This document shows, in pieces, positions 1-64,000 of a DNA stretch of 64,000 nucleotides (position 1 is its first letter; every line of letters starts with the position of its first letter). The position numbers and the translations under genes were made by a program. This stretch comes from Ricinus communis (Eukaryota; Streptophyta; Magnoliopsida; Malpighiales; Euphorbiaceae): contig NC_063256.1 in assembly GCF_019578655.1 (NCBI RefSeq), positions 29,994,342 to 30,058,341 of the forward strand, written 5' to 3'. A model generated the notes under the pieces. The model did not search any database, was not told the origin of the DNA, and saw nothing but the letters and a program-made list of their open reading frames with translations.

Positions 1-1811
1 AAGAAGCAATAAAAGAAAGACAATTTTGATATCAGATGGCCAAAATAATAAAAGGTTAGTTAACTCACTTGAATTAGTAGAGAGAGAAGAGTTACAATGT
101 GAGAAATAGTTATGTGGAAGTCATACTTTATAACTGAAGTTTATTCATTAAATAAGTAAAGATAGGTGGTAGGTTATAGTTTAACTTCAGCAAGCCATTT
201 GAGAGGCAAGGCATCATTTAATGCTTTTGCCCTTAAGAAGATACGGGATCTTCCATTTGTCAGAGAACACTTAAAAAATATAGACAACACCATATATGTA
301 ATTTGTCATAAGACACGCATACATAATAACTGAGACATACACAGAAGATGACCAAATAATACACCAAGCATGCAAAGGAACTGCATGCACGGGAAAAAAA
401 AAGGATAAATAACAGTAACAAATTTAATCATTTCATATATTCACACAAACAGGAAAAAATTAATTAATCAACGCTCACCAATCTATACTAATAAAATATA
501 AGAGTAAACATGGAAAACTATTTTAATACGGGCACATAATTTAAAAGAGGGAAGCAAAGTAAGGGGAACAGAAATTAAGAAACATGCATTGAAGGAAAAA
601 TTCTTGTTTATAAAATAGAAAGACATGCAAGACAGAAATTGAAAAAGTATTAGGGGTTGCGTTAAATTACTGGTTGAAGCATCGTTAAATTACCGGTGGG
701 AGCATAGATAAAAAGTGTAGTAGAGTAGAAATCCTAGGTACGTAAAGTATCAAACAGTGGAATAAATCTTTTTTTTACCTAGAAGAAAGTTGTAAAAGGA
801 GACAACTTTTTCTTGATTTTCATTTCACATCTAAATGAAAAAGCCATGAGATTACAAAAAGGAGAAATTTCAGACACCAAACAGAGCAGTAAACGTAGAA
901 AAGGTAAAGGCTTTTTTTTTAAAAAAGTAAAGCGTAGATCTAGGGTTTCTGAAAACAAGAATATGAAACGAGAAATAGCATGCATCAAATACACATTTAA
1001 ATCTAATCATACCTCACAGTAGAAACCAAATCAATTCCCATAAATTGATAGGAAGGTTGTTTTGGGAAAGAAAAAGACAAAAAAGAAACCCTAAAACAGT
1101 GAAAACCCATAAAGAACTTTAAGATACAAGGGGCCCATTTCTCCTCCACCATTCAGACTTATCATATGCCAGATTGATCGAAAATAAAAGCGAAGCACAA
1201 AAGATATCCATATTCCATCAAGCTAAATCATCTTGACCTTAAAACAATATTATGCTGCTGTAAAAGGAAAAAAAAAATCTCAAAATTTTTGTATTTATTC
1301 AAAGCAACAAGTAAGAATTGGAAAGAAAACCAAAAAATAAAAATTGCTATATATATAACTGAAAATGGTGAAAGAAGATCATGCAATACTGTTGCCTATC
1401 GTAAAGATCGTCAACCTTCATTCTCAATGGACATATCCATTACCGAAAAAGTAAAAAAATTTAGAAACTGGAAAAGATTCTAGAAAGCTATGGAAAATGA
1501 ACAAATCTAACTTTTGTTTCTCATATCTAAAGGCAACCCAAGCGTACCTGACTGGAAAACTTTTAAAAGCGTTAAAAAACAATTCAAAGCCATTGTATGC
1601 TTCGAGTAAACTGCAGAATACATAACTATTTTTTTCTAAAAAAAAAGGAGAATGACAAATCATCAGCAAAGATGAAAAGAGGAGATGAAAATAGTGTTTA
1701 GGGTTTTTGGTGCAAATAAAAATAAGGAGGATAGGTGGAAGATGACGAGAGATTGTTGTAGGTGCATGGAATAAATAGTTGAGATAGAAAATTACACTTA
1801 TGTCTCTATGT
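1..1811. other. AT-rich flank, no gene recognised
   Basis: No convincing coding region is visible. The short open frames are rich in Lys/Phe/Ile/Asn and follow A/T runs. A telo-box-like AAACCCTAA lies near 1086-1094, with related AAACCCTA/TAGGGTTT strings near 945 and 1697. These are common in 5' regions of plant genes, so this could be upstream, UTR or intron sequence of a gene beyond the window. That is a guess from composition only. Confidence 0.4.
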
Positions 1812-2961
1812 TGTTCCTTGAAACTAAGAAGGGGGTTGAATTGGTGATTTTAATTTGTGGAATAAAATTGAAATAGACAAATACAAGGGTCACAAACACA
1901 ATGATAAAGAAATAAAATGAGAGTTAGGTTAGAGAATCGACACAAGGAATTTATAGTGGTTCATGAATAATCCTTCTTACGTCCACTTCTCAAGATCTCA
2001 CTTGAATATTTTACTATAATCAAACTTGATTACAAAAACCTTTGGATTTTAGCAAGTTCACCCAACAACTTGGTGTTTTAATAGGATAACACTAAACCTC
2101 TTTCCTTAGCGAATCAATCTCTCACTAAGTCCCTTAACCCTTAAGTTTTAGTGGAAATTATCAACAACCAATTCCTTGTACTTTCTTCTAAACTCACACA
2201 ACAACCCTTTTGATTTTAGTTGAACGAAAAGATTCAATTTAATACACTATACAAAAGAAAGAATTTAGCGTAGAAAGTTGAGTAATAAATTACAAGAGTT
2301 TAGGCACTAAATAATTCACAGATCTATGTTCTATGTCTTTATAAGGGGTATTTATATTCATACCAACTCCAAAAGGATATTATAAATAGCCCATAGCTCA
2401 TTAATTGTAAATCTTGATGCTTTGGCGAGAACTAACTTTCTATATGAAAGCGTCCTCACGCTTTTTGGATAGAGTTGTTGGGACTCCAACGGCTCTAGAC
2501 ATGTCGTATTGCGTTAGTGGTTGTTTGTGTAACAATAACTGACTTAGCATTAATTGTGAACACCGCCTTTTCGTCTGAAAGTGCTATTGCGCTAGAGGTC
2601 ACAAAACCTTTTGCCATATTATGTGTTTCTCTTTGGTTTAAGCGCCCTCGCGCTCTAGACATACCCTCGTGTTTCTAAAAAAGAAGACTCTTAGACTGCC
2701 AGGTGTTTGATGTGGTTAGGGGTCTTTCAAGGAGTCTATACACATAGATGATCAACTTGACCAAATGAAAGGCGCCCTCGCGCTTCCTAGCCTTCATCAT
2801 GCTTTATAGGTTTTTCTAAACCATTCTTGAGAAGCTCAAGACACTTTTGGCAATCCTTGACCTCTTAAAACACTATCATGTAAACACTTAAATAACTAAT
2901 TAGCAACACTCAATTTGGATGTTAAGATTAAGAAAGAGATCAATTGACCCTTAGGTTAACA
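1812..2961 (-). repeat. 3' LTR of the Sirevirus-like element
   Basis: This ~1.15 kb segment begins TGTTCC and ends TTAACA on the plus strand. It aligns with 9617-9949 joined to 21337-22224. Shared blocks include GGTTGAATTGGTGA near the start, the 'caacttaatacacta' type block, and CCCTTAGGTTAACA at the end. It contains several copies of a GC-rich element of the form GCGCCCTCGCGCTT (see findings). Confidence 0.88.
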
Positions 2962-2976
2962 ATCTTCCTCTTTTTT
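2962..2976 (-). other. Polypurine tract of the Sirevirus-like element
   Basis: On the minus strand this reads AAAAAAGAGGAAGAT and abuts the inner edge of the 3' LTR, where the plus-strand DNA primer of an LTR retrotransposon is expected. It confirms the minus orientation. Confidence 0.8.
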
Positions 2977-3532
2977 ATTTTGACAACTAAATTGATTATA
3001 AAGATGAAATTGAGTTAATATAAGTGCAATTGAATGAATAATAAACAAGATCAAGATTAAAAATAAGTACTTCCCCTTAATCTAAGTAGACTTTCAATTT
3101 AAGGACTAAAACACGTCCTTAAAAAAGTTATATACTTAGATGATTTTGTCCCTTTTAATATGATGTTAAATTCATGGTTCTTATTATAAACTTAATTTGT
3201 GACTCTCTCTCTTTTTCTTTGCAATTAATCAATATCTCTTATTTTTATCTTTCCTCTATTTCTTGATCTTTTGTTTAATGAATTCGACATTCCCCATTTA
3301 TTTTTATCTTTAGCAATATGATCTTTATTAGCATTTAAACTAAAAGAGAGAAAAGGATAAGATAAAGAGACATTAAAACAATAAGATAATCAAGAAAAGA
3401 TTGAATCATGAAAAATCTAATTGCATAAATAACAAAAAAAGATACAAGAAAAAGATGTGTGATCAAAACATGAACCTATAAATGAAAAGAAAAGAAGGAA
3501 TTTTTTTTTGAGAAATTAATCATCCTCTTCTT

Positions 3533-4638
3533 TTATTCCACCATAGGAGCCTTACCTTTTGCACCACTACTAGAGCCAAAATGAATAGTAGGTATTCTAA
3601 CCACTTTCTCTTCCTCTTCCCAATCCTCAAGATGACATGGAGGAAGCTTATGAAATTTTTGAATTATCACAAATTTCGCATGCAAATGATGAAGATATTT
3701 CTAAGTTTGTTCCATTTTTTGAGAACTTTTTCTTCAAAAGAAATAGAAGCTTGACCTTTAATGGTTGAAGGATTAGGCTCATTAAGAGTTCTATGATCTT
3801 TCTTGCCCTTTTTCCTATCATCCACATATTCCCAATTAACAGAAATAATTCCCCATCAATTTCTTATTTAGGGCTTAACCGAATAACCTCATAATGCTCA
3901 AAAAAGAGAAGACCTAATGAAATAGGAGCAATAAAAGGAGTTAGCCAGGTTTTGTTTAGATGGGTAAAAAGAAAAGCATCCTTTGGCTGTTGCCAAGATG
4001 GAAGAAATGATCAAGAAAGAACTTGGATGTGAGAATCCTCTTACTGTGGATCATTGTATATAAGAACAAGAGGTCATTTTGAGGAACTTTCTCAATGCCT
4101 TTTCTTCTTGCATGAATGTTGGAGGTCACCATCCTATACATGATCCAATGAGAGTGGGATTTTAGGTCTTTTGAAAGAGTCTTTAGTGTAAGTATCTTTG
4201 ATGGAGATTTGTCTCCAAAATTGAAAAGGAGAAAAAGGGCATTTCAGCAATGTTCTCGATGATGTGCATAGGCCCCCTCTCTTAATACCCAAAGATGGAA
4301 GAAAATTAGGCCTTGAAAGAGTTTGTTTCTCTTAAAAAAATCCTAAATTTTATTCCACAAAAGTCACCATCCCCCTTTTTATTTATCACTAATGAAGAGA
4401 GAAATTCTTTAGGCCTTGAAAATTAGGCCTTTAATCCAATGTTTTCAAGAAGAGAGTACACCTCTTGGTCAATGCCAAGCTTTTTAAGAGTGTCTTCATC
4501 AAAGAGTCGTATGGCTTGGACTTCCTTTCTCTCTATGGTCATAGATTTTATCCTAGCATCATCAACTATGCCTTTCATTCCTTCTTACATAGTATGAGAG
4601 GAGGAGGAACTCCTTGTAACTACTTTTCTTAGCCACAT
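3533..4638 (-). pseudogene. Env-like third ORF of the Sirevirus-like element, broken
   Basis: Reading the minus strand from an ATG at 4638, a run rich in serine leads into EGMKGIVDDARIKS, then LKKLGIDQEVYSLLENIG, then KEFLSSLVINKKGDGDFCG, with in-frame stops between the blocks. The frame ends with KGKAPMVE and a stop at 3533-3535. The blocks have clear codon structure and resemble the extra ORF found downstream of pol in some plant retrotransposons (env-like / ATHILA ORF-1 / 'putative plant transposon protein' families). Family assignment is from memory of the motif style. Position 3' of pol and before the PPT fits an env-like ORF. At least one frameshift is needed because the length is not a multiple of three. 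No intact product is possible. Confidence 0.55.
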
Positions 4639-5335
4639 TGACTTGTAGATGAAGAAGTGAAAAAGATGAGGAATCTTGAGTGAGAAAGAGAAGTTTTATT
4701 GAAAAGGTCGAAAGTATAGGTGATAAAAAATGTGAAAATCCTTTGAATCATGAGTTAAGTAGACTTTTGAGAGGGAGTATAACAGGCAAAAAATAATTAT
4801 ATTTGATTTAAATGATGTTCTAAAAGTAGTTATAACGACTATATTTTTATAATTTTTGAGTAAAAGCGCGAGAGCGCTTGCCAGACACAATTGCATAATT
4901 CAAAACTGTGTCATAGTGGCTATTTAAAGAAAGAACTACAGTCACGCTTTAGAATCGCGAGCATACTTTTAAAGTCATTTTCCAATTTATTATAGATCTA
5001 TAAAGCGTGAGCGTGCTTTTTCACTAATTTTTTAAGAACATGACTTTAAATCTATATAAAGTATGCTTGATCACAAAGTTGATTTTATTGAATATAAAAG
5101 TGCAATACTTAATTTGTCAAAATAGAGAACCATATAGAATCACATTAACAAGTAGAGCATATAAGGCATAGAGTATCAAGCAATTAAAGAAGATTCTATG
5201 CATGGGAAATGATTGTGAGAAAAGAGAAATTAATCTAATGTGCTTCTGTCAATCATTCCTAGCTCTTTTTTAATGAAATTTAATCTTCTCTTATTTAGAG
5301 GTTTTGTAAATACATCGGCAAGTTGATTTGTTGTA
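4639..5335. other. Non-coding spacer between pol and the env-like ORF
   Basis: No protein similarity is recognised here. It holds short GC-rich strings such as AGCGCGAGAGCGCT (4864-4878), a decayed GCTTTAGAATCGCGAGC (4942-4960) and AAAGCGTGAGCGTGCTTT (5002-5019). These look like complements of the GCGCCCTCGCGC motif in the LTRs of the same element. Confidence 0.45.
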
Positions 5336-5784
5336 TCAATAAATTCCAATACAACAATCATCATTTTGCGCATGATCTTTTAAAAAATGATGCATAATAT
5401 CTATATACTTACTTCTAGAGTGTTGAATAGGGTTCTTTGAAAGATTTATAGCTCTAGTGTTGTCATATGTAATGGGAATGTGATCAAGCCCTCTCCATAG
5501 TCTCTTAGTTCTTACTTCATCCATAGAATTTGAGTGCAACAACATCTTGCCACCATATATTCGGTCTCCGCAGTAGAGAGAACAACTAAAACTTATTTCT
5601 TGTTAAACCATGAAACTAAGCATTCACCTAAAAGATGACAAGTTTCGAAAGTACTCTTCCTATCTAAAAGATTTTTCACATAATCGGCATATGAAAATAA
5701 TGTCAAAAGATAAATTCTAGGATACCATAGTTTTAAATGTAATTTACCATGATAATATTTCAAAATTCTTTTGACCGCATTCAA
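5336..5784 (-). pseudogene. Copia RNase H domain, degraded
   Basis: C-terminal ribonuclease H part of the Sirevirus-like Pol, which degrades the RNA strand of the RNA/DNA hybrid. Recognisable blocks are DRKSTFETCHLLG (canonical copia DRKSTSG...C-FLG) and DNTRAINLSKNPIQHSRSKY followed by IDIMHHFLKDH, the usual copia 'DN..AI.L..NP..H.R.KHI.I.YHF.R' signature. The two halves lie in different minus-strand frames, so there is at least one frameshift. It follows the RT domain in the expected order. Confidence 0.85.
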
Positions 5785-6720
5785 ATGAGACTCTTTGGGA
5801 CTTGATTAAATCTAGCACATAGACAAACGTTATACATGATATCAAGTGTAGAGGTGATTAAGTATAAAAGTGAACCGATCATACCTCTATAGAACTTTTC
5901 ATTTGTAATCTTATCTCTCTCATCTTTGTCCAATTTAGTTATGACACCCATGGGTGTTTTGGCTACTTTCCAACCACCCATCTCAAATTTATTTAGAAGT
6001 TCCTCTATGTACTCGGATTAGTTGATAAAGGTTTCATTGATAAAGGTTTCATCCTTGCTTTGCTTAATTTGGAGACCAAGAAAGAATTTGAGCTCTACTA
6101 TCATGCTCATCTTAATTTTCTGGTCATGAACTTAGCAAAATCCTCATAAAGCAATTCATTAGTAGCAGCAAATAGAATGTCATCAACATAAATTTGCACA
6201 ATAAGAATGTTATGTTTGTGCCTTTTTACAAACAAAGTAGTTTTAACTTTTTCTTTTAAAAAATTATTTTCAATAAAAATTGAACTAAGCCTTTCATACT
6301 AAGCTCTAGGAGCTTGTTTCAAATCATATAAGGCTTTAGTTAAAATAAACACATGATTTTAAAATTTGTGACTTTCAAATCTAGAAGGTTGTCAACATAT
6401 ACTTCCTCTTTAATAAAACTATTTAAGGAAGCACTTTTCACATCCATTTGAAATAATTTAAAATTCATGTGAAATGCAAAAGCTAAAAAAATTCTAATGG
6501 CTTCTAATCTAACAACCGAAGCAAAGATTTCGTCATAGTCAATTCCCTCCTCTTGGTTGTAGCCTTTTGCAACCAATCTAGTTTTGTTCCTTATAATGGA
6601 ACCTTGCTCATCTAACTTATTTCTAAGTACCCATTTGCATCCAATAATTTGGTGGTCTTTAGATATAGGAACAAGTTCCATACTTTGTTTATATCAAATT
6701 GGTTGAGTTCATCTTGTATA
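5785..6720 (-). pseudogene. Copia reverse transcriptase domain, degraded
   Basis: Reverse transcriptase of the Sirevirus-like Pol. The minus strand reads [20 protein letters not shown], then [20 protein letters not shown] and [20 protein letters not shown], all classic copia RT blocks. The catalytic YVDD is encoded at 6179-6190. A final block with GMIGSLLYLITSTLDIMYNV lies at 5800-5910. Stops and frameshifts separate the blocks. The [17 protein letters not shown] wording is what I would expect of a Sirevirus. Confidence 0.88.
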
Positions 6721-6823
6721 GTAATCACCCAACTTTCATCAGTTAGAGCCTTATCAATAGTTCTTGGCTCAAATTAAGAAACAAATGCTATATTATTCAT
6801 TTTCACAAATTTAGAACGAGTAC

Positions 6824-8118
6824 TTACACCTTTTGAAAGATGTCCAATGATTTGAGTGGGTGGATGATCCTTCTTGAGATTCCATTCCTTGGGAAGATTT
6901 TCTGACTCCTCAATGGATTGGTTTCCTTGAGTTGCATCATGACTTGGTTGGCTTTCTTGATTATCCTTAGTGAGTTCTTCAATCTCTTTTGATGGATTAT
7001 TAGATTAACTTTGAGCTCCTCAAATGCACCTATAAGATCATTCATACAAATACATTTTCCAAGATCAACCTTACTTGATTCATCAAATACAACATTCATA
7101 GACTCTTCAACTATTAAGGTTAGTTTGTTAAAGACTCTATAAACTTTGCTTGATGTGGAATAGTCTGGGAAGATTCTTATGTCTGTTTTGGAGTTAAGAT
7201 TTTCAAGATTTTTCTTCGTATTTAAAATATAACATTTGTATCCAAATACTCTAAAATATGAGACCTTAGGTTTTCTTCCTTCATAGCTTATAAGATGTTT
7301 TATTAAACAAAGGTCTTTTGAAAAATCTATTTGTAACATAATAACTAATGATAACGGTTTCCACCCAAAGGTAAGAAGGAAGTTTATACTCATTGAGCAT
7401 TGTTCTAGCCATTTCCACTAGAGTATTTTTCTCTTTACAACTCTATTTTGTTGTGGCGTCCTAGGAGATGAAATGTTATGTAAAATACCAATTTCATCAC
7501 AAAGTGATTACTTTTAAATCATTTTTCATGATCACTTCTAATTGAGAAAATCAAATACCTTTTTCCATTTTGAATACGTTTTGTAAAATTTTTAAAAACA
7601 TTAAAGGTTTTATTCTTATGAGCTAGAAAACTAACTCAAGTAAATCTAGAGTAGTCATCAACAATAAGAAATGTATATGACTTTCCTCTCAAACTAGCTA
7701 CTCTAGTTACTCTAAACAAGTCCATATGAAGTAATTGGAATGGTGTAGAAGTACTTATAAGGTTCTTCGACTTGAATGATGATAAGTGTCGTTTTCCCAT
7801 TTGACATGGGTCATACGGTTTGTTCTTGATGACCTTCACTTTAGGAAGTCTACTTGCTAGTTCCTCCTTAGCTAATTTTTGGAGAAGCTCCATACTTGCA
7901 TGTCCAAGTCTTCTATACCATAGCCAAGATTTATCATTAATAGAAACAAAGCACTTGAAGAATTGGTTAGTAACTTTTTGTTGGTCAATTGAATAGGTAT
8001 TGCCACTTATTTCTCTTTTGAGCATTACTTTGTCATCCACTAGGGTATTGACAAAGCATCTATCCGAGTCAAAAGTGACCTTATTACCTTTGTCATACAA
8101 TTGACTTACACTTAACAA
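6824..8118 (-). pseudogene. Copia integrase (GAG-pre-integrase, core and C-terminus), degraded
   Basis: Integrase of the Sirevirus-like element, which inserts cDNA into the genome. At 8118-7636 the frame reads MLSVSQLYDKGNKVTFDSD, then LWYRRLGHASMELLQKLAKE and a zinc-binding end PCQMGKRHLSSFKSKN, then the start of the core, MDLFRVTRVASLRGKS...FLIVDDYSRFT. The canonical catalytic Asp context MDLFGP has become MDLFRV. The second part (7393-6824) carries the C-terminal PKVSYFRVFGYKCYILN block and a low-conservation linker towards RT. The sequence between 7400 and 7630 is frame-disrupted. Confidence 0.85.
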
Positions 8119-8254
8119 ATTATGCTTTAATTCATCAACTAGGAAAATATTACCAATAAAACTTGACTATTCTTACCAATAGAACCAATGCCAATTACCT
8201 TACCCTTGGCATCAATTACCAAATGTGACTTTGCTTCCATCATAGTTTTTCACA

Positions 8255-8325
8255 TTTACAAAGAGGTCCTTATCTCCCGTCATATGCCTTGAACATTTAC
8301 TATCAACATACCAAAGATTTGTGCT
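8255..8325 (-). pseudogene. Copia aspartic protease remnant
   Basis: The minus strand reads WYVDSKCSRHMTGDKDLF, matching the Sirevirus protease signature in which a DSG triad is followed by CSRHMTG. Here the catalytic DSG is DSK, which should abolish activity. It sits between the second zinc knuckle and integrase, as expected. Confidence 0.7.
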
Positions 8326-8361
8326 TGTGGACTTAAGACACACCTATAAAGAAAAATCAAC

Positions 8362-9400
8362 TCACTTAATTTTAGGTACCCAAACAAGGTTGGGTCCTTG
8401 GAGATTAGCCTTGGAAGAGTCATTCAAGAAGAGATGCATCTTTCTTATTTTGCATTTGATGTTTATATGGCCAACCTTCATGCAATAGTGGCAAATGTCC
8501 TTTAGTTTTAAAGAAGAATGAGAATCAGTCTTCTTCACCACTTTTTCTTGAGGTTTAAACCTTAGTTTATTTACCATATTGTTACACATGCATAAGCAAA
8601 GTTTGTTAATTTTTATTTACCTATACATGTATGCATGCTTTATTCCTTTTGGCTTAGCCTTAGAAACTTGGGTGCCTTCCTTTCTTCTTTTGAGTAGGAG
8701 GTCTAGTCTGTGCTTTAGCTTTTGAAGCTCCTTTAAAAGTTCTTTCAATTATTGGTGGTTGAATGGCCTTCATAAAAGTAGTTTCGTTGGATGTTGCAGA
8801 TGTGGATGGGGATGCTCCATTGAATCCAAGTACATGTCTCACAAGGTGTGGTTTTTGAGATACAACTAGTGTATCAAGAGACTCTTTCCCTTTATGAAAC
8901 TTGGAGACTAAACTCCTAAGTTCTTCAACTTCACTTTTCAAAGTGTTATTCTCTTTAAGTAATTCTTCATTTGAAACCTCATTCAATGATTTCCTCAATT
9001 CTTCATTGGAAGTTTTAAGAAAAGTAACTTCTTTCTTTAAAAGCTCAAGTTCTTTTTCTAAGTTGGAGGATTCATTTTTATGAAGATTTAACTCCAATAG
9101 AATGTTTTGTAAAATCTCATCCTCATCATCCACTATATCATCACCAAAAAAATGACTAGATAGACAGGAAGAAGATGAATCACAAGAGTGAGAAGTAGAG
9201 CATACTTATATGAATCCTCAATGTCAGCCATGAAGTAAAGGTTGGCTTCTATCATCTCTATCACTCTCCATATTGGAGGTTTGAGGATGCATTACTCCAA
9301 GTAGCATTCAGGCCTTTATTCTTTTCTTTGTCTCCCTTATTTCTTTTTAGATATTTGGGACAATCCGATTTGATGTGTCCTTACATTCACAATAAGTAAC
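8362..9400 (-). pseudogene. Gag of the Sirevirus-like element, N-terminus missing
   Basis: Structural nucleocapsid protein. From upstream: a damaged first zinc knuckle near 9345-9390 (CEC..HIKSDCPKYLKR, one base short); a long acidic/lysine heptad-like stretch at 9133-8850 (NLEKELELLKKEVTFLKTSN and similar) predicting a coiled coil; a basic tail; then a second knuckle CHYCMKVGHINIKC at 8480-8440, an intact C-x2-C-x4-H-x4-C. Only ~220 bp separate the PBS from the first knuckle, so most of the usual N-terminal Gag is deleted. Knuckle, coiled coil and second knuckle in this order support the Sirevirus assignment. Confidence 0.78.
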
Positions 9401-9600
9401 ATCATCCTTCTTACCCTTGCTTGGTTTTAGCTTTGAGGAAGGCTTCTATTTGGACTCGTATGGTACTGAGGTTTATGAATATGTTGGAAGTTCCAAAAGG
9501 CATAGTCGAATCGATCAAAGTGGGGTTTGAGGTGTTGAGCTCCTTCATTGATTTCCATTTGATCTTTAACTCACACTTAAGCTTGAAAGTGGGTGACAAA

Positions 9601-9612
9601 GCTTTAATACCA
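9601..9612 (-). other. Primer-binding site, initiator tRNA-Met type (mutated)
   Basis: The minus strand reads TGGTATTAAAGC, close to the copia PBS TGGTATCAGAGC complementary to the 3' end of initiator tRNA-Met. It lies four bases from the inner edge of the 5' LTR. Confidence 0.75.
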
Positions 9613-9616
9613 CTTA

Positions 9617-9949
9617 TTATCCTTCAAAACGAAGAAGGAGGGTTGAATTGGTGACTTTAATTCGCAGAATAAAATTGAAGTAGACAAGTACAAGGATCAC
9701 AAATACAATGATAAGGAAATGAAATAAGAGTTAGGGTTAGAGAAATCGACAAAAGAGATTTATAGTGGTCGGGATACGTCCACTTCTCAAGATCACACTT
9801 GAATATTTCACTATAACCAAATTTTATTATAAAACCTTTTCATTTTAGCAAGCTCACCCACAACTTAATGTTTTAATAAGATAACACTAAACTTCTTCCC
9901 TTAGTGAACCAATCTCTAACTAAGTCCCTTAACCCTTGAGTTTTCATGG
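9617..9949 (-). repeat. 5' LTR of the Sirevirus-like element, first part
   Basis: Matches 1812-2160 of the other LTR (GAAGAAGGAGGGTTGAATTG, then the CCACTTCTCAAGATC block) and stops abruptly at the Athila-1 insertion, where AAACT marks the target site. It resumes at 21337. Confidence 0.88.
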
Positions 9950-9954
9950 AAACT
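9950..9954. repeat. Target-site duplication AAACT, left copy (Athila-1)
   Basis: Directly abuts the TG of the left Athila-1 LTR. The same pentamer abuts the CA end of the right LTR at 21332-21336. Confidence 0.92.
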
Positions 9955-11391
9955 TGATGGGCTCTTTATGCAACCTACACCTAAGGCAGTGAACCTACCG
10001 ATGCAGTCTAGCACTAATGGCGAGTATCAAGGTCGTATTTCTCGGGAAAGCGAAAGCCCAGAGTTACTTCTTTGTTCTTTGTTATATTAACCTAAAATGG
10101 ATGATGATAATTTCTAAACTAACTATTAACTACAAGCTAAGTTCTGAGGGAGATGCATGAGTAATTGATAAATGAAATAATCAAGACAAGAAGACAAACC
10201 TAAAGGAAATCTAAACTAGTTGGCAACCGAACAAAAGATAAAGGATCGGTGAGTCTAATTATGCTACCCGTGGATTTACTTAATCAATTCGGTTTCTCTC
10301 TCGAGATAACCGAATTCCTAAACCTAATAACCTAAAGTTGGAATCTCTTCCTAACGATTGATTCTTAAAATAGCATTAAGCTTTAATCCGCCTCTATTAA
10401 GCTTTGTTAATTCTTAATCCGGCTAGTTAATTATCCTTATCTCTAAGCGATTATTAACCAGTTCTTGTTATTCAAAATTCCAATTGCCAAACGGATTTCT
10501 CAATCTCATAAAGCAATCTAAACATCACAATTCACAACGTCTCATGAATAATGCATAATCTTATTAATACTGAAAACAAGAAGAATACAAAACCAACTCA
10601 AACAATCCAACAATATAATATCAAGCCAACATAGTAAAGAAACCCCAATGGATTAAATTAGTCTAGCTAAACATGTTCATGTTTAAAACAATCTAGGAAA
10701 TCAATTACAATGAAAGAATAATGAAAATAAAACATGTACACCCTTTTCTCTCGAATTGGATGAACAACTCCAAATCTGGATCTACACTTTGATTAATCTC
10801 CCAAACTGCCTCTTGAATTGCTTCCACTACGGTTTTGCACTCGGAACCTTGCGATTCCGGGATTCTTACTCCTTGCAACTCTCTTTCGCACTCAATACTG
10901 TGCAGAAACCAAACCAGCCGCTAGGGCTCTATGTCACTCCTTTTTCCTCTCTCTAAAAGAACTCAAAATTGCCCATATACTTGATTTAGCACACCGAGTC
11001 CAGTGATGATTCAAGACGGCCGAGTCCGTGCAAAGGTCAACTGCGGAGTCCACAGGCCGACTCCTTCCAAGCCGTGCCCAAGCCGAGCCACCACAGTCGG
11101 CCGGAGGCCGTGGTGGCTACCAAGTCGCATTGAAATGGCACAATTAGGGATAGCCTCTTAGTAATTCAGCACGAGTCCGTGCTCAACCCTCGGGGTGCTA
11201 GTTCTCACCCAATTTGATGGATTTTGGTCCGTAATCACACGTATTTCCCTCAATTATTGATGGTGTCCTTCGAAAATGACCTGAAACGAGAAAGGAAACA
11301 AAAGACAGGTGATTCTAACATAAAACGGGATAATCATGCATAAAAATGTAAACAATCGGGCATGAAAACATGTGTATTATGATGCTTATCA
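9955..11391 (-). repeat. 3' LTR of Athila-1
   Basis: Begins TGATGGGCTC and ends GATGCTTATCA. Nearly the same as 19881-21331, with the most differences (small indels) in the GC-rich CCGAGTCCGTGC part around 10990-11180. On the minus strand this follows the PPT. Confidence 0.95.
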
Positions 11392-11404
11392 AATTACCCC
11401 ACAC
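11392..11404 (-). other. Polypurine tract of Athila-1
   Basis: The minus strand reads GTGTGGGGTAATT directly against the LTR. The GTGTGGGG form is typical of Athila/Tat elements. Confidence 0.8.
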
Positions 11405-11648
11405 TTAAGCTATTGCTTGTCCTCAAGCAATTAACAACTCACCCCATAAAACTGCAGTTAGCAATTCCTTTCAGTTTATGCCCCTAGTCCACAACAGAGA
11501 GTATTCAACACATCTCAAAGGATACTCAATCATAAATCAAATTACAAATCATTAACAAAGAATGGAAATAATATTAATGCATGAGTAACTTAAATGACAA
11601 CTTAACACAAACATCATGAACCAATGCCTCATAGGGATCACTCAAGTC

Positions 11649-12616
11649 GAGGTACTTATTCCTGAAAAATGATGCGAAATCGAGATTGATTCGGTGGATT
11701 CTTTTGTTACAGGAATTTGATGTCGAGATCAAGGATAAGAAAGGGCGCAGAGAATCTGGCAGCGGACCATTTATTGAGATTGGAAAATCCTCACTTGGAT
11801 GCACTTGATGAGACGGCCATAGACGATCGATTTCCGGGAAGAACATTTATATGTCACCGTATACACCGATACTCCCTGGTTTTCGGATTACGCTAACTAT
11901 TTGGTTGCTAGGGTTCTACCAAAGGGTATGACTTATCGAAAGAAGAAAATCTTCACGATTTGAAATACTATATTTGGGAAGACCCTTTTGTTTAAAGTAT
12001 GTGCAGATCGGGTGATTCGGCCGTTGTGTATATGGCGAGGAGACTCTCTAAATATTGAAGCAACGCCATGAGGGACCCACTTGGAGGTCATCAAGCAGCA
12101 AACCATACAATGAGGAAGGTGCTAGAGGCGGGGATTCTATTGGCCTACGCTCTTCCAAGATGCACGGAAATTTGTTCAGGTTTGTGACCCTTGCCGCCAA
12201 GCAGGTAATATCTCTTCTCGTGATGAGATGCCCCAAACTGGTGTGCAAGTCGTTGAGATTTTTGATGTTTGGGGCATCGACTTCATGGGACCCTTTCCCT
12301 CTTCGTATGGTAATAAGTACATTCTGGTTGCTGTTGAATATTTCTCTAAGTGGCCTGAAGCTCAGGCTGTAGCCACTGACGATGCCAGGGTTGTCTGTAG
12401 GTTCCTTAAGCGATTGTTTGCTAGGTTTGGCATACCTAGGGCGCTTATTAGTGATAGAGGAACACATTTCTGTAACGCCCAATTAGAGAAAGTACTTAAG
12501 CGGTACGGAGTTACTCATCGATTCTCTACTCCCTATCACCCCCAGACTAGTGGGCAGGTTGAGGTAACTAATAGGGGTATTAAACGTATTTTAGAGAGAA
12601 CCGTTAGTACCAGTAG
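11649..12616 (+). pseudogene. Inverted copy of the Athila-1 RNase H/integrase segment
   Basis: On the plus strand this ~968 bp region encodes the end of RNase H and the first two thirds of integrase. It is the reverse complement of 14901-15866. Visible blocks are [60 protein letters not shown] and [20 protein letters not shown]. They hold the first and second catalytic Asp and the Glu region in one open frame from 12228 to about 12640. Its core is less damaged than the minus-strand copy, which has lost the frame in the same places. It is ringed by the element's own 3' sequences (11405-11648 and 12617 onward), so it lies inside Athila-1. The mechanism is not visible; template switching during reverse transcription is one option. 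Confidence 0.88.
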
Positions 12617-12652
12617 TGGGCGCTTATTAATGAATTTTTGATCTCTCAAGGT

Positions 12653-13264
12653 CTACAATTGAGGTATAGGAAAACAATTGATTAAGTGTGTGTCTTGGAA
12701 TTGAGTCCAAAAATCATCCCCCGAGATTTCTTGTTTAGTCCATAATCCCAAATGCATGCCAAATTGTGGGACCGACATCGAGAACTCCCTTCCCCCAAGC
12801 CTGAAATAAATTGCATCAGGCTGATGCCAGTTTGTGATCTGTTGCTGCAGGAAGAAGGTGCTGAGGAACTCGATCGTAAGCTCACGGTAGGTTGGCTCAA
12901 TGATGTCAAAGAATCTCGCATACGGCAGAGTCTCGAACAGTGTGTGCATATCTTGAGCTAATCCCACTCTCTCTAGGGATGTGAAGTCTATGCAACGGCC
13001 CGCCATCACTTGCTTCCATCTCATGACTTGGAATCTACTTTCATTGTCTGCATTAGGGAATGTCCACAATGGATGACGGCCAGTGTGGATGGATTCACAG
13101 TAGTGCTTTCCGAGGTCGGACTATTTGTTGTGGTAGAGGTGGAAGTCATGGTCTTTGGTTCGGGCTGTGGAGGAAGACGTTCCTTCACCACGCGATCACT
13201 TGCTGGTAGCGACGAGTTTCAGTTGCTTTCTACGAGATTTATCGCGGTCCGTCATATCACCTAA
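12653..13264 (-). pseudogene. Athila env-like ORF, 5' part only
   Basis: The minus-strand frame (13069-12653) reads RFQVMRWKQVMAGRCIDFTS, then VGLAQDMHTLFETLPYARFF and LGGREFSMSVPQFGMHLGLW. It closely matches the Athila-2 segment at 35611-35273. The style (helical head, then 'F.LGG.EF.MSVPQFG..LGLW') is that of the ATHILA ORF-1/env-like family. Sequence at 13070-13264 continues the N-terminal part in other frames. The C-terminal half, present in Athila-2 at 34001-33618, is absent because the inverted integrase copy begins at 12616. No catalytic function is known for this ORF. Confidence 0.7.
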
Positions 13265-13796
13265 TACAACGAATTATTAGTTTTTTGTAAGAATTCAAGT
13301 TAATGAAAGAAATAATCTACCGAATCAACAGCATAATGATTATACTTCGACTAACTAAAAACTTGTATAAACTAATAAACCGATACATACCAATCTAATT
13401 TATCATGAACCAGCAATTGCAATTTAAGTTTAAACATTATTCACGCTTTGCATGCTGTAGGCACATTTTATTTCCACCAAAATCCCACACTTATCATTTT
13501 CATAACCGACTACACCACAAACACAACAACTAATGTAAATTAACCTAACCAAGGTCATATGGTTACAATATAAAGCCACCAAGATATCCTAGCATGTCCT
13601 AACAAGAGTATATGTATAAAATAGAAGTCAAATCATAATAAAAAAAATATAAGGCAACAAATGAAGGGACTTAGCTGAGTTCCCTGAGGAAAGTGAGAAG
13701 GGTGAGATAAGGGTATAAGAACAACACCTTTGAGCTAAGAAAAATAAAAGGGAAGCAAAATTTTCGGAGGCCTCCCCTTCTTATAGGCACGTGTTC
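13265..13796. other. AT-rich spacer of Athila-1, 3' of integrase
   Basis: No coding region recognised. It is similar in layout to 35880-36430 of Athila-2, for example in the phrase 'ccacacttaacattttatt' type sequence. It lies between the env-like ORF and the hairpin modules. Confidence 0.5.
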
Positions 13797-14032
13797 AGCA
13801 CGGGTGAGGGTAAGGCCGTGCTGACCAGCACGGCTAGGACTCAACCCGTGCTGAGCCTTTAGCCTTATTGTGATGCACCTTGGCACGGGCAATGGCATGG
13901 CCGTGCTAATGAGCACGGCATGGGGTTTTATCCCGTGATGCCTTCGGAAGCCGTGACAAATTATTCTTTATCCTTCAACACGGGCTTGACTCTGGCCGTG
14001 CTCCTCAGCACGGCCTGGTGTTCTAGCCCGTG
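13797..14032. repeat. Three two-tier hairpin modules in Athila-1
   Basis: Modules at 13797-13852, 13884-13937 and 13979-14032. Each reads, in order, CACGGG, 9-11 bases, GCCGTGCT, a 4-base loop, AGCACGGC, 10-12 bases, CCCGTG. The inner arms (for example GCCGTGCT at 13815 and AGCACGGC at 13827) are perfectly complementary, as are the outer arms. Each module could fold into a ~55-nt hairpin with an internal loop. Only the arms are conserved; the bases between them differ, as expected if pairing is what is kept. The region lies between integrase and the env-like ORF. Degraded versions lie in Athila-2 (36450-36505, 36722-36775) and in its LTR (40904-40959). Confidence 0.85.
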
Positions 14033-14353
14033 ATGGCCACGAAAACCGTGGTGAAACGGAGTGTTTCTGGGCTTTCCTTTGCTATCTCGAGTCGCCTTGC
14101 CCTCTACCTGTATTTAACACATATATGCATGTAATTAGATCATAAAATAAGTAGATATGGTCAAACGGAAGAGTCCGTCCTCTCCGATTATATAAGTCCA
14201 AAAAATTAAAAACCCTAATTACTGTTAAGCAACTATAATAAAGTCAAATGAAAATGATGAAACAATCACAACTAATTAAAAACATAAAAGTATAATCCAA
14301 GTCGAATGTACAGAAGTGCTTATTTGCAGAGTCTTAAGCTTGACTCATTCGAA

Positions 14354-15525
14354 TCACCCTTCCTGTGCATACAAAGCCAGGTCAACTCGTTCCTCACTAT
14401 CCAACGAGTTACAATGGTATCGCTTTAGCCGATGGCCGTTCACTTTGAAGTTTCCCTTCTCTGGATGATGCAACTCTACCACTCCATATGGAAAGACTTG
14501 CCCGATCTGAAATGGTCCAGACCAACGAGTCTGCAGCTTTTCGGGAAACAGACGAAGGCGAGAGTTGTAAAGCAACACTAGATCCCCAACCTAAAACTCC
14601 TTAGGCTCACGAATCCTTTGATCATGCCATTTCTTAGTCCTTGCTTTGTAAGTTGAGGAGTTTTCGTATGCCTGTTGGTGCCACTCATCTAGCTCACTTA
14701 GCTGCCATTGTCGCTCCTTACCTACAGAATCAATATCAAAGTTACAAGTTCTAAGGGCCCAAAGTGCCCTATACTCTAACTCAACAAGCAAATGACATGA
14801 CTTTCCATAAACAAGGCGATAGGGCGTAAAACCTATAGATGTCCTAAAAGCAGTCCTAAACGCCCATAATGCATCATCTAACTTAAGAGTCCAGTCCTTC
14901 CTACTGGTACTAACGGTTCTCTCTAAAATACGTTTAATACCCCTATTAGTTACCTCAACCCGCCCCACTAGTCCCGGGGGTGATAGGGAGTAGAGAATCG
15001 ATGAGTAACTCCGTACCGCTTAAGTACTTTCTCTAATTGGGCGTTGCAGAAATGTGTTCCTCTATCACTAATAAGCGCCCTAGGTATGCCAAACCTAGCA
15101 AACAATCGCTTAAGGAACCTGCAGACAACCCCGGCATCATCAGTGGCTACGACTGAGCTTGAGCCACTTAGAGAAATATTCAACAAAGCAACCGGAATGT
15201 ACTTATTACCATACGAAGAGGGAAAGGGTCCCATGAAGTCGATGCCCTAAACATCAAAAATCTCAACGACTTGCACACCAGTTTGGGGCATCTCATCACG
15301 AGAAGAGATATTACCTGTGCGCTGGCAAGGGTCACAAGCCTGAACAAATTTCCGTGCATCTTGGAAGAGCGTAGGCCAATAGAATCCCGCCTCTAGCACC
15401 TTCCTCATTGTATGGTTTGTCGCTTGATGACCTCCGGTGGGTCCCTCATGGCAGTGCTTCAATATTTGGGTCTCCTCGCCATATACACAACGGCGAATCA
15501 CCTGATCTGCATATACTTTAAACAA
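14354..15525 (-). pseudogene. Athila-1 integrase, degraded
   Basis: Integrase of Athila-1. The minus strand shows the zinc-binding HHCC segment (HCHEGPTGGHQATNHTMRKV, then [15 protein letters not shown]), the core with [37 protein letters not shown] and [19 protein letters not shown], then the C-terminal part ending LPEKLQTRWSGPFQIGQ with GNFKVNGHRLKRY. Frames change near 15234, 14968 and 14580. The block around 15160-15200 has lost the reading seen intact in the inverted copy. Residues downstream of about 14901 have no counterpart in that copy. Confidence 0.92.
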
Positions 15526-15587
15526 AAAGGGGTCTTCCTAAATATAGTATTTCAAATTAGCAAAGAATTTCTTCTTTTGCTGATAAG

Positions 15588-16355
15588 TCATACCCTTTGG
15601 TAGAACCCTAGCAACCAAATAGTTAGCGTAATCCGAAAACCGGGGAGTATCGCGGTATACCGAGTGACATATAAATGTTCTTTTGGAAATCGATCGTCTA
15701 TGGCCGCCTCATCAAGTGCATCCAAGTGAGGATTTTCCAATCTCGATAAATGGTCCGACGCCGGATTCTCTGCCTTCTTATCCTTGATCTCGACATCAAA
15801 TTCCTGTAATAAAAGAATCCACCGAATCAATCTCGGTTTCGCATCATTTTCGGGAATAAGTACCTCAACGCCGAGTGGTCCGTGAAGACAATGGTTTTGG
15901 AGAGAACGAGGTATGATCTAAACTTGACGAAGGCGTAAACAACGTACCAATAACTCCTTCTCCTGTGGTGGTGTAGTGTTCCTGGGCTCCCGTTAAAGTC
16001 TTGCTAGCGTAGTAAATGGGTTGGAACTTCTTTTCAATCCTCTATCCAAGCACAGCCCAATCGCATAATCACTAGCATCGCACATCGGTTCAAAGAGCCC
16101 CCAATCGGGAGAAACCATGATTGGGGTCAGAGTTAGAAGTTTCTTAAGTAACTCAAAAGCTGCCAAGCATGCATCATCAAAAATAAAAGGTACATCTTTA
16201 ACTAACAATTGAGTGAGAGGCCTAGCAATCTTAGAGAAATCTCTAATAAATCTCCTATAAAACCCTGCATGGCCCAGAAAACTCCTAACAGCCTTAACAG
16301 AACTAGGAGGAGGTAGCTTAGATATTACTTCTACCTTAGCTCTATCCACCTCCAT
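15588..16355 (-). pseudogene. Athila-1 RNase H domain, degraded
   Basis: Connection and RNase H region. It starts with VISKLPPPSSVKAVRSFLGH and AGFYRRFIRDFSKIARPLTQ, the conserved RT/RNase H junction of gypsy elements, then CDASDYAIGLCLDRGLKRSS with the first catalytic Asp of RNase H, and ends with [30 protein letters not shown]-like text near 15760. Two frame breaks lie near 15993 and 15830. Confidence 0.88.
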
Positions 16356-16980
16356 CCCGACCGAGAGATCTTATGCCCCAAAACAATCCCCTCTCTCACC
16401 ATGAAATGGCATTTTTCCCAGTTTAGTACCAAGTTAGCCTCAATACACCTAGCTAACATGCGCTCAAGGTTTGCCAAACAAAGAGAGAAAGAATTACCAA
16501 AAATAGAGAAGTCATCCATAAATACCTCCATAGACTCCTCAATCATGTCCTCAAAAATAGCCATCATGCACCGCTGAAATGTAGCCGGTGCATTGCACAG
16601 TCCGAATGGCATCCGTCTATAAGCAAATGTCCCATAAGGGCAGGTGAAGGTAGTCTTCTCTTGGTCCTCAGGTGCAATAGGAATCTAAAAGTAACCTGAA
16701 AAGCCATCAAGAAAACAATAAAACATGTGACCTGCTAAACGTTCAATCATCTGATCAATAAAAGGAAGAGGGAAATGGTCCTTCCGAGTTGCATCATTAG
16801 ACCTATGGTAATCAATGCAAACTCGAAAGTCATACCGTCCGAAGTGGATCAGCTCATCCTTCTCATTCCTTACCACTGTGATGCCTCCCTTCTTGGGTAC
16901 AACTCGCACAGGACTAACCCACGAATCGCCGAAATGGGATATATTAAACTGCATCAAGAAGTTTAATTACCTCCTTCTTT
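16331..16980 (-). pseudogene. Athila-1 reverse transcriptase, degraded
   Basis: The minus strand reads SWVSPVRVVPKKGGITVVRN, then RVCIDYHRSNDATRKDHFPL, PFIDQMIERLAGHMFYCFLD, and after a stop near 16686, MPFGLCNAPATFQRCMMAIF and the catalytic VFMDDF (16508-16525). CIDY, MPFGL-NAPATFQR and F-x-DD identify gypsy RT, and the wording is that of the Athila lineage. The stop between YF and the MPFGL block and a frame change near 16331 inactivate it. Confidence 0.93.
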
Positions 16981-17163
16981 ACCACTTCTTTCATGTTCGG
17001 ATTGAGTCGTCTTTGAGGCCGAACAACCGACCAAACTGTCCTCCAATGAAATCTTATGAGAGCGAAACTTGGATTTATGCCCGGGATATCTCGCTATATT
17101 GAAAGCAAAGGCCTTCTTGTACTTCCTTAGAACTTCCAACAAAGCATGGCTTTTTCTTCGGAG

Positions 17164-17999
17164 TTAGATCGGTACCGCTATGATTACCGGTAAGCGCTTC
17201 TCTTCATCCAGGAAGGCATAAACCAAGTGGCTCAGAACTCCTTCCAGTTCTAAGACTGGTGGGTCCTTAAATGAAGTCTTTACTGCACCCCGACTGTCAA
17301 GAAAAAGATAGGGATCGGTTGACAAGCTCGTACCGAAGCCAATAAAACAGCGAGTTGCTCCAACACTTGCTCGTTGCACAACTCCTCCTCATCCTCAGCT
17401 ATTGCTACTTGCAAAGGGTTAGAACATAAAATTTCTTGCAAATGGGACTCAACCACATCATCAATCACATCAATAGAATATACAGTATTATTATAGTCCA
17501 GTGACTGTCTCATGGAAGTGGCTAGGTCAAAGGTAATGGTCTCATCACCAACTCTAAGCTTAAGCTTTCCATCGCTTACATCGATAACAGCCCTCGATGT
17601 AGCTAGGAAAGGCCTACCCAGGATAAGAGGCACAGTGCTCTCACCCTCCATATCCATTACCACAAAATCCACAGGAAAGATAAATTTATCTACCTTTACA
17701 AGTACATCTTCAACAATACCTCTAGGAATTTTAACAGTTCTATCTACTAACTGAACACTCATCCTAGTAGGCTTAGGTTCATGCAACCCTAATTTGGCAA
17801 ATAAACTAGTGGGCATTAAGTTAATGCTAGCTCCTAAATCAGCCAATGCACCACTAATTGATAAATCACCAATCATACAAGGGATAGTAAAACTCCCTGG
17901 ATCTCGTCGCTTGAGTGGCAGTTTGTTTTGGAGAATAGCTGAACACTCCTCATTAAGCACCACCTGACCAAGATCCTCCAACTTCCTCTTGTTGCTCAA
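17164..17999 (-). pseudogene. Athila-1 protease region
   Basis: Aspartic protease that would process Gag-Pol. A 239-codon open frame (17999-17280) has SFTIPCMIGDLSISGALADL leading into ADLGASINLMPTSLFAKLGL, the retropepsin active-site loop in its Athila form (DLGA in place of D-T/S-G), followed by LILGRPFLATSRAVIDVSDG, the conserved flap-to-C-terminal ILGRPFL motif. It overlaps a second frame (17379-17164) that continues towards RT. Gag and protease lie in the same broken coding stretch. Confidence 0.88.
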
Positions 18000-18103
18000 A
18001 ATCTCCTTTAAAAACTTGGCGCATTTCCAAGACCGTGAAATTGCCTCAACAAAAGGTAAGTTAATTTTTAGGCACGCTTAAATAAGTCAAGAAACTTACT
18101 GTA

Positions 18104-19709
18104 TTGCTTGTCCACCTTATCCCGCCTCAACCTTGCAGGATATGGAACCAAAGTGATGCTCCCGCATGGCTCTTTTGCTCGTATTCTTTCATTCTCTCAT
18201 TCTCTACCACCTCAAGGTCCGGTCCTTCCTTACTGGCTCGACTGCACGATTGTATTATCCTTATCGGCCTAAAGGCGAAGAACCGGTCAATTTCTTACCT
18301 GAACGCAAGGTGATAGCCTTGCAATGCTCCCTCGGGTTTGACTCATGAGTGCTAGGGAGGCGATCCTGGAGGTCTCTCCGAAAGCATCTTAGAAATTTGG
18401 CCAATTTGAGTCTCCAAGTTCGAATCGAGGCCTGCCGATTCCTAAGTGCACTATCACCGGAATCTCGCTTCAGAGACGTCACAAACTTCATCATAAGCTC
18501 CTCTAAATTTGACTTCTTTTCTTGTGGAGGAGGAGCTTGTGCATGCCCAAATTGGTTGTTGTACGTTGATGAAGTCTTTGAAAACTGGCGGACCGGGCAT
18601 TATTGTTCCTCCAACCGAAATTGGGATGATTGTGCCATCCAGGGTTGTATGTATTGATGTAAGGGTTATTCACTGGGGCATTCCCCATATAATCAACTGT
18701 TCAACATCGGAAGATATAGCGAATTAGATGGAAAACTAGTAGAAGATGAAGCAAACATACCTCCCATGATTGCTTAGCATAATGCGGGCCACCATAAAAC
18801 TTGCGACCAACGTCACGATGAACCGACATCCGGAGTTGGTCGATCTTCTTGGCTAGAAGCTCCACTTGAGCTCGCCAAGGCTGCCGAGTCCACTTGGTTG
18901 ACCACTCCCGCCTTCTGGTCGGCTCCTAGAGGATTGCCAACGATAGTTGTTCATGGCCATTTCCTCTATCAAGTTATGAGCCCGCCGCTCATCGCTTTCA
19001 CCGCAAAGATCCACCATCGCCTCGTTGCAAGGTTCAACCCGTATGAAGGTCCGAACTGCATCCACACCGGCAATCCGTGATGTGGGCGGCATCTCAAAAG
19101 ATCTTTAAATCTCTCCCATGCATCGTACATGCTTTCATCATCAAACTGCACAAAAGAAGATATGTCATTTCTAAGTTTAGCAGTTTTAGCGGGAGGAAAA
19201 TACTTATATAAAAAATTTTCGGCCAACGCCTTTCAGGTAGTGATCGTCTGTTGTGGAAGAGATTGCAGCCATCTCTTTGCTCTGTCCCTCAAGGAAAATG
19301 GAAATAATCTCAGCCGAATGGCATCATCGGTTGTTCCATTTATTTTGAATGTGTCACAAATCTCCAAAAAGTTAGAGATATGTGCATTGGGATCCTCGCT
19401 GGGCAATCCTCCAAACTGCACGCTTTGTTGTATCATCTGGATAACATTGGCCTTTATCTCAAAATTGTTGGCCGCTATAGCAGGTCTGACTATACTCGTT
19501 TTCGTCCCATCTAAAGAGGGTCGAGCAAAATCGTACATAGTCCTTTGATCATCATCGGCCTGGGGTTTGAGGTTCTCCATCGCGTCAGTTCCTTGAACCT
19601 GAACCGTAACTCTGTCCTCCTCCTTAATCGCCCGCAAACGCTGCCTCAATAATCCGGAGAGCCCGGTCGATAAGGGTGCTATTGGATCAGGGTTAGAGCT
19701 CCTGGTCAT
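18104..19709 (-). pseudogene. Athila-1 Gag, degraded
   Basis: Capsid/nucleocapsid precursor. The likely start is at 19709 (MTRSSNPDPIAPLS). The capsid core reads [20 protein letters not shown], then [20 protein letters not shown] and LFPFSLRDRAKRWLQSLP, a retrotransposon Gag signature. After a frameshift near 19230 it continues with KYFPPAKTAKLRNDISSFVQ, DDESMYDAWERFKDLLRCRP and an Asn-rich YNPGWHNHPNFGWRNNN segment (18690-18600). The zinc knuckle (18783-18806) reads RKFYGGPHYAKQS, so both N-terminal Cys positions are lost. It is followed by ESNPREHCKAITLRSGKKL, a typical Athila Gag end. Confidence 0.9.
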
Positions 19710-19856
19710 ATACTACCTGAAACCGACAACCAAACAACCACCAATCAATCAAAAAAAAAAATAACAATAAATGATAATAAAAATAAAGAATAAATGAATA
19801 AACAAATAATGACTAAATTAACACAAAAACAATTCACTCTAATTCACCGTTACTGT

Positions 19857-19874
19857 TCCCCGACAACGGCGCCA
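19857..19874 (-). other. Primer-binding site of Athila-1
   Basis: The minus strand reads TGGCGCCGTTGTCGGGGA, six bases from the LTR, a PBS form common in Athila/Tat elements and usually assigned to tRNA-Asp. The assignment is from memory. Confidence 0.8.
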
Positions 19875-19880
19875 AAAACT

Positions 19881-21331
19881 TGATGGGCTCTTTATGCAAC
19901 CTACACCTAAGGCAGTGAACCTACCGATGCAGTCTAGCATTAATGGCGAGTATCAAGGTCGTATTCCTCGGGAAAGTGAAAGCCCAGAGTTACTTCTTTG
20001 TTCTTTGTTATATTAACCTAAAATGGATGATGATAATTTCTAAACTAACTATTAACTACAAGCTAAGTTCTGAAGGAGATGCAGGAGTAATTGATAAATG
20101 AAATAATCAAGACAAGAAGACAAACCCAAAGGGAATCTAAACTAGTTGGCAACCGAACAAAAGATAAAGGATCGGTGAGTCTAATTATGCTACCCGTGGA
20201 TTTATTCTTAATCAATTCGGTTTCTCTCTCGAGATAACCGAATTCCTAAACCTAATAACCTAAAGTTGGAATCTCTTCCTAACGATTGATTCTTAAATTA
20301 GCATTAAGCTTTAATCCGCCTCTATTAAGCTTTGTTAATTCTTAATCCGGCTAGTTAATTATCCTTATCTCTAAGCGATTATTAACCAGTTCTTGTTATT
20401 CAAAATTTCAATTGCCAAACGGATTTCTCAATCTCATAAAATAATCTAAACATCACAATTCACAACGTCTCATGAATAATGCATAATCTTATTAATACTG
20501 AAAACAAGAAGAATACAAAACCAACTCAAACAATCCAACAATATAATATCAAGCCAACATAGTAAAGAAACCCCAATGGATTAAATTAGTCTAGCTAAGC
20601 ATGTTCATGTTTAAAACAATCTAGGAAATCAATTATAATGAAAGAATAATGAAAATAAAACATGTACACCCTTTTCTCTCGAATTGGATGAACAGCTCCA
20701 AACTGGATCTACACTTTGATTAATCTCCCAAACGCCTCTTGAATTGCTTCCACTATGGTTTTGCACTCGGAACCTGCGATTCCGGATTCTTACTCCCCGC
20801 ATAACTCTCTTTGCACTCAATAATCATGCAGAAACCAACCGAACCACCCTTGGCTCTATGTCACTCATTTTCCTCTCTCTAAAAGAACTCAAAATTGCCC
20901 ATATAGTTGATTCAGTACAACCGAGTCCAGTTGTGATGATTCAAAACACCGAGTCCGTGCAAGGTCAACTGTGGAGTCCGTCAGGCCGACCTTCCAAGCC
21001 GTGCCCAAGCCGGTGCTGAGCCACCACAGGCCGTGTTGGAGGCCGTGGTGGCTACGAAAGTCGTACTGAAATGGCACAATTGGGGATAGTTTCAGATTCA
21101 AGACGCCGAGTCCGTGCCGTGCTCAACCCTCGGGGTGCTAGTTCTCACCCAATTTGATGGATTTTGGTCCGTAATCACACGTATTTCCCTCGATTATTGA
21201 TGGTGTCCTTCGAAAATGACCTGAAACGAGAAAGGAAATAAAAGACAGGTGATTCTAGCATAAAATGGGATAATCATGCATAAAAATGTAAACAATCGGG
21301 CATGAAAACATGTGTATTATGATGCTTATCA
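19881..21331 (-). repeat. 5' LTR of Athila-1
   Basis: Begins TGATGGGCTC and ends GATGCTTATCA. It closely matches 9955-11391, and the AAACT duplication abuts its right end. Confidence 0.95.
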
Positions 21332-21336
21332 AAACT
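21332..21336. repeat. Target-site duplication AAACT, right copy (Athila-1)
   Basis: Identical to 9950-9954. Confidence 0.92.
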
Positions 21337-22224
21337 CAACAACAAATTTCTTGTCTTTTTAATCCTAGGCTTATACAAAATAATTTTTAGTTTTAGTTGA
21401 ATGAAAATATTCAACTTAATACACTATAGAGAAAGAGTTTAGTGTAGAAAGTCGAGTAAAAAATTTACAAAAGTTTTGGTATTAAAGAATTCACACACCT
21501 ATGTTTAATGTCTTTATGAGAGATATTTATACTCATACCAACCCCTAAAGAATATTACAAATAGCTCATAGCTTATTAATTGTAAACCTTGATGATTTGG
21601 CAAAAAGTAACTTTATATCTGGAAGCGCTCTCACACTTTCTGAATAGAGTCATTGGGACTCCAATGGCTCTAGGCACGTAGCACTACTTTAGTGATTGTT
21701 TCTATAATGGTCACTAACTTAACATTAGTTGTGAATTCCGCCCTCGCGCTTTAAAAGCGCCCTCGTGGAGGTCTTGTCCATGCTCTGAAAGCGCCCTCAC
21801 AAAGGTCTTGTCTGCACTCAAAAGCACCCTCATGCTAGAGGTCTCGAAACCTTCTCCCATATTCTACATTTCTCTTTGGTTTTAAGCGCCCTCATGCTCT
21901 GGATGCGTTTTCTCATTTCTCAAAGAGAAAACACTTTGACTTCCAGGTGCTCTGATGTGGTTGGGGATCTTCCAAGGAGTATATACACATATATTGTTAG
22001 CTTGACCAAATGAAAACCCCCTCGTGCTTCTTGAGCGCCCTCGTGCTTCTTAGGCGCCTTCGCGCTTTATGGATTTTCCTAAATTATTCTTGAGAAGCTC
22101 AAAACACTTTTGTCCAATCCTGATCCCTTAAAACACAATCATATAAACACTTAAATAACTAATTAACAACACTCAATTTGAATGTTAAGGTCAAAATAAA
22201 GATCAATTAACCCTTAGGTTAACA
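21337..22224 (-). repeat. 5' LTR of the Sirevirus-like element, second part
   Basis: Continues the LTR interrupted at 9949 and matches 2165-2961, ending CCCTTAGGTTAACA. It has more copies of the GCGCCCTCGTGC motif than the other LTR (about eight between 21720 and 22070), so the motif array has expanded or contracted. Confidence 0.88.
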
Positions 22225-23898
22225 CCTTATAATATAAAAGCATTATGATGTGTATAGCCTATGTACGTTAAATATCAATTTTGCACTTTGGAATACCAAT
22301 TGTAGGAGCTTTATTTTCCTATTTCTAGGAGGGCAGAATTGTAAAACAACCTTTGTACTTGTGGTATAGACATCTGATTATTTATATTATTATTCATTTT
22401 GTAGATGCCAATATCCCTTTACTTCGCACCATTTAATTTTTGGCCTTCTCCATGTAGTCTAAAGCAGTGGGGTAAGTGGGGAAGATGTTCATGCGTGAAT
22501 ATAAAGTTTGAGCTTCCCGAAAACTCTTGTGATCTGACGTCGTTTTTAAAGATTTGGTGCAAGCGAGAGAGGTTAACAATGTAATTCAATCTTGTCAAAT
22601 TAATTTGAGTACTATTCATAGTGTTTTCTTTTTTATTCTTTTATTATGGATATACGGAAAAGAAAAGATTTTATAATTAATTATTATTAATCAATTTTTT
22701 TAATATTATTTAATTAAAAGAATAAATAAAAAATTTATAAAACTATATTATTATTCATTTTATATAATTTACTTAATTCAAAAACTTATAAATTAAATAT
22801 TTAATCATAAAGAAGTTGCTCGTGCAAATTGCAGGTATTGTAACTAGTTTTAAATTTATAACAAAATCCTTATTCTTAATAAAATTTGAAGTTGAATGAA
22901 AAAGAAAAGTGGATAATAAATAGTATGAGAATATATTAAAATTTAGCAATTAAGTATTTAAACTTTAAAGAATCATAATTTGGTATATGAACTTGATAAA
23001 TATTTATAATTGAGTGTATATAATTGGTCAATAACAAGTTACAAGTTATCAATGTCAGCTTTTTTTAAAAACAGTTATAGGCGGTGTGTGAATTTGTTAA
23101 AATTTAGTAATCAAGTGTCTTAACTTTAAAAATGTATAATTTAATCTGTAAAATTAAAAATTATTAATATTCGAGTGTGAAATCAATCATTATATATAAA
23201 AAAATCTCATGTAGACAAATCACATCCTAATATATTTTTATATATTTTTATAGTATAAGATTATATATATATTCAGAAGGATAAATTTATCTTTTAAACA
23301 ATATAAACTACAGAAATATAAAAATATGTAAAAAATTATTTCATGTCATAAGCATAAGTATTAGTAATCGGCATTAGAATCAAAATTATCATCCTCAAAT
23401 AATAACTGATTTTGTCTTAGATATTTTTAATGGTGGGTTTAAGAACACAAAATGTTACTCAAAATTGAATAGATAATTTTTAGAAAAATTAATGAAAATA
23501 TAATGAGAATAGTATAATAATAGTGATAGTGAGAATAGACTAGGGGGTTTGCAACTTGCTCCATTTTGGTTATGAGAGTTGGAGTTTGTCTATCTTGGCA
23601 AAGCTATTATATGCCCAAACTTAGAGGCTAGGTATACTTTTTAAGGTTAGAGTTAGGAGAGGTTTCAACTAGGTGTTACAGGTTAACCAGGTGATTTCCA
23701 AAGTGATATTCTAAAGGTTTTTTGTAATCTTTTTGTCTTTGACCCCTAGTCTAAAGTTTTAATTTATTAAAGACTATTTTATCAAACTCAATTTGTCAAC
23801 TTGGGTTTAAGGAGTTCAAGTTGAAAGCTTGATTTGTGGTAATTCAACATAAGATCTTGTCTTAAAAAGATTGAGCTGATAGGTTAGCTTGATAAGTT
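22225..23898. other. AT-rich non-coding stretch
   Basis: I see no gene, RNA or recognisable mobile element. A moderately GC-rich patch lies at 22440-22600; the rest is long A/T runs. Confidence 0.4.
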
Positions 23899-24365
23899 CA
23901 ATCTCACTTTGAGAGGTCTTCAAAGATTGTTTCTCACTTTAAGATCAAACCTCACGGGAAAAGAAAGGACTTCATTAGTCATGAGGTCTTCTGAAACCTT
24001 AAAAATAGAAAAGATATGCTTTAATTGTGGAGTACTTTTGAGATTATCCCTCACGGTTGAAGGTCTTCAAAATACTATTATCCCTCACTTTAGGAGGTCT
24101 TTAAGAGATTGTGCCTCCCTTGAAGAGGACTTTAGAGATTATCCTTTACTTTATGAGGTATTGCAAAGATCATACCTTACTTGAAGAGGACTTTAAAGAT
24201 TATCCCTCACTTTTAGGGGTCTCCAAGAGATCATGCCTCATTTAAAGAGGACTTTAGAGATTATCCCTCACTTTTGGAGGTCTTCAAGAGATCATGTTTT
24301 ACTTTTTTTAGACTTTGAAGATTATCCCTCACTTTATGAAGTCTTCAAGAGATCATACCTCATAT
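23899..24365. repeat. ~61-bp tandem repeat (minisatellite-like)
   Basis: The consensus contains TATCCCTCACTTTNGGAGG, then TCTTCAAGAGATCATGCCTC, then a (C)TTGAAGAGGACTTTAGAGAT block, repeated about five times between 24045 and 24365. Looser copies lie upstream from 23899. A TATTTATAGGGG box follows at 24395, so the array may be part of an unrecognised LTR. Confidence 0.8.
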
Positions 24366-25138
24366 TATTATTGTGTTCTTATTGAGTCTCTTCCTATTTA
24401 TAGGGGGTAAGCACATACCGCTATTCCTTTCTAGAGCACAAGGTAGCAGTGGCCTACATACAACCATACTTAGATATTTAAGTGGGTAGTCGCTCAAGTA
24501 TGGTAGGTCGGTTCAAATTGAGAGGTAGGTGATTAGGCAAAGGTCGCATGGTCACTTGAGGCAGGTAGAACTTTGGCAAAGGTTAGACCATATCTTACTT
24601 GGTTTGGGCCATGTCCGGCAATGTAGCTTGGTGGAGTGACATAATCTTTTCATAATATCGTATAGGATGACCTTATACTCTTTTATCAAGTGTCTTTGAA
24701 ATAATCTTTTCATAATTATCCTGAGGATGGTCGCTTTACAAACTCCTTAGTAACAAGCTTTGACATTTTTGCTTCCATTTGGCTAAATGAAGTTTAATGA
24801 CAATCTTAATTTTGAATCCATGTCTTAACTACTCTAGTAAGAGTAGTTGGAAAGACCTTGTACAAGACAATATCTAACGAGGTCTGATTTTGTACTTTCA
24901 TGTCCAACTTTATGATGCGGTTTTGTAGATCTTTATTTCCTTCATAAAGGTAAAGATTAAACAATTTGAACTTCCTTGGAATTTCTTCATCTTAAAGTTC
25001 TTCGGATAAAAGGTGAAGATAACATTGGTGGTTGGTTCTGAAAGTTTCCTTTTGTTAGGGTTGTTAAGAGAGTTTGACCATGTGGGATTTCATGGCTTTT
25101 TAGAGTTACATGAGCTTAGGGCTACATGGATCTATAAA
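24366..25138. other. Non-coding stretch, possibly retroelement-derived
   Basis: No coding region is supported. A short direct repeat, AATAATCTTTTCATAAT, occurs at about 24639 and 24700. The 24390-24410 TATA-like text and the preceding array suggest LTR origin, but no partner LTR is visible. Confidence 0.3.
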
Positions 25139-26270
25139 TCACACCACGACATATAGGTCCGTGACCTAAGACTAGGAATGCGCGAGCTTGGGCCGTCGTA
25201 GTAAGTCTTACTGCACTAAAAATTCAAATAAAAAACTAATAAAATAAAATTAATCATGACTGACATGCCATAAATAATTCTAACTGGTCTTTATAACATC
25301 CCACGTCCATCATGGACCAGAATAATCACAACAAATTTAAAAGTACCCTACTGCGAAAGGTCTAGAATATAAAATAACTTAAAATATAGAAGTACAAATT
25401 ATTTATAAAAAGCCCGATGAGGACGAAGTCGAACTGTCACAATGCAGGATGGCGAAGAACTCTAACTGTCACTTGAAAAATAAAACTGAGACTGTCAGTC
25501 TCGGGAGTGAGTTAAAATCAAATAATCTTGTGACTATTGCAGTCTTCTCAGAAAATAATAATTATTACATCAGTATAACATATGCCATGTACATCCAATA
25601 CGAGTCATACTATAATCATACCATAATCTTAAAGTTAAAATATATTTTAAATTTGTGGGACGAATAACTCAATAGAACCCTAACCCTAATTACTAGCAGC
25701 CTTTAGGCTCTCTTAATTCCAACAGGTCTGGTGCCCAAAGAGCAAAGCTCGACCAAGGTCCTTACATCCAGCCAAAATACTTGATTCCCAACTAAGTCGG
25801 CGCCCAAAGAGCATTGTTCGAATTGTGGACCTTTCTCCCAAATAACTTTCATGCCCGAGAGTTATACTCAACCAAGGCAAAAATCCATAATAACCTTGTT
25901 ACCTGTCTTTAATCATTACTAGTGCGCACACGGTCCTGATGTAACCCATCAGGTGGCATGTTCTATTAAAGCCTCATCCCAATATCACAATCAACACATA
26001 TATAATAATTATAGTCTAACATAATCATCCAACACATACCGAAATAAAGATTTAGAAACTCGGGAAAAGCAAACATGCAATTTGTATGTGGAAATAATAA
26101 TAATGATTGTATTAATATTACATTAAGTATCAAAATAACGATATAATATTACTGATAATAATATTAAAATTATTCTTAGTAATTAATAATTAAATGAAAT
26201 TATTTATATCATGCGATACTAATAATCATATTTAAACACAATTTTAAAGTAGCATTATTAAATTTAGACT
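25139..26270 (-). repeat. Inverted partial Tekay LTR running into the assembly gap
   Basis: Reverse complement of about 41618-42743: for example the CTAATTACTAGTAGCCT-type block, the CTCGGGAGTGAGTTAAAATC block and the final AGGTCCGTGACC near 25162. The outer end at 25139 corresponds to the GTGACA terminus of the plus-strand LTR. The orientation is opposite to the Tekay coding region beyond the gap, so this cannot be its 5' LTR in a simple element. Confidence 0.85.
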
Positions 26271-26770
26271 NNNNNNNNNNNNNNNNNNNNNNNNNNNNNN
26301 NNNNNNNNNNNNNNNNNNNNNNNNNNNNNNNNNNNNNNNNNNNNNNNNNNNNNNNNNNNNNNNNNNNNNNNNNNNNNNNNNNNNNNNNNNNNNNNNNNNN
26401 NNNNNNNNNNNNNNNNNNNNNNNNNNNNNNNNNNNNNNNNNNNNNNNNNNNNNNNNNNNNNNNNNNNNNNNNNNNNNNNNNNNNNNNNNNNNNNNNNNNN
26501 NNNNNNNNNNNNNNNNNNNNNNNNNNNNNNNNNNNNNNNNNNNNNNNNNNNNNNNNNNNNNNNNNNNNNNNNNNNNNNNNNNNNNNNNNNNNNNNNNNNN
26601 NNNNNNNNNNNNNNNNNNNNNNNNNNNNNNNNNNNNNNNNNNNNNNNNNNNNNNNNNNNNNNNNNNNNNNNNNNNNNNNNNNNNNNNNNNNNNNNNNNNN
26701 NNNNNNNNNNNNNNNNNNNNNNNNNNNNNNNNNNNNNNNNNNNNNNNNNNNNNNNNNNNNNNNNNNNNNN
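26271..26770. other. Assembly gap (500 N)
   Basis: Exactly 500 Ns, a conventional placeholder length, so the true size is unknown. It falls between an inverted Tekay LTR and the Tekay pol region. Confidence 0.99.
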
Positions 26771-27029
26771 GAGATTCGTAATTCTATTTTTAAAGGCGAG
26801 CGTATACCTACTCCATCAAATCTCGTGGTTTGCTATTATAGCTAGAAGTGGATGCTTCGCCGTGGATGTCGTGGATATCCGCTCGTTGGGATACCTCACA
26901 GAAAAGGTTACGGTGATGTTCTGTGGTTTTTGTGTTTCGATGTATTTTTAGAACTACTAGGATTGCAGCCCAATATAGAGATAGAATTCTGCATCGACGT
27001 GGTACCGGGTACAACATCTATTTCTTTGC

Positions 27030-27660
27030 TGCCCTATCGAATGGCACCAGCCGAGTTAAAGGAGCAGTTATAGGACCTCCTGGATAAGGGTTTTATTAGA
27101 CCCAATAAGTCTCCGTGGGGTGCTCCTGTTCTGTTCATGAAGAAGAAAGATAGTACTTTATGCCTCTGTATCGATTACCGGCAATTGAATAAAGCGACGA
27201 TCCATAATCGGTATCCGCTTCCTCGCATCGATGACCTATTTGATCAGCTTCAAGGAGCCCTGTATTTCTCCAAGATTGATTTGCGATCGGGGTATCACCA
27301 GTTGAGGATCCGTGGTGAAGATAAAGAAGACGTTCGATGCTATGGGCATTCTAGCTCGTGATGTCGTTTGGACTCACTAATGCTCCTGCGGCTTTCATGG
27401 ATCTGATGAATCGAGTGTTCAAGCAGTTTCTGGATCATTTTGTCATTGTATTCATTGATGATATCTTGTATACTCCAGAAGCAAAGAGGAACACACGTGT
27501 CACCTGAGGATGGTACTTCAGACTTTGAGGGAGCATTAGTGATACGCTAAGTTCTCCAAGTGCGAGTTCTGGTTAGAAAGCATTGCTTTTCTAGGGCACG
27601 TTGTGTCTAGAGAGGGTATTCGGATGGACCCTAAGAAAGTGGAGGCGGTGACTGACTAGT
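27030..27660 (+). pseudogene. Tekay reverse transcriptase, degraded
   Basis: Reads VPGTTSISLLPYRMAPAELK, then a stop, [60 protein letters not shown], then after a frameshift [20 protein letters not shown] and the catalytic [10 protein letters not shown] (27440-27470). This is a near-textbook Tekay/Del RT order. The thumb region [20 protein letters not shown] lies at about 27590-27645. A stop after the '[12 protein letters not shown]' block and frameshifts near 27355 and 27500 destroy the frame. Confidence 0.92.
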
Positions 27661-28250
27661 AGAGACCGACTATGGTAATTGAGGTGCGTAGCTTTCTAGG
27701 GTAGGCAGGCTACTACCATCGTTTCGTGCAAGACTTTTCGAGGATAGCAATACCTTTGACTAAGCTGACTCAGAAGAATGTCAGGTTTCAATGGACCGAC
27801 GCATGTGAAAGAAGCTTTTAGAAGCTAAAAGACTGTTTGACTTCAGCTCCGGTGTTGACCTTACCCTCTGGGACTAGTGGATTCACGGCGTATTGTGACG
27901 CTTCTAGAGTGTGTTTGGGTTGTGTTCTGATGCAAAATGGAAAGATAAAAGCATATGCATCCTGGCAGTTGAAGAAGCATGAACAGAAGTACCCGACCCA
28001 CGATTTGGAAATGGCAGCAATAATTTTTGCTTTGAAGATCTGGAGGCACTATTTTTCTATGGGGAGACGTGCGAGATATACACGGATCACAAAAGCTTAA
28101 AGTATATTTTCCAACAGAAGGAATTGAATATGAGGCAGAGAAGATGGTTAGAGCTTCTGAAAGACTGTGATTGTAATATTCTCTACCATCCAGGTAAGGC
28201 GAATGTTGTGACAGATGCCTTGAGCATGAAGTCAGTAGTAGTCTTGCTCA
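27661..28250 (+). pseudogene. Tekay RNase H domain, degraded
   Basis: Begins with the connection block (SFLG.AGYYHRFVQDFSRIA-like, frame-shifted) and continues with [40 protein letters not shown] and KIWRHYF. After one frameshift the [10 protein letters not shown] and [20 protein letters not shown] blocks follow. Conserved Asp, Glu and Asp positions of RNase H are recognisable. It ends with [13 protein letters not shown] near 28225. Confidence 0.88.
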
Positions 28251-29280
28251 TATCAGTGCAGAGAAGAGATCCCTGACTAGAGAGTTGCACGAACTATATG
28301 ACAAAGGGCCGTAGATGGAGATATTGGAATTGGGTGCATTGTTAGCACATTTCAGGGTTAGGTCTGTGCTTGTTGACAGAATCAGGATAGCTCAAAATCG
28401 GGACCCGCAGTTGCAGAAAATCTTAGAAGAAGTGCAGCAGGGTTGAGCTAATGATTTTATTATAAATAATGATGGTACCTTTAGGATGGGCTCTAGGTCG
28501 TGTTCCCGATGTGATAATCCTGAAAGGAGAGATTTGAAAGCTCATTATACAATATACAAAGATGTGCATCCGGACTCCACCAAGATGTATTATGATTTGA
28601 AAGGAAATTGGCCAGTGGGATGAAGAAGGATGTAAGGCAGTCTCTCCAAGTGTTCGACGACGTTGTGTTGCTCGAGCATCGTAAGCCATCAGGGTTATTG
28701 CAATTGCTTCCCATACCATAGTGGAAATGGAAAAGGATTACTATGGATTTTGTATCGGGTTTACCCAAGACTTCTGCTAGTTATGACTCCACCTGGGTAA
28801 TTGTGGGTCGATTGACTAAGTCAGCGCACTTCCTTCCGGTGAAGACTGCCTATTCTATGGCTAAGTATATATGAATGTATTTGGAGAGGATTGTCACTCT
28901 TCACGGCGTCCCAATTTCCATAGTGTCTAAAAGAGGACTGTAGTTCACTTCAAGATTTTGGATAAAGCTACAAGAAGAGCTTGGTACCAGGTTGGACTTC
29001 AGTACAACATTTCACCCCAGACGGACGGACAGTCAGAGAGGACTATTCAGACTTTAGATGATTGGTATCTACTATTGATTGAATTCGTGTATAATAACAG
29101 CTATCATGCAAGCATCGAGATGGCATCTTATGAGGCCTTGTACGGCCGCAAGTGCAAATCTCCCGTGTGTTGGGAAGAGGTTGGCGAACGAAATTTAGCA
29201 AGACCAAAGTTGATTCAGATCACTTCAGAAAAGGTTCCTATTTTTCGCGAGAGGCTGAAGACAGCTTTCCGTAGGTAGAA
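28251..29280 (+). pseudogene. Tekay integrase, degraded
   Basis: The zinc-binding region is scrambled (28300-28700). The core starts MDFVSGLPKTSASYDSTWVI with the first catalytic Asp (28745), then TKSAHFLPVKTAYSMAKYI. The second catalytic position reads IVSKRG where SDRG is expected, so the Asp is lost. HPQTDGQSERTIQTL, with the catalytic Glu, is at 29015-29055. The next block is SYHASIEMASYEALYGRKCK and SPVCWEEVGE. Stops occur at 28320, 28445 and elsewhere. Confidence 0.88.
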
Positions 29281-29742
29281 AAGTTATGCAGATCCGAAGT
29301 GGAAGCATATGGAGTTCAGTGTTGGCGAATATGTGTTCTTGAAGGTGTTTCCTATGCGTGGTGTGAAGCGTTTTGGCAAGAAGGGGCAAATTGGCCCCTC
29401 GATATGTGGGATCCTTTGAGATTTTTGACAGAATTGGAGAGGTGGCATACAAGCTGGACTTGCCGCCAAATTTCTCGCACGTGCATTTGGTATTCCACAT
29501 ATCAATGTTAAGGAAGTATATTTCGGACCCTTCGCACGTGTTACAACCTCGATGTGTGGAAGTAAGCGAAGATCTGTCTTACGAGAAGCAGCCAGTCATG
29601 ATCCTGGATACTCAAGTTTGCTAACTGCACTCTAAGGTTATTCCGATGGTTAAGGTGTTGTGGCGGAATCATTCGTTTGAAGAGTGTACTTTGGAGACCG
29701 AGCAGGAGATGATGAGTCTCTACCCTCATTTGTTTCAATCCT
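29281..29742 (+). pseudogene. Tekay integrase C-terminus and terminal tail
   Basis: Reads FSVGEYVFLKVFPMRGVKRF, then GKKGQIGP/APRYVGSFEIFDRIGEVAYK split by a frameshift near 29370, LDLPPNFSHVHLVFHISMLR and KYISDPSHVLQPRCVEVSED. This is the conserved chromovirus C-terminal region. The final VLWRNHSFEECTLETEQEMM text before the stop at 29742 is the usual end of the Tekay polyprotein and the likely remains of its chromodomain-side tail. Confidence 0.85.
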
Positions 29743-29789
29743 AAGTTAAACTGTGTTTCTCCTAAAATTCAAGGTCAAATTTTTTTTCT

Positions 29790-29802
29790 AAGGGGGGTAG
29801 AA
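29790..29802 (+). other. Polypurine tract of the Tekay element
   Basis: AAGGGGGGTAGAA directly precedes the TGTAATACC start of the 3' LTR. Confidence 0.85.
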
Positions 29803-30239
29803 TGTAATACCGAGTTTTTAAAAAAAAAGAAAATAATAATAATAATAATAATAATAATAATTATTATTATTATTATATAAAAATGCAATTTTTTTCTCTT
29901 TTTCTTTCCTTCCTCTCCTCTTTCTCTCTCTCTTCCTTTTTCTTTCCTTCCTTCTTCCTTTCTTCCCTTTCCCTCCTTTTTTCCTTCCCCATTTCCCTTC
30001 CCGCGGCTGCCTCTCCTCCCCCTCCTCAAGACCGCTTCGGTCGCCGCACGCAGCCTCCGCACCCCCTTCCTTCTTTCCGCCGGCATCGTCAGGGGTGAGG
30101 AGGCTACCATCGTCGGTTCGGCCTCCTACCGGTGTGCTTTGAGTGATCCGAATAATCGACTCTGACTCACCCCAAAACCCTGAACGATCTCCTGCCGAAA
30201 ATCCCCACTCCTTAATTAAAATTTCTGCTACTCAGCAAA
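29803..30239 (+). repeat. Tekay 3' LTR, first part
   Basis: Starts TGTAATACCGAG after the PPT. It contains an AAT/ATT microsatellite (about 29833-29876) and a strongly CT-rich block (29890-30000). It is broken by Athila-2 at 30240 and resumes at 41336. A likely target duplication CAGCA is seen at 30233-30237 and 41338-41342, with a few extra bases between it and the LTR ends. Confidence 0.82.
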
Positions 30240-31692
30240 GGATAGGCTATTTGTGTAGCTAAAATCTAAGGCAGTGAACCTATCGATGCAGACTGGCATA
30301 AATGGTGAGTATCAAGATCCTATTCTCGAGAAAGGGTGATCCTATAACTACTGCAGCATCTTATGTTATCTATCCATAACAAAATCGATGAAGTTACTAT
30401 GCTATGATTAAATATAAACAAGCAGTTAACTAAGTGTCAAATAATCTGAAAGGATTTAGGAAAACAATTGAAGAAAAAAGCAAAACCAAAAGAGACCTAA
30501 GCTAGTTGGATTTTAGTGAAGATAGAGATTATATTAATTACCAATTGCAATTATCCGTAGACGAATTCTTAACTGAATTCGGTTTTCCTCTCGAGATAAC
30601 CGAACTCCTAAACCTAATAACCTAAAGTTGGAATCTCTTCCTAATGATCGATTATTAAATTAGCATTAAGCTTTAACCCGCCTCTATTAAGCTTTGTTAA
30701 TTCTTAATCCGGCTAGTCAATTACCCTTATCTGTAAGTGATCATTAACCAGTTCTTGCTATTCAAATCTCTAATTACTAAATGAATTTCTCAATTACATA
30801 AAGCAATCTAAATACCACAACTCACAATGTTTCATGAATAATGTGATTTCTCATTAATAATGAAAGCAAGAGGATATGAGCATTGATAATCAAAATCTCA
30901 TAAGCATTAGAATCAATCTAACAATATAGGAACCGTACTAGGTTTGAAAAATTTAGTTACTCATACTAATAAGCAACACAAAGTAAAGAACAAATTCAGA
31001 AAAGTAAATTGAAGGCATGTATACCCTTCTTCTTCAAGTTGGATGAAAAACCCTAAATTTCCAATTCAGAATGATGAACCCTAATTTGCCTCTTGAATGC
31101 CCCAAATCTCCTCTTGATCTTCAATTTGATGTTAAAACCAATGTAATCCTTCCTTCAATAGATGGAATAGTCTTTTAAGGTCGAGTATTGAAGTATGGGA
31201 AAAGATGGCTTATGCTTGTATATGTGAAATCAAGTCAGAAAATCGAACCCCAATTCAATAAATTGTATTTGCCTATATAAATCTCTCTCAAAGACAACAG
31301 TGGTCAAGCCCAGGCTGACAAGATAAGTAGTCCAGCCGTGTTGGACCTCCGCGCCCCACAACTTCAGGCTTTCCCCGCCGCTCCCTCAGCCGAGCCACCA
31401 CGGGCCATGGTGGTTTCGGAAATCGTGCCAAAATGGCACTCTTGAAGGTCAAGTGTCGATGGTTCAGCACGGCCAGAGTCCAGGCCGTGCTCAACCTTGG
31501 AATGCTAGTCCTTGCTCAATTTTGATGGATTCGTCCGAATTGCGCCCGATTTCTACACCGATAATGTCCCTCGATAATGACCTGAAACGTAAAAGGAACC
31601 AAAACACAGGTGATTCTAGCATAAAACAAGATAACTATGCATAAAAATGTAAACAATTGGGCATATAAACATGTATAAAATGATACACATTA
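30240..31692 (-). repeat. 3' LTR of Athila-2
   Basis: Starts GATAGGCTATTTGTGTAGC (the terminal T mutated to G) and matches 39856-41335 throughout, with scattered differences. Confidence 0.93.
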
Positions 31693-31706
31693 AATCACCC
31701 CACACT
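31693..31706 (-). other. Polypurine tract of Athila-2
   Basis: The minus strand reads GTGTGGGGTGATTT against the LTR, the same form as in Athila-1. Confidence 0.78.
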
Positions 31707-33617
31707 GAAGCTTTTGCTTGTCCTCAAGCAATCAATAACTCAATATATGCACAAGCAACAATCACCCCTCAAAATCAATGCTAAAGTTCAGAACTCAACT
31801 TTATTCAATATATAAAGCATGAAACTCAAGTAACTAACAAGTTATACACCTCTAAGGAAAAACTATAATAATACCATCTCGAAGTACAACTTATATAACA
31901 ATTCAGCATTAAAGACTAAGAACCATTACCTCACAGGAATCCCTCAAATCACTCACAGTGTTTACAAGTAAACAAGAAAATTCCCTCAAAGCAGCTGCAC
32001 ACAACCTGTTCACTATAAGCTTGCTCATCAATCTCATCTTTGCTACAGCGAATAAATAAATACCAAAATCAAAGAGTCTTTACAAGGGTTGAAATGTGGC
32101 TGAGGTAAAGGTAAGAATATTTGGATAAAAGTGTAAAGTATACTGAAAAATCATGCACTTATTTAAAATGAATTCTTCAAGAGCTGAGTGCCAAAACAAT
32201 AAAAATACTCACTAAGCCTTATTTGAAGTAAAGGATACTCACAAGAATTAAATTTAAAAGAGCTAAAAGCTAAGAAATAAGTCAGAAATATTTTTTTTGA
32301 TATATACTATGTATATATATTACAGCAGCTTATATAGGGGCTGCATGATTAATGACATAAACAATAAGATTAGTTATCCAATTTGGATTGAAGGGAGCAT
32401 CAAAGAATGACTAAAAAAACTAAGTGAACTTAGAACAACGTTAGGCACTATGATTCCATATATGAAGAAGCATAACACTTAATTACTCAGTATACAAGGT
32501 GAAAGGAAAAATAGATGTATAGAATGGTGTATGTGTAGTGATTAGGTGTAAATCATGAAGAAAAGGTCAAGGCTCAAAACTGGCTGACTAATGGAAACAA
32601 AGGCTTTTGGCCAGATATGGTGAAATCCTAAGTTGACCAAATCATCTAATGGTATTCAAAAATTCATGTAACCTCAACAAGCATTACAAAGCAAGTTCTA
32701 AAAACGAAATCAAGTACAGCGTACACTCAAACAAGAAAAATCATGAGCATAATGTGCAATGGATGCTTAAATTTTGGTTTAAAAACTCACATTTGAAGTG
32801 ACTAAAATTTGCAATTAGTTCCCAGACTTATCAATTAAATCATCACATAAATTGAATAAGAGATTAGCATAATCAAAGTTCAAAGTCAAGGGTTTTAAAT
32901 TTCTAAGGAACTCAAGTAACACCGATTTAACTCGACCCAATTGACATATTGAATACAGTGAAATTACTTTCAAGAACAAAAAAATCGAGAGGGACAATCA
33001 ATTATCATTGCCTAAACAATCAAGGGATAGAGCCATAGATACTTACCCCACACTTGAGTATAACACTATCCATAGTGTTAGAAAAAATAAAACTAGGTAT
33101 AGCACATAACTAGCACATCATAAAAAAAATGAAGATCATATTAAATGTACATATCAAGACGGCCAAGCAAAGTGTTCCACTAAAATAACATAACATGAAA
33201 GGAAAATGAAAGAAAATAACATAAAATGAAAATGCAAAAAGAAATGAAAATAAAGTAAAATAAAAATAAAGAAGGCAAATAAAAAGGAAAAGGAAAAGAA
33301 AAATAGTATAAATTTTTATCACTGCTGGTAGTCTGTCAAAGGCGCATCCTCACCGGGCGGATCTGATCCTCACTGGAGGTGAGGAGTAGAGAGCAATCAA
33401 GGAGGGGCGGTGGCGTGCGATAGGTCCGTGGAAGCAACTCGCTAGATCGAACTCCACCATCTTTTGAATCTGCTCTGCCATTAGGTCTGTCTAGGTGGCC
33501 TGCCTATCCAGCCCATGCATAAGCTGCTCGAGCATATCGTTTAAACCCTGAAATTGTGCCCTTGTCTCCTCTTGAAACTGCCCAAACTCCTTTTTATGCT
33601 GCACAACTCAAGATGGG
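31707..33617. other. Athila-2 3' non-coding region
   Basis: AT-rich and without a convincing gene. 31900-31950 is similar to Athila-1 at 11600-11650 (CCTCACAGGAATCCCTCAA versus CCTCATAGGGATCACTCAA). This marks the point where Athila-1 instead jumps into its inverted integrase copy. Confidence 0.6.
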
Positions 33618-34212
33618 TCATTGAAGTCGCCGAACTCGATCTAGTCGCTCAGCCAAAGCACTAATCTGAGCACTCGATGTCCCTACAGAATAAGAAGAGG
33701 AGGCTCCAGATGTAGGCATAAACACTCTGGCTGGGTTAGGAATCCTAACATCTGGAATCTCACCACAGTCTTGGGCTCCTCTACCGCCGCCTCTGGCCTC
33801 CCTTACTATTCTGTTTTGGCACATGAGTTCGTACTCTATGCCATGTGGGTGTCGAGTAGCCGTGATCATCTGCATGTTGATCATCTGTCTGATCCCTAGT
33901 GGTGTCATATCACCAATCTGAGAAAGCTCTGACAAACAGTCATCCAATACATCCAATCTCTTGGCTAACCTAGTCACATACGGGCCAAAACAGCAGTGCA
34001 TCTTCTTCTAGGTGTCGACTATGAATGGACGGACTTGACGAGCCAACAGATATCCCAAGTCAAGCTTTTTACGATGTTGCATAGCCTAGAGGATGAATAC
34101 AACTCTGTGTGATCACTCCAAAATTATCTCCCCTGCTTGTAATCATGTAAGCTAATAAAGTATGGAGATAACGGAGATGATCTGGAATGCTAGACACCTT
34201 AGACCTGCTGGG

Positions 34213-34217
34213 GTAGT
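34213..34217. repeat. Target-site duplication GTAGT, left copy (solo LTR)
   Basis: Immediately precedes the TG start of the solo LTR; repeated exactly at 35250-35254. Confidence 0.88.
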
Positions 34218-35249
34218 TGAGGATAGGAGAAAAAAGAGAACAGAGAGAACGTCCCGAACCCTAATTTTTCTCTCTCTAAGGGTTTTCTGAGCTGGAACCA
34301 AGGAAAAAGGAGACTTGGACCAAGGTTTCAATTGGATTCCCTTCAAAGATTGAAGATTGGGCGAGGTTCGTTGATTGGTTTCAATTTGAGCAAGAGGAAC
34401 AAGAATTGATTCAATTCGAGCAAGAGGAATTAGGGCTGTTTACTCTCATCCAAGGGTGTAATCGGGTTTCTCTACTTTTACTCATTGTTGTAATTGAATT
34501 CTTGTAGGTTTTGATGATGAACATGTTTAGCTAGATTGATTAAATCCATTGGGATTTCTTTACTATATTGGCCTAATATTATATTGTTGGATTGTTTGAG
34601 TTAGTTTTGTATTCTTCTTGCTTTCAGTATTAATAAGATAATGCATTATTCATGAGACGTTGTGAATTGTGGTGTTTAGATTGCTTTATGTGATTGAGAA
34701 GTCCATTTCGCAATTGGAATTTTGAATAGCAAGAACTGGTTAATAGTCACTTAGATATAAGGATAATTAACTAGCCGGATTAAGAATTAACAAAGCTTAA
34801 TAGAGGCGGATTAAAGCTTAATGCTAATTTAAGAATCAATCGTTAGGAAGAGATTCCAACTTTAGGTTATTAAGTTTAGGAATTCGGTTATCTCGAGAGA
34901 GAAACCGAATTCAGTTAAGAATTCATCCACGGGTAGCATAATTGGAGTCATCAATCCTTTATCTTTTGTTTGATTGCCAACTAGTTTAGGTTCCCTTTGG
35001 GTTTGCTTTCTTGTCTTGGTCATTTCATTTATCTATTTATTCCTGCATGTCCCTTAGAACTTAGCTTGTAGCTATTAGTTAGTTTAGAAATTATTCATCA
35101 TTCATTTTAGGTTAATATAAAAAAGAACAAAGGAGTAACTCTAGGCTTTCACTTTCCCGAGGAATACGATCTTGATACTCGCCATTAGTGGTAGACTGCA
35201 TCGATACGTACACTGCCTTAGATTGTAGTTGCATAGATAGCCACCATCA
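34218..35249 (+). mobile_element. Solo LTR of an Athila-1-related element
   Basis: A 1032-bp unit beginning TGAGGATAGG and ending CACCATCA, flanked by perfect GTAGT pentamers. From about 34440 to the end it is similar to the reverse complement of the Athila-1 LTR (9955-10760): shared blocks include the CTAGCCGGATTAAGAATTAA stretch, GGTTATCTCGAGAGAGAAAC and the TTGATACTCGCCATTAGTG end. The first ~200 bp differ, so it is a relative with its own U3. No coding or second LTR is attached, so unequal recombination removed the internal part. Confidence 0.88.
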
Positions 35250-35254
35250 GTAGT
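35250..35254. repeat. Target-site duplication GTAGT, right copy (solo LTR)
   Basis: Identical to 34213-34217 and immediately after the CA end of the solo LTR. Confidence 0.88.
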
Positions 35255-35878
35255 ATGATTCCAGCCTGAGTACTAATGAATCCCACATGGTGTCGTACGA
35301 GATTGGGTTGATGTAGATGCATCCCTGATACTCCTCACTCGAGGTCTCCTGCTCAGTCCATAATCCCAAATGGATGCTGAATTGTAGAACTGACATTGAA
35401 GACTCCCTTCCTCCAAGTCTGAAGTAAACTGCATCAAAAAGAAGGTGCTGAGGAATTCCATTGTGAGCTCGTAGTAGGTTGGCTCAATGATGTCGAAGAA
35501 CCGTGCGTATGGCAGAGTTTCGAACAGGGCACGCACATCCTGAGCCAATCCCACTCTCTCCAAGGATACAAAGTCGATGCAACGTCCATCCATTACTTGC
35601 TTCCATCTCATGATTTGGAAGCGGCTCTCATTATCAGCATTCTGAAATGTCTATAAGGGTTGTCGACCAAGTGCAGATGGATTTGTAGCTGGTGCTCTTC
35701 GTGCTCGGACTAGTTGCTGTTGTGGTGGAGGTGCTGGTGCCGGTGCTGATGAATGTGAAGTGGAGGAAGATGTTCCTTCACCACGCAGTGTGCTGGTATG
35801 CAAGCAAGTTGCAAGCTGACGGATTGATCGCGGTCCCTCATATTGCCTAATACAGTCAATCATTAGTATTCGAACCAC

Positions 35879-36449
35879 AAATCAAGTTAACATAAATTAT
35901 ACTGAAAATTAAATAGCGTAACGACCATAATTTGACTAACAGAAAACTTTAGACTTAAAGCTAAGACTAAAGCCTCAATCTCCTGCAGAAAACTAATTCA
36001 TAATTACATTCCAGCCCACTTTATTGTGCACCAAATAAAAAAAAAATTATGCTATTAATTTTTCATAATAAAATGACATAAATAAACTTTATTGCTGCCA
36101 AACCCCACACTTAACATTTTATTATTCAAAATCACATAAACATAGTAACTAGTCTAAACTAACTCTATTCTAAGTCAAATTTATGTAGTGTAACAAAATA
36201 AAACAATAACTCAATCTAAGCAATAAAGATTGATAACTACTAAAGCATATTGAAATGTCCAAAATAATAAAAACTACATAAAAGAAAAATTTAATTTAAT
36301 CAAATAAAAGCAAAAGGAGAAGAGACTTGCTTGAAATTACCGTGACAGGTAAGAAAAATCAAAGACAAAGAAGAAACATCACCTTAGAGCTTAGAGAGGG
36401 AAAAGTGGGAATTTTTTTGAAAAGGCATGCTTATATAGTCACGAGGATC
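35879..36449. other. AT-rich spacer of Athila-2
   Basis: No gene. It corresponds in position to 13265-13796 of Athila-1. Confidence 0.5.
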
Positions 36450-36790
36450 AACATGGGCGAGGGCAAGGCCATGCTGGTCTGCACGACCAGGACTTGGCCT
36501 GTGCTAAACCCTGAAGCTGCATCCTTGTGCCAATGTGTTGGTGCCCGTGGTGCCTTCGGAAGCCGTGGTGGATGGCTGGTTTTGCTTTGTGCTTTACGTG
36601 CATCTCTATCGCAGGCTAGGGCACGGCGTGGTGACAAGCACGACTTGGTGTTGCAGTCGGTGGTGGCCTCAGAAGCCGTGGTGGATAGCTAATTTCCCAA
36701 ACACTTCATGTGCATATTCATCACGGGTATGACTCTAGCCATGCTGATCAACACGGCCTGGGGATCTAACCCGTGATGCCCATGAAAACC
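36450..36790. repeat. Degraded hairpin modules in Athila-2
   Basis: Two positions correspond to Athila-1 modules. 36450-36505 (ATGGGCGAGGGCAAGGCCAT and on) matches module 1, with several arm bases changed. 36722-36775 matches module 3 (CACGGG, then GCCATGCTGATCAACACGGC, then CCCGTG); its outer arms are intact and its inner arms hold one or two mismatches. Between them are related GGCACGGCGTGG / AGCACGAC fragments. Confidence 0.75.
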
Positions 36791-37123
36791 GTGGTGGACG
36801 GGTGAAGTTTGAGCTTTCCTTCGCCATCTCGAGTCGCCAAACTCCTTACCTGCATTCAACACATAGACGCACACATTTAGGCTATAATTCAAGTAAAATG
36901 TATCAAACAAGGAAGTTCGTCTTCACCGATTTCCAAAAATCTGACTTAAGTTACTCAAGCCCTAGATTCATACAACTACGTTAAATTACTAAGTAAGTGT
37001 TCTAACTACCATCAAGCATGCAAACGACTGATAAAATAAAAATGTTAAGAAAAACATAAAATTAAAATTTTAGGGTGCCTCCTAAAAAGTGCTTTTTAAC
37101 GGTCGAAGTCTTAATTTGGACTC

Positions 37124-37600
37124 TCAGCAAGATTCCCGGGGCAACCGAGAAGGTGGGCTCATTGTAAGTGGGGCCTGAGGCATATAACCGCAATGAGGTG
37201 GTCCAATGTGTGCAGCAGATGGCCAAGGAGGCTTTCTCCACATCGAGTTGGGATGCCCATTCATCCACTCATCCTGTCTAGATGATCTGTCATAAACAAA
37301 CTTGCAACTATTCTTCTCGGGTGTATCATAGCACGAAGTTTCAAATTGATACAAGTTGTTTTCTTTAAAGGAATAACACACATCAATAGGCAAGGAAGCA
37401 TGCAAAGCATCATCAATTAGTATATCCTATGGTGGTTTATCACATGCAAGACCAATCCCATCAATAGCACAAATGACATGAACATGGTCGGCGGGAGAAC
37501 TATCAAATGGGAGTAAACTAAAAGTAACACAGTCATCCCCTACATGAAGCTCTAGCTTTCCCTCAAATACGTCTATTTTAGCTCTAGCTGTGGCAAGGAA
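37124..37600 (-). pseudogene. Post-protease segment of Athila-2, unknown
   Basis: On the minus strand, text resembling the end of the protease domain (FEGKLELHVGDDCVTFSLLP) is followed by an unrecognised 93-codon open stretch (37405-37124), including ASLPIDVCYSFKENNLYQFE and SSRQDEWMNGHPNSMWRKPP, Pro-rich at its end. RT should follow here in an autonomous element; none does. This segment marks the pol deletion junction or a replacement sequence. Confidence 0.5.
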
Positions 37601-38000
37601 AGGTCTCCCTCAAATCAAAGGCACACCATGCTCATTATCCATATCCATAACCACAAAGTCCATAGGAAATATGAATTTATCTACCTTGACTAGCAGATTC
37701 TCTACAATCCTCCTAGGAAGCTTAACAGAATGATCAGCTAATTGAATGCACATCCTAGTGGGTTTTGCCTCCCCCAAACCTAGCTTATTGAACATATTTG
37801 TAGGCATGACATTTATGCTAGCTCCTAAACAAGTTACCCAAAGTGCAAGGAATAGTAAAACTCCCTAGGTTATGACGTTTCTCTGGTAACTTGCTCTGAA
37901 ACACTGTTGAGCACTCTTCATTAAGCTTAACATATGCTACCTCCTCCAGCTTGCTTTTGCTGCTAAGTATGTCCTTCAAGAACTTGGCATACTTCGGCAT
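37601..38000 (-). pseudogene. Athila-2 protease, truncated
   Basis: Reads MPTNMFNKLGLGEAKPTRMC, then KLPRRIVENLLVKVDKFIFP and MDFVVMDMDNEHGVPLI, matching the Athila-1 protease downstream of its active-site loop. The upstream ADLGASINL loop is disrupted: a frameshift and deletion near 37830 leave SINVMPTNM without the DLGA Asp in frame. Confidence 0.8.
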
Positions 38001-39690
38001 CTGCTTCAATACATCAACAAAAGGCAAGTTAATATGTAGTTGTCTAAAAATATCCAAAAGCTTATTGAACTGATCTTGCGCTTCTACTTGCTTCAGTCTA
38101 GCAAGATAAGGAATCTTAGGCTGATACTCCCTGACTAGGATTGGTTTCACCTTTTGCCTCACAGGTTCCTTAACCTTACTGTTCACCTCAACTTGCACAT
38201 CAATAGTGGAATCGTCAAAAATAGGCTTAGAAGGAGCTAAAACTAACTTACCCAAACGCAAAGTGATGGCGTTCACGTGCTCCCTCGGGTTGGACTCAGT
38301 GGTGCTGGGGAGCGCTCCTTGTTGCCTCTTAGACAACATCTTAGAAATCTACCCAATATGATTTTCCAAGTTCTGAATGGATGCTTGCTGATTTCTTAGA
38401 GCACTATCGGTCTGTTGGAATCTCATTTTAGTAGACGTAACAAACTTCATCATCAGCTTCTCCAAGTTAGATTTCTTCTCGGGTGGTAGTGGAAGCTGTG
38501 ATGGTCCAGCCTACTGCTGCTACTGTGGTTGCTGCTAATGCAGTCTCTGAAAGCCTGGTGGACCCTGGGCATTGTTATTTCTCTAACCCAAGTTCGATGA
38601 TTACTCCACCCTGGGTTGTAAGTGTTGTTGTACAGGTTCCCTTCCTGCCTTGGGCCATTGCCCATATAATCTACCTGCTCAAGGTCAATGGATAAAACAG
38701 AAGAGGAAGAAGGAATAGAAGTACTAGCAAACAAATCTCCCGTATTATAGTTCGCACTGAAATGCGAGCCACCGTAAAATTCACAGCTGCTCTGAGCTAC
38801 ATGGGCTGGCATCTGGAGCTGGTCGATCCTGTTAGCCAATAGCTCCACGTGAGCTGCCAAGGCTGCTGTAGAATCCAAATGATTAACCACTCCCTGCCTC
38901 GCTGGTCGGCTCCTAGAAGACTGCCACTGAAAATTATTCATGGCTATCTCCTCTATTAAGTTCTTAGCCTGCTCGGGCGTCTTACTGTTCAGCACCCCTC
39001 CTACTGCTACATCAACCATCTCTCTAGTAGCAAGGTCAAACCATTGTAAAATGTCTGGACAGCATCTCAAGAAGTCCTTGTACCTCTCCCAGGCATCGTA
39101 CATGCTCTCGTCTTCCATCTGCACAAAAGAAGAAATGTCATTCCTTAATTTAGTAGTCTTAGCTGGAGGAAGGTACTTGCAGAGAAATTTCTCAGCCAAT
39201 GATCTCCATGTCGTAATAGTGTTGGCTGGGAGCGACTATAACCATCTTTTCGCTCAGTCTCTCAGAGAGAAAGAAAACAGCCTCAACTGAATAGTATTAT
39301 CAGTTGTTCTATTTATCTTGAAGGTATCACAGATTTCCAAGAAGTTGGCGATGTGAGCGTTTGGGTCCTCGCTCGGTAGTCCCCCAAATTGTACACTATT
39401 TTGCACCATCTATATCACGTTTGGCTTTATTTCGAAATTGTTGGCTGCCACAGGTGGTTATAATATACTCTTCTGTGTCCCCTCAAGAGAGGGTCTAGCA
39501 AACTTGTACATTGTCCTGGCTTTATCCGCAGCCAGATTGTTGTCTCCCATCCCTGTTGGTCTATTCATAAGGGCTTCCAACTCTATCTGCGCCTCCTCTT
39601 CTTCTTGCATACGCGTCCTTAATAAATGGAGGGATCACTCTGGTTCAACAAGAGGGTCTATAGTAGTAGGATTAGAGCTCCTGGTCATAA
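38001..39690 (-). pseudogene. Athila-2 Gag, degraded
   Basis: The start near 39690 again reads TRSSNPTTIDP. The capsid core [20 protein letters not shown] is at about 39400. Next come KYLPPAKTTKLRNDISSFVQ, EDESMYDAWERYKDFLRCCP and KNLIEEIAMNNFQWQSSRSR in one long frame (39199-38453). The zinc knuckle (38748-38786) is CEFYGGSHFSANY: the second and last Cys have become Tyr, both explained by G-to-A changes on the coding strand. A second frame (38339-37818) carries ESNPREHVNAITLRLGKLVL and LPFVDVLKQMPKYAKFLKDI, the usual end of Athila Gag. Confidence 0.9.
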
Positions 39691-39831
39691 ACTACCTGAA
39701 ACGGAAAGGCAACAATTAAAGAATACAAGAATAACTACAATAATAAAGAATATATAAAAAATGAAAAGACAAAAAAATAAAAAATGGCTAGATTAACACA
39801 AACACAAATTTACTCTAGTTCACACAAAAGT

Positions 39832-39849
39832 TCCCCAGCAACGGTGCCA
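39832..39849 (-). other. Primer-binding site of Athila-2
   Basis: The minus strand reads TGGCACCGTTGCTGGGGA, the same class as Athila-1 with two differences, six bases from the 5' LTR. Confidence 0.78.
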
Positions 39850-39855
39850 AAAATA

Positions 39856-41335
39856 TGATAGGCTATTTATGTAGCTAAAATCTAAGGCAGTGAACCTATC
39901 TATGCAGACTAGCACAAATGGTGAGTATCAAGGTCGTATTCTTGGGAAAGGGTGATCCTAGAACTACTGCAGCGTCTTATGTTATCTATCCTTAACAAAA
40001 TCGATGAAGTTACTATGCTATGATTAAATATAAACGAGCGGTTAACTAAGTGTCAAATAATCTGAAAGGATTTAGGAAAACAACTGAAGGAAAAAGCAAA
40101 CTCAAAAGGGACCTAAGCTAGTTGGATTTTAGTGAAGATAGAGATTATATTGATTACCAATTTCAATTACCCATGGACGAATTCTTAACTGAATTCGGTT
40201 TCCCTCTCGAGATAACCGAACTCCTAAACCTAATAACTTAAAGTTGGAATCTCTTCCTAACGATCGATTACTAAATTAGCATTAAGCTTTAACCCGCCTC
40301 TATTAAGCTTTATTAATTCTTAATCCGGCTAGTCAATTACCTTTATCTCTAAGTGATTATTAACCAGTTCTTGCTATTCAAATTTCTAATTACTAAATGA
40401 ATTTCTCAATTACATAAAGTAATCTAAATACCACAACTCACAATGTCTCATGAATAATGTGATTTCTCATTAATAATGAAAGCAAGAAGAGACGAGCATT
40501 GATAATCAAAATCTCATAAGCAATAGAATCAATCCAACAACATAGGAACCCCAATGGGTTTGACAAATTTAGTTACTCATACTAATAAGCAACACAAAGT
40601 AAAGAACAAATTCAGAAAAGTAAATTGAAGGCATGTACACCATTCTTCTTCAAGTTGGATGAAAAACTCTAAATTCCCAATTCAAAATGATGAACCCTAA
40701 TTTGCCTCTTGAATGCCCCAAATCTTCTCTTGATCTTCAATTTGATGTTAAAACCAATGTAATCATTCATTCAATAGATGAAATGGTCTTCTAAGGTCGA
40801 GTATTGAAGTCTTGGAAAAGATGGCTTATGCTTGTATATGTGAAATCAAGTCAGAAAATCGAACCCCAATTCAATAAATTGTATTTGCCTATATAAATAT
40901 CTCAGCACGACTGTGGTCAAGCCCGTGCTGATCAGCAAGGGCGGAGTCCAGGCCGTGCTGGGCTTCCGTGTCCCGCAACTTGTGGCTTCTTCCTGGCCGT
41001 GCCCTCACTGGTGCTGAGCCACCACGGGCCGTGGTGAAGGCCGTGGTGGCTTAGAAAACCATGCCAAAATGGCACTCTTGAAGGTCAAGTGCTGATGGTT
41101 CAGCACGGCCAGAGTCTAGCCTATGCTCAACCTTGGAATGATAGTCCTTGCTCAACTTTGATGGATTCTAGTCCGTAATTGCGCGTATTTCCCTCGGTTA
41201 CTGATAATGTCCCTCGATAATGACCTGAAAAGTGAAAGGAACCAAAACACAGGTGATTCTGGCATAAAACAAGATAACTATGCACAAAAATGTAAATAAT
41301 TGGGCATATAAACATGTATAAAATGATGCACATCA
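39856..41335 (-). repeat. 5' LTR of Athila-2
   Basis: Begins TGATAGGCTATTTATGTAGC and ends ATGATGCACATCA. It contains a hairpin module at 40904-40959 and a cluster of CCACGGGCCGTGG-type short palindromes near 41020-41050. Confidence 0.94.
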
Positions 41336-42743
41336 TGCAGCATCTTATCGGCCTCGATTCGGTGCCTTCCGGTCACTTTCCGACTGGAATTCTTGTACTT
41401 GCGGACTCCCTACAACTCGAGCTTCACGAGGCGCCCAAATTGGACCCGACACCAAGGTGACCGTTCCTGACCCTGTGGTTTTCAGATGCAAATATTACAA
41501 TTTTGACTCGATAATCAATCCTTCCTGCGAGCTCCACTCGAGTCATAGGAGCGGACTACAGAGCGCATTAGAACTATAAGTTAAAGTCACATAATCTCTA
41601 CACTATTGTCAAGTCTAAATTTAATATGATACTTTAGAAATTATGTTTAATATAATTATTAGTATCGCAATATAAATAATTTTTATTTAATTATTAATTA
41701 CTGAGAATAATTTTAATATTATTATCAGTAATATTATATCGTTATTTTAATACTTAATGTTATATTAATACAATCATTATTATTATTTCTACACACAAAT
41801 TGAATGTTTGCTTTCCTCGAATTTCTAAATCTTTATTTCGGTATGTGTTGAATGATTATGTTAGACTATGATTATTATATATGTGTTGATTGTGATATTA
41901 GGATGAGGCTATAGTAGAACATGCCACCTGATACCGCGTGCACACTAGTAATGATTAAAGACAGATAACAAGGTTATTATGGACTTTTGCCCTGGTCGAG
42001 TATAACTCTCTAGGCTATGCAAGTTGACTGCCGGAGAAAGGTCCATGGTCGAGCAATGCTCTCTGGGTGCCGGCTTAGTTGGGAATCAAGTATTCAGGTT
42101 GGATGTAAGGACCCTGGTCGAGCTTTGCTCTTTGGGCGCTAGACCTGTTTGAATTAAGAGAGCCGAAAGGCTACTAGTAATTAGGGTTAGGGTTCTATTG
42201 AGCCACTCGTCCCACAATTGTTAAAATGTATTTTATTTTTAAGTTTATGGTATGATTATAGTATGACTCGTATTTGATGTACATGACAAGTTATCCTAAT
42301 GTAATAATTATTATTTTTCTGAAAAGACTGCAATAGTCACAAGATTATTTGATTTTAACTCACTCCCGAGACTGATAGTCTCGATTTTATTTTCCAGGTG
42401 ACAGTTAGAGTTCTTCGTCGTCCTGCATTATGACAGTCCGACTTCTTCTTCATCGGGATTTTTGTTTTGTAAATAATATGTACTTCCATATTTTAAGTTA
42501 TTTCATACTCTAGACCTTCCGTAGTAAAGTACTTTTAAATTTATTATGATTATTTTGGTCCACAATGGATGTGAGACGTTATAAAGACCAGTTAGAATTA
42601 TTTATGGCATTTCAGTCATGATTAATGATATTTTATTAGCTTTTTATTTGAATTATTGGTCTGTAAGGCTTACTATGGGATTCGGTGGCCTTAAGCCTAC
42701 CCATCCCTATGCCGGTCACGGACCTACATATCGGGTTGTGACA
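41336..42743 (+). repeat. Tekay 3' LTR, second part
   Basis: Continues the LTR broken at 30239 and ends in the GTTGTGACA terminus. Its inner ~1.14 kb is the reverse complement of 25139-26270. It contains a loose ~60-bp repeat with the phrase GGTCGAGC.ATGCTCTCTGGG at 41990-42150. Confidence 0.85.
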
Positions 42744-45191
42744 AATGTTATTACTTGTGGAAAACAGAAAATTGGATAGTGAAAATCTTTGACTGGTTAT
42801 TTATACATATAAAAAACGTGATATAAAAGAGGGTTTTATTTTTTCCTTCTCTTATTTTTTAGTGCATGAGAAGTATAAAGAGAAGAGTTTTAGATGAAAA
42901 GTAAATCTCTTTTTGTTTATTGTCAATCATTAAACGCTAAGTAAAATTGACTCTTTTTATAGAGTATAAAGTATTTTATAATATTACAGTTATTTTTAAT
43001 AGGTATTATTTATATAATATAAATAATTATTAATAAATATATTTAGAAAATTCAATTCTATGGTTTGGCCCGGATCAGTACAAGACGGATCGGTTATGGT
43101 ACGGTTTTTACTAAAGAACCAGTACCATACCGTAATAGTGAAAAGATTCGAATCAGTTTAATTCGGTTATAAAAAATTTCGGTTATTTCGGTTCTGGCAT
43201 TTTTCGGTATGGTTATTCGGTTCAGGCGGGAATCACCAAAATCCATGCTTAGACCTAGCTAAGGGTTGAAAGGCTTTCTTGAGATGGATTTATTTTGAAT
43301 TTTGAATATAATTTGTTCATATCTTCTCCCCCCAACAAGGAGTTTGAAGAATGAAATGATTTCAAATTGGATAAAATTCTTAGTCAGGTAATTGTTGACT
43401 TGATATGCATGCTGGAGATTTATTTTGGACATTCAGACTTCATATTTGATTTTAGAGCTTTATGGAGATCTTTTCCAATCTCAGAGACAAAGGAATTAAA
43501 CAGTTTGTAGGTCGGCAATATCAAATTGAAAGGCTTCTCTCCGAGAGTAGCTTTGATTTACCATGAGTCAATTGCAAGCTCTGGGTTCTCTTTGATTTTA
43601 GAAATAATTTCCAAATTTGAAGATTAATAAAATAATGACTTATTTGCAAGAAACAAACTTCACAGACATTGTTAGAAGATCAGTTCAATGATATCTATTC
43701 TTCAAATATGTAAGTCATGCTCTTGGTTTAATCTCAACAAGGCATGTAAAATTGTAATGAGCATTAGGAGATATGTTGAGCATGCTTTCGCATGTGCACA
43801 AATGTATTTCACGTATAATCACACATGTAAATATGTATAAGCAAAATATGAGTCTTATAAATGACATAACAAAATTCTTAATAGCCTGAGCAAGAATAAA
43901 TATTCAGGTATAGCAATTTGAAGAAGTTAACATGACTGATCTAACATGTTATGAAGATAAATAAAGGTCTTACAACTTGGGTAGACTCCAAAAAGAAGCT
44001 TCCAACCTGGGAAGATCTCAAGATCAAGAACTTGGAGGTCATCCGAGCTTGAGGAGGACCTTAGTGATAATAACACATTATGATAATAACACAAGAAAGA
44101 GAAAGAAATGTGCTTCCATCAAATCTTAACATCATATTAGAATAAAACAATGCATACCAGAGTGCTAGCTTCATCAAAAGTGCAAACATATTATGTGTCA
44201 TGATTTTCATATGTATAGAACTCCTTTCAAGTTCTAAGAGGAATAACTTAAAAGGTATGTCATGGACTTAAGAGTCATGAGTATGAAAGATTTGGTGTTA
44301 AAGGTTGAACAAGGTTTGAGGATCCAAGTAAGTTGGATCTCACCATTTATGTGCATTAGAGCAAGTAAGATCTCTCTTTTCAGAGAGGGTGCAAATGTTT
44401 TTAAGAGGTTTATGAGATCTGGTGAAGACCTAAATATGAGTCTTTCCGGCTTATGGAAGAGAAAGAAGGTTTGGACTTTGCCAAGAAATTTGGATGAGCG
44501 AAGTCTTATATCTCATAAAATATCTAAAGGTCAGGACAAACTAGGTCCTTTGAGCTTAGCAAATGAGATAAGGTTAATTATTTTGACCTGAGAAACAGTT
44601 GAGAGGTTAGTATTCAAACTCAAGGAAAGATTAGGGATCGGGTCTTTCAACTTAGGAAAGACTAGAGGTCGGGTCTTTCAACTTGGGAAAGACTATGGGT
44701 ATGATAATGCTAGATTACAATTATGCATTCTAGCAAGATAATAATTAAAAGATAAATTCAAGAGATTGAAAATAAGATAAACTTATCTACTTAGCCAATG
44801 ATTTCTCAAAATATCATTGGAGATATAGATTCTACTTCTCAGCTCAGAACCAGGCGTCAGGGGCCACCTGACCTCCTCCTCCTTCTTGCCTTCCCATTCC
44901 CGACTTCATCAACCTGGCTTCTGGATTTTGCCAAAGCAGCTCTACTTATAGATGCTTGAGGAGCACGTAAACAGCCCTATAAATAAAGATGGGAAGATAA
45001 TCTTCGGAACACAACAACTTTCTTTTACATACCTTCATGCATTATAACTTAATCATCATAGGGTCTTCGGCCTTCCCAACAGCCTAAAGAGCTTCTGACC
45101 ATCTTGTAAGAAGAGGCACGATGCTCAGGTCTAAGTTACTAACTTGAGGTCATTTGTTAGCAACCCACCAGAAGGAAAACAATTTTCCAAA
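42744..45191. other. Non-coding stretch, probable old LTR and repeat debris
   Basis: No gene recognised. 43060-43230 is rich in CGGTT/GGTTCGG runs typical of anonymous plant repeats. 44637-44700 has a 31-bp direct repeat unit (GGGTCTTTCAACTTGGGAAAGACTA). Its right part ends where the Tat-like PBS begins, so 43.2-45.18 kb could be that element's 5' LTR, but no partner was found. Confidence 0.35.
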
Positions 45192-45206
45192 TGGCGTCGT
45201 CTGTGG
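45192..45206 (+). other. Primer-binding site, Tat type
   Basis: TGGCGTCGTCTGTGG, one base from the TGGCGCCGTCTGTGG form used by many Tat/Ogre-like elements. It follows a GGAAAACA end suitable for an LTR. Confidence 0.6.
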
Positions 45207-45849
45207 AAAAAACTTTCTTGTTGCATCAATTAAAGCGATGAAAGAGTGTCCCACCACTGCTCCATAAACAGAAGTTGGCGTAGCTGGAGATACGAGAGTT
45301 TATATAACTTTAGATGGCTGTGCTTAATAAGCATAAATAGCAGACCGTCATGAACAACCCTTCTAAAACCCATACGAGTCGAAGGAATATAGGAAGTAAA
45401 GACACTGAGGAGCGGGATCAACGCCACATTGGTCACAGTCAGAAGCAAATAATGGGAGTTGACGTTGAATTCCTAAAAGACTTGATGTCAAAAATGGAGT
45501 ATCTCACTAATGCCCATAAATAGTAGGAGAAAGGAAGGGGTTACCATCAAACCCATATACAAACCCCAAGCTAGCAAGGAAGCGATTAATACCCCTAGAC
45601 GGCAACTCCGAAACGAGGGCTCGCGAGCCTTGGGATAATGAAGATCTTGCTCAGACAAGACGGAAACTCAAGTGTTAAAATCTGCTTCAGATAAAGGTAT
45701 TACTATCAGCGAAAGAGAAGAGCAACCTCCTAGAGCGAAACCAAAGCCCTTTCTCGCAAAGGAGAAGACGACGAGAGCAGCTTAGAATCACAGGCTAGCA
45801 CAATAGCAAAAAAGATTAGAGAAAAGAGCATAGCATACCTCCTGATGAT

Positions 45850-47212
45850 GTGGAAAGAAAAATAATGAAATTAATCAAATGGAAAGAAGAGATGGAGAGC
45901 AAGAATAAATCCCCAAGTACCATATTGGACACCTCATCCCTTTTCTCGAAGAATATCCAGAAAGAGACCGTGCCCAGCAAATTTAAAGTCCCCACTTTAT
46001 CACCTTACGATAGGCTTGGAGATCCCAAGGAGCACATCATTATATATAACACGATGATATAGTTACATAGTTCCTCAGATGGAATCCTCTATAAAGCGTT
46101 CCCGACCATGCTATTTGGCACAACACAAACTTGGTTTACCAACCTTCCTTCAAAAAGCATTCATTCCTTCGCAGAGCTGGGGGGGGCGGGCAATTTATTA
46201 GCAGGTTCATATCGAGCGTACTTGTAAAAAGAGCAACACCCTACCTTGAGACTATTGAATAGTAGAAAGGGGAAGTCTACGTGATTATGTGTCCAGATTC
46301 AACAAAGAAGCTCTGAAAATCTCAAACTTGGATTAGTCAAGGGCCACTAAGGCAATAACTAAAGGCACCAATAATCCTCCTTTCTTTAATTCACTCACCA
46401 AAAGCAAGCCAACCACCATGGAGGCATTAATGAATCGAGTGGAGAAATACATCAGACAAGACGATGCCTACTGAATGAATCAGTTCTCCTTAAAACAGAA
46501 GGAGGAATTTGAAGAGGAGCACAAAAGCAAGAAGTTAAAAATAAATAACTAGCATATTCATCCGCCCTCTAAAGCGAGGCAGGGGAACCCTTATAGACCT
46601 CGAACACCTCCAAAGGATGAAAACCTAACTCCTCTCAACATATCTCGATAGGAGATCCTCATGGCGATCAAAGATAGGGAATATGTGAAGTGGCCCAAAG
46701 AGTTGACTTCAGATACCATATGTACAGATCCGAGCAAGTATTGCCCTTTCCATCGAAGTACCGGACATCTTACGAACAAATTTCATTAGTTGATGTTGGA
46801 AATTGAGAGGTTGATAAAGAATGGACACCTATGAGGCTTTGTCCAAAAAAACAACAAGTGAGACTAGTCCTATGAAAATGCCCCATGACAAAAGGACCAG
46901 TCGCAGAAAGAAAAGCAGTAGGTCGTGCCTGTTAGTGATGGGATAAGAGGAATGATTCACTGGATAGATGGGAGACTTACCTCGCTAGAAAGCAAAAACA
47001 GACGAAAGCGGGCTTGAAAAATGATGAAAGGCATTAACAATACTTATAGGATCAAAGGACTAATATGCACAGTGGCCTTTGATCCAGATGACACAGACGA
47101 TTTGACCATGCCACATTCAGATGCAATGGTGGTGATGGTAATAATTGGCAACTTTAGATAGAAAGAGTGCTCGTAGACAACAGAAGCGCAGTCAACTTGT
47201 TACCCTTTCGAG
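45850..47212 (+). pseudogene. Tat-like Ty3/gypsy gag and protease start, truncated
   Basis: 45850-46062 reads FSKNIQKETVPSKFKVPTLS then PYDRLGDPKEHIIIYNTMI, the Tat-lineage Gag start. Frame-shifted text follows: AFPTMLFGTTQTWFTNLPS, LRDYVSRFNKEALKISNLD and MEALMNRVEKYIRQDDA. A protease loop VLVDNRSAVNLLPF (canonical DNGSS) is at 47169-47211. The match stops abruptly there, so RT and integrase are missing. At least three frameshifts or stops lie between blocks. Confidence 0.82.
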
Positions 47213-48174
47213 TATTTTAAAAAATGAAGATTTCCAAGGTAGGAATAAAAGGTAGGAAGATAATTGATCTTACTCTTCACTTTTTGAAAACTTTCTTTGA
47301 TCTTAAAAGAATAACAAAAACTAAAACTAAATGTTTGGAGAAGATGAATTATAGAGCGAACTTCAAAGACAAGAATGGTGAACAAATGCAGATGGGAGAT
47401 GTAGTAGAGAGCAGATAGGAGAGATCTCCTTTTTTATATATAGATTTAGATCTATAGAGATATATATAAAAGATTCTTCCATCAAGATAAGTCTCCCTAA
47501 AGATAAGTATATCCAAAATAAGTCTATTTAATAGATAAGATTATACATATCTTTATCTCCATCAAATATTATCTCATAATAACTCTTATTACATATTTGA
47601 ATAATAATACAAAATAACTAAATTGCCCATGGGAGATGTAAATTTTGGCTAGGCCCTATAAAATAGCCAGCTACGCGTCTTAATTCTGGATCTTAATAGC
47701 AACACGTATTATTAGGTCCATATGTGAATATTTTTCTCCATATTTTTCTTTTTTGACTAAAATTATTTGAAAATAGACAACACAACTTAAGTGAGGTTTT
47801 TATTTTCATCATATTGTACATAGAAAATATATTATTAAAGCTCTAAAATACTATAAATAACTATATATAAATAGATCTATCATATGATATATGCATTAGT
47901 TCTAGGTAAGAATTGTCCATGATATTTTGAGTTAGGATTTCATTAAGCACACTTTAATTGATGTTATATTTTCTCAAAGATTGATTAATGTGGTTTAGAT
48001 TGTGTTACATCCAATATAATGCAAGCACTATGGAATAGAGAGATGACTCAAATCTTTTATTCCTACGAGGGCTGTTCACTAAGGAGATACTTCTTTTTTC
48101 CTTTTTCTTTTTTTATATTGAGCAGCGGATTAAGCTTCAAATCCTGATTTCCTTTCTGTTTTTTTGCTAATGAC
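47213..48174. other. AT-rich stretch after the Tat truncation
   Basis: No gene supported. 47430-47560 contains many TATATAGA/AGATCT-type short inverted runs. No partner element seen. Confidence 0.35.
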
Positions 48175-48366
48175 TTGTCATTTGTAGAGGTGTCTAATGA
48201 GCAGGTAACGATCATTAAAGGTATGTTGTGTGATTCTTGTAATGCATCAATGCAGCGGGTTAATTGCTCGAAGACTATATGTACTATGGGAGTGGAAAGC
48301 ATTTTGCATGTATTACGGGATTATCCCCTACCTATGTGGAATTTATTTTTCTTGACGACTAAGTAG
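48175..48366 (+). pseudogene. Possible LINE-type zf-RVT scrap
   Basis: A 63-codon open frame holds CDSCNASMQRVNCSKTICTM and MGVESILHVLRDYPLPMWN. The 'ES..HVLRDCP.A..W' phrase with preceding cysteines resembles the zinc-binding region downstream of RT in plant non-LTR retrotransposons. No RT or endonuclease is seen nearby, so this is a fragment at best. Confidence 0.4.
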
Positions 48367-49240
48367 CTTCATATGATGGGATATTTGATCAGTTTTATGG
48401 TGTGAGGTTTTGCAAGGCAAAAGACAATTTTAAGCTATAATCTAAAAATAATTGTAAGTTTCCTCTTTTTCTTTTTTAATATTAATAAAAGGGGATTCTA
48501 TATTTGATGGGATGTTGCGTGTAATTTTTTCATAGTAAGTAATAATACAATTTCTAGTAAATAGTCTTCAATAAGCCCTTAACACCTCTAAAGGCATCCT
48601 AAAAAGTCTTAAATATCTTAAAAAGTCCCTCATAAGCCTTTTATACTAGGAAATCTTCCACATGGAAGATATAGATGGAGCTTATGCTCAAAGACCATTT
48701 TACTTATTTTAGTTGAATTGAATATTAAATGATTAAATATTTAAATTTGTATACCATTTTATCATAATTAAAAAAACCATGATAAAAATACAAAAGATAT
48801 TGAAGTTTGTAACTTTTTTTTTTACATTTAGATAAAAGTGGAATTTTTGACGTAGCATCTATGTAGAGTAGCTCAACCAACTTTGATGCCACATCAATAA
48901 GATTATGTTAGAATTTTTCAACTGATTCTCATTTTCTGATGCACCAATCAAGCCTCTTTCACATTGTTGTCTGAGTGATTTAAGAATTAAGATTGTTAAG
49001 ATTGTTGTTCATTACATGAATTCCGTCTTGAGGGGCATAAATAGAAAATAACATGAAAAATCAAATGTTTGACATGTTTTTAATTCAATTGTATATATGT
49101 AATCCTCTTAATGTACATATATATATTCTTGTTTTGACTAAGCTTTCTCTTTAGTATAGGTTTTTTCTTTTATTTTCTTATTTGAACTATTTTTGCCTTA
49201 GGCATAGGCTTTCATTAATAATAAGTGTAAGAACTTGTAT
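48367..49240. other. AT-rich stretch before the second copia element
   Basis: Nothing supported. Ends with TGTAT (49236-49240), the target copy of the following element. Confidence 0.4.
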
Positions 49241-49633
49241 TGTTGGAATTTGGGTCGGGTTGCCCATGACAGGTTGACCCAAACCTAATTACTTTAAATG
49301 ACCCATATTAATTATAATTAATTATATTAATATAATTAATTATTGTTAATTGTTTGTGTTGGTAATTGCTAGGGAAGTTACCAACATAACACAATTAGAG
49401 GAAGTTAACTTATAGTGTGTAACTTCCTCAATCAACATTAATCGATACTTGAAATCAAGAGAAATCTCTCCCTCTCCTTTTTTAAACAGCAATTAAGTAA
49501 CTTAAAATATTTGGATTGTGAACATTAAAATACAGTTCCTAATTGAATTGTGTTAGTGATATAGTGCAAATCAATATATTTGTAGAATCATCAAGAGGTA
49601 AGTATTTTCCTTTTAATTTTTGTATAAACTACA
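49241..49633 (+). repeat. 5' LTR of copia-2
   Basis: Starts TGTTGGAATTTGGG and ends AAACTACA; 393 bp, matches 56621-57009. Confidence 0.93.
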
Positions 49634-49634
49634 T

Positions 49635-49646
49635 TAGTATCAGAGT
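49635..49646 (+). other. Primer-binding site of copia-2
   Basis: TAGTATCAGAGT, close to the initiator tRNA-Met type TGGTATCAGAGC, one base after the LTR. Confidence 0.82.
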
Positions 49647-50925
49647 CTAATGATGACTCATATTTTGTGTTTAATTAATTTTTATTTTATGGCATGACAA
49701 ATCGAACTTTGAGAATTCTGAAATCATGAAAAATAATATGATGGTAGTACTTTGAGACTATATTTTCATTCTAATTTTCTATGTTTCATGCCATGAAAAA
49801 TATGTATTCTTAAAGCTAGGATATAAGAGCTTTAAATTGATAAATAGAACATACTTTTTGGAGTTCTGTGTTGAAAGATATGAATATGCAAAGTTGGGTG
49901 TTTGTAACTTGAATTCTAAAATTTTTTGTTTCATGGTCAACATGGTAACTTTGACATATTTTTCATTTATGTACTCTTTGGATTTAATGATTAATATGTG
50001 TTTAAAGTAGGGAATGAGATCTTTAATTTGACATAAAGAACACTCAAAACCCATTTATGTAGAAAAAGTTATGATTTTGTCAAATGGGGATATTGAAAAT
50101 CGAATTCTGAAATATTTTTTTTTTGATTCTAGGATTCTTAAAGTTTAAGATGAAGTGACTCACACTCTCTTCATCTCTGTGTGTTTCTCAAACATACGTT
50201 TCTAGGCATCAAAATTCAAAATAAATTGTACCATTGAACTAACTACATGTCAAAATGGGGGTAGAAGAATTTTTGAGAACTAACTTGCACGATAGGGCGG
50301 CGCCTGTACCACACGCGCTACTCACTGCGTGTTTAGCTCCCTTTAGTGGCTAACTGTTGTGCAGTCAATAATTTATTCCTTACCCACTCGCACTCAGTGG
50401 CGTGTGGGGGTGCCTGCGATGTCTCCAGAAGGCAGTTTTAGACATCCCCACCTCTATTGGGCTCCACATTAATTACTAATATTTTTTGATAAATTAAAAT
50501 TAATTTTTTCATATATTAAAATATTTATTTTTGATTTTCTTTTGTATAGAAAATGAAATTAAAATAAATTATTTTGATAAAAATAAAATTTGAATAAACA
50601 TGAGATATATTCTAATTAATATATCTAAGAGTGTTGAGGTCCAATGGAAGAAAATAAATATTTTACCTATATATTTTCAATTTTTTGATAAATAAGTGAT
50701 TAAAATAGAATTTTACTTAAAAAATTAATTAAAATTCGTAAATAGGCTGGAAAATTTTATTTATTTTCTAAATGCTCCCCATAATATTTTTTTGTTATGT
50801 ATTGATTTATGGTCATGTCCAAAAATTATGTGTATTCTATACATTGTATTGGCTTTAAGATTATTATTTTTTCTCTTTAGTGACATTTTCAGACAATTTT
50901 TTTCTTAAAATATGTTTAAGGAATT
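49647..50925. other. Copia-2 leader, non-coding
   Basis: No coding region recognised. 50283-50460 is unusually GC-rich for this element (GGGCGGCGCCTG, CACACGCGCTACTCACTGCG and on) in an otherwise AT-rich leader. Confidence 0.45.
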
Positions 50926-51449
50926 ATGTCTTGTTTGAAGAGAATACAAAAGCTCAGAGACTATAGGAATGGAAAAAGGAATAGATATTTTCCTAGTAGA
51001 AAATGTTTGAAAACCACTCCTATAGCGATAAGGACTCGAATTGCGAGAGAAAGGCTTGGAAGATTAAAAGAGAATCTCGCCACATATAAAATGCATTCCA
51101 ATCATAATTTTGTAGAACATGTTAAAGTTTTCAATGACATGCTTCAAGACATAACTCACAAGGGTCATGTGTTAAGTAGTGATAAAAAGTTTCATGCTTT
51201 GCATGTCACTTTATAGGACCATCTTAAAGGAAAATTTGAAAGTTTTTGTTTAAAGAAAGTGGATGAAGATTTTTGGACCAAACCAAATGATCAAAGACAC
51301 ATGATGAATAGGAAAACTAATATCTATGAGACTTTAGTTTACTTGTTTTTGGATGAATACACTTGGAAGATTTTGAACAAGTCTACCATTTTAGCATCTA
51401 GTCCCAGTCTCCGGAATACTAGATTATCTGTTTCTAACTTCCATTAGTA
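50926..51449 (+). CDS. Unassigned ORF pair upstream of copia-2 gag
   Basis: Two in-line open stretches (50926-51216 and 51259-51447) lie between the PBS and the recognised gag. The first ends NFVEHVKVFNDMLQDITHKG and SSDKKFHALHVTL, which resembles the alpha-helical core of copia Gag (UBN2-type 'EH...F...L..L...G.....D....L..SLP'). The second, KVDEDFWTKPNDQRHMMNRK and so on, is unrecognised. It may be a second gag-like relic or captured sequence. The codon pattern is believable but a stop separates the halves. Confidence 0.4.
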
Positions 51450-51798
51450 CATTTCTTTATTATTTGCTTAGTTATATTTTTTAATTAATTTATTAGATTT
51501 ATGAATATTAAAAATATTATGAAGGTTGATCAATAATTTTTCTTCATATACAAGCATTCTAAGGATTGGCATAATTCTTTTTAAAAAATTCTCATCTAAA
51601 ATAATAAAAGGCACAATTTAAACTTAAAGTCAAAGAATTTTTTTTCATTTGAATTTTGGAGATGATTGGGAACTTAGTGAACCTTCGATTCTAATTCAAT
51701 TGAAAAATTTTCAATAACTTAATTTTGAAATTGTGACTAAGTGATGTATGTATTGATATAATAAATTGATTTTTTTATTTAAAATATTTTTGTGTGAC

Positions 51799-52680
51799 TA
51801 ACATGGCATTAAAGAACATCATAGCTGAACTTAACAGGGGTGAGAAACTAAATAGAGATAATTATAAAATATGCTATCTGAAAATGCACTATGTCCTTGA
51901 GGAGTAAGAGATTTTGGAGGCCATCAACAATATTGGGGATGAGCTAAATCTGATGAGGAAAATGTCAACCAAGCGCAACATAGAAGCGACATGGCTGCTT
52001 ATACCTCATAGGAGAAGAAGGATTCTACTGCAAGAGGAATCTTGATCAGTTCCATGAATGATGATCTCATGTATGAATATCAGTAGTATCCAACTACTCA
52101 TGCCATATGGGTTGCTCTACAAAAGAAGTTTAGAGGGATTACTGTCTCCAAATTTAGACAGCTGACCATCAAGTTTGATACTTTCAAGAAGGTCCCCAAC
52201 AAATCGATGAAACAACATTTGAGGGACATGTCAAATATGATAATGGAGTTGAAGTCAGCTGGACATGTCCCTACAGATAAGCAGTAAATTCAAGCTAATA
52301 TTCAGTCTTTGCCTAATAATTGGGAGCAAATGAAGGTGAACATGATCCACAATGAGAACATCAAGACCTTTGCTAACATTACACGCCATTTAGAGCTTGA
52401 GGATGAGTGCCTTAAGGCTGCAAAACCTAATGCTCAAGCTTATATAGTTGAGAGCTCCAAGCAAGCTTCTAGAAACAAGCGCAAGAAGTATGACAAAAAC
52501 TAGAAAGGCAAGGGAAAGATGCATAAGGCTGGTCCGAGACCAAAGAAAGGAAACAAGCAGCACAAGCGCAAACGAGGAAAGCGCGGAAGCAAAAAGGATA
52601 AGACAAAAGTGACCTGCTATAATAGTGGTAAGCTGGGTTATTTTGCTCGTGAGTGCACTGAGCCTCGAAGGGTAATGTCT
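51799..52680 (+). pseudogene. Copia-2 Gag, degraded
   Basis: Starts MALKNIIAELNRGEKLNRDN with a stop soon after (LEE, then TAG). The UBN2-type core reads IWVALQKKFRGITVSKFRQL, TFKKVPNKSMKQHLRDMSNM and LKSAGHVPTDKQ. It continues with LPNNWEQMKVNMIHNENIKT and a Lys-rich segment. The zinc knuckle (52615-52656) reads CYNSGKLGYFAREC: Cys-2 is Ser and the His is Tyr, so zinc binding should be lost. Several frames are used. Confidence 0.86.
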
Positions 52681-52739
52681 TATCTTAATTCCTCATATGA
52701 GTTTATTGTTTCTAATATTTTTATTTCTAGTATTGTTTT

Positions 52740-52971
52740 GCTCACTGAATCTCATCCAATGTGGACTGTAGACTCAGGAGCCACAGACCATGTAGCTAGA
52801 GACAGAAATGCATTTGTGCGATTTTATCAAATTCCAAAAGGAAAAAAATGGATATATGTAGGCAATAATGCAAGAGTTGAAGTGAAGGGAATTAGAACTT
52901 GCAAATTGGATTTGCAAGAGGGTCGAATCATATATCTACATGATGTCCTTTATGCTCCTGATATTCAATGA
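52740..52971 (+). pseudogene. Copia-2 protease
   Basis: MWTVDSGATDHVARDRNAFV carries the intact catalytic DSG (52771-52779), then FYQIPKGKKWIYVGNNARVE and KGIRTCKLDLQEGRIIYLHD. The frame ends with VLYAPDIQ and a stop at the point where integrase should begin. This is a typical copia protease with its active site kept. Confidence 0.88.
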
Positions 52972-54079
52972 AATTTGGTCTCGATGGTTGCTCTTCTACA
53001 TTTAGGATATGGTTTATTATTCAAGAACAATTATGTTAAGATTTCTTTCGGTATAATTTACTATGGTTGTGGATTTCCTTGTTCACGGAATCTAGCGATC
53101 ATGATTTAGATGCTTATTTATGGCATGCTATATTATGACACATTGTGCAAGATAGAATGAATAGATTAGCCCGTGATTGTCTATTAGGATCAAATGCAAA
53201 ATTTGCATTATCCATTTGCGAGTTTTGCCTACAAGGAAAGACCACCAGAAAACCATTTGGAAAAGGCACTCGAGCTTATTTTCCTTTACAACTTATACAC
53301 TCAAACATTTATGGAGCAATGAATGTTAAAGTGAGGCATGGAGCCTTATATTTTATCACTTTTATAAATGACTTCACTTAATATGGTCATGTTTATTTAA
53401 TCTCCTACAAGTCTGAAGCATTAGATTGCTTTAAAAGATATTTAAATGAGGTTGAGAATCAACTAAACAAGAAAGTAAAAGCTTTAAAGATCGATCGAGG
53501 GAGAGAATATTTGTCTGACCGATTCAAGAAATTGTATTATGAAAAGCGTATTATGAGGCAATTAACAACCAAGAGAAATCCGTAACAAAATGGTGTTGCC
53601 GAGCGAAGGAACAAAACCTTGCTGGAAACGGTTAGGTCCGTATGATGGCTCAAGCTAATCTACCAATACAATATTCGTTTGATGCTTTATTAACAACAGC
53701 CTATATACTTAACCGTGTACCTTCAAAATCGGTCTCCTCAATGCCTTATGAATTATGGATAAAAAGAAAACCTAATTTGAATGAGTTGCATCCTTGGGGA
53801 TCCGCAACATACATTCTTGACTCTTCTCACAAATTTGGTAAATTAGGACCAAGAGGGAAGAAATGTATCTTTATAAGATACTTTGAAAACTCAAAACGTT
53901 ATGTATTTATTAGCGAGGATTCTGATGGAAGGATTTTAGAAATTGAGTCCCAAGATGCCACTTTTCTTCAAAATAATTTTCCTGAAAAAGAAGATGTGGA
54001 TAAGGACTATCATCTATGTGAGATGGACGGAGAAGGTGAAACTAGTACAATTCAACAAGGAATTGTCCTTCAAGAATAG
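52972..54079 (+). pseudogene. Copia-2 integrase, degraded
   Basis: GAG-pre-integrase traces (LWHAIL..HIVQDRMNRLARD, then ICEFCLQGKTTRKPFGKGTR) precede the core: LQLIHSNIYGAMNVKVRHGA where the canonical first Asp (H-S-D) is Asn, ALYFITFINDFT, a stop, then FKRYLNEVENQLNKKVKALK and IDRGREYLSDRFKKLYYEKR with the second catalytic Asp. The Glu motif is NPxQNGVAERRNKTLLETV, with a stop at x. The C-terminal part (53642-54079) reads QANLPIQYSFDALLTTAYIL, PYELWIKRKPNLNELHPWGS and on. Confidence 0.9.
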
Positions 54080-55185
54080 GAATCTAGCCTTATACTTGAT
54101 AGTAGGAGTTCATCAGAACTACTTCACCCATCTCAATTGAGTGGGAGAGTTAAGATAGAGTCCGAGTCAATTTCAATTGGTGAAGACAATAACCCTCAAT
54201 TACGAAGGAGTACACATTCTCAAACTCCTAAAATGCGTTTTCAAATAGAAAATGAAGCCTACATTGTCACTCCTCATGACAATAAGAACCTAGAACGGTT
54301 AAAGAGGCACTTGAATATCCTACAAAAGAAAAGTGAAAAGTTGCATTAGAAGAAGAAAATCTATGAAAGTCAACCAAGTTTGGAACTTAGTTGACCTACC
54401 TCCAGGATGCAAAGCTATAGAAAACAAATGGATTCTTAAGATAAAAGATAAGGCGGATGGTTTTATTGATAGATACAAAGCTCACCTAGTTGCGAAAGGA
54501 TATACCTAATAAGAAGGTATAGACTATGAGGAAACTTTTTTACCAGTTGTTAGATTTTCCTCCATTCGCTTAATTCTAGCTATTATTGCACATTTAGATT
54601 TGGAATTGCATCAAATGGATATAAAAACCGCTTTTCTTAATGGAGAGCTAGATGAAGAAATCTAATGGCACAATCTGTAGGTTTTGTCGTTAAAGGATAA
54701 GGGCGCAAAGTATGCAAGCTCCAAAGATCAATATATGGTCTAAAACAATTATCCAGACAATGGTACCTTAGATTTCATAAAGCCATTTTGACTTATGACT
54801 TTAAGATGATTGACAAGGACCATTGTGTTTATATCAAGAGACCAAATGACAGATTTGTGATCCTATCTCTCTATGTTGATGACATTTTAATAGCTGGAAA
54901 TAACAATGAGTATGTGATGGATATCAAAAGATTATTATCCGCACATTTTTACATGGAAGACATGGGTGAGGCTGACTACATATTGGGACTTAAAATTTTA
55001 AAAAAAAATCATTCGAAGAAACTTTTGGCTCTATCGCGAGAGAATTATATCCAAAAGATTTTAGAATGTTTCCATATGAATAGTTGCAAGCCTGTGGATA
55101 CTCCTGTGTCAAAAGGTGAGGCTTTGAGTCTTAATATGTGTCCTAAAAACCCACAAAAATAAAAGAAAATGTCTACTGTGCCATA
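54080..55185 (+). pseudogene. Copia-2 reverse transcriptase, degraded
   Basis: Text includes RRSTHSQTPKMRFQIENEAY at the linker, VNQVWNLVDLPPGCKAIENK, FIDRYKAHLVAKGYT followed by a stop, [20 protein letters not shown] and [19 protein letters not shown] with another stop, then SIYGLKQLSRQWYLRFHKAI. The catalytic YVDD is intact at 54872-54883 within VILSLYVDDILIAGNNNEYV. The next block is DMGEADYILGLKILK. Three or more stops or frameshifts. Confidence 0.92.
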
Positions 55186-55189
55186 TGCT

Positions 55190-55587
55190 AGTGCTATAGG
55201 AAGTCTTATGTATGCCATGATCTGTTGGGCTAGTTAGTTGGTATCAATCGAGAGCATTAGAAAGCTATAAAGAGGATATTGAGATATCTCAAAGGTACTT
55301 TGGATTATTATTTATGTTATCAAGGGTTAGAATTGCATCTAATTAGGCATTCTAACACTGATTGTGATAATCAAGCAGTAATTGCTTTCACAAAAGATGC
55401 CAAATGCCATAGTATAACTAAATACGTTGATACCCAGTACAACTACGTTAGAGATATTGTTACTAAACTAGAAGTAGCAGTACAATATATTTCTACGCCC
55501 CAAATGGTGGTTGATCCCCTTATGAAGCCAATACCAAGAGATGTTTTTCTTGCACATGTGAGTTCTCTTGGATTATGTAGATTTTAG
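55190..55587 (+). pseudogene. Copia-2 RNase H, internally deleted
   Basis: Begins VPYASAIGSLMYAMICW, then RYLKGTLDYYLCYQGLELHL and jumps directly to NTDCDNQAVIAFTKDAKCHS and TKYVDTQYNYVRDIVTKLEV. The catalytic-Asp and DRKSTSG-type segment normally between these blocks (roughly 90 residues) is missing. The final KPIPRDVFLAHVSSLGLCRF and stop are the normal end of the polyprotein. Confidence 0.9.
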
Positions 55588-56610
55588 ATAAATTGATTAT
55601 CAAACATTGTTGAGCTTATTTTATACTATTTTAAATAAATGAAAATTATTATTATGTTCATGAATATTTGATATTCATTTTATAGCATATACACATCACA
55701 TATTGCTTTATTGAAAAGCTTAACATAAGAATGTAAAATAGGTTTTAGATTGACTCGCTCACACGAGTAATCGCCTCTGGCGTTGAAATGCCAGAAGAGA
55801 TGAGACATTATGTTAGGATTTTCACCTCAAAAGAAAATGAGATGAGATGATTTATGAATACATTTAATTTGGGTTGCCCACATCCAAAAATAACCTCTGC
55901 AAGCTAGATTTAAATTCTCAGAATTAATATGCTAAAAATGAGAACTTAGAGAAATTCAGGTTAAGCGTTGAGTAGCGACTAAACTTAGATCTGTACAATA
56001 TTTTATTATATATCATGAAAATAGAAATACTGTAACAAGTGATTCATACTATATGTGCTTATTCGACTAAGAAGGTAGTGAGAGGATAATCCCTTATATC
56101 TCCACTATGTGAGTCCTTGAGGATAATAAAATATCCTCACGTGTGTATCCTTATACTTTTTACTGACATTTGTATTTATACTTAGTACTTTGCTATCTTA
56201 ACATGTTACTTATAGTTATAGATGATTCGACCTATGGAACCTGTCTAGAAAAGCAGCTAATATGAATTACAACTCTTAAGTGAAAAAGGAAGACCTTGTC
56301 GAGTATATTCATTGGCTAGCCAATCTTGTCGCTTAAATAGAAGAATGACTCGATTATGAATATATAAAATATTGATATATATAGAACATGCTCTTTAAGG
56401 GATTAAGTCTAGGACACTACGAAAATAACAAATTAATTGTTTAATTATTATTTTTGGGTTGAAGCTACTGTGTAATTCCTAATAGATGCATAGTGATATG
56501 CTCTGAAATGCAGGTATGCTCGTTAGGTTGCACGACCTATTTACTGGTATGAAAGTTTTAAATTATTTAAAATTCATAGAGACTCGCAATAAGGTCTATC
56601 TGTCATCTGC
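55588..56610. other. Copia-2 3' non-coding region
   Basis: About 1 kb between the pol stop and the PPT. No gene is seen. Confidence 0.6.
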
Positions 56611-56620
56611 GAATGGGAGA
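56611..56620 (+). other. Polypurine tract of copia-2
   Basis: GAATGGGAGA directly before the 3' LTR. Confidence 0.75.
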
Positions 56621-57009
56621 TATTGAAATTAGGGTCAGGTCGCCTATGGGTTGACCCAAACCTATTTACTTTAGATAACCCATATTAATTATAATTAACT
56701 TTATTAATATAATTAATTATTGTTAATTATTTGTGTTGGCAACCGCTAGGGAAGTTACCAACATAACACAATTAGAGGAAGTTAACTTAAAGTGTGTAAC
56801 TTCCTCAACCAACATTAATCGATACTTGAAATCAAGAGAAAGCTCTCTCTCTCCTTTTTTAGACAACAATTAAGAAATTAAGATATTTGGACTGTGGATA
56901 TTAAAATACAATTCCTTAGTGAATTGTGTTGGTGATCTAGTGCAAATCAATATATTTGTGGAATCATCAAGAGGTTGGTATTTTCCTTTTGATTTTCGAA
57001 TAAACTACA
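56621..57009 (+). repeat. 3' LTR of copia-2
   Basis: Matches 49241-49633; the first bases have decayed to TATTGAAATT. Followed by TGTAC, partner of TGTAT at 49236-49240. Confidence 0.93.
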
Positions 57010-57339
57010 TGTACCAATAAAGTTAAAATCATTCATAAAAATCTTTCTTTCCTTCAAAACTTTCACTCGCGAACTTAGCACTCAAATATGCTAAAGTAAC
57101 ACTTTTCGGCAAAAAATAGTAATATATAAATTTGGCTTAATTGCCAAAGGTATCTTGTACATTTAACTTTCTTTTCCAAATCTAATAAATTCTATTTGTT
57201 TTATCTATTTCAATTAGATGTTATGATATTTATTTCAAATCTAGTTTTTAGTTACCAATATTTTAATTTAGTAACACAAAATGATGTTAGCATTAGAGAT
57301 AAATAACAATAACAACAACAACAACAATAATAATAATAA

Positions 57340-57387
<48 letters not shown>

Positions 57388-57619
57388 TACCGAGAAAACA
57401 ATTTAATCAAAAGGAAAAAAGCTCAAATATGCTTAGTCTCAAAGTCATACAAGCCCTTTGTTGTTATATGATGCATCAAGAAAGGGAAGTTGAATTGATA
57501 TTTAGTAGGATAATGGGCAATTAAAGACTTGAGCAAAATTAAAAGGAAGAAATAAATAATGAATGCAAGAGATTTAGTGGTTTGAGTATTAATTAACCTT
57601 ATGCCTACTCTCTAATCTT
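57010..57619. other. AT-rich stretch with a microsatellite
   Basis: Apart from the (AAC)n/(AAT)n tract nothing is recognised. Confidence 0.4.
57302..57388. repeat. (AAC)n-(AAT)n microsatellite
   Basis: A run of AAC triplets followed by about 20 AAT triplets, interrupted once. Confidence 0.95.
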
Positions 57620-57960
57620 TAATAGGGTGTTGCTAAATAGCGCATACTTACGACAGATTAGCGACATTTATTTTGGTAATAAACTTAGTGATAATATAGT
57701 GATGGCTTCACGACGGCCATTTACTAACACTGCAGAAACCGTTGCTAATTTTAGCGCCAATTTCTGGTGCTCAAGCCAGCGACGGCTCTGCGACGGACAT
57801 CGTGTCGTCGCTAACTCCTGGAATTAAAGTAGCATGAACGTTGCTGCATTTTGCAACCATTTATCGACGACATCTATTGTCACTAAACAGGCTGCGATAG
57901 CGACTGACATTGTGGGAGGCAGTTTCGGGTGCGCACCTAAGTGTATCTAGCGACTATGAT
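57620..57960. mobile_element. Possible CACTA-type subterminal repeat remnant
   Basis: Repeated degenerate units of TTAGCGAC, GCGACGGAC, CGTCGCTAA and CGACGGC in both orientations (TTAGCGACATT at 57658, CACGACGGCC at 57707, CAGCGACGGCT at 57776, GTCGTCGCTAA at 57801, TAGCGACT at 57898). Such GCGACGG/CCGTCGC clusters are characteristic of the subterminal regions of CACTA transposons and derived MITEs in plants. No TIR or transposase is visible, so this is a remnant at most. Confidence 0.45.
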
Positions 57961-60197
57961 ATACTAAGGCTTTTCAACCTAATCAGGAACATGCTAACTA
58001 GTCACAAAGACTAGTGCGGAGATAGAGTCGCCACCCGAGTAATTCTCCGAACCAATTTTACTAATTTGAGTGGCATACTATATTCCATAAGGAAGCTTCG
58101 CCACATCTAGATATGAATATGGAAGCCAACTTTCTTATTTGTGTATCTTAGTATTTTATTTTATTATTTAACAAGCTATTCTCTATAAATACAACAACTT
58201 ATATTTACAAGTATCCATTACAGCATGTGAGGTCCTCTTAAGTCTAGCCCATTTTATTAAGTCTAATCCATGTTTTATTTATTAACCTATTTTACTAATT
58301 AATTATGTACAGGGCTTTATATAATCTAGCCCAATTACAAGTTATACTTTGATTCCAGCCTTTAAATCTAAATGTACTACTTTTTATGCAGAGGTTCAAT
58401 TATGTGATCTTAAATTTAAAATGACTCAATTAACTCATTTAGAATATGGTAAAGTCCACTAGGTCTATATTCATTTTAGATTTAGCCCAATTAGCAATTG
58501 ATTAACCTAATGGACTACAATTTTCGTGTTGGGTCTAATTTTTAGGGCCTAAAGTCTATGTGTCCAATTTTAATTAGGCAATCATATCACAACTCTTTGC
58601 CATAATCAAGCACAAAACAAAAAAAAATTAAAGTGTAGAATTAAATTTTGCTATTACAACCCTTCCTACAACTAAAATATGAAAGAAGAACACTTAAATA
58701 CCAAGTTGTGCACATCCGATCGGTCTAGGGCATAGAGCCCATCGGCCTAATGCAAACCTGAATCAGCTCTACACTGAGTCGATCGGCTCTAGGGCTTCGG
58801 ATGGTCTATTAGCGATTTTCCTCAGTTTTTCACACCCAGGAGCCGATTTTTACAAGCACAAAGGATATAAATTTGATTAAAACATGTAGGATTCAATAAA
58901 AAACTTAAAAATACAGAATCTAATGATGAAAGCCTAAAAAATATGCAAATTTTAGAAATCAAAACTAACAGTAGGCAAATATAACACTTCAAGGCAGATT
59001 CCCAATGGTAATTATGCAACCTTAGAAATCTAATTCAAATAAACACAAACTAATAATGTCTCCCTAATCATTAAACTAATAAGATTCAAAACCCAATAAA
59101 ATCACAATATCAAATTCATAGCCTCACATGTTCCTATTATCATATTCAAAATCCAATGAAATAAAAAACATATTAAATAGAGAGAAATCCTAATCTAATC
59201 TTGTGAATCATTTTATTCATCAAACAATAAAACCTAATCATGTTTCTAGATTCATAAATGAACATAGAAAAACCAGTAGGGAAAAAGAATGTCAAATGTA
59301 GAGGAACACTCAAGTTGTCACTGTTGGTTGTTGTTTTGCGAATGCTGCTTAGATTTAGAAAAACTATTGTCATTCTAAAAGAAAGTTTCCTAAAATCAGT
59401 TCTTTCTTAGTGACTTTCTAGAAGAAAACTCTTTATGTTTAACTGTTAATTAATGATTGTCGTTAATAATTAAAGAGTGCAACTAACCTTAGACCTAGGA
59501 CATATTGTTTTATATATTGTAGTAGGGTTAGGAAACCCTACAGAAGTAGATCAGTGTTAATTATTTATCATCGATTATCTTTCTTTTTTATCAGATTAAT
59601 ATCTAATAAAGTAAAATAAAATAAAATATTTTATTCAAATAATTATCACTAAAAATATTTTAAAAATTTCAATAATTATCTCAAGTCACTTCTAGAAACT
59701 TCTTATCATCAATTTTGGAACGTTTTAAGTTTAAAATATGAGTAAAATAGTGTCAAATTTCAAGAAATAGCTAATCAGCAATGTGTTGAGCCGATTCGGC
59801 AGTACGCAGAGCTGATTAGCTTTGTGGGCTAAAACGTTTGGGAGATTGTGATAATTTGGTCCCTGAGCTTGCTGAAATGACCATTTTACCCCTCAAAGTT
59901 AATTTTTCTACCAATTAAATCCAAATTGATTCTAAAAAAGTAATTTTGATTCATTTTTCCCCGACACTTGAGAAACGCAATAACTTTCATCATAGGGTTT
60001 ACATAATTCCCTTGAAATCTGTATCCGAAAAATGGATGGTGAGAGTTATGGTTTGTCAAGATTTATAAGCACTCATGCGATTAAATAAATTGATGCAAAT
60101 CAGAATATCAAGGATACGGTAAAAGGATATCCTCATGAACTATAGAAGCCATACTCCATAAGCTCGAAAGGATTTTAAGAATAATTGATTTTATGTA
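57961..60197. other. AT-rich non-coding stretch
   Basis: No gene recognised. It contains GATCGG/AGCCGAT-type near-palindromes at 58713-58800 and 59770-59808 (see findings). Confidence 0.4.
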
Positions 60198-60372
60198 GGG
60201 ACCACGCTGGCTTGAATTTTGAGGAGCTCGCCTGCTTGAGTTTCGAGGACTTTGCGTGCTTGATTAAAGGACTATGCTTGTGATTCGGGAGCGATGCCCG
60301 ATGATTTGAGAAATCACGCCCGTTGATTTGGGGACCACGCCGTTGATTTGAGAATCACGTCCGTTGATTTTA
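60198..60372. repeat. Short degenerate tandem repeat upstream of the PMD locus
   Basis: About six units of roughly 27 bp built around GGACCACGCCNGTTGATTTG, with the first units more diverged (GGAGCTCGCCTGCTTGAGTT). Confidence 0.75.
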
Positions 60373-60482
60373 TATTTGTAGAGACGTCTCTCTGGCCATT
60401 TTCCACTTCGAAGCACATTTTTGTTATACTTACTACTTCATATTGATTTGGTAAATTTCCCACTTTCAAGTAATTTCATTTA

Positions 60483-60732
60483 AAAATTCCCACTTCAAGG
60501 TGCAACTTGACTCAATTGATGTCTACTAGAAGTTATATTAGTAATTGGCCCACCCAGGACTAAAATGTAATTTTGATATAATAGTGACCAAAATGGTAAC
60601 TTTTTGGAAATTCCCACATCGAGATGCAAATTGACCTGTCAGATGTTTTCTGGAGACTTGTATTGGTAACTGGCCCGCCCAGGGACTAAAGTGTAACTTC
60701 AGTAGATCACAGACCAAAATGGCATTTTTGCC
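60483..60732. repeat. Two-copy ~125-bp tandem repeat
   Basis: Units 60483-60607 and 60608-60732 share AAATTCCCAC, a GATG.C..CTAGA block, GTAACTGGCCC.CCCAGG, ACTAAA.TGTAA and GACCAAAATGG. They lie just upstream of the likely core promoter of the PMD locus. Confidence 0.82.
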
Positions 60733-60748
60733 TTCTTTAGCACCTACA

Positions 60749-60758
60749 TATATATATT
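60749..60758 (+). promoter_or_regulatory. TATA-box-like element of the PMD locus
   Basis: TATATATATT about 125 bp before the ATG at 60881, followed by a CT-rich leader typical of plant 5' UTRs (60780-60880). Confidence 0.45.
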
Positions 60759-60880
60759 CTCATATCTATTCATTATTCACTTTTATCCATTTCATCTTTA
60801 CTTTTCTCTCGAATCCCTTTTCATCATTTCTTTAATTTCTCTGTCATTTCTTAACCAAATTTCACAAAATCAATCTTGAA

Positions 60881-63437
60881 ATGGCTACCTCTTCTTCTAG
60901 ATTCTCGGGACGTACCCTATTACACCAAATTGGGAGTTTTCACAGCCGATTTCTTACCAGAACGACCTTGGGCTTGTTAAAGGGGAGAAAATCTCTCTTT
61001 TGGCGAAATTGAACACTTACCGGATGTTTTCAGTGTCAGAGAAATATTTTTCTTGCATTAAATCTTGTTTCCTGTGACTTATACAATAGATATACGCGTT
61101 ATTTGCTCAAAACAAATGAAATTTTATGAAAAAGTTAATACCTTGCCCTATCCCTAGAGCCGATTCGGCTATGTGCATAACCGATCGGCTCTGTTCAGTG
61201 CCGATTCGGCTCTATGCTGAGCCGTCTGAAATGACCGTGCATAGGCCGAAAACTATTTTTTTTTAGGTTTTTTGACATAAGATAATGATAAATAAAAAAA
61301 TGTAATTAATTGTTTGGGGTCTTTATATGTGTGCATTGTGTTCACATACCTTTGTTTATGTTTATTTAGAGTGACGGTGTATCAATTTGATTCGCTGGAA
61401 ATTTTTATAGTGCTTACGAGTGGTTCGACAAGCTACCGTGCTCTGTTCAGGCTAGGATTGGCGACACTGGATTACATCGACTCGTTGCTACACTTTCGTC
61501 AATCATCGGGAGGACGAGTCACACTTCGGTTTATGCCCTGCTCGAGAGGTGGATGGATACCAACCATGCCTTCCACACTCTGGTTGGTAAGCTGACTTTA
61601 TCCCCACTTTCATTTATTACTATTACGAGGGTAGACGTCACAGGTATGCTTATACCTTTTGACGATGTGATCCACTATCAGGCTTTGATGTTCTGTAGCA
61701 TTATATCACATACTTGATTAGGTTCTTGCTAGCATGCAAGAACACACAGTGCTTAGTTTATCAAAACATTTGTCTTTATTACAGGGGCTTTATGCCACAG
61801 AATGCTTTAGACATGGATCAAATGGCTCGGGCCTTCTTGGTGTACCTCTTCAGGACTACTTTGTTTAGTGATTCAGGGAATTCACTAAACTTTCATTACT
61901 TGGCCCCTTTGAGGGATTTGGACTAGGTCTCCTCTTTCAATTGGGGATCTACAGCTCTTGCTTACCTATACCACCAGATGGACATCACCTCCGTGGGAGC
62001 AAGAGGATTTGTAGCTTCTTGCACGCGATTCACGTAAGTTTTATCCACTCTGACTTCTTCATTTTATGCCCCTTTTCTGTATCTGCGTAGCAGTTACTGA
62101 CTCTTCTTTTACAGGTTTGGCCCTTAGAGCTTGGCCTTCTGGCGAGCTCATAACCTATCAGTGCTTCTCGAGCCTTCCCATGCTTGAGCTGTTGGAGCTC
62201 GAGCAAGAGTGTCCCTTTAGAGTAGGTATAGATCCATGTGCACCGTATGTCGATCAACTCCCTAACCTAGGACAAGGTAAAAGAAATTTATCAGTTACAA
62301 CTATGTTTTACAATTCTTAGAAACTTACCTTTGCAATTTCTTAGATTGACAGTGACTAGCTTAGCGAGCACCTTCATTGGGACCCCTACATGCTCTCTGC
62401 TGCACATCTCGATAACAAGAGGGTCCTCCTAGTTGGCCCCGCTTGTTGGGCCTAGTTCTTAGGTGAAAGGATACATGGCTAGGAAAGGGGAGCCTAGCAG
62501 GTGTCGAATTTTGTTATCTCCCCCTCTTTCCATGTTTAGACTGTTGATCTTGTCAGCGAGGAGCTAACCGTAAGTTTGGAGGGATTCGATGACTTTGAGG
62601 ACCTCACCATCCGGTCCTAGAGGATGGACTATAGCTCCTTCATTCCTCAGCTATTAGGGCACGTGCCTTTTAGCGATGACATTATGGCTCAGGTTTGTTC
62701 TTGACTTTGCTTGACTTTTCATCTTCTTTACTTTGCTTGATTACTCATTTGGCTATCATGCCACAGTTCATTCGCTGTGCCCCCAACTCTTGAGCCAACG
62801 GAGGGACGGTCCACTCATTGATCTAGACCTTCACATGTCTTGGGTTCCTTCGTTGGTGCTGCATCTGAGGCATCTCCCATAGTGATGCTAGATGTGTTGC
62901 TCGGGAGTATTGCATTTCTCCCAGATCTGATGGTCTCATATTGGAGTCTCATTGGTGCCATAGAGCATCGGCTTGCCATGGAGCACTGCTTTCCAGCAGA
63001 GTTTACTTTGAGCACTTGCCTATACGTAAGTTGTATTCCTTTTAATATTTTGCATATTTCCTTTTCTTGAAATATTAGTAACATATGAAAATAATCATAT
63101 AGGTCTAGAAAGATCAGTTGGAGCATGTACATCGACTGGTCGGTGCTGCGAGGAAGCAATTCTACGTCCTCAACGAGGACTGGGGAGTAAGAATCAGAAT
63201 AAATTATAAAATGAAAACTGTATGCATGTATGAAATATGATAACTAAACTCTTTTTAGTTTTTCATTAGAGGGACCACGAGAGTATGTAAGGGCAAGTAG
63301 ATGATCGACAGTACTAGATCAAGGCCCAACAGCGCAAGATTGACACTCTAACGCTTCAGTTGTGTACTTTGCAGACCCAGGGATGGACACTGACTCCAAT
63401 AAGTGGATGGGAGACTCCGAAGAGAGCCCCGTCTTAA
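60881..63437 (+). pseudogene. Plant mobile domain (PMD) gene, multi-exon, probably a pseudogene
   Basis: No gene name can be given. The likely start is the ATG at 60881 (MATSSSRF...), with one frame slip before an open run YPITPNWEFSQPISYQND. An exon from 61411 reads AYEWFDKLPCSVQARIGDTG, YALLERWMDTNHAFHTLVGK and LTLSPLSFITITRVDVTGM, matching PMD text of the 'LVERW...THTFH...GE.T.TL.D...I.GL.V.G' type. An exon from 61785 reads QMARAFLVYLFRTTLFSDSG, then NSLNFHYLAPLRDLD, a stop, and SSFNWGSTALAYLYHQMD, the second conserved PMD block. Short GT-AG introns are visible: 62034-62114, 62277-62344, 62693-62766, 63026-63102, 63187-63269. The last exon ends GWETPKRAPS and TAA at 63437. PMD proteins occur both as host genes (MAIN/MAIL1 type, nuclear, linked to genome stability and silencing) and in transposons; which applies here is open. 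Stops at 61924 and near 62450 suggest decay. Confidence 0.7.
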
Positions 63438-63633
63438 GATTTTTCTACCATTCTATATATTTTTATTTTTTACTACTTTTCTGTAAAACACGACTTTTCT
63501 AAGATATAAAATTCTGCACTTTTGATATTTAATTACATGCATTGACACTATTTTCTTCTCAATATTGTATATTTTGGGTGTACATATATCTCGAGGCCGA
63601 GTAAATTCAAATAAGGCCTGGAATAGAGACTTT

Positions 63634-63870
63634 CTATGATCTGATGAGTGCATTAGCAGTTTTGTAGATGCCAATTGTCTTCTTTTCCTTCTTCAGCTGC
63701 TCTAACAACCCATTATCCCTTCCTTCAGGTGCTTTCTCGACTTGTCTCAGCTCTTGAACCTCTGTGTTTTCACACTTACCCACTGGATCGGCTTCTTTAT
63801 TGAAGTCATTGTCTGTCCAAATATTCTTTGCCCTAGTGTTTTGGATTTCACACTCATCCCTAGAGCTGTA
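63634..63870 (-). other. Open minus-strand stretch, possible exon remnant
   Basis: 79 codons without a stop, with charged, helix-like content: KNIWTDNDFNKEADPVGKCE, VQELRQVEKAPEGRDNGLLE and QLKKEKKTIGIYKT. Upstream in the same frame (to 64000) the text stays plausible but has three stops. No family is recognised. It could be the tail of a gene or element extending beyond the window. Confidence 0.3.
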
Positions 63871-64000
63871 CTAAATGTCGATGGCCATAGCTGACTTCTT
63901 CTTACCCTCCTTGAAAACCTATAAAAGATAAGGCTCATAAGCCGCTTGATCATCATCTTACCCCTAGCCACAGGGCATGATATCCTCAATTCGAACGTCA

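What the first reader, a model, noticed from the sequence alone, without database searches (positions are those of the whole stretch)
11649..15866. Athila-1 carries a ~0.97 kb inverted copy of its own RNase H/integrase segment
The plus-strand 11649-12616 is the reverse complement of 14901-15866, with about 2.3 kb between the arms. Both lie inside one pair of LTRs with perfect target duplications, so a minus-strand transcript from the 5' LTR would contain sense and then antisense integrase and could fold into a long hairpin RNA. Long-hairpin loci such as Muk (Mu killer) in maize trigger silencing of related elements in trans. That this copy does so is inference.
Basis: partly seen in the sequence, partly recalled or inferred. 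Interest (0 to 1): 0.88.

Follow-up and report, generated by a model that had tools for sequence, protein, structure and literature searches.

The report
Recombinant retrotransposon with inverted integrase patch
A castor bean jumping element carries a backwards copy of an integrase gene segment at the point where two related element families were spliced together, most likely a copying accident of reverse transcriptase; it could form a hairpin RNA, but nothing here shows that it silences anything.

Summary
The inverted copy is real: 11646-12616 is the reverse complement of 14901-15869 (94.4% over aligned bases), inside a minus-strand Athila element (9955-21331) with a perfect 5-bp duplication. 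The host is very probably Ricinus communis. It is not a simple duplication. The LTR bodies and the next 258 bp resemble one family ("A"); env, integrase and gag leader belong to another ("B"). The inverted integrase lies at the A/B switch, followed by a 12-nt integrase copy and 97 bp of B-family U3. Both junctions are unique among the 40 hits scored for each. The inverted arm is closer to 30 other genomic copies (best 96%) than to its partner (93%), yet common descent of the two arms is not rejected. It is about as old as the insertion. Best explanation: strand switching by reverse transcriptase between two co-packaged RNAs. A 5'-LTR transcript could fold into a roughly 1-kb duplex with a 2.3-kb loop, but Mu-killer-like silencing is untested and unsupported beyond this geometry. 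Genome searches often failed, so several comparisons rest on subsets.

The parts
9950..9954 (.). left target-site duplication AAACT
   Evidence: the other LTR of the same host Copia element (2140-2185) is a close empty site
21332..21336 (.). right target-site duplication AAACT
9955..11391 (-). 3' LTR, mosaic: 9955-10004 B-like (88-100% to 7 B LTRs, 64-72% to 2 A LTRs), 10005-~10900 A-like, ~10955-11391 like B and like copy L090
19881..21331 (-). 5' LTR, same B/A mosaic at its U5 end
11392..11649 (-). 3' internal region, family A (98% to L091 over all 258 bp; 4 of 4 B pieces compared match only the first 54-60 bp)
11646..12616 (+). inverted copy of the RNase H end, integrase zinc domain and integrase core (family B)
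   Evidence: no other scored hit crosses either junction
11646..11649 (.). junction 1: GTCG, shared by the A 3' region and (as GTTG in the partner arm) the integrase end
12617..12629 (+). junction 2: one extra base plus 12-nt templated filler identical to 12439-12450 in the arm
12626..12722 (-). 97-bp fragment of family-B LTR (U3); overlaps the filler by 4 nt and meets env at TCCCCC (junction 3, 12717-12722)
   Evidence: 7 B LTR pieces aligned
12723..13364 (-). N-terminal part of the env-like (ATHILA ORF) gene, family B
   Evidence: PF03078
13365..14900 (-). family-B spacer and end of pol
   Evidence: 90-98% in 8 of 8 B elements
14901..15869 (-). integrase segment in the normal orientation (partner arm)
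16334..16684 (-). reverse transcriptase remnant, PF00078
17283..18077 (-). protease reading frame, PF13650; best database relatives Ricinus communis
19000..19880 (-). start of gag, leader and primer-binding site, family B

Best explanation
Athila-1 is an inter-family recombinant. Its 3' end (LTR plus 258 bp) comes from a family 'A' RNA and the rest from a full-length family 'B' Athila RNA. The inverted integrase is the scar at the crossover. Proposed path, in the direction of first-strand synthesis (+ strand of the window): reverse transcriptase copies the A LTR and A 3' region, switches at about 4 nt of homology onto a strand of antisense polarity and copies about 970 nt of B integrase backwards, hops back for 12 nt, copies 97 nt of B U3, then switches at a 6-nt homology into B env and runs on to the primer-binding site. 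The product is integrated with a 5-bp duplication. Shown: the A / inverted-B / U3-B / B order, the microhomologies, the filler, junctions unique among scored hits, the same mosaic edge in both LTRs. Inferred: that one reverse-transcription cycle with co-packaged RNAs did it. Any RNA hairpin or silencing is a possible by-product, not shown.
For: Family B interior: in 8 of 8 fetched relatives the spacer is 90-98% and env 89-97% similar (env only 202 bp in L076), while in 7 of 8 the LTR is about 68-70% similar to Athila-1's over its first 820-872 bp, and 82-90% over the last 290-450 bp. Of the 39 nearest leader/gag relatives I read the adjoining LTR of 20: 20 of 20 are B-type after base 50 (91-97% in 19, 85% in L106), where Athila-1 is A-type (154/164 to A, 117/136 to B). 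The 258-bp 3' region is 98% A. The inverted piece lies exactly between A and B. 97 bp of B U3 sits at the junction. The 12-nt filler is longer than any match in 2,593 control 20-mers, maximum 11; 0.01 matches expected in the window. Each junction is unique among 40 scored hits. Both LTRs share the mosaic edge and the TSD is intact. Age: inverted arm end branch 0.021, close to those of 5 B copies with measurable LTR pairs (0.012-0.023); LTR-pair identity 93.7% against 94.1-95.6% in those 5. I found no stop or frameshift shared by both arms, so the copied template had an open integrase frame (read by eye).
Against: The partner arm has an end branch of 0.044, twice that of the inverted arm; equal ageing does not predict this. 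The B-type LTR edge is not private: 1 of 16 readable A copies (L114) has it too, so part of the LTR mosaic may be older than Athila-1. The U3 end of the LTR (about 10955-11391) is as close to B as to any A copy seen. Only one A copy (L089/L091) was read through its interior, and its leader resembles Athila-1's too (within an 88% alignment). The eighth relative (C6:6465668, the one closest to both arms) showed no B LTR in the fetched pieces, and L082 and L074 hold inverted A-like LTR pieces nearby that I did not resolve. The copying of an antisense strand is inferred. Arms and one LTR stretch (10819-11202) show many microindels, which weakens the dating. 19 of the 39 leader relatives were not read (one of them, C2:16079706, is B by L079). 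The search for other leader-B/LTR-A elements did not complete in ten tries.
Confidence: 0.6

Rival explanations
1. Post-insertion break repair. A double-strand break in an already inserted element was filled by microhomology-mediated or template-switching DNA repair, which copied integrase and U3 pieces of B elements as filler.
For: Serial short microhomologies and a 12-nt templated filler are equally typical of such repair (recalled). The inverted arm has fewer changes than the partner arm (strictly private columns 6 against 22), as expected if it was patched in later from a younger copy.
Against: It does not explain why the patch lies exactly where A sequence gives way to B, nor why both LTRs are A-like and the interior B. 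Arm divergence is not below LTR divergence: ratio 1.34 (0.86-2.09) over all contexts, 0.97 (0.56-1.66) without CG sites.
Confidence: 0.23
2. Long-hairpin silencing locus that works like Mu killer: a transcript from the 5' LTR folds into double-stranded integrase RNA and yields small RNAs that silence B-family Athila elements in trans.
For: Geometry is right; duplex -1693 kcal/mol, 633 of 985 columns in perfect runs of 21 nt or more. Many possible targets: 38 other scored integrase copies besides the partner arm, 91-96% alike. Artificial ATHILA hairpins with a spacer give 21- and 24-nt RNAs and, for one, non-CG methylation at related elements in Arabidopsis mutants (PMC11410651, passages seen).
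Against: No transcript, small RNA or methylation data. Unique among scored hits, degenerate, loop of 2.3 kb, nested in an old Copia LTR. The CG-site excess in the arms (17/102 against 6/95, Fisher p 0.027) is weak and has other possible causes.
Confidence: 0.07
3. Assembly artefact: two Athila copies joined wrongly, one of them inverted.
For: A 500-N gap lies about 14 kb from the inverted arm; the family looks large (955-1852 first-look candidates, unconfirmed); microindels cluster in the arms and in 10819-11202.
Against: A templated 12-nt filler and a 97-bp U3 fragment at the joint, an intact TSD and the same mosaic edge in both LTRs are not expected from misjoining. The arms differ at 5.6% of aligned bases and by 15 indels, so it is not one contig used twice.
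Confidence: 0.08

Closest known systems
Copy-choice recombinants of plant LTR retrotransposons, e.g. RLG_Quinta A/B lineages in einkorn wheat (PMC11302176, passages seen) and LTR transfer between sub-populations in wheat (PMC9744471, passages seen)
   Same: Families share sequence in blocks, explained there by template switching during replication
   Different: Here the crossover is not clean: it holds about 970 nt of antisense integrase, a 12-nt filler and 97 nt of U3
Mu killer (Muk) of maize (PMC3440606, passages seen)
   Same: Inverted duplication of part of a transposon's catalytic gene, arms of about 1 kb (about 1.3 kb in Muk)
   Different: Muk is a DNA-transposon derivative with genetically shown silencing; here no activity is shown, the spacer is 2.3 kb, and the origin is probably retroviral-type recombination
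Synthetic Cen5-ATHILA5 hairpins in Arabidopsis (PMC11410651, passages seen)
   Same: Inverted Athila segments around a spacer
   Different: Transgenes in an expression vector; ours is natural, about 94% matched, expression unknown
Athila-2 in the same window (30241-41333)
   Same: Related Athila element, same orientation, with an inverted internal segment
   Different: Its inverted segment is an ordinary solo-LTR insertion with TSD GTAGT (34218-35249)

Membership tests
Athila-type Ty3/gypsy LTR retrotransposon | paired LTRs starting TG and ending CA, with 5-bp TSD | tested here: met
Athila-type Ty3/gypsy LTR retrotransposon | protease, RT and integrase domains in that order, plus an ATHILA ORF after integrase | tested here: met
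   PF13650, PF00078, PF17921, PF00665, PF03078 in pieces; frames are broken
Athila-type Ty3/gypsy LTR retrotransposon | primer-binding site for a tRNA (tRNA-Asp recalled for this group) | tested here: inconclusive
   TGGCGCCGTTGTCGGGGA next to the 5' LTR is seen as its complement; pairing to a tRNA is recalled, not tested
Reverse-transcription recombinant of two LTR families | interior from one family, both LTRs from another | tested here: met
   with reservations: LTR read in 20 of 39 leader relatives, and the U5 edge and U3 end of the LTR are B-like
Reverse-transcription recombinant of two LTR families | co-packaging of the two RNAs | not testable with these tools
   needs particle or expression data
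Mu killer-like hairpin silencing locus | inverted duplication of a transposon coding segment that can fold as RNA | tested here: met
Mu killer-like hairpin silencing locus | derived from a DNA transposon with terminal inverted repeats | tested here: not met
   LTR retrotransposon
Mu killer-like hairpin silencing locus | transcribed, makes small RNAs, silences relatives in trans | not testable with these tools
   no RNA or genetic data

The most novel reading that the evidence does not exclude
One reverse-transcription accident between RNAs of a short Athila relative and a full-length Athila made, in a single step, both a chimeric element and a ready-made hairpin against the integrase of the full-length family; hairpins of this kind could arise repeatedly wherever two families share particles and could seed silencing of the autonomous family.
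Probability: 0.06. Interest if true: 0.8.

Novelty: new variant of a known kind. Interest (0 to 1): 0.45.

Why it matters
Recombination by template switching between retrotransposon families is known, but the crossover here keeps a readable record of the polymerase path: two families, a reversed copy about 970 nt long, a short hop and a U3 fragment, joined at a few matching bases. It suggests how an inverted repeat can be born inside a retrotransposon without any later duplication. If such scars were transcribed they would be natural hairpin sources against the autonomous family, which small-RNA data from castor bean could test directly.

Tried and rejected
Rejected: a simple inverted duplication of the element's own integrase as the whole story (30 other copies score above the partner arm; LTR and interior come from different families). 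Rejected: a repeated family feature (no other hit among the 40 scored crosses either junction; 0 of 120 listed integrase relatives, of 7,629 found, hold the junction peptide). Rejected: autointegration, because no LTR end lies at a junction; the U3 piece is internal. Rejected for Athila-2: its inverted segment is a solo LTR with TSD.

My first reading, that 12617-12713 is env, was wrong: relatives place 12626-12722 in family-B U3. My second reading, that the whole LTR mosaic is private to Athila-1, was weakened by L114. The first alignments inflated the differences around indels; dating uses instead.

Led nowhere: viral contigs (9 pattern stretches, none a relative); env protein search (1 candidate, none significant); paper searches for natural retrotransposon hairpins or inverted template-switch scars: no listed title or abstract start described one (the library holds open-licence papers only).

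Dropped before counts: of the 20 copies, 8 went into the tree (11 were already in; L027 matched only 444 bp); 2 of 18 A copies (L118, L124) had no readable LTR edge.
Full report
OBSERVATION. The inverted repeat is present: 11646-12616 against 14901-15869, 2,284 bp apart. Identity is 92.7% by BLAST or 94.4% over 957 aligned bases with 15 indel events; a gap-friendlier alignment gives 38 differences in 955 with 22 indel events. The element runs 9955-21331 on the minus strand, with LTRs of 1437 and 1451 bp and target duplication AAACT. It sits in the LTR of an older Copia element: the flanks 9627-9952 and 21336-22224 align side by side with 1821-2961, and a Copia reverse transcriptase remnant (PF07727) lies at 6343-6693.

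HOST. The window is G000:C1:29994342-30058341 of a 315.5 Mb assembly. Contig lengths such as 36,693,184 (C1) and 29,779,195 (C6) are the lengths given for Ricinus communis proteins. The host is therefore very probably castor bean (inference from matching lengths). Best database relatives of the protease frame are also Ricinus communis proteins.

CONTENT OF THE ARMS. Both hold the integrase core (PF00665) in pieces, with zinc-domain matches. Each arm has its own stops and frameshifts; in the three-frame translations and homologue alignments I found no lesion shared by both, so the duplicated template had an open integrase frame (reading by eye).

NOT CLEARLY A SELF-COPY. A search with the inverted arm scored 40 places of 955 first-look candidates. 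The best non-self place is C6:6465668 (96%); the partner arm is 32nd (93%). In a 39-row tree (2 arms and 37 other copies, all chosen by likeness to the inverted arm) the two arms fall in one 5-row group with L031, L013 and L051 (support 89/88). The tree is star-like; joining the arms as sisters is not rejected (p-AU 0.745, and the joined tree scored 8.0 log units better than the free one). So the arms come from the same small lineage, but self and sibling origin cannot be told apart. The search with the partner arm as query was busy and not repeated.

JUNCTIONS. A 70-bp probe over the right junction scored 40 of 134 candidates: the window matches in full, the other 39 match only up to 12616. 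A 90-bp probe over the left junction scored 40 of 767: the other 39 match only up to 11649. With 701 bp (12300-13000; 40 of 1852 scored) all 39 others end at or before 12616. Only scored candidates were seen, so absence elsewhere is likely but not absolute.

A CHIMERA. Pieces of eight relatives with close integrase show spacer 90-98% and env 89-97% similar to Athila-1. In seven of them the LTR is about 68-70% similar over its first 820-872 bp and 82-90% over the last 290-450 bp; the eighth (C6:6465668) showed no such LTR in the fetched pieces. I call them family B. Beside two of them (L074, L082) lie inverted LTR pieces 86% and 95% like Athila-1's, probably neighbours or nested insertions, not resolved. 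The sequence left of the inverted arm, 11392-11649, is 98% identical over its full length to a different family, A (L091), whereas 4 of 4 B pieces compared match only the first 54-60 bp. Four A copies go on differently after GTCG at 11649. The one A copy read through (C9, L089 and L091) has about 3.3 kb between its LTRs; its interior gives no nucleotide match to gag, pol or env of Athila-1, and its two frames of at least 100 aa match no Pfam family. On the other side of the element the gag and leader are B: 39 other scored hits at 89-96%, leader 92% to L079 and 74-81% to five other B copies. For 20 of these 39 I read the adjoining LTR: all 20 resemble Athila-1 in the first 50 bases (41/47 to 50/50) and are B-type thereafter, where Athila-1 is A-type. 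Among 18 of the 39 A copies, 16 were readable at the LTR edge: 15 have the A-type edge, one (L114) the B-type edge of Athila-1. So some of the LTR mosaic may be older than this element.

THE SCAR. In + strand order: A-like LTR and 258 bp of A 3' region; GTCG overlap (11646-11649; GTTG in the partner arm); 971 bp of integrase in sense; one T; GGGCGCTTATTA (12618-12629), the same 12 bases as 12439-12450 in the arm; 97 bp of B-family U3 (12626-12722); env of B from TCCCCC (12717-12722) on. The 12-base match exceeds the best (11) of 2,593 control 20-mers. The left junction has no such filler (longest match 7, ordinary). Compared with the 5 B copies whose 3' LTR was found in the fetched piece, about 2.5-2.6 kb of env end and 3' region is missing (distances, my arithmetic).

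AGE. Arms against LTRs, by sequence context: ratio 1.34 (95% interval 0.86-2.09) over all sites and 0.97 (0.56-1.66) without CG sites; leaving out the indel-rich LTR stretch 10819-11202, 1.80 (1.02-3.25) and 1.44 (0.74-2.84). The inverted arm's end branch (0.021) fits those of five B copies whose LTR pairs could be measured (0.012-0.023; LTR pairs 94.1-95.6%, Athila-1 93.7% in the same metric). The partner arm (0.044) is an outlier that I cannot explain. The patch is thus about as old as the insertion or older, not clearly younger.

MECHANISM. Minus-strand copy choice during reverse transcription predicts what is seen: both LTRs and the 3' end from one parent, everything upstream from the other, one 5-bp duplication around the whole (mechanism from general knowledge). 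That the inverted piece sits at that very crossover ties it to the same event. The reversed segment needs a template of antisense polarity, for example a nascent minus-strand DNA of the B RNA (inference). Break repair after insertion can make similar microhomology scars, but leaves the LTR and interior mismatch unexplained. Template switching between sub-families is an accepted route in plants (PMC11302176 and PMC9744471, passages seen).

HAIRPIN. A transcript from the 5' LTR carries sense and then antisense integrase. Predicted duplex -1693 kcal/mol, shuffles -360 to -373 (5), control segment -399; perfect runs of 21 nt or more cover 633 of 985 columns, the longest 74. Artificial Athila hairpins make small RNAs in Arabidopsis (PMC11410651, passages seen); there only hairpins of the right family rescued the mutant, which shows the effect is specific. 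Whether this copy is transcribed or diced is unknown. For Mu killer, the passages of PMC3440606 that I saw give a duplication of about 1.3 kb and link silencing to short antisense transcripts, leaving room for minor longer ones.

VERDICT. The structure is best read as a recombination scar in a chimeric Athila, a new variant of a known kind; the silencing role is possible but unsupported.

Noticed in passing
1821-2961, 6343-9205, 9627-9949 and 21337-22224: An older Copia element whose two LTRs (about 78-84% alike) frame the region; Athila-1 is inserted in one of them.
   Followed up: partly
30241-41333: A second Athila (LTRs 90% alike) whose env-like gene is interrupted by an inverted A-type solo LTR at 34218-35249 with 5-bp duplication GTAGT.
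   Followed up: partly
25139-26270 and 41612-42741: A 1.1 kb inverted repeat, 86% alike, framing Athila-2 and other repeats; one arm ends exactly at a run of 500 N (26271-26770), so an assembly cause is possible.
   Followed up: no
10819-11202 and its partner in the 5' LTR: 25 indel events in 365 aligned bases between the two LTRs against 3 in 862 bases next to it, in a G+C-rich stretch; cause unknown (recombination, repeats or consensus errors).
   Followed up: partly
14901-15869: The partner arm has about twice the end branch of the inverted arm (0.044 against 0.021), though both sit in one element.
   Followed up: partly
L114 (C7:16396275-16396625) and L090 (C7:16401000-16404000): An A-family locus with the same B-type LTR edge as Athila-1: an older or parallel A/B LTR mosaic; its full structure was not resolved.
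   Followed up: partly
L082 201-1177 and L074 3-472: Inverted A-like LTR pieces (95% and 86%) close to the 3' ends of two B elements, perhaps nested or neighbouring insertions.
   Followed up: no
49243-57010: Copia-like reverse transcriptase (PF07727 at 54701-55159) between 390-bp direct repeats 90% alike: probably another LTR element.
   Followed up: no
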